This document shows positions 1-39,036 of a stretch of DNA of 39,036 nt, piece by piece. Below the pieces are notes generated by a model that was not told the DNA's origin, ran no database searches, and was given only the letters and a program-made list of their open reading frames with translations. Position 1 is the stretch's first letter, and each line of letters starts with the position of its first letter. Position numbers and translations under genes: made by a program. The stretch comes from a virus, in IMG/VR virus record IMGVR_UViG_3300046791_000259, positions 1 through 39,036 of that record, one strand, 5' to 3'.

Positions 1-137
1 AGGGGGAGTATGGCATGGAAGTGTGGTGGAATTGCGGCGGGAATGGGGCGATTTGAGGGCATTAATTGAATGCTGTTTAGACACAGTGTGTCACGTGATG
101 TGAGCAGTTTGCCACATGTTAGTGAGCAGAGAGGACG

Positions 138-160
138 TGTGAGCGCCTGAATGTGAGCGC
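138..160 (+). repeat. Iteron-like direct repeat, TGTGAGCGC
   Basis: The 9-mer TGTGAGCGC occurs at 138-146 and 152-160, 14 bases apart, and again at 566-574 inside the second hairpin-like unit. Repeated short words in a non-coding block beside replication genes recall iterons that bind an initiator, but no initiator is identified here, so the role is inference. Confidence 0.4.
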
Positions 161-166
161 TCGAAT

Positions 167-202
167 CTTGGGGCAGTGTGGGCGAGCGCACATCGCCCCA
201 AG
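167..202. repeat. Hairpin repeat, copy 1 (left non-coding block)
   Basis: Arms 167-180 and 189-202 pair over 14 positions with one A-C mismatch and one G-T wobble around the 8-nt loop GGCGAGCG. The inner 11 bases of the left arm read GGGGCAGTGTG. Hairpins with the same arm pattern and the same 8-nt loop length lie at 11155-11184 and 29880-29909. The 40 bases 170-209 are repeated at 559-598 with about 32 identities, including a perfect CCCCAAGTTTGGAG. Confidence 0.7.
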
Positions 203-385
203 TTTGGAGACACGTGAGGAGGATGCATTCGCGTAATCGCCTGTTCGCCTAGTTGACCCTCCCCCCGGGGAGGGGGGAGCGGCGGATCGGAATGAACGTG
301 GCGTCCGGGCCGCAGGTGTGCCGCGGGCAGTGAGGGAGAGAGGGTGAGAGGAGATGAAGGTGGGGTGTGCGGAGCGCGGTGTGAG

Positions 386-421
386 TGTGTGTAGTAAAAA
401 AAATTTTTTATAATACACACA
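386..421. other. AT-rich palindrome, 18-bp arms
   Basis: A loopless palindrome centred at 403.5. TGTGTGTA at 386-393 mirrors TACACACA at 414-421, and eight A (396-403) face six T (404-409). Sixteen of 18 pairs match. It is the most AT-rich stretch of the left block and contains TATAAT at 409-414. It is a candidate DNA-unwinding element or dyad operator inside the larger inverted repeat. Confidence 0.6.
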
Positions 422-436
422 CATTTGCATTTGCAA
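407..436 (-). promoter_or_regulatory. Promoter-like sequence toward the replication cluster
   Basis: On the - strand TTGCAA (436-431) is followed by TATTAT (415-410, 15-nt spacer) or TATAAA (412-407, 18-nt spacer). Transcription would run toward position 1 and, if the molecule is circular, into the Sak4-like ATPase gene and the whole replication cluster. The -35 match is only 4 of 6, so this is a weak prediction that rests mainly on position and AT content. Confidence 0.3.
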
Positions 437-558
437 GCCCGGCGCCGCCAAGGCACCCGGCGTGTTGGCCCCACCACGTGCGAGCGATCTCTCCCCCGGG
501 AGGGAGGGGGGTGCAGAACAGGCGATCAGGCGATAAGGCGAATAGTCGGAAAGGGGAT

Positions 559-598
559 GGGGCAATGTGAGCGCGCCAACAGGACCCCAAGTTTGGAG
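559..598. repeat. Hairpin repeat, copy 2 (degenerate)
   Basis: This 40-base unit begins GGGGCAATGTG and ends CCCCAAGTTTGGAG. It matches 170-209 base for base at about 32 of 40 positions with no gap. The right hairpin arm has decayed (AACAGGACCCC in place of CACATCGCCCC), so only the outer GGGG/CCCC pairs survive. A related CCCAAGTTT follows at 607-615. Confidence 0.6.
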
Positions 599-644
599 CG
601 GTGTGCCCAAGTTTAAACGTGAAAGTGAGAGGAGTACTTTTGGC

Positions 645-676
645 GCAGAAAAGCCCCCGACCAGAGGCCGAGGGCT
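645..676 (-). terminator. Rho-independent terminator after the 701-1321 gene
   Basis: Read on the - strand, an 11-bp stem (676-666 with 662-652, two G-T wobbles) closes a 3-nt loop at 665-663 and is followed at once by TTTTCTG. It lies 24 bases past the stop of the 701-1321 gene, so transcription of that gene would end before the left repeat block. Confidence 0.7.
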
Positions 677-700
677 CTTGCTAGACCTAGCAGGACTGCG

Positions 701-1321
701 CTACTTCAGAAGGCCTTCCGGGACCAAACCGTCTGGCATCGACGTCGCGCCCGCTGCAGCGGCTGAAGCGGCCGCTTTCACCTGAGCACGTTTGACCTCC
801 TCCGCGTCGTAAAACGCTCTGAAGGCCGGCTTTTCGAGAAGACTCTTTCCGGTCACTGCACCGGAGACAATCTTCTCCCTCAGCTTGTCACCGAGGTCCT
901 CTGCCAGTTTGTAACCCTGGGCAGAAAGCATCGCTAACCAAGCGTCGACCAGATACTTAGTCCGCGGTCCACCCTCTCGGTCAGAGCGCCATTCGCCCTC
1001 ACCGATCGTGTCCCACCGTTCTTGCATGGCCTGGAACATTTGTGGAACGTCCCAGCCCATCTGTTTGGACACAGCCGTGGCATTTCCGACACTAGTAGAG
1101 AGACCCATGGCAGCCGCAGCTATGCCCATGCATGGCCCGGGGTCTCCTGCCGGAAATAGACCAAGGATGTCCATCTCCAACGATCTGGAACCGTCAAGGG
1201 ATTTGATGATGCAGGCGACGACATGCTCGTCGATCTGCTTCACTTCCTTGCCCTCACGTGTCCGATACACGCGATTGAGCTTGCGGTTCGTGCCAGTGTC
1301 AGCCGTCTCGGTCATAGCCAT
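701..1321 (-). CDS. Hypothetical early protein, 206 aa
   Basis: I do not recognise this protein. The open frame extends upstream to 1651, but the ATG at 1321 is preferred because GAGGAG (complement of 1329-1334) lies 7 bases upstream of it, and the longer N-terminus would be translated from a GC-rich non-coding stretch. The product is mostly soluble: a charged N-terminus, a small hydrophobic Ala/Gly-rich stretch in the first half (GPCMGIAAAAMGLS), a helical charged middle and an Ala-rich tail (AAASAAAAGATS). It stands alone between a divergent control region and the repeat block, has its own promoter-like sequence and terminator, and points the same way as the replication genes. It may be an early host-takeover or regulatory protein, but that is a guess from position only. 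Confidence 0.75.
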   Translation of the reverse strand: MAMTETADTGTNRKLNRVYRTREGKEVKQIDEHVVACIIKSLDGSRSLEMDILGLFPAGDPGPCMGIAAAAMGLSTSVGNATAVSKQMGWDVPQMFQAMQERWDTIGEGEWRSDREGGPRTKYLVDAWLAMLSAQGYKLAEDLGDKLREKIVSGAVTGKSLLEKPAFRAFYDAEEVKRAQVKAAASAAAAGATSMPDGLVPEGLLK

Positions 1322-1369
1322 TTGGCTACTCCTCGTTTTTGGTCCGGGCTCATCCCTGACCATGGGTAG

Positions 1370-1398
1370 AGTATGCGCCACTCGGGGATAAAAGTCCA
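1370..1398 (-). promoter_or_regulatory. Promoter-like sequence for the 701-1321 gene
   Basis: On the - strand TGGACT (1398-1393), a 17-nt spacer and CATACT (1375-1370) each match the sigma70 boxes at 4 of 6 positions. The start codon at 1321 lies about 40 bases past the expected initiation point, with a strong ribosome-binding site between. Spacing and position are right but both boxes are imperfect. Confidence 0.35.
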
Positions 1399-1463
1399 GT
1401 AACATTCTTGTGATGTTGCACCGCAGCATCACGATAGTGTGATGGGTCTTCACGTTTAATTGA

Positions 1464-1530
1464 GGGGGGAAGCAAGGGCGAGGGGGGCACCGCCCCCAGG
1501 CGGGGGGTCCCCGCCTTGCGGGGGGAAGCC
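1464..1530. other. G/C-rich hairpin cluster in the divergent control region
   Basis: A run of G and C tracts contains a perfect 8-bp stem, AGGCGGGG at 1498-1505 with CCCCGCCT at 1509-1516 around a 3-nt loop, and GGGGG-CCCCC pairs just before it. No T tract follows on either strand, so it is unlikely to be an ordinary intrinsic terminator. The rest of the gap 1322-1819 holds the two promoter-like sequences, the short direct repeats listed separately and no convincing gene. Confidence 0.5.
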
Positions 1531-1578
1531 ACGCACGCAATTTGCAGTGTGAAATAAATGGCACCAAGTTAGCACTCG

Positions 1579-1812
1579 CACTCCTTCCTCTTGGGGACAA
1601 TGGGGCCAACCGCGGATCGGACTTGACTCCTTCCTCGCGCGCGTTCATCATACCCCGCGAAGAGTGCGAACTCCGCGCTCTTCTCGTTCGTGCCAGAGCG
1701 GTAGTCTCATCAGAGCGATGGAGAAGCCAATGCGTTAAAGAGTCCTCAACCCTTATCGTCGTTCAGGGAGTGGAGTTGAGTCCTCAGCCAATTCCACTCC
1801 TACCTCTTGGAG
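1579..1812 (+). repeat. Leader direct repeats upstream of the late operon
   Basis: CACTCCTTCCTCTTGGGG at 1579-1596 recurs at 1795-1812 with 16 of 18 identities, and ACTCCTTCCTC recurs at 1626-1636. The last 18-mer copy includes the ribosome-binding region of the holin-like gene (GGAG then ATG at 1820). GGAGTGGA at 1767-1774 can also pair with TCCACTCC at 1793-1800, which would place a stem just upstream of that start. Translational control is possible but unproven. Confidence 0.4.
1623..1651 (+). promoter_or_regulatory. Promoter-like sequence for the rightward operon
   Basis: TTGACT at 1623-1628 (5 of 6 to the -35 consensus), a 17-nt spacer and CATCAT at 1646-1651 (4 of 6 to the -10) point toward the holin-like gene at 1820. 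No other comparable pair was seen upstream of the long + strand operon. The leader would be about 160 bases. Confidence 0.35.
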
Positions 1813-1819
1813 TTAGAGA

Positions 1820-2047
1820 ATGAATCAAGATCAAGTCACTGGCATTATTCGCCATCTAGGAACTCTCCTCGGTGGTGTACTCCTCGCGCGCGGGAACTTC
1901 GACGCAGCCACAATCCAGAGTGTGGTCGGAGCTATCGCAACAATCGGAGGACTTGCATGGAGCGTGATGAGCAAACTTCCCGCCCCGACTCCCCCAACCA
2001 CCCAAGTCACTCAAGCCACTCCGATTCGGCCAAGTCAAGCGAGCTGA
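1820..2047 (+). CDS. Holin-like small membrane protein, 75 aa
   Basis: A 75-residue protein with two short hydrophobic stretches: about residues 13-23 (LGTLLGGVLLA), then a Gly/Asp turn, then about 33-50 (IQSVVGAIATIGGLAWSVM). A Pro/Thr/Gln-rich hydrophilic tail follows. The layout and sequence style resemble the Pam3-gp28-type holin family found in podoviruses. It would make the membrane lesion that lets the endolysin reach the cell wall. GGAG lies 7 bases before the ATG at 1820. It opens the + strand operon and stands near spanin-like and endolysin genes, which supports a lysis role. The precise holin class is inference. Confidence 0.65.
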   Translation: MNQDQVTGIIRHLGTLLGGVLLARGNFDAATIQSVVGAIATIGGLAWSVMSKLPAPTPPTTQVTQATPIRPSQAS

Positions 2048-2253
2048 AGGCTCGAGAGCTGGAGTACGCTGAGCAATGGCTCAAGCAAACAAAGAAGCGA
2101 ACGGAGCGAGCTCAACGCAGAGCAATGCGGTTGTTCTCCCAAGGACACTCGCGCAAGAGCGCCCGCCCGGCCCGCCACCTGCAGGAAGCACAGGCGTTCC
2201 TGGAGTTAGTCCGAACTCAGAGTGTGGAGCGGAGGGTTCGACGAATGAAGTGA
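1957..2253 (+). CDS. Possible charged helical protein, 98 aa
   Basis: This frame starts at an ATG with an excellent ribosome-binding site (GGAGG, 6-nt spacing) inside the end of the holin-like gene and stops at 2253, where GTGA would restart the small terminase. The product has a Ser/His/Pro-rich start, then a Glu/Arg/Lys-rich helical stretch (ELEYAEQWLKQTKKRTERAQ) to the end. It overlaps the holin by 91 bases and a possible N-terminal extension of the terminase by about 178. If real it is an unknown operon protein. If not, the terminase starts at 2076. The two readings exclude each other unless the DNA is coded twice. Confidence 0.45.
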   Translation: MERDEQTSRPDSPNHPSHSSHSDSAKSSELKARELEYAEQWLKQTKKRTERAQRRAMRLFSQGHSRKSARPARHLQEAQAFLELVRTQSVERRVRRMK

Positions 2254-2861
2254 ATGAAGCAGAGCTTGCAGTCGATCGATTCCTAAAGACCTTGAGTGCA
2301 GAAGAGGGAGCACCACCTGATCTAGAGAGTGCTCCCTCTCCGCTCGTTCCAGGACCGAAGAAAGTACATTGGTGGTATGAGCGGCTTGCGGACTGGATGA
2401 TCTCGAACCCCGATAAGTATTTGAAGGACGCTGCGGTAGTGTTTGATGTGAGTCCGGGCTGGCTTTATGCGTTGCAGCGTTCAGACACGTTCCAGGATTA
2501 TTGGACTAAGCGCTCGAGTGCAGTGTCAATCTCGGTGGAGCAGAAGGCTCAAGTACTCGCTGATCGCTTAATCGACTCCTTTCAGCAGGACCTTGATTCT
2601 GCAGATGCAATTCAAAAGCCGCTGCCAACTTCGACTCGGCTTCAGATTCTTGATGTGACGATGAAGAGGTTTGGCTATGGGGAGACGAAGAAGCCGCCCA
2701 CGCAACCCACTCCGGGAAGTAATGTGACTAACAATTACCTCGGTGTAGTATCGCAACAGGAATTGAAGAGTGCTAGAGATCGGTTGGCGCAAAGTCAAGA
2801 GGCGAAGCGAATTGCGCATACGCTGGAAGGGGAGGCTGCTGTTGCAGTGAAACTTCCATGA
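2250..2861 (+). CDS. terS: Terminase small subunit, probable
   Basis: The small terminase recognises phage DNA and presents it to the large subunit for packaging. The protein has a helix-turn-helix-like segment (KYLKDAAVVFDVSPGWLYAL) following WWYERLADWM, a helical middle and a charged C-terminal helix, as in other phage TerS proteins. Large terminase follows five frames downstream. The start is uncertain. GTG at 2250 gives 203 aa and forms a GTGA junction with the preceding 98-aa frame. ATG at 2076 gives 261 aa with an added Pro/Ser/Gly-rich disordered N-terminus. I prefer 2250 because the upstream region reads well in the other frame. Confidence 0.6.
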   Translation: MNEAELAVDRFLKTLSAEEGAPPDLESAPSPLVPGPKKVHWWYERLADWMISNPDKYLKDAAVVFDVSPGWLYALQRSDTFQDYWTKRSSAVSISVEQKAQVLADRLIDSFQQDLDSADAIQKPLPTSTRLQILDVTMKRFGYGETKKPPTQPTPGSNVTNNYLGVVSQQELKSARDRLAQSQEAKRIAHTLEGEAAVAVKLP

Positions 2862-3421
2862 ATGGATTCTACTTCGATTTCGTTGCTGCGAGTAGAGCGC
2901 CTTCTGCACCGCAAACTCATCCCTTGAATACGGTAGCGAGAAATGCGGGCCTCCTCTACGAGAGGAAGATCACTACGCTTGTAGAAGGGAATTCGGAGGC
3001 GTGCGTGGCACAGCTTCCGATCTGCTCCCTCCGCTCTCATCAGCAAGTGGCGAGGCCAGATATCTTGATCTTCAACTCTACCGGGGTGTTGTGTGTTGAA
3101 GTGAAGAGAACTTTCAACAACGATTGCTTCCCTCAAATTGAAAGGTATAGATCGCTCTTGACTGAGATGGATCTCGGCGCAGTGAGGATGTTGGCAGTGT
3201 GCGAAGCATTCCATTCTCGAAAGACTTTACGCTACTCTTGTGGAGTGGAAGCACTAATTGGAGCCTTGAAGATCAATCAAGGCTACGAGGTTTGTATAGT
3301 CAGTGCCCGGGAGTTGAAGGGGGTGATAAGTGGAAATCTGGGAGGCAATGCTAAAGTTGGCTCCACTTCTCGGTCCGTCAGGGGCGATCCTAGCTTCTGC
3401 GGTTGGGTACTTAATTCTTGA
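2858..3421 (+). CDS. PD-(D/E)XK nuclease-like protein, 187 aa
   Basis: Starts by an ATGA overlap with the small terminase stop. A conserved-looking core has E35 (LLYERKI), then D68 (RPDILIFN) and E81-x-K83 (CVEVKRT), the order and spacing of the PD-(D/E)XK nuclease fold, and a later helical stretch (QIERYRSLL). Such proteins can be resolvases, repair nucleases or packaging-associated nucleases. Here the gene lies between small terminase and the lysis and large terminase genes, so a packaging or end-processing role is possible. The last 30 residues overlap the next gene and look less like conserved protein. Family assignment is by motif only. Confidence 0.6.
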   Translation: MNGFYFDFVAASRAPSAPQTHPLNTVARNAGLLYERKITTLVEGNSEACVAQLPICSLRSHQQVARPDILIFNSTGVLCVEVKRTFNNDCFPQIERYRSLLTEMDLGAVRMLAVCEAFHSRKTLRYSCGVEALIGALKINQGYEVCIVSARELKGVISGNLGGNAKVGSTSRSVRGDPSFCGWVLNS

Positions 3422-3605
3422 GTTGAGGAAAGAGCGAGAGCGGCATGAGGCGACTAGAGTTCGGTTCGATTTGATGGCAGAGAAGAGGCATAGTATCTTA
3501 GAAGAGAGCGTTAGTCAGACGAAGTCAATGGTCATTGCGCTAGGAGAATTGCGTGAGCAAGTTGAGGTTCTCCAGAGAAGGACACGCCGTGGAGGGGGAG
3601 CATGA
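3330..3605 (+). CDS. i-spanin-like membrane coiled-coil protein, 91 aa
   Basis: The protein has one N-terminal transmembrane segment at about residues 8-30 (LKLAPLLGPSGAILASAVGY) and then a heptad-rich charged helix to near residue 85 (LELRKERERHEATRVRF and following). This is the layout of an inner-membrane spanin (Rz-like), which joins an outer-membrane lipoprotein to fuse the two membranes at lysis. GTG at 3330 follows AAGGGGG by a short spacer. The ATG at 3348 has a ribosome-binding site too close to use. It overlaps the nuclease-like gene by 92 bases. A lipoprotein frame that could be its partner lies nested in the endolysin gene downstream. A holin accessory protein is the main alternative. 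Confidence 0.55.
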   Translation: MEIWEAMLKLAPLLGPSGAILASAVGYLILELRKERERHEATRVRFDLMAEKRHSILEESVSQTKSMVIALGELREQVEVLQRRTRRGGGA

Positions 3606-3606
3606 A

Positions 3607-3795
3607 GTGCGTGAAAGGGAGCAGGAGGAGAAGCTGGATGAGATCTTGGACACTGCGAGAGCAGTGTCTTCTGCGCTTCGTGGTGAGGCGGAGCGGGCGG
3701 CAGAGTTGAATGGGAAGCAAAGAACGAGGCCAATCTTGCTTCCGGACTTGAGGGAGGAGAATGGTGGGCCGGATGCTAATGGAGAAGAGCATTGA
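3607..3795 (+). CDS. Small acidic hypothetical protein, 62 aa
   Basis: I do not recognise it. The frame is open from 3553, but GTG at 3607 lies one base after the previous stop and 6 bases after the purine run GGAGGGGGAG, so it is the likely start. The product is very hydrophilic: a Glu/Arg/Gln-rich helix (REREQEEKLDEILDTARAV), an Ala/Glu helix and a flexible tail ending GGPDANGEEH. No membrane segment or cysteine is present. It sits between the spanin-like and endolysin genes and overlaps the latter by 35 bases, so it may belong to the lysis set. Confidence 0.55.
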   Translation: MREREQEEKLDEILDTARAVSSALRGEAERAAELNGKQRTRPILLPDLREENGGPDANGEEH

Positions 3796-4318
3796 ATGGG
3801 TGCTAGAGGAGGAAGAGAAAGCTAATGTGGCGTCTCGTAAGTGGGGCATTACATTGCTTGAACTTTCAAAGCACTTAGGAAGTGGAGTGACTGTAGATGA
3901 TCTCCACGAGGTGAATGAAGATGTGGCTAGAACAGTGCTTGCAGAGAAGTGGAGAGTGGAAGAGCTCGAGCTTCTTCCTGTGGGGATCGATTACCTTGTG
4001 TTTGATTCTTCCATCGTGTGCGGGACCGAGACAGCTCGAAGATGGCTCCGAGGTGCCTTTGATCAGTTCTGTGCCGCTCGGGACGCCCAGGGAAGTGGAG
4101 GATCTCTCGAAGGCATTAGAAGAATTGGAAGTATTGGGGGATGGCTCTCTCAACTCGATCAAGCCTCCCTCTTTGCCATCGTGGAGTTGTTCATCTATTC
4201 CCGAAGAAGAAGGCATAGAACTGAACCAGACTGGTATTCATACTTTCAACAAAAGACTAATCGAGTTAATCGAGTCCGTCTTCGAACGAAGCAAACTCTA
4301 ACTGTGAGTGTAGAGTGA
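3761..4318 (+). CDS. Endolysin, GH108-type muramidase-like
   Basis: Endolysins cut peptidoglycan at the end of infection. Residues 9-35 (IEWVLEEEE then KWGIT) resemble the N-terminus of GH108 lysozymes, which have a catalytic Glu before a GIT motif. Residues about 57-95 match the family core (ARTVLAEKW, LPVGIDYLVFD, ETARRWLRGA), and the C-terminus has the expected Arg-rich helix and an NRVNRVR-like segment. The usual EGG plus Pro/Gly loop is reduced here to a run of four Glu residues, so which Glu acts is unclear. There is no signal peptide, so export would need the holin. ATG at 3761 follows GGGAGG closely. The stop overlaps the terminase start as GTGA. Confidence 0.65.
   Translation: MVGRMLMEKSIEWVLEEEEKANVASRKWGITLLELSKHLGSGVTVDDLHEVNEDVARTVLAEKWRVEELELLPVGIDYLVFDSSIVCGTETARRWLRGAFDQFCAARDAQGSGGSLEGIRRIGSIGGWLSQLDQASLFAIVELFIYSRRRRHRTEPDWYSYFQQKTNRVNRVRLRTKQTLTVSVE
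3915..4301 (+). CDS. Nested lipoprotein, o-spanin candidate, 128 aa
   Basis: This 128-codon frame lies wholly inside the endolysin gene in the +1 frame. It encodes a signal-peptide-like start (MKMW to SSS), a hydrophobic stretch about residues 20-32 (FFLWGSITLCLIL) and a lipobox L-P-S-C35, then a hydrophilic region with prolines. That is the design of an outer-membrane spanin (Rz1-like), which is often coded inside another lysis gene. GAGG sits 3 bases before the first ATG and 9 before the next at 3921. Nesting inside the endolysin, not inside the i-spanin gene, would be unusual. It could be a chance frame, but lipobox and signal sequence together make that less likely. Confidence 0.5.
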   Translation: MKMWLEQCLQRSGEWKSSSFFLWGSITLCLILPSCAGPRQLEDGSEVPLISSVPLGTPREVEDLSKALEELEVLGDGSLNSIKPPSLPSWSCSSIPEEEGIELNQTGIHTFNKRLIELIESVFERSKL

Positions 4319-5994
4319 CAGCGTATCTGCCATCTGGAGCTCCGCCTAAGATTAATCCGGAGTTTATGAAGCCGAAGCCGGAGCGGATTATTGTTCCAGT
4401 TGGATTACCTCCAATACTTAGTGAGGTTGAGGTTTCGGCAGAGTTGGAGTTTGTTCGAGAAGATCCAGATCTGTCTCCGAATTTAGCTGAAGTGATTCAA
4501 CTTGGTGCTGTAGATTCTATGTTCTTCAATAGAACGTTCTTTCCGAAGACCTTCCGGCAGGAGCCTGCACTCTTCCATCCTGAGATAGTGGATATCCTAG
4601 ACAATGACGCCAATCGGTATGTTAATCTTCAAGTCTGTCGCGACGGTGCGAAAACCACACTTCTCCGTGGTTATTGCGCGAAGAGGATTGCATATGGGCT
4701 ATCCCGAACCGTGCTCTATGTGGGTCTCTCCGAGGGTAAGGCGAAGCAAAGCGTACGCTGGCTTAAGCATCAGATCGAAACGAATAGAGCGTATACCAAT
4801 GCATTCCAGATTAGACCTGGCACGCCGTTCACGGATTCGGTTCTTAACCTCTTTCACGGGATTGACGGTCATCCGGTTTGGGTTCTGGCTCTTGGGGTTA
4901 CTGGCTCTGTTCGTGGTGTTAATCTGGACGATTACCGGCCTGATCTGATTGTCATTGATGACGTGATGGATGATGATAACTCTGCGACGAAGGAGCAGAG
5001 AGAGAAGATTATCAATCGAGTGCTTGGTGCGCTGAAGGAGTCGTTAGCTCCGGCGACTGAGGCTCCACATGCGAAGTTGGTCTTGAACAATACCCCACAG
5101 GACTTTGAGGATTTGTCAGCTGAAGCGTTAAAGGATCCGCAGTTCAAGTCTGCAAGGTTCGGCTGTTGGACTAAAGCTACAGAGCGCTTGACTGATGTTG
5201 AGATGCAGGAGAGCTCTTGGCCAGCTCGATATCCCTCTGTGACTTTGAGAGGAGAGAAGCAGGCGGCTATTGCACGGAACCGTTATTCGATCTTCGCTCG
5301 GGAGAAGGAGTGCTTGCTGATTACTCCTGAAGATTGTTACTTCAAGCAGGAGTGGCTTCAGTATTTTGGAGAAGGGGAGAAAGTCTCTGAGCCTCCGAGG
5401 CATCTAATGCAGGTGGTGATTGCGCTCGATCCGGTGCCGCCGCCTACGCCTATGCAGATAGCTAAGGGGATGAAGAAGGGAGACTATGAAGCGTTCTCAG
5501 TTGTTGGGCGATATCAGGGAAAGTATTATGTGTTAGAAACGTCTGCTAATCGTGGGCATAATCCGAGTTGGACTGTGTCGGAGTTCTTTCGCCTTTGTAC
5601 GAAGTGGCGGCCCTCAAAGGTGTTGGTTGAAGCGGTAGCGTATCAAGCGACGCTGGCTTGGTTGTTGAGAGAAGCGATGAGAGTGCGCGCTCGGTATTGG
5701 GTAGTTGAAGAGTTTAAGGATAAGAGAGCAAAGGCTGATAGGATTCATCAAGGGCTACAAGGCCCGGCGAGTGAACATGCGTTCCTTGTTCGTAGGACTC
5801 AGACGATGTTGATTACTCAGTTCTTGCACTATCCGGGGAAGATGCCGGATGAGAATCATGAGGATGTACTTGAGACTGCCGCGGTTGGAGTTGAGGCACT
5901 CTCTCACGGCTATGTGGGAGATGTTGAAGATAACTATGCTGAAGAGCTAGAGGATGTGATTCCAGCTATGCTGGACTACCGGGGGGCACCTTAA
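4315..5994 (+). CDS. terL: Terminase large subunit
   Basis: The motor that pumps DNA into the prohead and cuts it. The N-terminal ATPase has a Walker A-like CRDGAKTTL (residues about 106-114) in place of the standard GxxxxGKT, and a Walker B PDLIVIDDVMDDD (about 209-221). A C-terminal nuclease follows, with the first acidic strand VVIALDP, then a GDYEAF turn, KVLVEAVAYQ and a DKRAKADRI segment typical of RNase H-like terminase nucleases. At 559 aa it has the normal length for a T7/podovirus-like large terminase. It starts at GTG 4315 through a GTGA overlap with the endolysin and ends overlapping the portal start as TAATG. Confidence 0.9.
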   Translation: MTAYLPSGAPPKINPEFMKPKPERIIVPVGLPPILSEVEVSAELEFVREDPDLSPNLAEVIQLGAVDSMFFNRTFFPKTFRQEPALFHPEIVDILDNDANRYVNLQVCRDGAKTTLLRGYCAKRIAYGLSRTVLYVGLSEGKAKQSVRWLKHQIETNRAYTNAFQIRPGTPFTDSVLNLFHGIDGHPVWVLALGVTGSVRGVNLDDYRPDLIVIDDVMDDDNSATKEQREKIINRVLGALKESLAPATEAPHAKLVLNNTPQDFEDLSAEALKDPQFKSARFGCWTKATERLTDVEMQESSWPARYPSVTLRGEKQAAIARNRYSIFAREKECLLITPEDCYFKQEWLQYFGEGEKVSEPPRHLMQVVIALDPVPPPTPMQIAKGMKKGDYEAFSVVGRYQGKYYVLETSANRGHNPSWTVSEFFRLCTKWRPSKVLVEAVAYQATLAWLLREAMRVRARYWVVEEFKDKRAKADRIHQGLQGPASEHAFLVRRTQTMLITQFLHYPGKMPDENHEDVLETAAVGVEALSHGYVGDVEDNYAEELEDVIPAMLDYRGAP

Positions 5995-7976
5995 TGCCTA
6001 ATAAGACGTTGAAGATTCCGCACAAGTCGGAGAAGGCTAATCGCATCTTGCAGGAAATGCGGCAGAGGGTGAATTATTGGAATCGGCAGGTACAGGATAA
6101 GTTAGAGGAGTGGGCAGATGCAGAAGACAAGGCGTTAGCATTTGTCCCGGACACTGAGGTGACGAAGAAGCGAAAGGCTGCAATCCGTGGTGGCATGCCG
6201 GACTATGCGACTATTCAAGTCCCCTACTCTTACGCAGTGTTGCTTTCTGCTCATACCTATATTACTTCGGTGTTCTTGTCGAGAGATCCAGTATTTCAGT
6301 TTACTGGTCGACATGGTGAATCGATGCAGAAGAGTCAAGCGATGGAGGCTCTCATTGCTTACCAGGCGCTTGTTGGGGGGATGCTCGGGCCGTTCTATAC
6401 GTGGCTCTACGATGCACTGAAGTATGGGTTTGGTGTGGTTGGGGTGTATTGGGATGAGCGGTATGAGTTGATTTCGGACTTTCAGGAGCAGCCGGAGCAG
6501 CCGGATCAGATGTCTGGGATGAACTATACAATGTCTCAGCCGATCCTGATGCGGACGTATGCTGGGAATCGACTCTTTAATATTCAGCCTCAGGACTTTA
6601 TCTGGGATGCGCATTATCCAGTGAGGGATTTTCAGAAGGGGCAGTTTGCGGGACGTAGATTTAAGATTGGTTGGAATGATGTGATAAGGAGGAAGAAGGC
6701 TGGTTACTATACCAATGTGGAGTTCATTCCAAAAGATAAGGCTTCGGCTAGCTTCTATTCGACTGAAGGATCGCCGAACCTTAATCGACCAGAGGTCTTT
6801 GATCAGACGCATTCGGATTGGGGTCCGTATGGGTATGAGGCGGGCGATCCGAGCCATCCGATAATGGTAGGTGGATATGAGCTTGTGATGGAGATCATTC
6901 CGAATGAGTGGGGGTTAGGGAGTTCAGATTGGCCACAGAAGTATGTCTTCACTGCGACTGATGATTTCTCTGTGCTCTTGGGGTGCCAACCTCAAGGAGC
7001 TTACCATGCTTCGTTTCCATATTCAGTTATTCCGATTGAGCCTGAAGGTTATGGAATGACGAATAAGGGTATTCCGGAGACTCTTGAACCGATTCAGAGA
7101 ACTCTTGATTGGCTGTTGAATTCGCACTTCTACAATGTTCGGGCGGCCCTCAATAATAAGTATGTTGTTGATCCAAGCAAAATAGTGATGAAGGATGTAC
7201 TTGATCCACTGCCGGGAGGTGTAGTGAGGTTGAAGCCTAGTGCTTATGGTCAGGATGTGAGGCTTGCACTGCAGCAGATGCAGGTCACTGATGTGACGCA
7301 GAATAATCTTAGAGATATTGAAATGATGTTTGGGTTAGGAGAGAGGACAGTTGGTGTCAATGATCAGATCATGGGGATGTTCAATACGGGAGGGAGAAAG
7401 ACTGCAACTGAGGTGAGAACGAGTACTAGCTTTGGCGTGAATCGAATGAAGACGTTGGCAGAGTTCTCGTCTACTAGTGGAGTGGAACCGCTGTCGCGAA
7501 TGTTGGTGCAGAATACACAGCAGTACTACGATATGGAGTTGCAGTTTAAGATTGCCGGCGATCTGTTGAAGTCTGCTGGAGCGAACTACATGAACGTCAC
7601 GCCGGATTTGATTGCAGGGTTCTACGATTTCGTTCCGGTGGATGGGACTCTTCCGATTGATCGATTTGCGCAGGTGAATCTCTGGAAAGAACTCTTCCAG
7701 TCGATCCTGGCCATTCCTGAGATTGGAATGCAGTATGATCTTGGAGGTATATTTAGTTGGGTTGCACAGTTGGCTGGAATCAAGAATATAACGCAGTTTA
7801 AGATTGAGGTTGGATCAGATGCGTGGCTGCAGAAGCAGGCGCAGATGGGGAACTCAGTTCCTATTCTAGGGGGAGCAGGAAAGCCGAAGGCGAATGGGGC
7901 TCAGAAGCCTAGTAATTCGCAGCAGGGATATCAGCAACCGATTCAAGCGATGCAGAGACCGATTGGAGCGATGTGA
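5994..7976 (+). CDS. Portal protein
   Basis: The portal is the dodecameric ring at the capsid vertex through which DNA enters and leaves. At 660 aa and directly after large terminase, with a scaffold-like protein and the major capsid protein downstream, both size and position fit a podovirus portal. Features seen: a charged helical start, the region YGFGVVGVYWDERYE (about residues 143-157) typical of the portal wing, many aromatic strands, a helical PLSRMLVQNTQQYYD stem-like stretch and a Gln/Pro/Ala-rich tail. The start overlaps the terminase stop (TAATG). Assignment rests on sequence style plus context, not on a single catalytic motif. Confidence 0.85.
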   Translation: MPNKTLKIPHKSEKANRILQEMRQRVNYWNRQVQDKLEEWADAEDKALAFVPDTEVTKKRKAAIRGGMPDYATIQVPYSYAVLLSAHTYITSVFLSRDPVFQFTGRHGESMQKSQAMEALIAYQALVGGMLGPFYTWLYDALKYGFGVVGVYWDERYELISDFQEQPEQPDQMSGMNYTMSQPILMRTYAGNRLFNIQPQDFIWDAHYPVRDFQKGQFAGRRFKIGWNDVIRRKKAGYYTNVEFIPKDKASASFYSTEGSPNLNRPEVFDQTHSDWGPYGYEAGDPSHPIMVGGYELVMEIIPNEWGLGSSDWPQKYVFTATDDFSVLLGCQPQGAYHASFPYSVIPIEPEGYGMTNKGIPETLEPIQRTLDWLLNSHFYNVRAALNNKYVVDPSKIVMKDVLDPLPGGVVRLKPSAYGQDVRLALQQMQVTDVTQNNLRDIEMMFGLGERTVGVNDQIMGMFNTGGRKTATEVRTSTSFGVNRMKTLAEFSSTSGVEPLSRMLVQNTQQYYDMELQFKIAGDLLKSAGANYMNVTPDLIAGFYDFVPVDGTLPIDRFAQVNLWKELFQSILAIPEIGMQYDLGGIFSWVAQLAGIKNITQFKIEVGSDAWLQKQAQMGNSVPILGGAGKPKANGAQKPSNSQQGYQQPIQAMQRPIGAM

Positions 7977-8335
7977 TGGTAGAGTGGCGGCCGCCGGTAG
8001 GGTTTGAAGATGATAGGGAGGTAGGGCAGAGTGGAACTCCTCAACGTGATGAGCGCCTCTCCGAGGCCCTTCGACAGAAGGAGTGGCTAGGGGAATTGAC
8101 TAGATGCAAAGGGTGGAGTATACTAGAGGCGTTCGTGGCAGATCAGTGTCAGCGCAGGATGAATGAGGTGATGCTTAACCCCGCAGCGAATACGCCAGAG
8201 GTGGCTGCTCAGTTGAACTTCACTCGGGGTGAGTATGCGGGGTTGCAGATAGTTCTAGTGCATGTGAGAGATCTGAAAGAAGCAGCGCAGAGCACGATTG
8301 ATCTGTTCAAACAAGGAAACCTAGACAATGCCTGA
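7976..8335 (+). CDS. Hypothetical protein between portal and scaffold, 119 aa
   Basis: Not recognised. ATG at 7976 overlaps the portal stop (TGATG) and follows GGAG by 7 bases. GTG at 7973 is possible. The product has a short disordered start, then mainly helix (ERLSEALRQKEWLGELTRC, VHVRDLKEAAQSTIDLF) and a central segment AANTPEVAAQLNFTRGEYAG. Small helical proteins at this place in podovirus genomes often help head assembly, but nothing here fixes a function. It ends 8 bases inside the scaffold-like gene. Confidence 0.75.
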   Translation: MVEWRPPVGFEDDREVGQSGTPQRDERLSEALRQKEWLGELTRCKGWSILEAFVADQCQRRMNEVMLNPAANTPEVAAQLNFTRGEYAGLQIVLVHVRDLKEAAQSTIDLFKQGNLDNA

Positions 8336-9419
8336 TCCAGTAGTACTACCGGTTGCAGTTCCTGCAGCGAGTGTGGCGAGTGTAGCGAGCCCGCAACGTG
8401 GGACTCCGGCAGCGCAGGCAGATTTGCCTGATGATACAGATAGTGTGGACTTTGCATTTGAAGCGTTCGACGCTGCGACTGGACAAGTTACGCGCGCCGA
8501 AGCAGCTCCCGAGATTGCGGCAGTAGCGCCGCAAGTGGCGCCTCAAGCGCCAGTTCAGCAGCCAGCGCCTGGACAAGAGCCTTCAGAGCCACAGCCTGAA
8601 GAGCTCGAGTTCCAACTGTTCCCGGATAAGGAACCGAGAGCAGAGCAGGAGTTGGCGGTTGAGCAACCCGTTGCAGGTCAGCAGCAACAGCCCGCAGTAG
8701 TACCAGTCGCCCCGGTAGTTCCCGCGGCTCCGGTGGCTCCTGTGGCTGGAGCACCTGCCGCGGCCCAGTTGCCCACGACGACGAGCGGAGCAGTTGATCC
8801 GTTCGAGTTCGCGGCGCAGCAGATTGCTGCACAGGAGCAGGTGTTCACGCAACAGCTGGCTGAGAGAGCTTATCCGGTCTCTGAAGAGGATCTTCAAGCG
8901 TTCCTTGGAGGAGATGGGAAGAAGATGTCTCAGTTCGCTGCTAGAGTGCATGTGAACGTGATGGCTTCTGTGATGAAGGTGATTAGTCAACAAGCCCCGG
9001 TGTTGTTCCACGGCTTGTTACAGGCGCATCGGTTGAATACTGAGGCGGAGAATTCCTATTGGGACACGAATAAGTTCCTTAATAGGAAAGACAAAGCGCA
9101 TAGGGATGCAACCGTGATGGCTGGGAAAGCGTTTAGGCAGGCGAATCCGAATGCAGATGAGTCTATGACTAATAAGATGGTTGGTCTGATGGCTGCAGCT
9201 GCAGTAGGAGTGGATCCAGCGGCGACGTTTGCCCCGAGAGGGCCAGCGACTCCGCAGGTGAGAACGCCTGGACCAGTGGTGAAGCAGACTCAGCCGGGGT
9301 TTGTCCCGGCGGCCCCGAGTGGGGTGAATGGAAGAGCAGCGCCTCAGTTTGCGAGTGAGTGGGACTTAGCGTCTCAGATCATTCAAGCTGAGGAACGTGG
9401 AGCGTTTGACTCGCGATAG
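8328..9419 (+). CDS. Scaffolding protein, probable
   Basis: A 363-residue protein with a long Pro/Ala/Val/Gln-rich, acidic, low-complexity N-terminal half (for example QQQQPAVVPVAPVVPAAPVA), a more ordered helical centre (about residues 180-290, including MSQFAARVHVNVMASVMKVI) and a flexible tail ending DLASQIIQAEERGAFDSR. Position just before the major capsid gene, acidity and low complexity fit a scaffold that shapes the prohead and then leaves. There is no protease-like motif. The ATG follows AAGGA by about 11 bases and overlaps the upstream gene by 8. Confidence 0.7.
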   Translation: MPDPVVLPVAVPAASVASVASPQRGTPAAQADLPDDTDSVDFAFEAFDAATGQVTRAEAAPEIAAVAPQVAPQAPVQQPAPGQEPSEPQPEELEFQLFPDKEPRAEQELAVEQPVAGQQQQPAVVPVAPVVPAAPVAPVAGAPAAAQLPTTTSGAVDPFEFAAQQIAAQEQVFTQQLAERAYPVSEEDLQAFLGGDGKKMSQFAARVHVNVMASVMKVISQQAPVLFHGLLQAHRLNTEAENSYWDTNKFLNRKDKAHRDATVMAGKAFRQANPNADESMTNKMVGLMAAAAVGVDPAATFAPRGPATPQVRTPGPVVKQTQPGFVPAAPSGVNGRAAPQFASEWDLASQIIQAEERGAFDSR

Positions 9420-9445
9420 AGCGAGCTTGAGTTGGAGTAGAGAAA

Positions 9446-10741
9446 ATGGCAGCTGTGGCAGGTCTCCGGGGAACCGGCGACTTTTCGACTGACGAACGGC
9501 CCAAGAACTTCAGAGAGATGATTCTGTGGTTGGAGCCGAATGGTGATGCACCGATCTTCGCCTTGACGAGTAAGGCGAAGAAGAGGACGGTTAATGATCC
9601 GGAGTATGCGTGGTGGGATGAGCCGATTGACTTGGTCCGGATTCAGGTCAATGGGGCGTTCAGCTCTTCCGATCCGGTGATTGCTGTTGATTCGGTTGAC
9701 CCGACGGCAGCAGTGTTGGATTCAAATTGGGGACTCCCGAACCACTTGAAGCCGGGAGACCTACTCTTGGTAGAGAAAGCGGATCAGGTCGCTTACGATA
9801 ACGAGATCCTTCTCGTGACGGGTGTGATCGGTTCGACGCAGATTTCTGTTCAGAGAGGTGCAGCAGGGACGACTGCAGCGAGCATTGCAGATAATAGTTT
9901 CCTGCTGTTGATGGGCTCGGTCTATGCCGAAGGTACGGCAGCGCCGGACTCAGTGAGTAGGAATCCGGTGAAGTATAGTAATCTCGTTCAGATCTTCAAG
10001 GATTCGTATGAGATTACTGGCACGGTGGAAGTGACTAAGACTAGGACTGGTAATCCGTGGAGTAATGATAAGAAGAGGAAGATGTTCGACCATGCAAGAG
10101 GTATTGAGTGGTCGATGATGTTTGGCCGGCAGAGTGAGACCATTGGAAGTAATGGTAAGCCATTGCGGACAATGGGTGGGATTAGGAGTCAGATTCCGCA
10201 GACGAGGACTACAGTCTTCGCTGCGAGCTCATTGAATGCTGCGACTCCGGGCAAGGGCATCAATGCGTTCCTGGATGCGGTGTATCGAGTGTTCGATTAT
10301 TCGTCGGGCGCTGGAGATACCCGGATCGCTTTCATGGGTAATGTGGCGCTCAATACCATCAATAAGATGGTGCAGCAGGACACTGCTGCGACGATTGAGT
10401 GGGGCGGCCCGGTGAAAGTTTATGGGATGAACCTTCGGGAGTTGGTGTTCCCACAAGGTAGGCTCCTAGTTCGGACTCATCCGCTTCTCAATCGGCATTC
10501 GTCTATTGCGGCTGGTGTGTATACCGCTGGCCCCTACGCGGCGAGTGCTTGGATTCTGGACTTCTCTGCGATCGAGTACGTGACCCTGCCGGGCCGCGAT
10601 ACGAAGTCGAAGGATGATGTGCAGGACAAGGATGAGGATTTGCGGAGAGGGTTCTTGCAGACAGACTGCTCGATCCAAGTGGATAAGGGCGGGCTGACCT
10701 GCGCGTATCTAGGTGGCTTGAACAACTCGGCGATCACATAA
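9446..10741 (+). CDS. Major capsid protein, SU10/DUF5309 type
   Basis: The main shell protein. At 431 aa, placed after portal and scaffold, it carries the pattern of the SU10-type (DUF5309) capsid family: an N-terminal KNFREMILWLEPNGDAPIFA stretch, an inserted strand-rich region (about residues 58-150, with PGDLLLVEKA and EILLVTGVIG), then the conserved RGIEWSMMFGR helix, RTMGGIRS, a long spine-like stretch and GGLTCAYLGGL near the end. The ATG has GGAG at 8-base spacing. It is separated from its neighbours by short gaps, so it may be made at a higher rate than the translationally coupled genes. Confidence 0.88.
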   Translation: MAAVAGLRGTGDFSTDERPKNFREMILWLEPNGDAPIFALTSKAKKRTVNDPEYAWWDEPIDLVRIQVNGAFSSSDPVIAVDSVDPTAAVLDSNWGLPNHLKPGDLLLVEKADQVAYDNEILLVTGVIGSTQISVQRGAAGTTAASIADNSFLLLMGSVYAEGTAAPDSVSRNPVKYSNLVQIFKDSYEITGTVEVTKTRTGNPWSNDKKRKMFDHARGIEWSMMFGRQSETIGSNGKPLRTMGGIRSQIPQTRTTVFAASSLNAATPGKGINAFLDAVYRVFDYSSGAGDTRIAFMGNVALNTINKMVQQDTAATIEWGGPVKVYGMNLRELVFPQGRLLVRTHPLLNRHSSIAAGVYTAGPYAASAWILDFSAIEYVTLPGRDTKSKDDVQDKDEDLRRGFLQTDCSIQVDKGGLTCAYLGGLNNSAIT

Positions 10742-10765
10742 GCGCTGAGTGAGAGGAGTAGTGAG

Positions 10766-11140
10766 ATGACTTCGCACGAAAATTTGTCAGATGGCAACCT
10801 CGCTGGGATGTTGCAGCAGAAGAAGTGGAAATTCAATGCGCCTATTATCGTTCCAGTGACGGGCTATCAGATCCTAGTCGACCATCCATCGACTATGTTC
10901 CTGAACCCAGCGGGCGCAGTGAACGTCCAGCTGCCGCTGGAGACTGGCAATCAGGGGTTGGGATTCCTGTTGTTCAATCTCTCAGCAAATGCGATTACGC
11001 TCGTGAATTCAGCAGGTAATGCGTTCACGGTACCACTAGCGCTAGCGGCGAACCAAGCAGGTCTCTTCATGTGTACGGGTTTGGCGGCGTTGACGGGGTG
11101 GCGGGCGTTCGTCGCGGCGGGTACGCAGACGAGTCCGTAA
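10766..11140 (+). CDS. Possible capsid decoration protein, 124 aa
   Basis: Not firmly recognised. It lies directly after the major capsid gene with a strong ribosome-binding site (GAGGAG, 7-base spacing). After a short polar start the protein is almost all beta-type: small hydrophobic and Asn/Gly-rich stretches such as AVNVQLPLETG, GFLLFNLSANAITLVNSAGN and AFTVPLALAANQAGLFM, with no cysteine pair and no membrane helix. This composition fits a small beta-sandwich that binds the capsid surface or a fibre base. Position favours decoration; this is inference. Confidence 0.65.
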   Translation: MTSHENLSDGNLAGMLQQKKWKFNAPIIVPVTGYQILVDHPSTMFLNPAGAVNVQLPLETGNQGLGFLLFNLSANAITLVNSAGNAFTVPLALAANQAGLFMCTGLAALTGWRAFVAAGTQTSP

Positions 11141-11154
11141 GGGGAGGGGAAGAG

Positions 11155-11184
11155 GGGGCGATGTGTTTCGGCGCACATTGCCCC
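11155..11184 (+). terminator. Hairpin repeat, copy 3 (after capsid genes)
   Basis: Arms GGGGCGATGTG at 11155-11165 and CACATTGCCCC at 11174-11184 pair over 11 positions (one G-T wobble) around the 8-nt loop TTTCGGCG. TTCCACTTTC follows, which is a poor U tract, so full termination is doubtful. It could weaken read-through or protect the 3' end of the abundant capsid message. Its arms and loop length match copies 1 and 4. Confidence 0.6.
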
Positions 11185-11217
11185 TTCCACTTTCAACGTG
11201 CGAGAGGAGAATAGGTG

Positions 11218-11511
11218 ATGGAGTATAATCTTATCTGTAAAGGACAGGTGATGGATTTCGTCGATGTGGTCGACGAAGCTGGTGAGAATAAACATCGCCA
11301 GCGTTGGACGGTGATATTTGAGAGTGCGGTGGAGGGAGTGGCGCAGACGCCTGCGATTAGAGTTTCATTTGCAGTGTTGGAAGGGGCTCCGGCTCCGAGC
11401 TTTGATATTGGAGCGGAGGTGAAGGTGGGGTTTGAGGAACGCTTCAGTGCTCCAAAGGCAGAGGAGAAGTCAGAGCCTCTTGCAGTGCCAGTTCTTCCGG
11501 AGTTTAACTGA
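11218..11511 (+). CDS. Hypothetical small structural protein, 97 aa
   Basis: Not recognised. ATG at 11218 follows AGGAG by about 8 bases; GTG at 11215 is the alternative. The first 75 residues read as beta strands (YNLICKGQVMDFVDVVD, RWTVIFES, AIRVSFAVLEG, AEVKVGFEERF), and the tail is charged and Pro-rich. It begins a new translational group after the 11155 hairpin, and its stop overlaps the next start (TGATG). Some head-tail or accessory factors look like this, but no family can be given. Confidence 0.65.
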   Translation: MEYNLICKGQVMDFVDVVDEAGENKHRQRWTVIFESAVEGVAQTPAIRVSFAVLEGAPAPSFDIGAEVKVGFEERFSAPKAEEKSEPLAVPVLPEFN

Positions 11512-11801
11512 TGGCGTATGGAGATGGGAAGCTCTGTGCAAGGATTGATATCTCGAAAGCGAGTCAGGTGGACGAAGTTGGGCTCGATGACGAGGTGACG
11601 ATCGTGGTAAAGGGGAAGGTGAAGAGCCTTCGTGGTGGAGAGCAATATAAGTCGCAGGATTATCCGGCTGAAATTGGAAGTAAGGCTAAGCCGAAGGAGG
11701 TGGTGAGAAAGATTCCTGGATCGATCGAACTTGAAGTGAGTGAGATGAAGGTGATGAGGGATGGGGAGTTCGATGGGATGATGGATGGAGAGGGGAACTA
11801 G
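11511..11801 (+). CDS. Hypothetical protein, 96 aa
   Basis: Not recognised. The small beta-rich N-terminal region (KLCARIDISKASQVDEVGL, EVTIVVKGKVKSL) is followed by a charged loop and a final strand (GSIELEVSEMKVM) and ends in an Asp/Gly/Met-rich tail. The arrangement of strands with a KGKVKSL turn is similar to its upstream neighbour's fold style, so the two may be partners or old duplicates, though no clear identity is visible. Overlaps both neighbours by a single base or a few bases (TGATG, TAGTG). Confidence 0.65.
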   Translation: MAYGDGKLCARIDISKASQVDEVGLDDEVTIVVKGKVKSLRGGEQYKSQDYPAEIGSKAKPKEVVRKIPGSIELEVSEMKVMRDGEFDGMMDGEGN

Positions 11802-12211
11802 TGGGGACGTTTGTCCACTTTAACTCCTTCGTGTCAGACACGCAGAATGGACTCAATGCTCCAGGGCTCCATCCGATGAAGCTTGCGTTTACTAATGTGA
11901 TTCCGGATGTGGGTATGACGAACTTTAGTCAGATTACTGAGATTGCGCCTGGAGCTGGGTATGTGGCTGGAGGCTCGTTACTTACCGTGGTGTCAAGTGC
12001 GCAGGTGGGTGGACTGTTCAAGTATGTGTTGCAGAACTTTCAGTTCATTGCGACGGGGAATGTAACGCCGTGGCGCTACGCAGTGATCTACGATACGCAG
12101 ACAGGATCGCTCTTAGGGTGGGGAGATGAGGGAGTAGTTTGGACACTTCATGCGGCGGAGTTAGTAAACTTCGTCTTTGATCAGATCAACGGCCTCTATC
12201 AGGCCATTTGA
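11801..12211 (+). CDS. Conserved phage structural protein of unknown role, 136 aa
   Basis: The pattern FNSFVSDTQNGLNAPGLHPM, MKLAFTN, ITEIAPGAGYVAGG and then RYAVIYDTQTGSLLGWGDEG belongs to a widespread phage protein type that begins with a Phe-x-x-Phe start, then LKVALTN-like and GxGYxxGG segments. Members lie among head-tail and tail genes, but their exact role is not established to my knowledge. Starts at GTG 11801, overlapping the previous TAG, with GGGGAA just upstream. Normal length for the type. Confidence 0.75.
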   Translation: MGTFVHFNSFVSDTQNGLNAPGLHPMKLAFTNVIPDVGMTNFSQITEIAPGAGYVAGGSLLTVVSSAQVGGLFKYVLQNFQFIATGNVTPWRYAVIYDTQTGSLLGWGDEGVVWTLHAAELVNFVFDQINGLYQAI

Positions 12212-12229
12212 CTTGGAGGAGTAAGGGAG

Positions 12230-12694
12230 ATGGCGAACTACTCGGTAGCGCAGGAGAGCAATCAGCAGGCAACTGCGGCAGCGTATAAGACGCAGATTTC
12301 TACCTTTGCTGGGGCTACGGCTCGGAGAATCAAGCTCTATGAGTATATTGTGGGTTTGCCGGGGAGTCCGCCAGCGGATAATGAGATCGAGATTGATATT
12401 GCTCGGATGACAGCAGATGGAACGGGAACGGCGTTTACTCCAATAGCGCTTGATCCTGCGGATGCTGCAGCGCTGATGACTTCTAAGATTGGATATAGTG
12501 CCGAGCCGACAGTGACGGCGAGTTCCTTCTTGGAATATTTTTCGATGAATCAGAGGGCAACGGTGCGATGGATGGCCGCGCCGGGGTCGGAGCTGGTGTC
12601 ACCGGCGACGACGAATAATGGACTGGTGCTGAGAGCGAAGTCGCCGGCGTATACTGGATTTACTGCGCCTAAAGTGCTTGTTCAGGAGCAGTGA
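12230..12694 (+). CDS. Conserved phage structural protein of unknown role, 154 aa
   Basis: Begins MANYSVAQESNQQATAAAYK, followed by an Arg-Arg-Ile-Lys-Leu-Tyr-Glu strand and an acidic N-E-I-E-I-D-I strand. Together these recall a small virion protein found next to the preceding family in many tailed phages. The rest is beta-rich with a Met-Ala-Ala-Pro-Gly-Ser-Glu turn. A strong ribosome-binding site (GGAGGAG and AAGGGAG) precedes the ATG. It ends by TGATG overlap with a zinc-binding protein. A structural role is inferred from context. Confidence 0.75.
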   Translation: MANYSVAQESNQQATAAAYKTQISTFAGATARRIKLYEYIVGLPGSPPADNEIEIDIARMTADGTGTAFTPIALDPADAAALMTSKIGYSAEPTVTASSFLEYFSMNQRATVRWMAAPGSELVSPATTNNGLVLRAKSPAYTGFTAPKVLVQEQ

Positions 12695-12939
12695 TGTATC
12701 GAGCAGGTGGAGCGTTTGTTGTGTCTGGCCCGGGAAAGACTCGGGAATGTGATACGTTCACCTGTTGTCACTGTAATAGGATTGTACGGGTGCCAGTGAA
12801 AGTGCGGCCGGAAGATCTTGGTGGCTTTTGCACGATGTGTTCAAAGCCTGTGTGCCCGCAGTGTCATGCGAAGGGGAGTTGTACTCCTTTTGAGAAGTGG
12901 CTCGATAAGGTTGAAGCTCGTCGTTCGTATGGGGTTTAG
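12694..12939 (+). CDS. Zinc-ribbon-like small phage protein, 81 aa
   Basis: Starts MYRAGGAFVVSGPGKTRECD and then has two cysteine pairs, C-C-H-C near residues 23-26 and C-T-M-C near 46-49, followed by C-P-Q-C-H and a last Cys, the pattern of a compact zinc-binding domain. Very similar small proteins with the same MYRAGG start occur among tail genes of other podoviruses, function unknown. ATG at 12694 overlaps the previous stop (TGATG). A structural zinc site is likely; the partner is not known. Confidence 0.75.
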   Translation: MYRAGGAFVVSGPGKTRECDTFTCCHCNRIVRVPVKVRPEDLGGFCTMCSKPVCPQCHAKGSCTPFEKWLDKVEARRSYGV

Positions 12940-14010
12940 ATGGCTAATGCCTCGAAGTTGATCAACAGGGTAAAGGTCCGGACGGCTACTGCTGGAACAG
13001 GGACAATGACTTTGGGAGCAGCATTCTCCAATTTCTTCTTCACATTTGCTGAAGCTGGAGCAGTGGATCAGGACGTCTTTACTTATGTGATTGAAGATGG
13101 ATTGGATTTCGAGATTGGACGTGGGACGTATACTGCTGCGGGGACTACACTCTCTCGCGATACAGTTCTTGCGTCGAAGATTGCGGGAACTGCGGGTACG
13201 AGTAAGCTCACTCTCTCCGGAGCTGCGGTTGTTCGTGATGTAGCGGCGGCGGAAGATGTTGCGCTGAAGGTAAATCAGCAATCGTTCACTGGAAGTGGGA
13301 CTTGGACTAAGCCGCAAGGATTTGGAGCTAAAGCGTATGCTCTAGTTGAGGTTTGGGGTGGTGGTGGAGGCGGTGGAAGAGCAGCTGCTAGCGGTAACGG
13401 TGCTGGTGGAGGCGGAGGCGGATTTAATCGACGCTTTATCCTTTTGTCTTCATTGGGGGCAACGGAGACTGTCACTATCGGCGCGGCAGGAGCGGCGGCG
13501 GCTTCGAATGGTAATAACGGATCAGCTGGAGGGAATACAACTTTCGGAGCGGTTATAACAGGCTTTGGAGGTGGTGGAGGACAACAGGGCTCCTCTGGTG
13601 TACAAGCTTTTCCAGGACATGGAGGATATCCAACTAAGGTAGGGCCTACGGCAACTTCACCAGGTGGTCCACTAACTAGTGCATTTACTACTAGTCCGCT
13701 TTGGCCTCATATAGTGGGTTCGCAATTTCCAAGTGCTGCAGATCACGGTGGATCTGGAGCTTGGATCGACGTCGTGAGTTGCGTTACGACAACCTTTACC
13801 GCGGCTCCTGCAGTGAATGGAGGTGGAGGTGGCGGCGGCAAGAGTAATGCGACCACGCTTGCGGCTGGTACTTCTATCAATGGTGGTGCTGGGGGAGCCT
13901 CAGGCTCGGCAGGGACTGCGCCAGGTGGGGGTGGTGGAGGGAATGTCAATGCAGCGGCGGGTGCAGGCGCTGCGGGACAGTGTGTTGTGATAGTATTCGA
14001 CGGAGCTTAA
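12940..14010 (+). CDS. Glycine-rich tail fibre or adhesin-like protein, 356 aa
   Basis: Residues 1-105 are a fold common at the start of phage tail proteins (NRVKVRTATAGTGTMTLG, TYVIEDGLDFEIGRGTY, TTLSRDTVLAS). From about 115 the protein has a fibre-like SGTWTKPQGF motif and then a long domain with at least five Gly runs of five to eight residues separated by Ala/Ser/Asn loops. Polyglycine runs of this type form packed PG-II helices in the receptor-binding adhesins of some T-even phages, which suggests a receptor-binding tip here. Ends VVIVFDGA, as many such fibres do. The ATG follows the previous stop directly. Confidence 0.75.
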   Translation: MANASKLINRVKVRTATAGTGTMTLGAAFSNFFFTFAEAGAVDQDVFTYVIEDGLDFEIGRGTYTAAGTTLSRDTVLASKIAGTAGTSKLTLSGAAVVRDVAAAEDVALKVNQQSFTGSGTWTKPQGFGAKAYALVEVWGGGGGGGRAAASGNGAGGGGGGFNRRFILLSSLGATETVTIGAAGAAAASNGNNGSAGGNTTFGAVITGFGGGGGQQGSSGVQAFPGHGGYPTKVGPTATSPGGPLTSAFTTSPLWPHIVGSQFPSAADHGGSGAWIDVVSCVTTTFTAAPAVNGGGGGGGKSNATTLAAGTSINGGAGGASGSAGTAPGGGGGGNVNAAAGAGAAGQCVVIVFDGA

Positions 14011-14011
14011 G

Positions 14012-14218
14012 ATGCGATATGTGATTGTAGATGAAGCGGGGTTAGCGGTGAATGCATGTGAGTGGGATGGTGAAACGCCTTGGGTTCCACCAGAGAGACA
14101 TCAAGCAATCTTGAGTGAAGAGGCTCCGATTGGGGCGACTTGGAGTGGGGAGAAATGGATTGTTCCGGAGCCAGAGGCTTCTCCAGTGCCAATCTTAACG
14201 GAGCCGAAGAGTGTCTGA
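14012..14218 (+). CDS. Small fibre-associated protein, 68 aa
   Basis: A short protein starting MRYVIVDEAGLAVNACEWDG with W-V-P-P and a late GATWSGEKWIVPEP motif. This type often follows tail fibre genes in phages and resembles a small fibre or assembly-linked protein with paired Trp/Gly turns. It starts 1 base after the adhesin-like gene and overlaps the cupin gene by 8 bases. Function is not known; a fibre chaperone or cap is possible from position. Confidence 0.6.
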   Translation: MRYVIVDEAGLAVNACEWDGETPWVPPERHQAILSEEAPIGATWSGEKWIVPEPEASPVPILTEPKSV

Positions 14219-14480
14219 AGTTCAACCGCAAGTTAAGAAGCTTGGAAGTTTAGTGATGGCAATCTTTGAGTTTCCTGAAGTTGGAGATTTAATTCCGCTA
14301 CATCAGCATCGTGAAGGAACGAGTCATATCATGGTAGTAAGTAAGGGGCAGTTTATAGTTCGAGGTGGGGAGTGGGAGAAGATCGTTTCACCGGGGGAGA
14401 TCTTGATTTTCGAACCGGAGCAACCGCATGAGATAGTTGCGAGTGCTCCGAATGGTAAGATAGTTAACATAGGGTACTAG
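14211..14480 (+). CDS. Cupin-domain protein, 89 aa
   Basis: A single small cupin barrel. Motif 1 is HQHREGTSHIMVVSKGQF (His-x-His, then Glu and Gly), and motif 2 is PGEILIFEPEQPHEI (Pro-Gly then His). The metal-binding residues of a cupin (two His, Glu, later His) are therefore present. Cupins can be sugar-modifying enzymes or simple binding domains. Placed among tail-fibre genes, this one might modify or recognise surface carbohydrate, but that is inference. Starts at GTG 14211 inside the previous gene; length 89 aa is typical of a minimal cupin. Confidence 0.75.
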   Translation: MSEVQPQVKKLGSLVMAIFEFPEVGDLIPLHQHREGTSHIMVVSKGQFIVRGGEWEKIVSPGEILIFEPEQPHEIVASAPNGKIVNIGY

Positions 14481-14481
14481 A

Positions 14482-15099
14482 GTGCTCGGTGTAGTCTCTG
14501 AGTGTGAAACTGCAATCACGGAAGACGCACCGGAACTAATTTCGGTGCTTCTCTTCGATATGACTGTTCGAGCGCGGCCGTTCGTGCGTGCGAGAGCCTC
14601 TCTCTATCAGAGTCACTTTGATGGGAACTTCCCGATAGTTATTGTACCGCCGGATGTGCTTCCCTGTGCATATATGGGCTCGTTTGAAGTTCCGAAGCAG
14701 TATCGTAGGTCGAAGACTTGGGCTAATTATCAGAAGCCGAGTGTGTTTTACACTCCGAGTACGGAGTTTGAGCGGAATAATACTTGGGCAGGAATTCAAG
14801 GTTCGAGAGAGAAGCCACTTCCGAAGCCTTGGAGGAAGAATTACCTCTTCCCAACGTTCTGGGAGCAGGCGTATCCGCTAGCGAAGAACTTCTTCATCGA
14901 TCCGGGTGCGCAGATTCATTTCAATTTCTTCCCGTTCACGATGAGCTTTGGAGTCTCTTGCGAGTATCAGCCGGAGGCTCCTCCAGTGGGAGTCTTCGTG
15001 CCCGATGTGCCGCTTGTAGGGAATTGGGTTGCGGACCCGGCGATGGGAATTGAGTGGGACTCGGAGTCGAACTATTGCACGGAGGGCAATCAAGTATGA
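14482..15099 (+). CDS. Hypothetical aromatic-rich protein, 205 aa
   Basis: Not recognised. It starts at GTG 14482 just after the cupin stop, with only a weak AGGG upstream. It is rich in Phe, Tyr, Trp and Pro (KNYLFPTFWEQAYPLAKNFF, HFNFFPFTMSFGV) with no transmembrane helix. Residues 15-60 form probable strands. It ends CTEGNQV, overlapping the neck adaptor start as ATGA. A virion or tail-fibre-linked role is suggested by the neighbours; no family is identified. Confidence 0.65.
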   Translation: MLGVVSECETAITEDAPELISVLLFDMTVRARPFVRARASLYQSHFDGNFPIVIVPPDVLPCAYMGSFEVPKQYRRSKTWANYQKPSVFYTPSTEFERNNTWAGIQGSREKPLPKPWRKNYLFPTFWEQAYPLAKNFFIDPGAQIHFNFFPFTMSFGVSCEYQPEAPPVGVFVPDVPLVGNWVADPAMGIEWDSESNYCTEGNQV

Positions 15100-15758
15100 C
15101 ACGGGATGAGGGAGTAGCACATATTAAGTTGCAGATGGCATTCAGGACGACTCTAGACTCGACAATCGTGAGCATGATGCAACTTGCACAGACGAATCTA
15201 GAAGCAATGCCGACTAAGCCATTCTTTCTAACTTCGGAAGATAGTGTGATCAACACTACACCTACGGAGCAGAGGATACCGCTTCCGGCGGACTTCCTTC
15301 AGGAGATAGATGAGGCGGTTTTGCGGTATGTGCCCTTGGTGCCTACGGAGACGAATCCAGAGAAGGATTTGATCAAGGATGATTTTGATGTGTTGAGGAA
15401 GAATTTCTTCGATCCGCAGACTGGGACCTTGCTTACAGGTTCACCAGAGGCATATGCAATTCTGGGGCCGTACTTTAGAATCTTTCCGACTCCTGATGCA
15501 GTGTATCCGATCAAGATGCCGTACTACAAAAGGGATACGAGTCTCTCGACGAATGTAGAGAATGGATGGTTGAAGCATGTGCCATTCTTGCTGCTTGGAG
15601 CGGCAGGGAAGCTTATAGCGAAAGGTCCAGTTCGGGATCAAGTTGCGGATGGAGTGTTCACCGAGTGGGTGGCGACTGGCACAGCGTTGCTCAACAACTT
15701 AACCGAAGCGCGGATGGCCAGTAATCGGACGTATCAGATGGGGGGCCCGCATCAGTAG
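15096..15758 (+). CDS. Neck/head-tail adaptor protein, 220 aa
   Basis: The protein has the pattern of the podovirus adaptor that sits below the portal (P22 gp4-like): RIPLPADFLQEIDEAVLRYV, DDFDVLRKNF, then GPYFRIFPTPDAVYPIKM and PYYKRDTSLS, then a helical VPFLLLGAAGKLIA stretch. ATG at 15096 has GGAGGG at 9-base spacing and an ATGA overlap with the previous gene. The longer frame from 15054 is not needed. A tail fibre and a nozzle-like protein follow, which supports a neck function. Normal length for the family. Confidence 0.75.
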   Translation: MTRDEGVAHIKLQMAFRTTLDSTIVSMMQLAQTNLEAMPTKPFFLTSEDSVINTTPTEQRIPLPADFLQEIDEAVLRYVPLVPTETNPEKDLIKDDFDVLRKNFFDPQTGTLLTGSPEAYAILGPYFRIFPTPDAVYPIKMPYYKRDTSLSTNVENGWLKHVPFLLLGAAGKLIAKGPVRDQVADGVFTEWVATGTALLNNLTEARMASNRTYQMGGPHQ

Positions 15759-15770
15759 CGGGAGGAGAGA

Positions 15771-17351
15771 ATGGGCATTGAGGTAGCGACATTCCTTTCG
15801 CAGTTAGTTCCTGCCAATCCACCTCCAGGGGATTCGAAGACAGAGGGTGATGATCACCTTCGATTGATTAAGCAGTCCCTGCAGAATACTTTCCCCAATG
15901 GATCGAAGGCATTTTACTTTCCCGATTCGAGCGCTGCGGTGGCGGGGACTGTTAATGTAGTTGCGGCGGATGAGAATACGACAATTCCGGTAGATGCAAC
16001 GGGAGGAGTGAGGACAGTAAATCTACCTGGTGGAGTGAATGACGGATTCCAAGTCACGTTGTTCAAGTCCGATTCGAGTGTCAATGCAGTGACTATTGAT
16101 CCTGCTGGAGCTACGTTGATTAATGGACAGGGGACGTTAACACTTGACTCTCCGTTTGAGTCGATTACTTGTAGGTGGTTGAATACGTTTGGAGCGTGGC
16201 TTGGGCTTAGAGGGATCGCAGGGAATCCCTTCGATCTGGACTCTGCTGCCACTACCTATGCGGGAATTTTGACTTTGAGTGCGACTGAGAAGGTTAAACT
16301 CCCTGTCGGGACGACTGCACAGAGACCTGTGGCACCGGTTGCGGGTGATACGAGAATCAATTCAAGTGATGTGCTATTGGAGTATTTCGATGGCTCGAGG
16401 TGGCAGCAGGTTCGGGAGTTGGCACCGCCACCGGGATGGTATTTGAGTGCGAGTGCGACGGATCCAGTGATTGCAGCTGATGCCTTAGCGTCGGGGACTG
16501 TGAGTTTGCATCCCTTCATGAGTGGAGTGGGGATATACTCTGATGGAGTTAGTATTAAGCCGTTTCCGTATGTGGCGGTGCAGACATTAACGTTGAATAA
16601 TCCTGGACATGCACCGAATGTGCTTTATGATGTGTTTGTGTGGTTAGATACTGGAACTCTAAGAGTAGTAACAGGTCCAGCGTGGGCGAACTCGGGTGCG
16701 GGGACGGGTGCGAGATCGACTGCGCTTGTAAGATTGAATGGAGTGTGGGTGAATTCGGGTGCGATGGGAACGAGGAATGGAGGCTCGACGTTCACGACGC
16801 CAGATAAACAGGGTGTATATGTGGGAACTATCTTCCTCGATGCAGTATCGGGGCAGTTGACCTGTCATAGGAGTTTTGGCCAGTCGAGGAAGTGGGGGAT
16901 TTGGAATGCATATAATCGGCAGACTATTGCGTTGAAGGCTGGAGATGGAACAGCGAGTTGGAGTAATCCTGGAGCAAGCTATAGAGCTTCGAATGCAGCA
17001 GCAGCTAATAGTTTAACTACCTTCTGTGGCTTGCCGGAGGAGTCTGCACTAGCAGCATTCAATCAGTACGTAACGCATGGTGGCGGCGCAGTATACAACG
17101 AGGATTCGAATATTGCTATAGGCTTAAATTCTACTACGGTGAAATCTGGAATGGTTGGAAGATCCGATCTTCAAGGGACGGGTTCTGGAACATCGACGAG
17201 CCTTGGAGCACAGATGACCGCAAGATTTACTTTAGTTCCTTCGTTGGGGATAAATACAATCAATGCGTTGGAGAGAGCAACCGCAGGAACTGCCTCTACA
17301 TTCTTCGGAACCGAAGATCACATGGGTCTCTTTGCTGAGTGGAGAGGTTGA
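15771..17351 (+). CDS. Tail fibre protein, 526 aa
   Basis: The N-terminus (VATFLSQLVPANPPPGDSKT, EGDDHLRLIKQSLQNTFPNG) is the virion-attachment type found at the start of podovirus tail fibres. A beta-rich region follows, and at about residues 188-217 the widespread fibre segment KLPVGTTAQRPVAPVAGDTR with LLEYFDGSRWQQ. The C-terminal half is Ser/Gly/Thr-rich beta sequence, probably the receptor-binding trimer. A strong ribosome-binding site (GGAGGAG) precedes the ATG. Together with the glycine-rich protein at 12940 the phage seems to have two different host-binding proteins. Confidence 0.8.
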   Translation: MGIEVATFLSQLVPANPPPGDSKTEGDDHLRLIKQSLQNTFPNGSKAFYFPDSSAAVAGTVNVVAADENTTIPVDATGGVRTVNLPGGVNDGFQVTLFKSDSSVNAVTIDPAGATLINGQGTLTLDSPFESITCRWLNTFGAWLGLRGIAGNPFDLDSAATTYAGILTLSATEKVKLPVGTTAQRPVAPVAGDTRINSSDVLLEYFDGSRWQQVRELAPPPGWYLSASATDPVIAADALASGTVSLHPFMSGVGIYSDGVSIKPFPYVAVQTLTLNNPGHAPNVLYDVFVWLDTGTLRVVTGPAWANSGAGTGARSTALVRLNGVWVNSGAMGTRNGGSTFTTPDKQGVYVGTIFLDAVSGQLTCHRSFGQSRKWGIWNAYNRQTIALKAGDGTASWSNPGASYRASNAAAANSLTTFCGLPEESALAAFNQYVTHGGGAVYNEDSNIAIGLNSTTVKSGMVGRSDLQGTGSGTSTSLGAQMTARFTLVPSLGINTINALERATAGTASTFFGTEDHMGLFAEWRG

Positions 17352-18935
17352 GTGACTCGAATACCGATTCATAACGTTGGTACTCTTGGAGTGATGGCAG
17401 ATTCCCCTGCGCATACACTTCCGCCGGAGGCGTGGACTGATAGCAGAAATATGCGGTTTAAGAATAAGCAAGCTTACCGTGCGAAGGGGCATGCGGTAGT
17501 TCTTGGAACGCCTACTGTGCCTCCAGGGTTTATCTTCAACACTGCGACGGATACGAGCTCTTTCTGGCTCTATGCAAACACTACAGATGTGTATGTGAAT
17601 GATGCAGGAGTGCACACGCAGATCACGCGTAATGCTGGAGGGACGCCATATACTGCTACTTCGGCGAGAATGTGGCAGGCGGGATTGCTTGGAGGTATTC
17701 CTGTACTCAATAATGGGAGTGATGTACCGCAAGCGTGGTTGACCTTGTCCTCTGCGGTGGATTTGAGTGATATCGCTGCGTGGGTTGCGGATATTCCTAC
17801 GACTAGAGCGAAGATTGTGAAGCCTTTTGGCTCTTATTTGATGGCTTTGAATTTGACTGTGGCGGGGACTAGGTTGCCGCATAGGATACTTTGGTCTTCG
17901 AGGGCTGATCCGGGGAGCCTTCCTGCGACTTGGAATGTGAATGATGCAACACAGGATGCAGGACAGCGAGACTTCACCGATGCGGACGCGGGGCAGATTG
18001 TAGATGGATTAATGTTGGGGAACTATTTCGTCGTTTACAAAGAAACTGCGACACATTTGATCTCGCAAATTGGTGGACAGGAGATTATGCGACTCGAATT
18101 CTTGCTGAATTCAGGTCTTTTGGCTGCAAAGTGTGTATGCTTGTTCGATAAAGGCAGGAAACACTTCGTTGTGAGTGAAAATGACATCATAACTCATGCG
18201 GGAACGAAGGCCGCGGATAGTATATTGGATGAAAAGGCAAGGGATAGGCTATTTGGTGAATTAAATGTGAGTGCGAAGGATGGATGTTTCGCTTTCGAGA
18301 ACGCTAGAGAGAATGAGTGCCTCTTCGTTTATCCCACTTTGGGAGTTGATAGTCCGAATAGGGCGCTGGTGTGGAATTATAGGCGAAATACGATTGGTTT
18401 TCGCGATTGGGAAGGAGAATCGGTGGATGAAGGCAATATTACTGATGCTACGGTCAATCTTTGGTCGACCCCGGAGGGGACTTGGGCAGATGAGACTGGC
18501 CCGTGGCAGACAGCAGGCGGTAAGGGAATAGTTATTGGAGATCCGGCTGCGAATGTATTCTGGCAGTTCGAGTCAGGAGATACTTTTGGCACTCTGGCTG
18601 TCACTGCGTTCCTTGAGCATGCACAGTTAGCGATTATAGGCAAGGATCGTCAAGGTGAGCCGAAAGTTGATTATGGAGTGAGGAAGATAATTACGAGGAT
18701 TTGGCCAAAGTTCCAAGGGTTGGGAGCGAATCAAGTTCAAGTGCAGATTGGGTTCCAGGAGACGTTAGAGGATCCGATTAGTTACACGATTCCGCAGACG
18801 TTCTCTCCGCAGCAAAGATTCTTGGACTTTGAAGTCGTGGGAAGGCTGATGGCAGTGAAATTTAGTTCGAGTGCGAACTCGGCTTGGACTTGTGAGGGGT
18901 ACGATATCGATATCACTGTGGTAGGAGAGAACTGA
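17352..18935 (+). CDS. Tail nozzle / tail accessory protein, 527 aa
   Basis: Directly follows the fibre gene (TGA then GTG, no gap). It begins with IPIHNVGTLGVMADSPAHTL and the segment DSRNMRFKNKQAYRAKGH. It then has repeated beta-rich blocks (VYVNDAGVHTQ, PFGSYLMALN, GNYFVVYKETATHLI, KHFVVSENDI) like the propeller-type nozzle proteins of short-tailed phages (P22 gp10-like). These form the tube below the neck through which DNA leaves. Size, place beside the adaptor and repeat style support this. Its stop overlaps the next start (TGATG). Confidence 0.7.
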   Translation: MTRIPIHNVGTLGVMADSPAHTLPPEAWTDSRNMRFKNKQAYRAKGHAVVLGTPTVPPGFIFNTATDTSSFWLYANTTDVYVNDAGVHTQITRNAGGTPYTATSARMWQAGLLGGIPVLNNGSDVPQAWLTLSSAVDLSDIAAWVADIPTTRAKIVKPFGSYLMALNLTVAGTRLPHRILWSSRADPGSLPATWNVNDATQDAGQRDFTDADAGQIVDGLMLGNYFVVYKETATHLISQIGGQEIMRLEFLLNSGLLAAKCVCLFDKGRKHFVVSENDIITHAGTKAADSILDEKARDRLFGELNVSAKDGCFAFENARENECLFVYPTLGVDSPNRALVWNYRRNTIGFRDWEGESVDEGNITDATVNLWSTPEGTWADETGPWQTAGGKGIVIGDPAANVFWQFESGDTFGTLAVTAFLEHAQLAIIGKDRQGEPKVDYGVRKIITRIWPKFQGLGANQVQVQIGFQETLEDPISYTIPQTFSPQQRFLDFEVVGRLMAVKFSSSANSAWTCEGYDIDITVVGEN

Positions 18936-19210
18936 TGGCATATCAGGCCGGAAGATTAGTTGTAGGTAATACTCCGAGTGGGAGTGCGGGTGGGTTTGCT
19001 TCAGATAGTACTGTTGAGTCTACGCAGCGTGAATTGGAAGCGATTGAGCGTGCTTTTAATCTTCAGGACTTTGTACAGTTGAAGCAGATTAATGCGCCGC
19101 CAGAGAAGCCAAGGGATGGGTTAGTGGTCTACGCTGATGGGACGAATTGGAATCCAGGTGCGGGCGAGGGAATTTATGCGTTCTTCGCAACGGTGTGGAA
19201 CAAACTATAG
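18935..19210 (+). CDS. Small tail-fibre-like protein, 91 aa
   Basis: A 91-residue protein with a Gly/Ser/Thr-rich start, a helical RELEAIERAFNLQDFVQLKQ, and a C-terminal motif PRDGLVVYADGTNWNPGAGE, then GIYAFFATVWNKL. The DGLVVYADGT-W-NPG-GEG pattern is common in short phage fibre or virion proteins and resembles the trimer-forming piece of longer fibres. AGGAG sits 7 bases before the ATG. It may bridge nozzle and ejection proteins or be a stand-alone fibre tip. Confidence 0.7.
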   Translation: MAYQAGRLVVGNTPSGSAGGFASDSTVESTQRELEAIERAFNLQDFVQLKQINAPPEKPRDGLVVYADGTNWNPGAGEGIYAFFATVWNKL

Positions 19211-19217
19211 GTGATGA

Positions 19218-19685
19218 ATGGAAGAGCTCTTGCCAGGTGAAGTGGTTGATCTTTCGGAGCCGGACTTTAGTTTAGTTCCAACTATCTACGTGGCTGCGCT
19301 CTGGCATCAGATTCAGCCAATCTTGATGGAGTTTGGGAAGAAGTGGCTTGAGACCTATTCGTTAGAGGAGGTTTGCCAGAGCTTAACTACAGGATATATG
19401 GATGTTTGGATTGCAGGAGAAGATGGTGTTGCGGAGGGAGTGACACTCTGTGCGTGGGAGTGTCATGCACATAAGAAGTTCTATCATATTCTCTTCTGTG
19501 GAGGTAGAGGGCTTGAGAAGTATTTCGATGGGTTGGAGAAGATCGAACAGTATGTGTGTATGTCAGGGGGAGCTGAAGTGCTGCTTGAAGGACGCTTGGG
19601 GTGGGGCAGGCGCTTGAAGAAGCATGGCTATTCCCAGACTACGGTGAAGCTACGGAAGCCAGTTTCCGTGCTCTGGAGGAGTTAA
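19218..19685 (+). CDS. GNAT-like virion protein, 155 aa
   Basis: The sequence has an acetyltransferase-like layout: helical ALWHQIQPILMEFGKKWLET, then strands (DVWIAGE, GVTLCAWECHA), then VLLEGRLGWGRRLKKHGYSQ and TTVKLRKPV at the end. Proteins like this sit just before the ejection genes in many podoviruses; T7 gp13 occupies the same place. The usual acetyl-CoA Q/RxxGxG motif is not obvious, so it may be a structural relic of the fold that acts in virion assembly. No close motif proves enzyme activity. Confidence 0.6.
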   Translation: MEELLPGEVVDLSEPDFSLVPTIYVAALWHQIQPILMEFGKKWLETYSLEEVCQSLTTGYMDVWIAGEDGVAEGVTLCAWECHAHKKFYHILFCGGRGLEKYFDGLEKIEQYVCMSGGAEVLLEGRLGWGRRLKKHGYSQTTVKLRKPVSVLWRS

Positions 19686-19686
19686 G

Positions 19687-20559
19687 ATGGGCGGTCAATC
19701 GGCTCCGACTACGACGCAGACTTCGACAACGAAGTTAGGTCCGGAGCAAGAGCAAGTCTTCAAGATGGCTCTCCCGTATATTAATCAGTACGCGAGCCAA
19801 CCGATCCAGCAGTTTGCTGGGAGTGGAATTGCACCTTTCAATCCACTTGAGACGCAAGCTCAGGGGGAGTATGTTAATCAAGCAGCGCCGGCAGTTGCTG
19901 CCTTAGGTAATCAAGGGGCAGCGACGCAGAGTCAGTTGCTTGATCCGAACTTTATGCTCAATCCGAATCAGTATGTTGGGGCTGCAGGGCAAGCAGTGGC
20001 CGACACTACGACGAAGAATCTGATGGAGAATATACTTCCGGGAGTGAAATCTGGGGCGACGATGGCAGGGGGGCCTTATTCTGGAGGTTCGACGAGAGAG
20101 GGTGTTGCGACAGGGAAAGCTATTGGCGATACGGGTAGAGATATTTCGAACTCCTTAGCGGATATGTACTTCAAGAATTATACGACTGGACTTTCGGGAC
20201 TAGGTGAAGCTTTGAATCGTAATCCGAGTGTACAGCAGCAGCTCCTAATGCCAGAAGATATTAAGGCGTCAGTTGGAGCACAGCAGAGATCGATGCAGCA
20301 GGCACAGCTTGATGAACAGGTGAAGAAATTCTACACAGGACAAGAGTTGCCGCTGATTCAAGGTCAGACGCTGCTTCAGTTGATTCAGGGAATGCCAGGA
20401 GCTACGACGATGGGAACAGCGACTGGAGCAGTACCGCAGTCGAGTCCAATGATGCAAGCATTGGGGCTTGGCGCGACTGCACTTGGATATGGAATGGGTG
20501 GACCGATTGGCGGGGCGATAGGTAAGGGTGCAGCTGGAGCAATTGGAGGAGCAAAGTAA
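19687..20559 (+). CDS. Ejection/internal virion protein, 290 aa
   Basis: Begins MGGQSAPTTTQTSTTKLGPE and is rich in Gln, Gly, Ala and Met, with helical EQEQVFKMALPYINQYASQ and a Gly/Ala-rich hydrophobic end (LGLGATALGYGMGGPIGGAI) that could insert in or cross a membrane. This style and its place ahead of two similar Ala/Gln-rich genes and the giant protein fit proteins packaged inside the head or tail and ejected with the DNA. GGAG at 5-base spacing; stop overlaps the next start (TAATG). Confidence 0.65.
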   Translation: MGGQSAPTTTQTSTTKLGPEQEQVFKMALPYINQYASQPIQQFAGSGIAPFNPLETQAQGEYVNQAAPAVAALGNQGAATQSQLLDPNFMLNPNQYVGAAGQAVADTTTKNLMENILPGVKSGATMAGGPYSGGSTREGVATGKAIGDTGRDISNSLADMYFKNYTTGLSGLGEALNRNPSVQQQLLMPEDIKASVGAQQRSMQQAQLDEQVKKFYTGQELPLIQGQTLLQLIQGMPGATTMGTATGAVPQSSPMMQALGLGATALGYGMGGPIGGAIGKGAAGAIGGAK

Positions 20560-21056
20560 TGGATCCGTTTCAGATGGCGCTGTTAATGATGCAAGCGGGG
20601 CAGAATCCCGAACAGATGGCAGCTTTGCTCGATAAAAGTGGGATTCCGCCTCCGACTAGCCCGCAAGCGGGTGCGGCTGGGGTTCCGACTAATGTTGCTG
20701 GAACTACGCTTGATGAAGGAGGTCTAGGCGCGATCTTGCGTGGTTCACCAGGGACTCCGCAAGCAGAAGCAGCTTCGGCTCCAGCTACAGCTGCGGTGCC
20801 GGCAGCGGCGTCGGCCGAGCCAGCGACTGCAGCAGGAGCGGGGAAGGTTGCACAGCCACCGATTTTCAAGGCTCCTGCGCCTATTACGCCAATTATGCAT
20901 GGTGGAGTGACTGGAGGTACGCCACCTCCGAAGGTGAATGCTTCCTTTACTGGAGTGACGCCTGCGATGGCTTTAATGCAGGCACTGATTAGTGGAGGGC
21001 AGCAGAATCCGCTTAGAGTTCCGAACCTGGGCGCGATGTTGAGAGGGAGGGGTTGA
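20559..21056 (+). CDS. Ejection-type low-complexity protein, 165 aa
   Basis: Not recognised by family. After a helical start (FQMALLMMQAGQNPEQMAAL) most of the chain is Ala/Pro/Gly/Thr-rich and disordered (ASAPATAAVPAAASAEPATA), and a short amphipathic end reads PAMALMQALISGGQQNPLRV. The codon pattern matches the neighbours, so the low complexity is not a sign of a false frame. Translationally coupled to both neighbours by overlaps (TAATG and TTGATG). Likely a virion or ejection component. Confidence 0.6.
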   Translation: MDPFQMALLMMQAGQNPEQMAALLDKSGIPPPTSPQAGAAGVPTNVAGTTLDEGGLGAILRGSPGTPQAEAASAPATAAVPAAASAEPATAAGAGKVAQPPIFKAPAPITPIMHGGVTGGTPPPKVNASFTGVTPAMALMQALISGGQQNPLRVPNLGAMLRGRG

Positions 21057-21943
21057 TGGCTGGCGGATTTGATTTGATGTCCCTACTGCCTGGTGCGAAT
21101 CAGGAGCAGCAACAGCAGCCTGGGCAACCTGAGCAGGCTCCGGCGCAAGCAGCGCCTGCAGCAGCGGCGAAGGGAGGTTGGGGAGACTATCTCTCTGATC
21201 CAGTGAATAGAGCGTTTATGGTCTCTGCGGGACTGCAGATGGCCACTGGAGGGTGGGGAAATTTCGGGCAGCAAGCTGCGGCGAGTCTAGGAGCAGGAGC
21301 GAGTGCGGCGAGCGGGACGCAGCAAGCACAATTCGACACGCAGGAGAAGAATGCACAGCAGGAAGCGGAGAGGCAGAATAAGCGCGATGTGGCTTCAATC
21401 GGAGCGCAGAGTAGACAAGAGGTGGCCTCGATTCGTTCGCAGGCTATGTTGGAGAGGTCTCGACTCACGCAGGGAGCAAAGACTCCACAGGAAGCTAAGG
21501 TAGCGTCGGATGCGTATCAGAAGTCTCTTGCAACGCTTCGGGCTGCCCAGATTATTTCTGGCAAGACGGATGAGGAGATTGAAGCAACAGCAGAGGCAGA
21601 CTCGACTAAAGCCTTGGCTATACATCGAGCAGCGCAGGGAGGAGGGAAGGCGCCGGATACTGGAGCGGTGGGAGCGGTAGCACCGGCGCCGGCGGCGAAG
21701 CCAACTAGTGCAGCTGCAACTAAGAAGCAATCTGATGCTCTCTGGTTGAAGATTCAAAATAATCCAGACTATGCAGCTGCAATCGCTACACCAGAAGGAA
21801 GGGCGAAGTTGAAGGAAACGTATCCAGAATTCAAGAGTCAGATTGATACTGCGAGTCAGGCTTCAGATAGACAGATTAGAGCAAATAAGTCTATGGAATA
21901 CTTTAAGAGTCTATTTGGAGCTCCGGGTGGGGGAACTCCCTAA
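21056..21943 (+). CDS. Ejection-type coiled-coil protein, 295 aa
   Basis: ATG at 21056 follows GGGAGGGG by a short spacer and overlaps the previous TGA; TTG at 21053 is less likely. After a Gln/Pro/Ala-rich start come a small hydrophobic region (AFMVSAGLQMATGGW), an Ala/Gln helix (QAQFDTQEKNAQQEAERQNK) and a long charged helix through residue 160. The C-terminal half is Ala/Lys-rich with further helices. It resembles podovirus internal virion proteins that form the trans-envelope channel. It ends TAATG with the giant gene. Confidence 0.6.
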   Translation: MAGGFDLMSLLPGANQEQQQQPGQPEQAPAQAAPAAAAKGGWGDYLSDPVNRAFMVSAGLQMATGGWGNFGQQAAASLGAGASAASGTQQAQFDTQEKNAQQEAERQNKRDVASIGAQSRQEVASIRSQAMLERSRLTQGAKTPQEAKVASDAYQKSLATLRAAQIISGKTDEEIEATAEADSTKALAIHRAAQGGGKAPDTGAVGAVAPAPAAKPTSAAATKKQSDALWLKIQNNPDYAAAIATPEGRAKLKETYPEFKSQIDTASQASDRQIRANKSMEYFKSLFGAPGGGTP

Positions 21944-24900
21944 TGGCTGGAATGAATCCGGGGCTCTACGACCTCCGGGATGCTACTGATAGCTTGGTGA
22001 CTCCGGCGGCGGATACGACGTCGGATCTTTACAATCTCCGTACGACTGAAGAGCAAGCGAAGCCGCAGTTGGAGTTGCCGGCTCCTGCACCTCCGGCTCC
22101 AGATCTCTTCTCCCTTCGTGGAACAGAGGATCAAGTACCTCCACAGGAAGTAGAGAGGCAGAAGAAGCGAGAAGAGACTGGGTTTGCAGATTTGGCCATT
22201 GGCTCTGTGCATAGAGGGTTGCAGAGTTATGCTGCAATTCCGGATTCGTTTAGAGCGATCGGGGCAGATCTGAGTGGAGATCAAGTTGCTGCAGCTGAGT
22301 ATGCGAAGAGTGCAAAAGCGATTGAAGATATAGCTCCGGAGAGTCTTTGGAGCTTGAGCGATATCCGGAATCCGATGGATTTTGGTTCTTGGCTAACGGA
22401 AAGGTTAGGTGAGAATGCAGTTAACATCTTGGCTGCCGCTGCTACTGGCGGCGTTGGCGCTATCACAGGCTCCCTGGCTGCTCGTGGCTTGGGTCTTAGC
22501 AAAGTGGCCCGTGCCTCTTTGATGAAGGGACTGGGAGCTGGTGGAGTTTTCGCCTCTACTATGCCGATTGAAACTTCGAGTACAGTGGGAGAGCAGTTTG
22601 AAGCGACAGGTAGTCCGCAAGCGGCAGTGAGCTTAACTGCAGGTACAATTAAGGGTGCTCTTGAACTAATAGTGCCGATGCATATTGGCTATGCGTTGTC
22701 GACTCCTGGAAAGCAGTTGGGGAAGACTATTCCTGGAGCGATTGCGAAAGTTGGAGGGGAAGAAGCAGCTACTGAGCTTGCTCAGGAAGAGGTTGATATT
22801 GTTGCCCGGAAGTATACGGATCCGAGTTATGAGTATTTCGGTGGGCCTGCGCTCTGGAGAAGAGCGGAATCTGGTACAGCAGGACTCTTCGTCGGATTAG
22901 CAATGGGAGGTCCGAGTGCGGTAATAGAGGCGAGGCAGGAGAATGCTAAGGCGAAAGCTAAGGTGCCTGATGAGAGTGGAATGGTTCCAGGAGAACGGAG
23001 GTTTGTGGCACCTACGGCTCCAGCTCCAGTTCAGGAAGCAAGGGTAAGAGTCCAGGGAACAGTGCAGGATGTTACGCCTCAAGCTGCATCGGAAGCTGCG
23101 CCGATTGAGACTCCAACTATTCCCCCTGGGACGCCTCCTGCACCTCCTGCACCTCCAGCTGCACCTATAGCTCCAGTTGCGCCTACGGAAGAAGTTCCGG
23201 CGCCTGAGATGATTGCTCCGAGTAAGCCAGAGGGAGTGACCTTCGACACGGAGTCTGACGGGCCGACGCAGACTACGGTTAAGATCAAAGGTCCGGATGG
23301 AAGTGAGATCGGAGAAGCTTATGTTCGGAAGTTGAGAGGGCCTCCGGATGGAGCGCCGGTGGCACTGCAGGTAGGGAATATTGCTATCGATGAGGCTTGG
23401 CAGAGGAAGGGAATTGGGACTGCACTGCAGGAGGAGTTAGAGCAGAAGTATGGGCTGCCGATGGTTCCAGATCAGACGTTGTCGAAGGAAGCGTATGCTC
23501 GTTGGAAGCAGATTGATCCGGAGGCAGTGGCAGGCTACACTGCAATGAGAGATGGAGAATCTTACTACGCTCCGATGGGAAAACGGGAGTGGTATCCGGG
23601 AGCGCCAGATACGCCAAGAATGGCACGGGTGAGGAAAGCGTTTGCAGCGCAAGAGTATTCACGGGAGGTGTCGCGGGGAGTCGGGCCGGTCACTACGCTT
23701 CGAAATATGGTTATGCCAGTACCGGAGCAGGACTTTGATTTGAAGCAGGCAGCGACTAATGGGCCGGAGCAAGACTTGATGGGAATTGGTCCATTGTTGA
23801 GAAGTGGTATGCCTCAAGTGACTACTCAAGATATGTTAGACATGTTGGAAGCGCAGACGCCACGGTATGCAGTGAAGTTGAGTCCAGATGGTGTCTATGG
23901 CGATAAGTTGATGAATAACACGGATCTTCAGCTTGTGCTGGCGACTGGAATGGCGCAGTCAGTGAAGCCGGAGGTGGTGCAGATTTCACAGGGTGGATTG
24001 CAACCGCTAGGAATCTCAGCAGATGTATTTGATCTTCCTACACCTGGAAATAGTAGGGTTTGGTTCCTGCCGCAGGTGTCAGCGGAAGAGCAGGCACTGC
24101 TTGGAATGGAGTATAAGGATCTTCAGAAGCAGGCAGAGTTGGGGCAGCGTACCAGATTGAAGTCTGTTGCAGATTATTTGCAGGAGAAGAAGCAACTTGA
24201 AACTTGGTATAATGTGCTCTTGACGAGGGGGTTGCGCGTTGTTCCGAGTCGCGGCGCAAGTTTCTACTATAACACAGTGTTGGATGGAAGAACACTGACG
24301 AAGAAGGAAGTGGCAGATAGTGGAAGGACTGCTGCGATTACATTCATGGATGTTAAGACTGGTGTGTTGACGAATAGTACATATTTAGACTCGTCTAGCC
24401 TTAGTGATCCTGGAACACAGTATTTGCCTGTTGCGTTAGATTTGAATAAGTTTAAGCCTGGAGAAGTTAGTGCTCTTCCTTATTCAGGAGGTGGGGGTGC
24501 CTCGAGCTTCAACTGGAGATTTAAGCCAGGAACGACTGCGGAAGAGAAAGCACGGCTGATAGCTAAAGCACTTGAAACCATTCCTATGAAGAATGAATGG
24601 ACAGAAGGGGATATCGCTAAGTTTCGTGCTTTGATGAAAGAAGGAATTTGGCTACAAGTCTATCCATTTAGTGGTCAGATCGTTACTGCTGAACCAATCA
24701 CTCACAATCAGCTTACGTATGGTATTTCGCCGATTCGTCTAGAGCAGACTGCGTATAGTCTATTTGAGCGTTCGCAATCTCGCCATACGCAGGAGCGCCT
24801 ACCACTACCCACTACAACAGTGACGACAGAGAAGAGTGCTTTTCCGACTGAGGCTCTGCAAGCAGCGTTTGTCTCTAATCATGTGGAGAATGTAGTTCCT

Positions 24901-27900
24901 TTAGTGGATCAGCTTTTGAAAGCAGCAGGAATGGATGGCGGGCTTAATATTCAAGTCAAGTTCCCGCCGGTAGGGCAGGCGCATGTGTTGGGATCAGCGA
25001 ATATTAATAAGGGGGAGCTTACAATCTACGTTACACACTCGAATGTAGAAGGAGGTGCAAATAGAATCTTCCAGACTATAATGCATGAAGTTGGTCATTT
25101 TATTGCATACTATCACTATGCTAGGTTGCCCGCAATAGTGCAGCAGCAAATGTACTACGCGTATCAGAAGGCGTTGTTGGTAAGTAGAACGATGACGCAG
25201 AGAACGACAGAAGCACGAATTGGACCAATGGATAGTCCAGGGGAGTATAGTGGAAATATAAATTATTTCACCTCTTACGTGGAGTGGATTGCGGAGCAGT
25301 TTCGTAGGTGGAGTATAGCTACGCCTGAGTCGAAGACCTTCTTAGATAATGAGTATTACAAGATTGCTCAAGCGATGAATAAGTTTTACGTTCAGTGGGA
25401 AGAGCTTGGAGGTAAGTATGCTCTAGATATCACGCAGCCAGATTACTTCTTCTCACTAGTGATGGAATATCTGCGCCAGTTCTCGAAGGAGAGAGCTGAA
25501 GCTACACAGAAGATGAAGCAACAGACTATTTATTCGTTGAATCAAGATCTTCTAGACTCCCCGGTAATGTTGTCAGTCACACAGGCAATTCAACATGCGC
25601 TTCAATCTATGGCAGGGATTGTACCGAAGGACACATTGATTAAAGTCAATCCGAAGTTGGATGCAACGATTGCTCCTGTAGCAAGGGGAGCTGTTGCAAG
25701 GTATATGTATTTTGAGAATCAGAACCTTAATTTCATGGAATTAGCTGTTGGAGCACTAAAAAGTGAGGAGGCTTATGGCGAGACTCGAGTGCGGGTTGCA
25801 CATGAACTCGTGCATGCTTATCGACGGATAGGGCTCTTAACCGACGTAGCGTTTGAGCAACTTTATAGGTTTGCGAAGAAGGATGGAGTTGATCTCGGGA
25901 CGATAGCGAAGACAGATTTGCGTGAGGAAGTAGAGAAGTTCGTAGCGGCGCAGAATATGCCGCAAGATAAGGCGACGAGAGATCGAGTTTACGAAGAGTG
26001 GTTGAAGGAAGAGATAGTAGCGTACTATATTGGAGATTATGCTAATACGGGAGTTGCAACAGGAGAAGCAAAGTCGCTCCTGGACTATTTCCTGCAAGTG
26101 CTGAGTCGTATTCGGAACTTCATTCAAGGATTGGGATTTAAGACAAGAGAAGATCTTCTCCGAGCATTCTTCAACGGTGAGATGCTAGAAAGAGAAGATC
26201 GCCGGGCGGAAGAGCAGCAGTTAGTTCAAGACGTGGCGAACTATAAATCTGAGCTTCACGATAAGGGAATGATCTTTAACAAGGTGCAGATGGATGGGCC
26301 TAATTTCGTGGCTACAGCATACTCTGGACGTAATGGAATTAATAGTAAAGATGTGAAATACTACTGGTATACGCAGAATCCAACTGTAGGGAAGGGTGCG
26401 CGCCCAATTGGAGTGTTGTTTGCGAAGAACCGTATGCCGAAGGGCTTTGATATTGATTGGATTGAGTCGACTAGGCTTGGGTTAGCGCCCAGAATGATCT
26501 CCTACATGGAGAAGGATTTAGGAGTGAAGGCGAAGCCTAGTGGTACCTTTACTGCACAGGGCTATGAGTTGGGTAAGCTAAGATTTCCTGAACTCTTGAA
26601 GTACTATGTTCAGAATCCAGTCAATAAAGATTACTATTCTCCGAATGAGATTCAGAGACAATTAAGAGTGGAACGATCTACGCGTGCGCTCTTGCAGAAG
26701 CGAGGAGAGTTATCGCCAATAGAACAGGTCAGATTTGACTTGACCATTGCGGTCTTTTCTAAGATGGCTTCTAAGGTGCAGAAGGGAGTCTTCTCGAACA
26801 GAGAGCTCTTGAATCAGATGTTTATGTTAGATCGGAACTATGAGAAGGATGAAGTTCAAGGGAGTTTGATGCTATCGGGGGCTGAAGCGCAGAACAACAA
26901 GCTTTCAGGAATTGTCGGGAACTATACAGGTCCGACAGTTGAACCGTTCGAAGCGGTGACTGATAAGTTAAATAAGCTTGAAGCAGCGAAGCATGATGGA
27001 ATTGCACCGCAAGTTGAAGCTCGCTATATGCGGAGAATTCTTGAGCGAGTGCAGCATCTGGAATCTAGCCCAGAGGTGAAGAAGCATTTGAAAGTGAGTG
27101 TGATTTCAGATGAAGCAGATAGAATTGGCTACTTCACCCGAGTGTATTGGGGCTTGCATCAACTCGTTTGGCGGAATGAGCATATTCCAGGATTGCTGGA
27201 CTACATGCAAGACACGGAGTTATTCAATCAGACTCTTTCTCGGTGGCATAGTAGAGCGGATGAGATTGCCCGAGCGTGGGACTCAAGCGATGCTAATCGC
27301 GATGGAATTAGCTCGATGATGTTCTGGCTCGCCGAGATGCAATATCGTAGCGCGGTGGAGGTTGCGGGGAAGATTGTAAGAATGCCGACACAGTATGAGC
27401 GAGAGATGCAAGCGAGGAAGTTGAAGTTGAGTCCAGGGGATATTGCTCTAGTTCGGCAAGTTGAGAAGGAGTTCTCGGACTTTATTACTGAAGTGGAGCA
27501 GGTGAGTATTGATAATATCCGAGACACAGTGAGTGATCCAGTTGCTGCAAGTTTGGCCATTTTGGAGGTGCAGGCAGAGATTGCAGCTCTTAGGAAGAAA
27601 CCCTATTTCCCTATCACTCGCTTTGGGAAGTTCAGTATCACTGCGAGAGATGGTCTCAATTCGAAGAAGGTAGATGCATTCTATACTTTCGACACGTATA
27701 GGCAGTTGCAGGATGAGATTGCTAACATTGCTAGAGTGCATCCAACTTCGGATCTCTTTGAGGGACGAGTGCCGGAGGAGATGTTCGAATTCATGGGGCT
27801 TCCTGCTCCACTGATTCGTATTATTAGGACGGAAATGCCCGGACTGACCCCTAGTCAGCAAGCGTGGTTAGAGGACTTTGAGCGAATTAACTTGCCTGAT

Positions 27901-29865
27901 AAGACATTCAGGAAGAGGTGGCTTCCAGCTCGTGGGACTCCTGGGTATTCGATGGATGGATTCCGTGTCTATGCGCACTACTTCATGCATGGAAGCAGAT
28001 ACCTTGCGCGGTTGAAATTCGCGAGGAAGATGTCGGCGGATATTAGTACAGTTAGAGCGACAACTGATCAATTGCCAAGTTCGCTCAAGAGGAGATTGAT
28101 TGTCGATTATATGACTAAGCATTATAACTATATAATGGAGAGTGGAAAGGATTGGAGTAAGTTTAAGGCTTTTGTTGCACTTTGGCAATTGGGGTTTAGT
28201 CCTGCAACAGCAGCGATTAATCTCACTCAGATTCCAGTGGTGACTTTACCACACTTGGCTGGGACCTTTGGTAATGGTCAAGCGATGGTGGAACTAGGTC
28301 GAGCTATCTCTAAGTTGTCGAAGTCGAGAGGAACTAATCCTGGGGGAACGGGGAAGTTCTTCGAAGCATGGGAGGAGATGAAGCAGCAGGGGAGAATTTC
28401 AATTGGCCAAGCAGCAGAGTTAGGGTCCTATGCGCAGGGGCATAATTTGGGTAAACTGCTCGGCGGGACGAAGGTCCAGAAGTTCTATAGGAATGCTGCT
28501 TACTATGGCATGTGGATGTTTCAGAAGGCAGAGGAGGCGAACCGAAAAGTGACCTTCACTGCGGCCTGGGAACTGGCGATGAAGAACCCTGGGACGAAGA
28601 GATTACAAGAGATTCAAGGAACTGCCGCGACCTCTCATCCGGGTTCGGGGTATAATAGAGAGATTGCAGACTTGATGGCGAGGAAGGGATTCTCGCATCA
28701 GGAAGCAGTGGCGTTTATCTTCACGAAGGGAGTGATTGATCAGACGCAGGGCATTTATGCTCCCTACTCTCGACCAGCGTTCATGCGAAAGCCATTAGCT
28801 GGAGCATTGTTGATCTTCTATCAGTTCACGCAGATGATGACTTATGTGTTTAGATATAGTCCAGGCACTGTTCAGCTCTTGTTGATTACCGCAATGCTCT
28901 ATGGACTTGGTGGATTGCCGGGGTCAGACGACCTCAATGAGTTGTTGAAGCTCTTAGGGAAGAAGCTCTTCGGAGCGGATTGGGACTTGCAGCAGCATGC
29001 GAGGAAGTTTGCTCGAGAGCTTACTCGAGGGACGTTGTTCGATGAAGAGGGGCCAGACTTACTCCTGCACGGAGTCTCGAGATATGGGTTCGGATTGGGA
29101 TTGCTGCCAGAGGGTTGGGCCTTAGGCAAGTTCGATGCGAGTGCGAATGGAAGTTTGGGTAAGTTAGTTCCAGGCATGTATGAGATGTTGCATGGAATCA
29201 ATACGAAGCAAAAGCCGGATCAGTTCGTTTCTGATACCATGCAGCGGATGTCTGGAGCTGGGTTTGGGTTTATGTTCAATTTCATCCAGTGGGGAATGGA
29301 GAATCCTGGGACGACAGACTCGCATAAATGGGAGAGTATGCTGCCTCGAAGTGCCAGAGCTGTCGCGAAGGCCTATAGACTCTATTCGGATGAGGGAGAG
29401 ACAACGAGGCAAGGAGCGCGCATTGTGAAGTTTGATGTGCAAGAGCCGGAAGATTTAGCTGCAATTGCTACGCAAGCTCTGGGGTTCTCTGCGACGAAGA
29501 ATACTGCGAAGTGGGAAATGCTTAGGGAGCAGAGAGATCAGCTTCAACTCTACACGGCGGAGAGAGCTATACTCTACGCGCAGATGGACCGGGCGGTGAG
29601 GAGTGGGAATCCTGGTGTGGTGCAAGATGTGTTGAAGTCAGTTCGCCTCTACAACGAGGATGTGAAGCAAGTTGATCCGAGTATGCAAATCCAGGCGAAG
29701 TTGATGCTACAGAGTGTGCAGCAGAGGATCAGAGGCCGGGCGATGCAAGAACTCGGCCTGCCAACGCAGAAGGGGCAGATTCCTGTCACGAAGAGAATGC
29801 AGGATATGTTCCCGAATGTGGAGGCGGAGAGAGTGCGTACGGAGCGGAGGCTGTTGGGGCAATGA
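21943..29865 (+). CDS. Giant polyvalent ejection protein with zincin, GNAT and PLxRFG segments, 2640 aa
   Basis: One uninterrupted frame of 2640 codons. Seen in order: a disordered charged start; a hydrophobic Ala/Gly region about residues 150-215; a Pro/Ala-rich linker about 350-430; a GNAT-like segment with QRKGIG at 487-492; a zincin-like motif HEVGH at 1048-1052; a second, HELVH, at 1287-1291; the PxxxxRFG motif (P1887 to G1895) of PLxRFG phage proteins; and a hydrophobic stretch about 2283-2325 that could span a membrane. Large phage proteins that join peptidase, transferase and other domains are known as polyvalent proteins and are thought to enter the host with the DNA and disable defences or remodel the cell envelope. 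The zincin sites suggest protein cleavage; activity is not proven. Last and longest gene of the ejection set. Confidence 0.8.
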   Translation: MAGMNPGLYDLRDATDSLVTPAADTTSDLYNLRTTEEQAKPQLELPAPAPPAPDLFSLRGTEDQVPPQEVERQKKREETGFADLAIGSVHRGLQSYAAIPDSFRAIGADLSGDQVAAAEYAKSAKAIEDIAPESLWSLSDIRNPMDFGSWLTERLGENAVNILAAAATGGVGAITGSLAARGLGLSKVARASLMKGLGAGGVFASTMPIETSSTVGEQFEATGSPQAAVSLTAGTIKGALELIVPMHIGYALSTPGKQLGKTIPGAIAKVGGEEAATELAQEEVDIVARKYTDPSYEYFGGPALWRRAESGTAGLFVGLAMGGPSAVIEARQENAKAKAKVPDESGMVPGERRFVAPTAPAPVQEARVRVQGTVQDVTPQAASEAAPIETPTIPPGTPPAPPAPPAAPIAPVAPTEEVPAPEMIAPSKPEGVTFDTESDGPTQTTVKIKGPDGSEIGEAYVRKLRGPPDGAPVALQVGNIAIDEAWQRKGIGTALQEELEQKYGLPMVPDQTLSKEAYARWKQIDPEAVAGYTAMRDGESYYAPMGKREWYPGAPDTPRMARVRKAFAAQEYSREVSRGVGPVTTLRNMVMPVPEQDFDLKQAATNGPEQDLMGIGPLLRSGMPQVTTQDMLDMLEAQTPRYAVKLSPDGVYGDKLMNNTDLQLVLATGMAQSVKPEVVQISQGGLQPLGISADVFDLPTPGNSRVWFLPQVSAEEQALLGMEYKDLQKQAELGQRTRLKSVADYLQEKKQLETWYNVLLTRGLRVVPSRGASFYYNTVLDGRTLTKKEVADSGRTAAITFMDVKTGVLTNSTYLDSSSLSDPGTQYLPVALDLNKFKPGEVSALPYSGGGGASSFNWRFKPGTTAEEKARLIAKALETIPMKNEWTEGDIAKFRALMKEGIWLQVYPFSGQIVTAEPITHNQLTYGISPIRLEQTAYSLFERSQSRHTQERLPLPTTTVTTEKSAFPTEALQAAFVSNHVENVVPLVDQLLKAAGMDGGLNIQVKFPPVGQAHVLGSANINKGELTIYVTHSNVEGGANRIFQTIMHEVGHFIAYYHYARLPAIVQQQMYYAYQKALLVSRTMTQRTTEARIGPMDSPGEYSGNINYFTSYVEWIAEQFRRWSIATPESKTFLDNEYYKIAQAMNKFYVQWEELGGKYALDITQPDYFFSLVMEYLRQFSKERAEATQKMKQQTIYSLNQDLLDSPVMLSVTQAIQHALQSMAGIVPKDTLIKVNPKLDATIAPVARGAVARYMYFENQNLNFMELAVGALKSEEAYGETRVRVAHELVHAYRRIGLLTDVAFEQLYRFAKKDGVDLGTIAKTDLREEVEKFVAAQNMPQDKATRDRVYEEWLKEEIVAYYIGDYANTGVATGEAKSLLDYFLQVLSRIRNFIQGLGFKTREDLLRAFFNGEMLEREDRRAEEQQLVQDVANYKSELHDKGMIFNKVQMDGPNFVATAYSGRNGINSKDVKYYWYTQNPTVGKGARPIGVLFAKNRMPKGFDIDWIESTRLGLAPRMISYMEKDLGVKAKPSGTFTAQGYELGKLRFPELLKYYVQNPVNKDYYSPNEIQRQLRVERSTRALLQKRGELSPIEQVRFDLTIAVFSKMASKVQKGVFSNRELLNQMFMLDRNYEKDEVQGSLMLSGAEAQNNKLSGIVGNYTGPTVEPFEAVTDKLNKLEAAKHDGIAPQVEARYMRRILERVQHLESSPEVKKHLKVSVISDEADRIGYFTRVYWGLHQLVWRNEHIPGLLDYMQDTELFNQTLSRWHSRADEIARAWDSSDANRDGISSMMFWLAEMQYRSAVEVAGKIVRMPTQYEREMQARKLKLSPGDIALVRQVEKEFSDFITEVEQVSIDNIRDTVSDPVAASLAILEVQAEIAALRKKPYFPITRFGKFSITARDGLNSKKVDAFYTFDTYRQLQDEIANIARVHPTSDLFEGRVPEEMFEFMGLPAPLIRIIRTEMPGLTPSQQAWLEDFERINLPDKTFRKRWLPARGTPGYSMDGFRVYAHYFMHGSRYLARLKFARKMSADISTVRATTDQLPSSLKRRLIVDYMTKHYNYIMESGKDWSKFKAFVALWQLGFSPATAAINLTQIPVVTLPHLAGTFGNGQAMVELGRAISKLSKSRGTNPGGTGKFFEAWEEMKQQGRISIGQAAELGSYAQGHNLGKLLGGTKVQKFYRNAAYYGMWMFQKAEEANRKVTFTAAWELAMKNPGTKRLQEIQGTAATSHPGSGYNREIADLMARKGFSHQEAVAFIFTKGVIDQTQGIYAPYSRPAFMRKPLAGALLIFYQFTQMMTYVFRYSPGTVQLLLITAMLYGLGGLPGSDDLNELLKLLGKKLFGADWDLQQHARKFARELTRGTLFDEEGPDLLLHGVSRYGFGLGLLPEGWALGKFDASANGSLGKLVPGMYEMLHGINTKQKPDQFVSDTMQRMSGAGFGFMFNFIQWGMENPGTTDSHKWESMLPRSARAVAKAYRLYSDEGETTRQGARIVKFDVQEPEDLAAIATQALGFSATKNTAKWEMLREQRDQLQLYTAERAILYAQMDRAVRSGNPGVVQDVLKSVRLYNEDVKQVDPSMQIQAKLMLQSVQQRIRGRAMQELGLPTQKGQIPVTKRMQDMFPNVEAERVRTERRLLGQ

Positions 29866-29879
29866 ATGGGACCATGAAT

Positions 29880-29914
29880 GGGGCCGTGTGTGGAGGCGCA
29901 CAATGCCCCCTTTT
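29880..29914 (+). terminator. Hairpin repeat, copy 4: terminator at the convergent junction
   Basis: Arms 29880-29890 and 29899-29909 pair at 9 of 11 positions around the 8-nt loop TGGAGGCG, followed by C and four T on the + strand. It lies between the stops of the giant + gene (29865) and the last - gene (29914), where transcription from both sides meets. The - strand has no T tract after the stem, so termination is expected mainly for the + operon. The arms belong to the same family as 167-202 and 11155-11184. Confidence 0.65.
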
Positions 29915-31143
29915 CACTCGCCTTTCCGCCCGACATAGGTGAGCTCCCAATCTCCTGCCACTTGCTTTTGCAAGATAATCCCAGAAGCAATCGCATCCTT
30001 AACACTTTCACGATAGGCTCTGCCATTGATAGTATGTGAACAGATCTGGAAGAGCCTCTTGTAGGTAGTTCGTCCTTCTGGCGAAGTCTTGATCAAGTTA
30101 ACGATCTCGTTAGTGGTCTTCGCTTCAGGCGAAACTCCGATCGAATTAAAAACGTGGAGCATTGAATGTTCGAGTGCAGTGATCTGAGCTTCCGCTTCAA
30201 CTAAGTCTTCAAGCTCTATCGTGAGGGTGTTGCGTTTACTCGCAGCAAGGATCATTGAGAGCTTGTGAACGTGAGTTTGCTTCCTCGAAACGTAGCCCTG
30301 GAAGCGATCCCCAGCCAAGTGTGGGGGCCGGGCTCCATTCCACAAATTTCGATACCAGTCATCGCCCCAGAGGAAGCTCTCTTCGGAGAGTGTGTAGCGG
30401 CCGACGAGCTTCGAGATTTGAGTTAGATCATGGACTAAAGCTCGCTCCTCTTCGAGAAATTCAGAATTCTTAGTTAAGCGACTAGGGTAAGGAATTAGCT
30501 GTGCCTTCTTATCGGCGAAGACAAAGAGGACTCGACTTGAGAGTCCGCCTTCGATCAGAATTGAAGGCATTCGATCTTTCATCCAAGAGGGAGTAGTGCA
30601 GCCGATGAAATTGAGTAGCGAATTGGGAATGATCGATTCACCCTCTTTGACTGTTCTTCGGTGGAGCTTATCTCCATCCCAGGTCTTGATTAGGAAGTCC
30701 AAGAGCTCGCGATCTTCTGGCTTCAAGAAGCTCCCGAGTTCGGTTGCCGCAATGGTGATAGCAGAGCTAAGTTCGGGGTTCTTCTCGCCAGGGAAAGTGA
30801 TTGCGTTCTGCGCGTCCTTGAATGCACCGAGAAGAGCTTGCCACGTCATACTTGTGGGACCGAAGATCACGTTAGGTACTTTTTCCAGCAACCTCATTCC
30901 ATTGTTGAGGGAAGTGGTCTTGGTTGCTACGCCTGGACTCGCGACTAGAATGATGTAGAAGTTCGGGAACCACTTCCAGTTCACTTCATCTATCATCACT
31001 CTCCGGCCGAGTGCGCCCGCAATGGTAGCAACTCCGGTCCAGAAGTGAAAGTGGATCGGAGCCTCAGTGTTGCGGTTGTGGTCAACGTAGGCCTGGAGCC
31101 AGTTAGGATAGGCTCGGAGCAGTGGCGTGGGGTGTGAATTCAC
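29914..31143 (-). CDS. DUF3987-type helicase/primase-like ATPase, 409 aa
   Basis: Segments FHFWTGVATIAGALGRRV, WFPNFYIILVASPGVATKTT, GPTSMTWQALL, AATELGSFL, LLNFIGCTTPSW and GGLSSRVLFVFADKK are those of the phage/YfjI-like DUF3987 ATPases, which serve as replicative helicase- or primase-helicase-like proteins. The P-loop (68-77, ASPGVATKTT) is degenerate: Ala replaces the first Gly and Thr the Gly before Lys. E138 lies in a Walker B-like strand. It closes the replication cluster after the palm half of the polymerase and a zinc-binding protein. GTG at 31143 is the only start in the open frame and has no strong ribosome-binding site, so coupling to upstream genes is likely. Confidence 0.7.
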   Translation of the reverse strand: MNSHPTPLLRAYPNWLQAYVDHNRNTEAPIHFHFWTGVATIAGALGRRVMIDEVNWKWFPNFYIILVASPGVATKTTSLNNGMRLLEKVPNVIFGPTSMTWQALLGAFKDAQNAITFPGEKNPELSSAITIAATELGSFLKPEDRELLDFLIKTWDGDKLHRRTVKEGESIIPNSLLNFIGCTTPSWMKDRMPSILIEGGLSSRVLFVFADKKAQLIPYPSRLTKNSEFLEEERALVHDLTQISKLVGRYTLSEESFLWGDDWYRNLWNGARPPHLAGDRFQGYVSRKQTHVHKLSMILAASKRNTLTIELEDLVEAEAQITALEHSMLHVFNSIGVSPEAKTTNEIVNLIKTSPEGRTTYKRLFQICSHTINGRAYRESVKDAIASGIILQKQVAGDWELTYVGRKGE

Positions 31144-31168
31144 TTGGCCATTGGACTCGCGATGTAGA

Positions 31169-31390
31169 TCACTTGACCTCCAGTTGATTATCTATGATCC
31201 AAGTACGAGCTGCACCTGCTGCCGCGATATACGCTCTAGATGGATCCTTCGTCACCTCCTGCCCCTTCCTATAAGTGCGCCAGATCTCATTACGAATGTG
31301 CTTCGGAAGGCGGAACCAGTGCGATTTGCAACCCCAAAGGTTGGGCGGGACTTCGATTTTGCATCCAGGCCAATGGCAAGTGTGGCTCAT
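31169..31390 (-). CDS. Zinc-binding phage protein, 73 aa
   Basis: Starts MSHTCHWPGCKIEVPPNLWG, then C-K-S-H-W-F-R-L-P-K. The C-x4-C and C-x2-H set forms a probable zinc site. The conserved HWFRLPKHIRNEIWRTYRKG and an AYIAAAGAARTWI helix mark a small protein seen beside DNA polymerases in many phages. Its role is not known to me; DNA binding or assisting the polymerase is inferred from position. ATG at 31390 overlaps the palm-half stop as ATGA, so the two are translationally coupled. The longer frame to 31435 lies inside the polymerase gene and is not needed. Confidence 0.8.
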   Translation of the reverse strand: MSHTCHWPGCKIEVPPNLWGCKSHWFRLPKHIRNEIWRTYRKGQEVTKDPSRAYIAAAGAARTWIIDNQLEVK

Positions 31391-32160
31391 GCCGCCTGCA
31401 ACTCCTGCCAGGTCACTTTCTCCGCGTGTCCCCAAGATCTTTCACTCAACTTCATTCCCCAGGGAATCTCAAGAGGATCTTCATACGGGACAATGACTCT
31501 AAGAGCGTCACGAATCACTCTATACCCTGCGATTGAGTGTCGGTGATTCGGGAACTGAAAGACTAAGGAGTCGTGTACTTGGAGCAGGATCTCAACCCAC
31601 GGCACATACTTCCGGAGGTTGATAGCACCTTTCGAGCATGTGATAGCGACCGTAGACTGTGGTATCCATGCAAGCGCTTTTGGGAGGATATTACTCGGTC
31701 GATCGAAGTAAGTGATGGAGAAGCCAAACTTATTGCTAACGCCACGCTTAGAGCTCTGGATTTGCGCGTCGACTTCTCTCTGCCAGTTGAGGATGCCAGG
31801 GTAGGTCCGGAGGTACCCGGACTGGAAAGCTCGGACTTCCACAATCTTCCATCCAAGAATTTTCGCAAGTTCTCTTTCAGAAACAAGGTAGTTAGTGCCA
31901 TGCACTCCACGCTTACACTCATCTCTCCAGGTGAGCTTTCGGCGAATCTTCTTTGGATCGTAAGTCGTTCCCCAGAGTCTGTTTCCATTGAAATTGTGAA
32001 TATCAAGGCCCGCTCTAAAGGCACTCTTCAACTCCTTCTCGTTTGCCTCCCAGGCCACGACTTGAGCATCGGCTCCAGAGAGGTCGCAGTCCGCTATGAT
32101 CTTCCCCTTGTCTGGGAGGATCAGTTGTCGAACTGGTGGCTTCTCCCACTTTGGTAGCAC
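31387..32160 (-). CDS. Family A DNA polymerase, C-terminal half (palm and fingers)
   Basis: This 257-residue protein starts just before motif A and carries all three polymerase motifs: A, DLSGADAQ with catalytic D26; B, R79-x3-K83 then H87 and Y91; C, VHDS with D197. By alignment with E. coli Pol I, residue 710 (Glu) is Asp here, residue 762 (Phe) is His, and the Glu after the motif C Asp is Ser. It lacks exonuclease and thumb, which are encoded by the gene at 34113-36029. GTG at 32160 has GAGGAG at 8-10-base spacing, so it is translated as a separate chain. The same frame upstream is closed by the TGA of the 74-aa gene. Activity would require joining with the other half. Confidence 0.85.
   Translation of the reverse strand: MLPKWEKPPVRQLILPDKGKIIADCDLSGADAQVVAWEANEKELKSAFRAGLDIHNFNGNRLWGTTYDPKKIRRKLTWRDECKRGVHGTNYLVSERELAKILGWKIVEVRAFQSGYLRTYPGILNWQREVDAQIQSSKRGVSNKFGFSITYFDRPSNILPKALAWIPQSTVAITCSKGAINLRKYVPWVEILLQVHDSLVFQFPNHRHSIAGYRVIRDALRVIVPYEDPLEIPWGMKLSERSWGHAEKVTWQELQAA
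32140..32154 (-). repeat. Junction repeat at the palm side of the polymerase split
   Basis: Read on the - strand this 15-mer starts CCAAAGTGGGAGAA and codes PKWEK, the natural sequence between QNIP and motif A. It matches 34116-34130 (CCCAAGGTGGAAGAC) at about 11 of 13 positions with one gap. It may be a remnant of the event that placed the reductase cassette inside the polymerase. Confidence 0.5.
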
Positions 32161-32172
32161 TGGAGCTTCTCC

Positions 32173-32397
32173 TCAGTCGCAAGTTAGACCCTTCTCTTCA
32201 ACTAACCATCGAGGGACGGCAATCACTACTGGTTTTGATCGTGGAAGTATTATCTCCTCTTCCGGTTCGACCTGACTCTTCGGGAGCCAGTGTTCGATCT
32301 GCTTACCGTCTTTGTCGGTTAGACCTTCAGTGACCTTCCAGGCCTTGATGGTCTCTGTCAAGACGATAAGGCTAATGTCAATTAGTTCTTTACTCAC
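32173..32397 (-). CDS. Small hypothetical protein in the reductase cassette, 74 aa
   Basis: GTG at 32397 lies inside the end of the reductase gene (TGTGAGTAA), an 8-base overlap. Contains EHWLPKSQVEPEEE and VIAVPRWLVEEKGL, a small-protein pattern that I have seen among phage replication genes but cannot name. It looks like a compact OB- or barrel-like strand set (ISLIVLTETIKAWKV) ending in a short helix. It ends in TGA, and only four codons later, in the same frame, the palm half of the polymerase begins. It may assist the reductase or polymerase; no evidence decides this. Confidence 0.65.
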   Translation of the reverse strand: MSKELIDISLIVLTETIKAWKVTEGLTDKDGKQIEHWLPKSQVEPEEEIILPRSKPVVIAVPRWLVEEKGLTCD

Positions 32398-34111
32398 AGC
32401 TTCTCACTCCTGTCACTGGGTCAAATTCGCACGAACTCACAGGCTCATCTCCGTTGTCTTTAGAGACAAGGACCGCTCCACGGAAGTTCCCTGTTCGGTG
32501 AGTCGTGCAGCCCTTGCATCCGGCCTCCCAGGCCTTGAAGTAGACAGACTGAAAATCATCCCAGGAGACGTTAGTTGGCACGTTACAAGTCTTACTCACT
32601 GCCGAGTCGATGTGATAACTCACGATCGTAAGCACCTCCAAGTGATCATTCACTGAACACTTAGAGCTAATCTTCCCATGGGTGTCGAGGAAACGCACTC
32701 CATAGTCTTGAACCTCTACCTTGCGGACTCCGTTGAATTCGCGCAGAGTACGCTCTGTCTCGTATGCATAGACGGGTTCGATCCCGGAGGAGACATTGTC
32801 TGCGGCGAAGCTAATCGTTCCAGTGGGAGCGATCGAGAGCAAGTGCGAATTACGGATTCCATTCTCTGCAATTAGATCTCTCGTTTCGTCGGACAAGCTT
32901 TCTACGAACCGCGCCGATAAGTACCTTTCCTTATCGTAGAGTGGGAATGAGCCTTTCTCCGCAGCAAGTTCCGCTGAAGAGCGGTAAGTCGCGTTCTTGA
33001 GGGCTGAGAGGATGTTCGCTGTCGAGGAGACGAAAGCATTTGAACCATAAAGTGGCCCCATTGCTTCGATACAGTTAGCAAGTCCTGTAACTCCAAGGCC
33101 CATCCGCCGCTTGCTCTTCGCTTCATCTTCTTGCTCCGAGAGAGGGTATTTCGCTCGATCCACTACGTTGTCCATTGCTCGCACTACATGTGGGATGTCC
33201 TTGAAGAGTTGGACGTAGTCGAATTCCCACTGTTGGCGGAGGCCGCCTCTTCGCAAATACTTGACTAGATTCCAGGAGCCGAGGAGACAGGCTCCATATG
33301 GAGGGAGTGGCTGTTCGCCGCAGGGATTAGTCGCAGCAATAGTCTCGCAATAGTAAAGATTATTGAACTTATTAATGGAGTCGATGAAGAGGACGCCGGG
33401 CTCGCTCCAGTCGAAGGTCGAGCGCATGATCGCCTCCCACAAGGTCTTGGCTTCAACCGTGCGATAGATCTTCTTCCCCCACCGGAGATCGAAGGGGCTC
33501 CCGTGTTTGACCGCAGTCATAAATTCGTCAGTGACTGCGATGGAAAGATTGAAGGCAGTGAAGCGTTTAGAGTTCTGCTTCGCTCTAATAAATTCTTCAA
33601 TGTCAGGATGGTCAATTCGGAGCACTCCCATCTCTGCGCCACGACGATCTCCAGAGCTCGCTGTACACCGACCCACTGCATCATAAATGTCAATAAAACT
33701 GACCGCTCCAGAGGAGCGCGAGTTAAGTTTCTTAATAAGCTCGCCTCTTGGACGGAGCGTTGAGAAGTCGTAGCCAATTCCACCACCAAGTCGCATAGTT
33801 GCAGCTGCTTCGTGAGCTCTCGACATAATTGAATCGTGGCCGTCGACGTAAGAGTCTCCAATGGTACCAGAGACGAAGCAATTGTAGGGGGTTGTTCCTT
33901 TGCTTGAGCCGACACTGGTCTGTATCCTTCCGGCAGGCATGAAGCGCATAGATAAGAGGATTTCACGAAGGGCATGATAGTGCTCATCGTTGTCGGAGAG
34001 AGCAGAAGCAATTCTACTCATCGCTTCGCGAAAGCTTTCCCCCTCTCCGCGGTACTTCTCGGCATGGATTTGATCGCAAGCAGGCGTTTGAGGTCCATAA
34101 GTGATCGTCAT
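32390..34111 (-). CDS. nrdJ: Ribonucleoside reductase, class II (adenosylcobalamin dependent)
   Basis: Class II reductases use vitamin B12 coenzyme, without oxygen or a second subunit, to turn ribonucleotides into deoxyribonucleotides. Signature sequences present: YNCFVSG near residue 76, RLGGGIGYDFS, and NPCGEQPLPPYGACLLGSWN with C264, E266 and C275 in the spacing of the thiyl-radical and active-site cysteines. Also seen are IAPTGTIS, NVPTNVSWDDF and a C-terminal CKGC plus two late Cys for reduction. At 573 aa it lacks an ATP-cone, like many phage forms. Start ATG 34111 follows the polymerase N-half stop as TAAGATG; its end overlaps the 74-aa gene. Confidence 0.9.
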   Translation of the reverse strand: MTITYGPQTPACDQIHAEKYRGEGESFREAMSRIASALSDNDEHYHALREILLSMRFMPAGRIQTSVGSSKGTTPYNCFVSGTIGDSYVDGHDSIMSRAHEAAATMRLGGGIGYDFSTLRPRGELIKKLNSRSSGAVSFIDIYDAVGRCTASSGDRRGAEMGVLRIDHPDIEEFIRAKQNSKRFTAFNLSIAVTDEFMTAVKHGSPFDLRWGKKIYRTVEAKTLWEAIMRSTFDWSEPGVLFIDSINKFNNLYYCETIAATNPCGEQPLPPYGACLLGSWNLVKYLRRGGLRQQWEFDYVQLFKDIPHVVRAMDNVVDRAKYPLSEQEDEAKSKRRMGLGVTGLANCIEAMGPLYGSNAFVSSTANILSALKNATYRSSAELAAEKGSFPLYDKERYLSARFVESLSDETRDLIAENGIRNSHLLSIAPTGTISFAADNVSSGIEPVYAYETERTLREFNGVRKVEVQDYGVRFLDTHGKISSKCSVNDHLEVLTIVSYHIDSAVSKTCNVPTNVSWDDFQSVYFKAWEAGCKGCTTHRTGNFRGAVLVSKDNGDEPVSSCEFDPVTGVRSCE

Positions 34112-34112
34112 C

Positions 34113-36029
34113 TTAGTCTTCCACCTTGGGAATGTTCTGATTATTGGTTGCCTCGCCGAAAGAGTTCTCGCTCGAACTCCAGCGGAACGTTTCAGGCTGC
34201 GCTACGTTGAACTGTGGATGCATGCGTCCATCTGGTCCCTCCTTCGCTTCAAGAAATTCTCTGAACTTATTCATCGATCTCCATTCGGAGAGCGTGTCTA
34301 GCCAGTGTCCATACCAAGGGTACTTCTCCGCCAGCTCACTCAACGCTGAATCATCCGTAGTAGGCTTCTTAGTCTTCTTATGCTTCTGCTGCTCTAAGCC
34401 GAGGCGTTCATAGAGGAGGTTAGCCATAGCGATGGGTGAGGTGAAGTAGGGCTTTCCAGACACTACCTTGGAGATTTGTTCAGGTACACAGGATTCTAAC
34501 CAGGAAGCTCGGGAGGCAGTTTGCATGATCAGATCAGTCAACATCCGGTCTCGCTCTTCTCGATTGAAGTGGTAGCCTCGGAGGGTCATATCGCGGGCCA
34601 GCTCCCACTGCTCCATCATGAACTCGAACTGAGGCTCCAATTTGCGCTTCTGGATCAACTTGACTAAGAGCTGAGCAGACTCATAAGTGTGGCGTGTATC
34701 TTTGCAATTATACCGCCACATCTGTTCCGCAGACATCTCACTTGCATTCCATCCTTCGGATTCGTTCTTCCAGTAGCAATAGGAGTTGCAGTAGCATGAG
34801 GCGAGGTATTCGAGCGATTTTGGGACTCCGGGGAAGAGGAGGTGCTGCGCAACCATCGTATCGAAGTTCACGATCGCCTCGATCCCGTAGGTGCGGAAGA
34901 GCCATTGAGTGTCGTAGGTGAAGTTCTGGCCAATGATCTTGCAGTTGGGATGCTCAAGCAACGTCTTGAGACGTTCCCATAGCCAGAGCTCTTCATGTTC
35001 GAGCCAGTAGGGTATGGCATAGTTTGGGGCATTCTGTTCCCCATATGTCCGCGCCACTGACGGCCGCAAATTTGGGGAGGGGGAGTGGCCCACGGGAGCG
35101 GGCGGCGCCGAAATTTGCCTGTTCGCCGCCCCGCCGGCGGCATCCTGGGCCGAGTGGCCCGCTGTGCCCGCATATGAGAACAAAGGTATAGCCAACTCGC
35201 AAGTGGCGTCAGCAAGCCCGACCACGGTGATGTACTTCCTCCGAGGGTAGTCGGTCTCCAAGTCCACTGCGAGTGGGAGTGGACGCTGGTGGCAGATAGC
35301 GATCCAGGAGTTTAGGATGGCGGTGAGTTGGGTGAAGTCGGGCCGCCAGATGGAGTTGAGCTCGGGAGACTGCCAGGGTAGAGTGCCAGTTAAAAATCTC
35401 TTACCTCTTGATCTAAGATCATGTACGGTGATGGATCGGAAGCCCCACTCGCGAAGGATCGCAGCGGGATGGATGATGGGCAGAACCGGATACTGCCGTC
35501 CGGAAATAGGGATAGAGTAGGTTTGAGATCCACGCCAGGTGAGGATGCCAGCAGGGACTCGGAAGCCCTTCTTGGTGCTAAGCTCGGCATGATCTGTGAG
35601 TGCCCATAGAGGCCAGTTACCTGCCGCGATAAGGAGCTTAGGCTGGACATGATTAATGAGAGAGTAGAGACGATCAAGATGAGTCCGAGCAAGAGGAGAT
35701 AGGTAGAGTCCACGGTAGTTGAGAGCATCTTTCTCTACCTTCTTTTTGGGAGTTGGGAGGAGGAAGCGAGTGAATTCGTTGAACTGTGGTTGAGCGGAGA
35801 CTACATTTGTGCAGAGGAAGTGATTGCGGTCGAGTCCTGCCTCTTTCAACATGCGGTTGAATTCTTGCCCGGACTGGCCAACGAACGGTGCAGAGAGGCG
35901 AGCTTCTTCCGCGCCCCAGGCTTCGCCGACGATCATCGCTGAAGCGGTGCGCGGACCGGAGGTGCCGGAGAAGAGGGAGTGAGAGATGGAGGGAGAGATG
36001 GAGGAAGAGATGGGGTTAAGTTTTTGCAT
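34113..36029 (-). CDS. Family A DNA polymerase, N-terminal half: UDG-like domain, 3'-5' exonuclease, thumb
   Basis: Residues 30-210 form a uracil-DNA-glycosylase superfamily domain (GEAWGAEE at 35-42, PFVGQSGQEF, HPAAILRE at 187), as in the SPO1 polymerase type. The DEDDy exonuclease follows: D256-x-E258, D373 in QNFTYD, and Y440/D444. An Ala/Gly/Pro-rich insert of about 45 residues lies between the first two exonuclease motifs. The thumb runs to FRWSSSENSFGEATNNQNIP and the chain then stops after KVED, exactly before motif A. The palm is coded 2 kb away at 31387-32160. ATG at 36029 has GGAG at 6-base spacing and overlaps the methyltransferase gene by 14 bases. Likely gives proofreading and primer binding to a two-chain polymerase. 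Confidence 0.85.
   Translation of the reverse strand: MQKLNPISSSISPSISHSLFSGTSGPRTASAMIVGEAWGAEEARLSAPFVGQSGQEFNRMLKEAGLDRNHFLCTNVVSAQPQFNEFTRFLLPTPKKKVEKDALNYRGLYLSPLARTHLDRLYSLINHVQPKLLIAAGNWPLWALTDHAELSTKKGFRVPAGILTWRGSQTYSIPISGRQYPVLPIIHPAAILREWGFRSITVHDLRSRGKRFLTGTLPWQSPELNSIWRPDFTQLTAILNSWIAICHQRPLPLAVDLETDYPRRKYITVVGLADATCELAIPLFSYAGTAGHSAQDAAGGAANRQISAPPAPVGHSPSPNLRPSVARTYGEQNAPNYAIPYWLEHEELWLWERLKTLLEHPNCKIIGQNFTYDTQWLFRTYGIEAIVNFDTMVAQHLLFPGVPKSLEYLASCYCNSYCYWKNESEGWNASEMSAEQMWRYNCKDTRHTYESAQLLVKLIQKRKLEPQFEFMMEQWELARDMTLRGYHFNREERDRMLTDLIMQTASRASWLESCVPEQISKVVSGKPYFTSPIAMANLLYERLGLEQQKHKKTKKPTTDDSALSELAEKYPWYGHWLDTLSEWRSMNKFREFLEAKEGPDGRMHPQFNVAQPETFRWSSSENSFGEATNNQNIPKVED
34116..34130 (-). 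repeat. Junction repeat at the thumb side of the polymerase split
   Basis: On the - strand CCCAAGGTGGAAGAC codes PKVED, the last residues before the stop. Without one extra G it would read PKWK, close to the PKWEK that opens the palm half. The pair 34116-34130 and 32140-32154 thus looks like a short duplication around the inserted cassette. Confidence 0.5.
35041..35178 (-). other. GC-rich in-frame insert within the exonuclease domain
   Basis: About 140 bases far richer in G and C than their surroundings, with hairpin-forming segments, sit inside the polymerase N-half gene and stay in frame. They code the low-complexity stretch SYAGTAGHSAQDAAGGAANR and onward to about SVARTYGEQN. CATATG lies near both ends with partly inverted flanks (GTTCCCCATATG and the complement of CATATGAGAAC). 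The segment contains GCCTGTTCGCC (35117-35127), identical to 239-249 in the left repeat block. It may be a small mobile palindromic element taken into the coding sequence. Confidence 0.45.
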
Positions 36030-37425
36030 CTGCATCTCCAAGCTTCAAGAGGCGCGAGCAGGCCATAGCGTGGTAGGTATCGTCGAGCTCAATCCCCGTG
36101 ACGGAGAGTTGACGAGTGGCAGCAGCATCGAAGATTGAGCCTGATCCGCAGCAAGGATCTAATATTGCGTCACCGGGGCGAGAGGAGATCTGGAGTAACC
36201 AGGAGAGGAGTTCGATGGGCTTCTCTGCGGCGTGGAGCTTCTCTGCGCGAGCAGTGCGTTCGAAGTAGCGTACGTCCGGACCTCCATTGTCTACAAGAGC
36301 CTTCTGCCCCTTGACGAAGAAGAGAAGGCATTCGTAGGTGTAGGTGAAGCCATTACGTCCCCAAGGGGCATGACCAGTGGCCTTGTCCTTTTGCCAGATA
36401 ATTGGTTTACGCCAAGTTGAGAAGGCTTGCTGTTCTGCAATGGTGCGGAGAGTGAGGAAGTGTTCGATGTCGCAGAACATGAAGCCAATTCCTTGAGGCT
36501 TGAGTAAGTGGAAGCCTCTTCGGAGGATGTAGCGGCAGAGTTCGACAGCGTAGTCCTTATCGTCCTTGTAGTTGTGAGCGGTGTCTGTCTTCATCTTGTC
36601 TGCATCGATGCCGTAAGGGGGGTCGACGATTAGTGTATCGAAGGAGGCGTTGGTAAGTTTGTTCATCACTTCCCGGCAGTCGCCTTGGAGACAGGTGTGA
36701 TTAGAGGAGAAGCCTGAGACTGCGATTAGTTCCCGCTCGAATTGAACACGTTGAGTGTCGAGGATCTGGCGATAAGCGGCGTGAACATTCTTCGAGTTAG
36801 CTATTCGAGGGTCGGAGAGATGCTTGGAGACAGTCATTGCCTGGACGAGGTTCTGTCGAGCGACTTCGACTCGCTTGCGATCTTTCGCATTGGCAGCAGG
36901 TTGGGTTGCTAAGACGATTTCAAAGGCAGTATCGGCTTGAGTCTGAGTGGGGTTCTGCTTCTGCCGGAGTTCGTGGAGCTTAGTTACTGCGGCTGCGCGC
37001 TCTTGCCAGGAGAGATCGGCTCGGAGGATATTTTCATCGAACTCAGCTTCTGCAAGCTCCAGTTCGGTCATCTGTTGAATGAGAGTGAAGGGCATCATGC
37101 CCGGAGGTACGAGCTCGCCGTTGTGCCGGAATTCGAGTCCGTCTTGATGCAGTTCACACATGGAGAGGTACCTGCGTTCTCCGACTAGGAGTGTGCAGGC
37201 GCCTTCGGGAGTGAAGTGCACTACTGGGGCATGGAAGAGGCCCTTGGCTACTATGCCTTTCTTGAGTTCCTGAAGTTCAGCGGAACTCTTATTCTCTTTC
37301 CTCTGGCGATCCACAGGGATTATGACAGCGCCAATAGGTACCAGTTGTCGTGTAGTGTTCGGTGCAGTTGATTGCGCGAGAAACATCGAGGGTGGTGAGT
37401 TTAGCTCTTGTAGTGAGTCGTTCAT
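36016..37425 (-). CDS. ParB-like domain fused to DNA methyltransferase, 469 aa
   Basis: Residues 25-110 resemble a ParB/Srx nuclease-type domain (LVPIGAVIIPVDRQRKE, then TLLVGERRYLSMCELH). A central helical part leads to an amino-methyltransferase: catalytic DPPYG at 268-272 and, after it, the cofactor motif DPCCGSGS from residue 423 with GIELDD. This order (catalytic motif before cofactor motif) is the beta class that methylates adenine N6 or cytosine N4. ParB-methyltransferase fusions are common in phages and probably protect their DNA from host restriction. ATG at 37425 has GGAAG at about 9 bases; the ATG at 37434 has no usable site. The stop overlaps the polymerase N-half start. Confidence 0.85.
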   Translation of the reverse strand: MNDSLQELNSPPSMFLAQSTAPNTTRQLVPIGAVIIPVDRQRKENKSSAELQELKKGIVAKGLFHAPVVHFTPEGACTLLVGERRYLSMCELHQDGLEFRHNGELVPPGMMPFTLIQQMTELELAEAEFDENILRADLSWQERAAAVTKLHELRQKQNPTQTQADTAFEIVLATQPAANAKDRKRVEVARQNLVQAMTVSKHLSDPRIANSKNVHAAYRQILDTQRVQFERELIAVSGFSSNHTCLQGDCREVMNKLTNASFDTLIVDPPYGIDADKMKTDTAHNYKDDKDYAVELCRYILRRGFHLLKPQGIGFMFCDIEHFLTLRTIAEQQAFSTWRKPIIWQKDKATGHAPWGRNGFTYTYECLLFFVKGQKALVDNGGPDVRYFERTARAEKLHAAEKPIELLSWLLQISSRPGDAILDPCCGSGSIFDAAATRQLSVTGIELDDTYHAMACSRLLKLGDADAKT

Positions 37426-37525
37426 CGGAAGCATCTTCCAGGAAATAGAGGGTAGAGGCAAAGCCGAAGAGCATCGCAGCGAGGATTGAACCTCCAAGTG
37501 CGAAGTGTGGTGCTCTTGTGACCAT
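37289..37525 (-). CDS. Possible small membrane protein, 78 aa
   Basis: ATG at 37525 follows GGGGGA by 8 bases and a stable hairpin. The product has one probable transmembrane segment near residues 8-27 (FALGGSILAAMLFGFASTLY), a charged linker and a Cys-containing end (CTEHYTTTGTYWRCHNPCGS). Its last 137 bases overlap the start of the methyltransferase in another frame, which is more overlap than elsewhere in this genome. It may be a real small early membrane protein or a chance frame in the methyltransferase leader. Confidence 0.4.
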   Translation of the reverse strand: MVTRAPHFALGGSILAAMLFGFASTLYFLEDASDERLTTRAKLTTLDVSRAINCTEHYTTTGTYWRCHNPCGSPEERE

Positions 37526-37544
37526 ATGGCGTTCCCCCAAAGAG

Positions 37545-37564
37545 GGGAGAGCCGAAGCTCTCCC
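37545..37564 (-). promoter_or_regulatory. Stable UUCG-type hairpin between replication genes
   Basis: On the - strand an 8-bp perfect stem, GGGAGAGC with GCTCTCCC, closes a TTCG loop with a C-G closing pair, the extra-stable tetraloop form. It lies 13 bases after the stop of the 162-aa gene and about 20 bases before the ATG at 37525. No T tract follows (CTCTTTGGGG), so it more likely stabilises or separates messages than terminates them. Confidence 0.55.
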
Positions 37565-37577
37565 AGTTAGCGTCAAG

Positions 37578-38066
37578 TTAGGCTTGGGGTCGGCCTACAG
37601 CCTTGACGCGATTGTAGATGGTCTTCGGATCGTCCTTGTCCGGGTCTTGGACTATGACGAGGGAGATAGGGCCGGCGCCGCGGAGCATCCCGAGGTTCCA
37701 GGCTTGCCCAGCGATATTCTGTCCGCAAGCGTCCCTGATTCGATTGATTTGGACATTCTTGCCGGTGGAGAAGTCGAGCTGGCTTGTCCCTTCGATCAGG
37801 TCACAGAAGTAGCCCTGAGTTGTTTTCGGTGGCCGGCCGATCTGTGCCTCCAAGAGGTTGCCATCGTCGATGATGGCGTAGGTGACGTCGACAGAGAGGC
37901 CCGACTTGCCGGTCTTCTCACTCTTCCAGGGGCGAGGCTTGATTGCTTCAATCGTGGCGAGGTAATCGCCGCGAGGAAGAGGGATGACTTTGGTGGAGCC
38001 TTCTTGATCAGTGGTCTGCGACATGAAGGCTTCTTCGTCGAACGGGCCGTGATCGAGATCGTTCAT
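37578..38066 (-). CDS. Possible ssDNA-binding protein, 162 aa
   Basis: Not firmly recognised. After an acidic start the chain has LPRGDYLATIEAIKPRPWKS, GKSGLSVDVTYAIIDDGNLL, GYFCDLIEGTSQLDF and LVIVQDPDKDDPKTIYNRVK. The order of beta strands with a GDYxAxIE start resembles small OB-fold or DUF669-like phage DNA-binding proteins found beside Sak4-type ATPases. AAGGA precedes the ATG at 38066 by about 9 bases. It lies between the ATPase and the methyltransferase, a typical place for an SSB. The assignment is from gene order and strand pattern, not a clear motif. Confidence 0.55.
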   Translation of the reverse strand: MNDLDHGPFDEEAFMSQTTDQEGSTKVIPLPRGDYLATIEAIKPRPWKSEKTGKSGLSVDVTYAIIDDGNLLEAQIGRPPKTTQGYFCDLIEGTSQLDFSTGKNVQINRIRDACGQNIAGQAWNLGMLRGAGPISLVIVQDPDKDDPKTIYNRVKAVGRPQA

Positions 38067-38101
38067 AGTCTTGGTCCTTGATTAAGGGCGTTAGCCCAAG
38101 G

Positions 38102-38998
38102 TTAAGCGGCAGGTGCCGCAGTGGGTGCGCCGATCAATTTTAGACGTGCTCTGTATGCCGCCACGATCGGCGCGAAGTCTGGCGGCAATTTCGGTGCGAG
38201 AGGGAGGGCACGGTGTTTGAGGTCGACGTCGTTGTGCATTGTGGACCAGAAGTATTCCTTCCCTTCGCGGTAGGTGTAGACGACTTCAGAGAACTCTCGA
38301 GGGATCTTTGGCGCGAGCTTTGATCCGAGGGTAGAGACCATAAGTTTGGTACCACGAGTCGCCTCGTCGGTCTCGCGCTCTACATGTGCAGTCATGACGT
38401 AGATGCACTTGAAGTTCGAGCAGCAAGCTGCGTTGAATTGTTGCAACATGTTCATTGCTGTGCCCCACTCGCCGCGGTGTGCAGTGACTTTGGTCCCGAC
38501 GGTAATGTCCCACGCCATGGTAGAGGCGCCAGAGAAAGAGTCTAAAGCGAATGCCCGATCGGGTCCGAAGTTCATGACTGGCCCGTAGGACTGGCCTGTA
38601 CGGTCGCAGCGGAAGTCTCGGATGCCGGCGAGGAGGTTGAACCATTGCGCTTTCTCTCTGCCGCCCGTTGGGCGCATGTTGGAGAGCTGTTCGTGATCCA
38701 TGATGGCAACTTTGGCTGCCATATCTGCGAGCATATCGAAGCCAGGGCGAGCGGGAGGTATGACCATCCAGTGGAGTTTGTCGATTGGGAGTTTGAGTCT
38801 AGTGCAGGCATCGATGAGGGAGTCGACTCCGGTGGGTTCGGTGACGATGACGAACACCTCGAGGCCAGATTTGAGTAGGGTGACGATAGCGGTGGTCTTA
38901 CCGGAGCCAGGGGGACCGAGGAGGATGATTGAAGGGGCGCGTAGTGGGATTCCGCCGTGGGTGGGGACGTTGGGACCAGAGGAGATGACTCCAGCCAC
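38102..38998 (-). CDS. Sak4/RecA-like ATPase, phage recombination or replication protein
   Basis: A RecA-fold ATPase with P-loop GPPGSGKTT at 28-36, a following FVIVTEPTG strand, a Walker B-like DRAFALDSFSG, and a later KCIYVMTAHVERET with a conserved Thr/His. These mark phage AAA/Sak4-type proteins that anneal or load DNA with SSB. GTG at 38998 is the first start inside the window, but the frame stays open to the right edge (TTPTSPLNPPVK upstream) and has no ribosome-binding site at the GTG. If the ends join, the frame continues across position 1 to ATG at 16, giving an N-terminus MPYSPSTTPTSPLNPPVK. The gene is therefore probably cut by the window edge. Confidence 0.75.
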   Translation of the reverse strand: MAGVISSGPNVPTHGGIPLRAPSIILLGPPGSGKTTAIVTLLKSGLEVFVIVTEPTGVDSLIDACTRLKLPIDKLHWMVIPPARPGFDMLADMAAKVAIMDHEQLSNMRPTGGREKAQWFNLLAGIRDFRCDRTGQSYGPVMNFGPDRAFALDSFSGASTMAWDITVGTKVTAHRGEWGTAMNMLQQFNAACCSNFKCIYVMTAHVERETDEATRGTKLMVSTLGSKLAPKIPREFSEVVYTYREGKEYFWSTMHNDVDLKHRALPLAPKLPPDFAPIVAAYRARLKLIGAPTAAPAA

Positions 38999-39036
38999 CT
39001 TAACAGGGGGGTTGAGAGGGGAAGTGGGCGTAGTGG

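Follow-up and report, generated by a model that had tools for sequence, protein, structure and literature searches.

Why would a phage devote a fifth of its genome to one protein? The window, by which we mean the whole 39,036-base IMG/VR virus record analysed here, ends its plus-strand late block in a single gene of 7923 of the 39036 bases (20 %). A preliminary description, made from the letters alone, read its product as an ejected virion protein with two separate peptidase-like sites, a possible transferase and a PLxRFG segment, and suggested several weapons delivered with the DNA. By combining profile searches, structure prediction and a survey of related loci, we sought to establish which domains the protein holds, what they may do, and what its repeated N terminus may be for.

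The giant frame and its surroundings

An ORF check confirmed the 2640-residue frame and its share of the genome, and HEVGH, HELVH and QRKGIG were all recovered where they had been placed (Table 1). The PLxRFG segment is also present, reading YFPITRFG at residues 1888-1895 (PITRFG from 1890), with Ile in place of Leu. In 5000 whole-protein shuffles, at least one HExxH appeared in 2.7 % and two in 0.02 %, and P[LIF]xRFG arose in 0.5 %. A loose [QR]xxG[IVL][GA] string turned up in 58 % of the same shuffles, and the GNAT motif alone therefore means little.

Table 1. Positions of the giant protein's features in the window, its neighbouring gene, and tagged small proteins of related loci (L numbers; positions within the locus).
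Feature	Position	Strand	Basis or remark
Giant polyvalent protein, 2640 aa	21943..29865	+	ATG start, no internal stop; NF032893 match
Motif copy 1, LYDLRDAT, residues 8-15	21964..21987	+	sequence
Motif copy 2, LYNLRTTE, residues 29-36	22027..22050	+	sequence
Motif copy 3, LFSLRGTE, residues 55-62	22105..22128	+	sequence
Conserved Ala/Gly-rich N-terminal domain, residues about 87-341	22201..22965	+	relatives
Pro/Ala-rich linker, residues 361-420	23023..23202	+	sequence
Probable GNAT segment, residues 459-505; QRKGIG 487-492	23317..23457	+	Pfam Acetyltransf_7 E 2.1e-4, below cut-off
Stretch without relatives, residues 560-960	23620..24822	+	profile searches
Predicted zincin 1, residues 985-1122; HEVGH 1048-1052, third ligand E1114	24895..25308	+	profile, alignment, model
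Predicted zincin 2, residues 1209-1418; HELVH 1287-1291, third ligand E1357	25567..26196	+	profile, alignment, model
Stretch without relatives, residues 1425-1719	26215..27099	+	profile search of fetched loci
Conserved C-terminal region with YFPITRFG, residues about 1720-2640	27100..29862	+	profile matches
Neighbouring gene, PHROG 'DNA ejection protein'	19687..20559	+	PHROG match, E 8.7e-10
L123, membrane-protein tail EWWKKGSTLVR			resembles EWWKQGATTVE of the giant
L122, membrane-protein tail NPFAKFH			resembles NPFAKFH, NPFARFH of the giant
L121, membrane-protein tail IEEFLRDAPP			resembles IDEFLKNAP of the giant
L130, membrane-protein tail TITYEQAFGLP			resembles SISYEEAFGLP of the giant
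L133 (Acidovorax sp. sif1233), membrane-protein tail DWEKGVMTPP	9001-9396	+	resembles DWEKGSIQAP of the giant
L077, small membrane protein, weak Pfam TctB, unrelated to that of L043	1487-1885	-	ends in TDRFGGVLVEPAR
L084, protein with signal-peptide-like start	1075-1548	-	ends PDWENGIITPP, resembling EIDWESGQIG in its giant
L131 and L132, three-helix membrane protein with three different tags in a row	9001-9504 in each	+	

Terminase, portal-type, head, tail and ejection-type genes make up the late block, all upstream of the giant gene, and the replication block lies downstream on the minus strand. Of the named relatives, Microcystis phage Mel-JY34 and Vibrio phage VS-ABTNL-3 are the nearest, and their gene order is the same. 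The window virus occurs in a second record (99.94 % over 14,248 nt), which covers giant residues 1-1416. Gene order and family together suggest that the protein is ejected and part of the virion, as first described. A domain-by-domain profile search, which the preliminary description had called for, returned two zincin-type domains, a probable GNAT and a PLxRFG-type C terminus, encoded at the late-block end. Several unrelated domain kinds thus share one chain (the two zincins and the PLxRFG region, with the GNAT probable), as in phage-type polyvalent proteins, which join unrelated domains in one late phage protein (PMC5512222). The gene lies near structural genes in a phage with terminase and portal genes, the setting of that class, and the giant protein belongs to this known group of injected proteins, in somewhat unusual form.

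The C-terminal region scores 235.8 bits against NCBIfam NF032893, 'PLxRFG domain-containing protein' (cut-off 100), over residues 1887-2217 and on, and from about residue 1712 five PHROGs are matched at E 4.2e-6 or better. The giant shares this match with the other PLxRFG proteins of NF032893, a model that gives no domain function. The region matches 68 of 50,697 phage records, each with at most 80 % query cover and below 60 % identity; an IMG/VR scan found 446 C-terminal relatives (80 of the 446 listed), a second scan yielded 24 loci, and no solved chain matched the C-terminal profile at E <= 1. Public labels, 'DarB-like antirestriction' and 'putative DNA methylase' among them, appear to follow this shared C terminus. 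Pfam, PHROG and NCBIfam found no DNA methylase or helicase domain in the giant protein, which does not therefore qualify as a DarB-type antirestriction protein; its PHROG label of that type follows from the shared C terminus. The same three collections found no RNA polymerase domain, and it does not qualify as an N4-type virion RNA polymerase (vRNAP) either. The VS-ABTNL-3 giant gave no Pfam match at E <= 0.1, and no methylase domain was found in it. An LPD39 (PF18858) match of 37 residues was rejected at 13.8 bits against a gathering score of 27. In locus L006 (9358-14730, plus strand) and in matching phage records, the 'DNA methylase' and 'DarB-like antirestriction' names occur on proteins with only the C terminus in common.

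Elsewhere in the window, the minus-strand DNA polymerase is split into 34113-36041 and 31387-32160 (PHROG profile positions 478-988 and 985-1238), without intein-like ends, and a ribonucleotide reductase gene (32390-34111, minus strand) lies between the halves. In VS-ABTNL-3 the polymerase is interrupted at almost the same point, where an unrelated 185-aa ORF lies between the parts; that of Mel-JY34 is whole. A DNA methyltransferase with a ParB-like N-terminal part is encoded at 36016-37497 (minus strand; PHROG matches). The 155-aa protein at 19218-19685 (plus strand) has no NCBIfam match, and relatives' genes in that place are annotated N-acetyltransferase.

Two zincin-type domains and a probable acetyltransferase segment

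A profile iterated from residues 970-1200 collected 17 proteins for zincin 1, including the window giant, and in all 17 the residues H, E, G, H, Y, S, E and A (HExGH, later Y..S..E..A) are invariant; in the alignment, HExxH and E1114 are invariant in 15 of 15 rows. Built without the window giant, this profile gave 38.0 bits on residues 965-1210, against 20.6 bits for the best of 2000 shuffles that kept HEVGH. For zincin 2 we grew a profile from a different locus, excluding the window giant; it collected 98 MPTase domains among 105 giant proteins and matched the window giant at residues 1285-1417 with 27.7 bits. Here the score without the window giant was 33.6 bits versus at most 15.8 in 1992 scored HELVH-keeping shuffles, and every one of 38 rows keeps H, E, H and E1357. 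The zincin 2 profile also touches zincin 1 (12.9 bits), which suggests that both belong, as remote relatives, to a single superfamily, and weakly reaches the HELVH region of N4 vRNAP (14.2 bits). Among solved proteins it matches LUZ19 gp37 (E 6.4e-9) and Klebsiella phage gp10 (E 0.001), both internal virion proteins and the nearest solved relatives; like the giant they carry a zincin of this family, but in chains of 1337 and 1239 aa.

Structure prediction, also proposed in the preliminary description, put HExxH in a helix that comes after the sheet, with the third ligand in another helix further along the chain; HExxH segments in non-zincin folds, the outcome named there as contrary to the claim, were not obtained. 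In the AlphaFold2 model of zincin 1 (15 sequences; mean pLDDT 65.8, pTM 0.60) there are an N-terminal helix and two strands, with HExxH falling within helix 74-93 and E1114 within helix 148-161 (model numbering). The model of zincin 2 has a mean pLDDT of 67.9, with blocks of 81-93 over model residues 81-170 and one block at 73. Alignments holding both zincins (A5, A6) placed the relatives on zincin 1 and were left out of folding. Foldseek returned no match below E 0.03 for either model, with zincins dominating the top of the list for zincin 1. VIA-align gave Z up to 8.1 for zincin 1, at the edge of the tool's meaningful range, with structures that are mostly zincins. For zincin 2 it gave Z up to 10.3, where 43 chains reach at least 8 and those ranked highest are zincins or zincin-like domains, some of them not known to have a catalytic site. 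The two peptidase-like sites are separate, each in its own zincin-type domain with HExxH and a downstream Glu invariant within its family, and the predicted zincin topology is of modest confidence. The catalytic residues are intact in both domains, which may bind zinc and cleave peptides.

Counted by profiles, 41 of the 54 full-length relatives have one MPTase, ten have two, one has three and two have none, so that at least one is kept in 52 of 54. The pair is a minority form and already known, MPTase pairs in polyvalent proteins having been described by Iyer et al. 2017 (PMC5512222); in that account the zincin-like MPTase is the commonest domain, sometimes present more than once, and GNATs are known. 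Among the fetched relatives, the combination of a family-specific HExGH zincin, a canonical zincin and a probable GNAT occurs only in the window giant.

The possible transferase stood in part. QRKGIG fits motif A (Q/RxxGxG/A), and together with the sub-threshold Acetyltransf_7 match it speaks for such a domain; against it, the curated cut-off is not reached. Three Pfam GNAT families fall on this same stretch, all below their cut-offs (22.1 of 27, 17.7 of 23.6 and 18 of 20.7 bits), and a solved GNAT aligns with it at E 0.013. We regard an acetyltransferase domain as probable on these matches. In IMG/VR the segment returned only the same virus. A tblastn search of phages (E <= 10) gave seven weak matches, E 0.08 to 6, which were dropped as chance; two of the seven are internal virion proteins, and the Klebsiella match overlaps that family's zincin region. 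A second GNAT-like stretch near residue 1511 was rejected (phmmer against the first, E 130-150). The GNAT stretch and residues 560-960 and 1425-1720 had no relative among the fetched loci, and a GTDB scan with residues 420-1652 found none.

Possible roles of the giant protein

We lean slightly towards the view that this is a polyvalent protein for ejection, from a phage of the short-tailed type, and that its zincins would cut either their own chain or another member of the ejection complex, host targets being a further option. The proposed layout runs from an N terminus with a three-copy tag through an Ala/Gly-rich domain, a variable payload (the probable GNAT and the stretches without relatives) and two zincin-type metallopeptidases to a PLxRFG region of ~900 residues. 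The protein would be a late product, loaded into the head and leaving it with the DNA or ahead of it; cleavage would separate the payload from the C-terminal region. An ejection role is consistent with the position of the gene after a 'DNA ejection protein' gene and with a NF032893 score far over cut-off; counting against this reading are pLDDT values of only 66-68, Foldseek matches none of which fall below E 0.03, and the two of 54 relatives in which an MPTase was not detectable. The MPTases of polyvalent proteins have been proposed mainly to process the polyprotein that carries them, whether ahead of packaging, inside the head or once injected, and targets in the host are named as another option (PMC5512222). 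N4 vRNAP has an MPTase-like domain yet, according to that account, enters the particle unprocessed (PMC5512222), which counts against cleavage before packaging. N4 gp50, a giant protein that is ejected, resembles the window giant in having an HExxH domain ahead of a large C-terminal region (PMC12633501), but its RNA polymerase domain was not found in the window giant, and the C-terminal profile does not match N4.

The zincins might instead be mainly structural parts of the ejection channel, compare LUZ19 gp37-like proteins and N4 vRNAP, with catalysis secondary. A zincin 2-family domain does occur in solved internal virion proteins, and HExxH domain C1 of N4 is described as playing a structural part beside a large helical domain (PMC12633501); yet HExxH and the third Glu are invariant in all rows of both alignments (15/15; 38/38), a conservation that a scaffold would not require, and we keep this as a minor possibility. 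The view of the preliminary description, that the zincins and the GNAT work inside the host cell against defence or envelope proteins, seems to us distinctly unlikely. It can call on host targets as a published option and on the placing of polyvalent-protein GNATs near RimI-like protein acetylases (both PMC5512222), and the extra modules at residues 430-960 and 1195-1720 have, the zincin aside, no counterpart in the fetched relatives, as for a variable payload. However, no target is indicated, and zincin 1 is kept across a 17-protein family with differing payloads, which would better fit a general role in processing or in the channel. A weapon role is unproven, and a role in self-processing or in the ejection channel is equally plausible. 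A polyvalent protein with two zincins, it contributes one more architecture to a known class.

Repeated N-terminal motifs and matching tails of prophage membrane proteins

Three copies of [LF][YF]xLRx[AT][TE] precede the conserved N-terminal domain of the giant; when residues 1-75 were shuffled 20000 times, three copies never arose. In the E..TE..Q of that domain, the two Glu and the Gln are kept in 23 of 23 relatives and the Thr in 20 of 23. Many relatives have different motifs at the N terminus, again in two or three copies. By self-alignment (p <= 0.02), 19 of 54 giant N termini passed versus 6 % of 147 control ORFs, and in a rerun with controls from the same proteins 18 of 54 passed, compared with 6 of 162 internal windows taken at random and 1 of 54 of low complexity. 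The giant proteins are related, which makes these counts non-independent, and 35 or 36 of the 54 fail the test. We read the repeated motifs as possible address tags, and in the window phage a tag-like working is suggested by the motif's place in a homologous protein. No other window protein carried the N-terminal tag above background, and hence no second carrier or decoy was seen in the window. A repeated N-terminal motif was not found in the polyvalent account (PMC5512222), at least in the part of it that is cited here.

Among 16 motif sets, the single clear second carrier within a locus was a membrane protein of L043, a 123-aa three-helix protein that ends in a motif copy and is encoded opposite to the giant gene. 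An IMG/VR search with it gave four loci, one being L043's own contig (one of six peptide patterns in the query came from the L043 tail; matches cover residues 4-101). With the tail removed, the membrane part found ten GTDB loci, four of them clear homologues and six (L134-L139) short partial matches; the L134 locus, when inspected, had no tag and no giant. In Burkholderiales prophages, all five membrane-protein homologues with a giant at hand end in the tag of their own phage, and the tags differ (Table 1). Ranked among 62 giants, the own giant came first for L123, L122, L121 and L133 and third for L130, where the two placed before it have the same tag as L130. Scanning 7575 ORF tails put these five homologues, L043 and an unrelated small membrane protein of L077 in the best seven places; seven tails scored 42 or more, versus 2, 0, 1, 0 and 1 in five permutations. 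The L077 tail, with DRFGG, resembles a DQFGG motif repeated in the giant of the same locus. The L084 match is suggestive, its tail scoring 35 against its own giant (rank 3/62).

L131 and L132 are closely related Delftia-type prophage regions with no frame of at least 900 aa in the fetched stretch, and their shared three-tag tail may, given this kinship, represent one event. Each of the three tags best matches the giant of another lineage (scores 55, 47 and 54), each score being equalled by 0 of 500 shuffles; the spacer is unremarkable (112 of 500). These tails are possibly a decoy array against several phages. Charge counts weakly favour a periplasmic tail in the three-helix protein and give no direction for that of L077. 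The gene before the giant-gene position opens with a two-copy short motif in L132 (9515-11080, minus strand; FGFHP/LGFRP) and in L133 (9396-11042, minus strand; RGFQP/RGFAP).

We tentatively propose that the N-terminal motif is a docking address used in packaging or channel assembly and, through prophage decoys, the target of a tag-based superinfection exclusion. The giant ejection protein would dock by its tag; prophage small membrane proteins with a copy of their own giant's tag would act as decoys, and Delftia-type arrays, with tags from several phage lineages, would jam the entry of any phage so tagged. Divergence of the tag between relatives and its repetition would follow from such an arms race, in which the window phage, with three LYxLRxTE-like copies, would be one player. 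Like the proposed decoys, P22 SieA is a prophage inner-membrane protein, and it acts against ejection proteins (PMC10883804); blocking by the decoys is a proposal from the tag match, and the cited part of the SieA account, unlike our proposal, holds no copying of an ejection-protein motif (PMC10883804). An open-access literature search found no description of tags matching between giant and membrane proteins.

Possible too, if somewhat doubtful, is that the repeated motif is a capsid-targeting sequence and the tagged small membrane proteins are further cargo. The first 30 residues of P1 DarB, also polyvalent, send it to the capsid (PMC9024508), and a capsid targeting sequence is common to T4 internal proteins (PMC3012670). 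But the four profiles tested all failed to match P1 DarB, the tagged small genes run opposite to the giant gene, and tags of three lineages on two closely related Delftia-type tails would not help to load their own head; the three-tag tails appear to favour decoys over extra cargo. Chance or recent low-complexity duplication could in principle produce both the motif copies and the membrane-protein matches, the motifs being short, 35 of 54 N termini failing p <= 0.02 and L084 being weak (rank 3/62). We consider this highly improbable in view of the excess over same-protein controls (18/54 against 6/162 and 1/54), the own-giant ranks of 1, 1, 1, 3 and 1 of 62 for homologues found by their membrane part, and the seven tails at 42 or more against 2, 0, 1, 0 and 1.

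Of the two observations, we consider that of the tag more important than the two-zincin architecture and the part worth following. Read as docking address and decoy target, the tag could account for the way these phages address giant cargo, and would predict, from sequence alone, which prophage membrane proteins exclude which phages.

Follow-up and report, generated by a model that had tools for sequence, protein, structure and literature searches.

Gene organization of the polymerase locus

Two genes that each encode one half of a family A DNA polymerase, with a ribonucleotide reductase (RNR) gene between them, were identified in the window, which is the whole stretch of DNA analysed (39,036 nt). 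This 39-kb record comes from a virus. Its plus strand encodes terminase, portal and major head proteins, and a replication module lies on the minus strand. The module is composed of a Sak4-like AAA ATPase gene, a 162-aa gene, a ParB/N6-N4 methyltransferase gene, polymerase chain 1, a class II RNR gene, a 74-aa gene, polymerase chain 2, an 88-aa gene and a DUF3987 gene, in that order. The ParB-like/N6-N4 DNA methyltransferase gene (36016..37497, minus strand; Pfam PF01555, 2.8e-22) precedes the polymerase in split and intact relatives (seen in loci L003, L004 and L005), and the DUF3987/phage primase-like gene (29914..31143, minus strand; Pfam PF13148, 4.5e-14; synteny in L003) follows it in both kinds alike.

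The chain 1 gene (34113..36029, minus strand) encodes a UDG-like domain, a 3'-5' exonuclease and the thumb, and ends in ...TNNQNIPKVED and a stop codon. It was assigned by PHROG 17 (DNA polymerase) and by Pfam matches to UDG (2.4e-16), DNA_pol_A_exo1 (4.6e-14) and DNA_pol_A positions 20-132. Translation would start at TTG 36041 or at an in-frame ATG; the first-pass annotation chose 36029. The exonuclease residues D, E, D, Y and D are all present in chain 1. The chain 2 gene (31387..32160, minus strand) has a GTG start after GAGGAG and encodes the palm and fingers with motifs A, B and C, as identified by Pfam (DNA_pol_A 140-348, 2.6e-16), AlphaFold2 and Foldseek. Jointly, the two chains span DNA_pol_A positions 20-133 and 140-347, with six junction positions absent. 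Chain 2 begins at residues matching LPNIRKLFIPDPG of intact relatives. The first-pass annotation had placed the end of the N-half at QNIP, which holds, and the restart of the palm at motif A, which does not, as the palm chain begins about 22 residues earlier (MLPKWEKPPVRQLILPDKGKIIADCDLSG). The motif A and motif C aspartates and the motif B lysine and tyrosine (D, K, Y, HD) are kept in the window, and likewise in essentially all relatives. The single polypeptide of the Pol I type is not encoded here, a stop codon and the RNR gene separating the two ORFs. No family A match beyond the two chains and no family B match was found in the 39-kb record.

The RNR gene (32390..34111, minus strand) encodes a class II (adenosylcobalamin-dependent) reductase, NrdJ, of 573 aa, and its start codon lies 1 nt past the chain 1 stop codon. 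The protein scored 476 bits against NCBIfam TIGR02504 (NrdJ_Z), above the equivalog cutoff of 399.95, and matched Pfam PF02867 at 1.2e-101. Its nearest solved structure is 1xje, a B12-dependent reductase. Judged from its family, the enzyme would need adenosylcobalamin and no radical-generating subunit. The gene of the 74-aa protein, which has no assigned function (32173..32397, minus strand; phrog_8389, 5.7e-7), has a start that overlaps the RNR stop (GTGAGTAA). An ORF check bore out all the ORF positions of the first-pass annotation, together with its junctions TAAGATG, GTGAGTAA and GAGGAG...GTG. Its view that only a class II reductase and a 74-aa gene separate the halves was also confirmed, no other gene being present in the window gap.

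Position of the break

Structure models place the split site in a flexible loop that runs from the thumb (QNIP) to the first palm segment (LPNIR). The AlphaFold2 model of an intact relative, L036, has a mean pLDDT of 96.5 and a pTM of 0.93, and its sole low-confidence block is residues 531-540 (pLDDT 65). This block lies within the linker 529-543, which joins QNIP (525-528) to LPNIR (544). Intact linkers have a median length of 11 residues (range 5-51). The right-hand fold is apparent in the intact relative, which matches Klenow/Bst at a TMt of ~0.8. The palm chain of the window, modelled alone with AlphaFold2 (pLDDT 96.7, pTM 0.91), resembles the palm and fingers of Pol I from Bacillus and E. 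coli, the best Foldseek match being Bacillus Pol I 4ds4 (E 4e-11, TMq 0.80).

Distribution of the break among relatives

A search of viral metagenomes for the same order and for intact relatives, as proposed in the first-pass annotation, found both kinds. A single-sequence palm scan of viral_contigs gave no match and a nucleotide-level search of known phages gave none either, whereas profile scans, which report the best 80 loci each, yielded 199 non-redundant related loci, 196 of them with both halves visible. The polymerase is split at the same loop in 72 of the 196, a fraction that is not a population frequency because each scan gave its best 80 loci. Among the loci listed, seven are broken before the ExoIII motif and two near the UDG/exonuclease border (model position ~225), and none is broken within the palm. 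A FastTree tree of 190 rows, from which L007 and L008 were excluded because their breaks lie elsewhere, requires at least 14 changes of the split/intact character. The consensus at the break is a chain 1 tail of ...NLQN(I/L)PKG(D/E)E and a stop, followed by a chain that reads M...LPN(I/V)R. One intact locus with no cargo, L069, is nested (98/94) in a clade made up of two halves, each consisting mostly of split loci with a dUTPase gene, which suggests that its polymerase was re-fused.

The relatives are mostly uncultured contigs. In favour of an assembly or sequencing artefact is the metagenomic origin of the contig of the window. The first-pass annotation had named an assembly join in a close relative as one finding that would overturn its reading. 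The order was found to repeat in independent contigs: five independent loci share it, one of them (L091) on a contig from a Dokdonella MAG, and the same break occurs in the sole isolate found with this split, Vibrio phage VS-ABTNL-3. These independent loci exclude chance and, for the arrangement as a class, refute an artefact, whose probability for the window is negligible.

Both halves are under purifying selection. Median dN/dS is 0.12 (N half) and 0.09 (palm) in split pairs and 0.15 (N half) and 0.07 (palm) in intact pairs, all of these ratios being approximate because dS is often >1. The distance matrices of the two halves correlate at r 0.75, in the split and intact sets equally. All 68 split loci in the alignment retain the exonuclease residues, the motif A and C aspartates and the motif B lysine. 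These results bear on the explanation that only one half works, the split being a stage of decay while a host polymerase replicates the phage. Some phages do lack a polymerase gene, as is reported for cyanopodoviruses (PMC9860041), but dN/dS is near 0.1 in both halves, as in intact genes, the catalytic residues are kept in all aligned split loci, and the clade of the window has kept both halves at deep divergence. No stops or lost catalytic residues were seen in one half of close relatives. Decay is thus very improbable.

Genes carried in the gap

The order chain 1, RNR, chain 2 is shared by four other loci. L001 contains chain 1, an RNR that is 64% identical and chain 2, without the 74-aa gene; L012 and L027 carry additional small genes, a homologue of the 74-aa gene lying behind the RNR in L027; L091 has the same order. 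The position of the reductase is thus real and conserved, and it recurs in independent contigs at a palm identity of ~47-54%. Among 22 reductases, the gap RNRs of these five loci (the window, L001, L012, L027 and L091) form one clade (100/100), and the polymerases of the same loci also form one clade (support 100/99). The RNR was therefore acquired once and then kept, and it was retained while the polymerases of the clade diverged to ~50% identity. Reductases of Pseudomonas phages are 63% identical, which had hinted at more than one acquisition; the tree rejects this reading.

The first-pass annotation had described a polymerase split by a reductase cassette. As the cause of the split, the cassette did not hold up: in relatives the break lies in this very loop and the gap is empty or carries very different genes, and the RNR is confined to one small clade within a much larger split group, so the reductase is not the general cause of the split.

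Among the loci listed, the gap ranges from a 4-nt overlap to 2,899 nt and is ≤2 nt in 15 loci. It is empty (15 loci) or contains genes for a dUTPase, a 5'-deoxynucleotidase-like protein, MazG, HNH or proteins of no assigned function. Pfam searches of 55 non-RNR gap proteins identified 14 dUTPases, four YfbR-like 5'-deoxynucleotidases, two DUF7768 proteins and single matches to DUF6378, DUF3310, an exonuclease, SNase and HNH, besides others; PHROGs added further HNH, deoxyribosyltransferase and pyrophosphatase matches. Nucleotide-pool genes account for 23 of 59 gap proteins, a count that includes clear nucleotide-pool Pfam families only, plus four RNRs, against at most 4 of 110 random flanking genes of split loci (Fisher 6e-9). 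This enrichment is weaker than the raw counts imply because shared descent inflates them and the independent acquisitions are few: the minimum number of tree changes is one for RNR, one for the YfbR-like gene and about three for dUTPase. A bias of the gap towards nucleotide metabolism is accordingly no more than suggestive.

The HNH genes raise another explanation, that the break is the scar of a mobile element: homing endonucleases would have split the gene, later cargo including the reductase would have replaced them, and the site would be a homing target, not a tolerated loop. HNH genes are present in the gap of L025, L051 and L134, and the palms of L134, whose 420-nt gap holds an HNH gene, and L136, whose chains overlap by 4 nt, are 96% identical. 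Precedents are mobE, which splits nrdA in Aeh1, and seg43, which is found with the split gene 43 of Aeromonas phage 25 (PMC2988022). However, most gaps carry no endonuclease, 15 loci have ≤2 nt between the chains, and clean stop/start junctions are found beside intact relatives (L204, L213, L220 and L222), which means that splitting needs no insert still present. No endonuclease occurs in the reductase clade, and the window gap holds only the RNR and the 74-aa protein, with no homing endonuclease. A homing origin is on balance unlikely, although it deserves weight. What the pair L134 and L136 does establish is that cargo, here an HNH gene, can arrive at or leave an already split site.

Translation signals at the junction

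The end of the chain 1 gene (34113..34139, minus strand; CCCAAGGTGGAAGAC TAAG ATG) also serves, by its sequence and by a synonymous-codon Shine-Dalgarno test, as a putative ribosome-binding region of the next gene. In split loci, the anti-Shine-Dalgarno pairing of the last nine chain 1 codons is 1.35 kcal/mol stronger than in synonymous shuffles (Wilcoxon 3e-7), whereas in intact loci the same pairing is not stronger than in the shuffles; split and intact loci differ at P 1e-8. Given that the selected pairing is found in split loci only, the chain 1 end seems to be selected for its role in ribosome binding at the following gene. The synonymous-shuffle test gave no support to the idea that intact genes already contain an internal ribosome-binding site under selection. 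Minimal splits have ATGA, TAATG or TGATG junctions. Such overlaps are the usual marks of translational coupling.

The same junctions bear on whether an intron, an intein or ribosome bypass removes the interruption after transcription or translation, so that a single normal chain results. Phage polymerase genes often carry group I introns, and such introns have been suggested for split OM43 polymerases (PMC10580990). In the window, however, a single nucleotide separates the chain 1 stop from the start of the RNR gene, and coding sequence fills the gap; elsewhere, 15 loci leave no room for such an element, and ribosome-binding signals are selected at the break. Rfam models, searched at E 1 in the window and at gathering scores in ten relatives, matched neither an intron nor any other known RNA. 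Intron, intein and bypass were dropped on these grounds, as the junctions are stop/start and no known intron RNA is present, and removal of the interruption is highly implausible. The earlier observation that no intein or intron is visible is borne out, and with it the view that two separate chains are made, which would then need to assemble.

Proposed mechanism

The locus is probably that of a genuine two-chain family A polymerase, broken at a loop, whose chains most likely assemble non-covalently and whose cargo would give a co-expressed supply or clean-up of dNTPs. Two ORFs, a break site shared by 72 loci (from the best 80 per scan) and conserved catalytic residues are observed, as are purifying selection on both chains, a selected ribosome-binding signal and a single RNR acquisition. 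That the chains join physically, that they are active and that the cargo confers any benefit is inferred.

In the proposed sequence of events, the loop would be tolerated by this polymerase lineage and would have been broken or rejoined many times. In its minimal form the split consists of no more than a stop codon with a start codon after it or overlapping it (ATGA, TAATG or TGATG), and a ribosome-binding site arises inside the codons of the conserved PKGDE tail. Once present, a gene boundary at the loop would let other genes settle harmlessly. A class II RNR entered the clade of the window once and stayed, and sister clades contain a dUTPase or 5'-deoxynucleotidase-like gene. One operon or message would then translate both chains, which would join non-covalently into the normal Pol I fold; the fold should tolerate the break because the flexible loop lies outside the catalytic motifs. 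The co-expressed cargo would supply or clean up dNTPs beside a polymerase with a UDG-like domain, dNTP supply being the expected role of the reductase. A physical complex of the reductase with the polymerase is possible but unsupported.

A broader model is offered tentatively and is more doubtful. The disordered loop would be a standing insertion site, repeatedly split and re-fused and preferentially filled with genes for dNTP supply or dUTP removal. Polymerase subunits and substrate enzymes would thereby be co-produced, perhaps within a single complex.

The two-chain reading is well supported by sequence, and an interruption caused by the reductase is not supported. The family-wide pattern is more interesting than the single case. 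It provides a natural series of one essential enzyme at one loop, with intact, cleanly split, cargo-carrying and apparently re-fused members, which makes the origin and tolerance of genes-in-pieces directly testable, and it offers ready-made split Pol I enzymes. The gene order may let phages couple polymerase synthesis to dNTP supply. The number of split polymerases is probably underestimated, as annotation pipelines may treat each half as a fragment.

Comparison with known systems

The literature searched, subscription papers being mostly outside the search, yielded no account of a polymerase broken at this site, of a gap occupied by a reductase or dUTPase, or of splitting that recurs. Papers on virioplankton PolA discuss RNR as a polA neighbour and leave splits unmentioned. 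The first-pass annotation had stated that split polymerases are known in some phages and that none was described with a reductase in this position. The first statement now has a family A case, from OM43 phages (PMC10580990), and the second stands for the literature searched.

The closest named records are Microcystis phage Mel-JY34 and phage ctMlz233, which have the same lineage and domain order. The methyltransferase gene before the polymerase is common to the window and both phages, and Mel-JY34 also has the DUF3987-type gene after it. Both differ in having one gene, with a short linker from QNIP to LPN(I/V)R or the equivalent. The genes PVS_29, PVS_28 and PVS_27 of Vibrio phage vB_VspS_VS-ABTNL-3 show the same-loop split, QNLPKGDG and a stop and then M...LPNIKKLFVPEP. 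The gap of this phage encodes a 184-aa protein of no assigned function and no reductase, whereas that of the window contains the RNR and the 74-aa gene.

NrdJ proteins of Pseudomonas phages (PaMx28 and others) are >60% identical to the window RNR over the full length, but their genes lie outside any polymerase, beside terminase, ligase or helicase genes.

A split family A polymerase with an ORF inside is already known from OM43 phages MEP401 and MEP402, whose polymerase is encoded by two ORFs with a small ORF between them and for which the authors raised an intron (PMC10580990). As in the window, the exonuclease and N-terminal part come first and the C-terminal part follows. The OM43 break, however, is ~15 residues later, directly before motif A (...RYGE and a stop, then MILNADAKALEW), whereas the window is broken before LPNIR. 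The OM43 polymerase has no UDG domain, and its reductase gene is located elsewhere, ~3.7 kb further on, not in the gap.

Essential enzymes in two reconstituting chains are represented by 43A/43B of Aeromonas phages 25 and 44RR and by nrdA of Aeh1 (PMC2988022). The 43A/43B polymerase belongs to family B and the Aeh1 enzyme is a reductase; their inserts are an endonuclease gene or untranslated, with no nucleotide-metabolism cargo. In Aeromonas phage 25, the two products of the split T4-type 43A/43B purify together and show polymerase activity (PMC2988022), and by analogy they may be taken as the nearest precedent for assembly of the two chains encoded in the window.

Variation in the gap and break site

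An intact polymerase gene was identified in L069 (4243-6720), a locus nested within a clade in which the family A polymerase is otherwise split into an N half and a palm chain. The gap between these two genes mostly holds a dUTPase in the split members of the clade, and L069 is a candidate for re-fusion with loss of the dUTPase. The close relatives L134 and L136, whose palms are 96% identical, differ in an HNH gene located in the gap behind the N half of L134, which possibly reflects a recent insertion or a clean loss. In another related locus, L071 (4156-5769), a DNA modification gene of the Mom-like kind shares the gap with a DnaQ-type exonuclease.

Breaks at sites other than the loop between thumb and palm have also been identified. 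The break lies shortly before the ExoIII motif in L045, L130, L205, L246, L248, L007 and L008, which carry related or more distant polymerases, and near the UDG/exonuclease border in the polymerases of L060 and L171.

Other genes

The reading frame of the phage class II reductase in L268 (3983-6187) is approximately 160 aa longer than in its relatives, and may contain an insertion in the N-terminal part. The polymerase is adjoined, in split and intact relatives alike, by a DNA methyltransferase (36016-37497 in the window) whose N-terminal domain is ParB-like. An open frame of 2640 aa on the plus strand (21943-29865), for which Pfam gave no convincing match and only a weak acetyltransferase signal, probably encodes a very large virion-associated protein.

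The palm chain

The residue equivalent to position 762 of Pol I, located via its spacing from the motif B lysine, is His in the palm chain of the window (31387-32160) and in all 190 of the 190 aligned relatives, whereas the described groups of marine PolA carry Phe, Tyr or Leu at this position.
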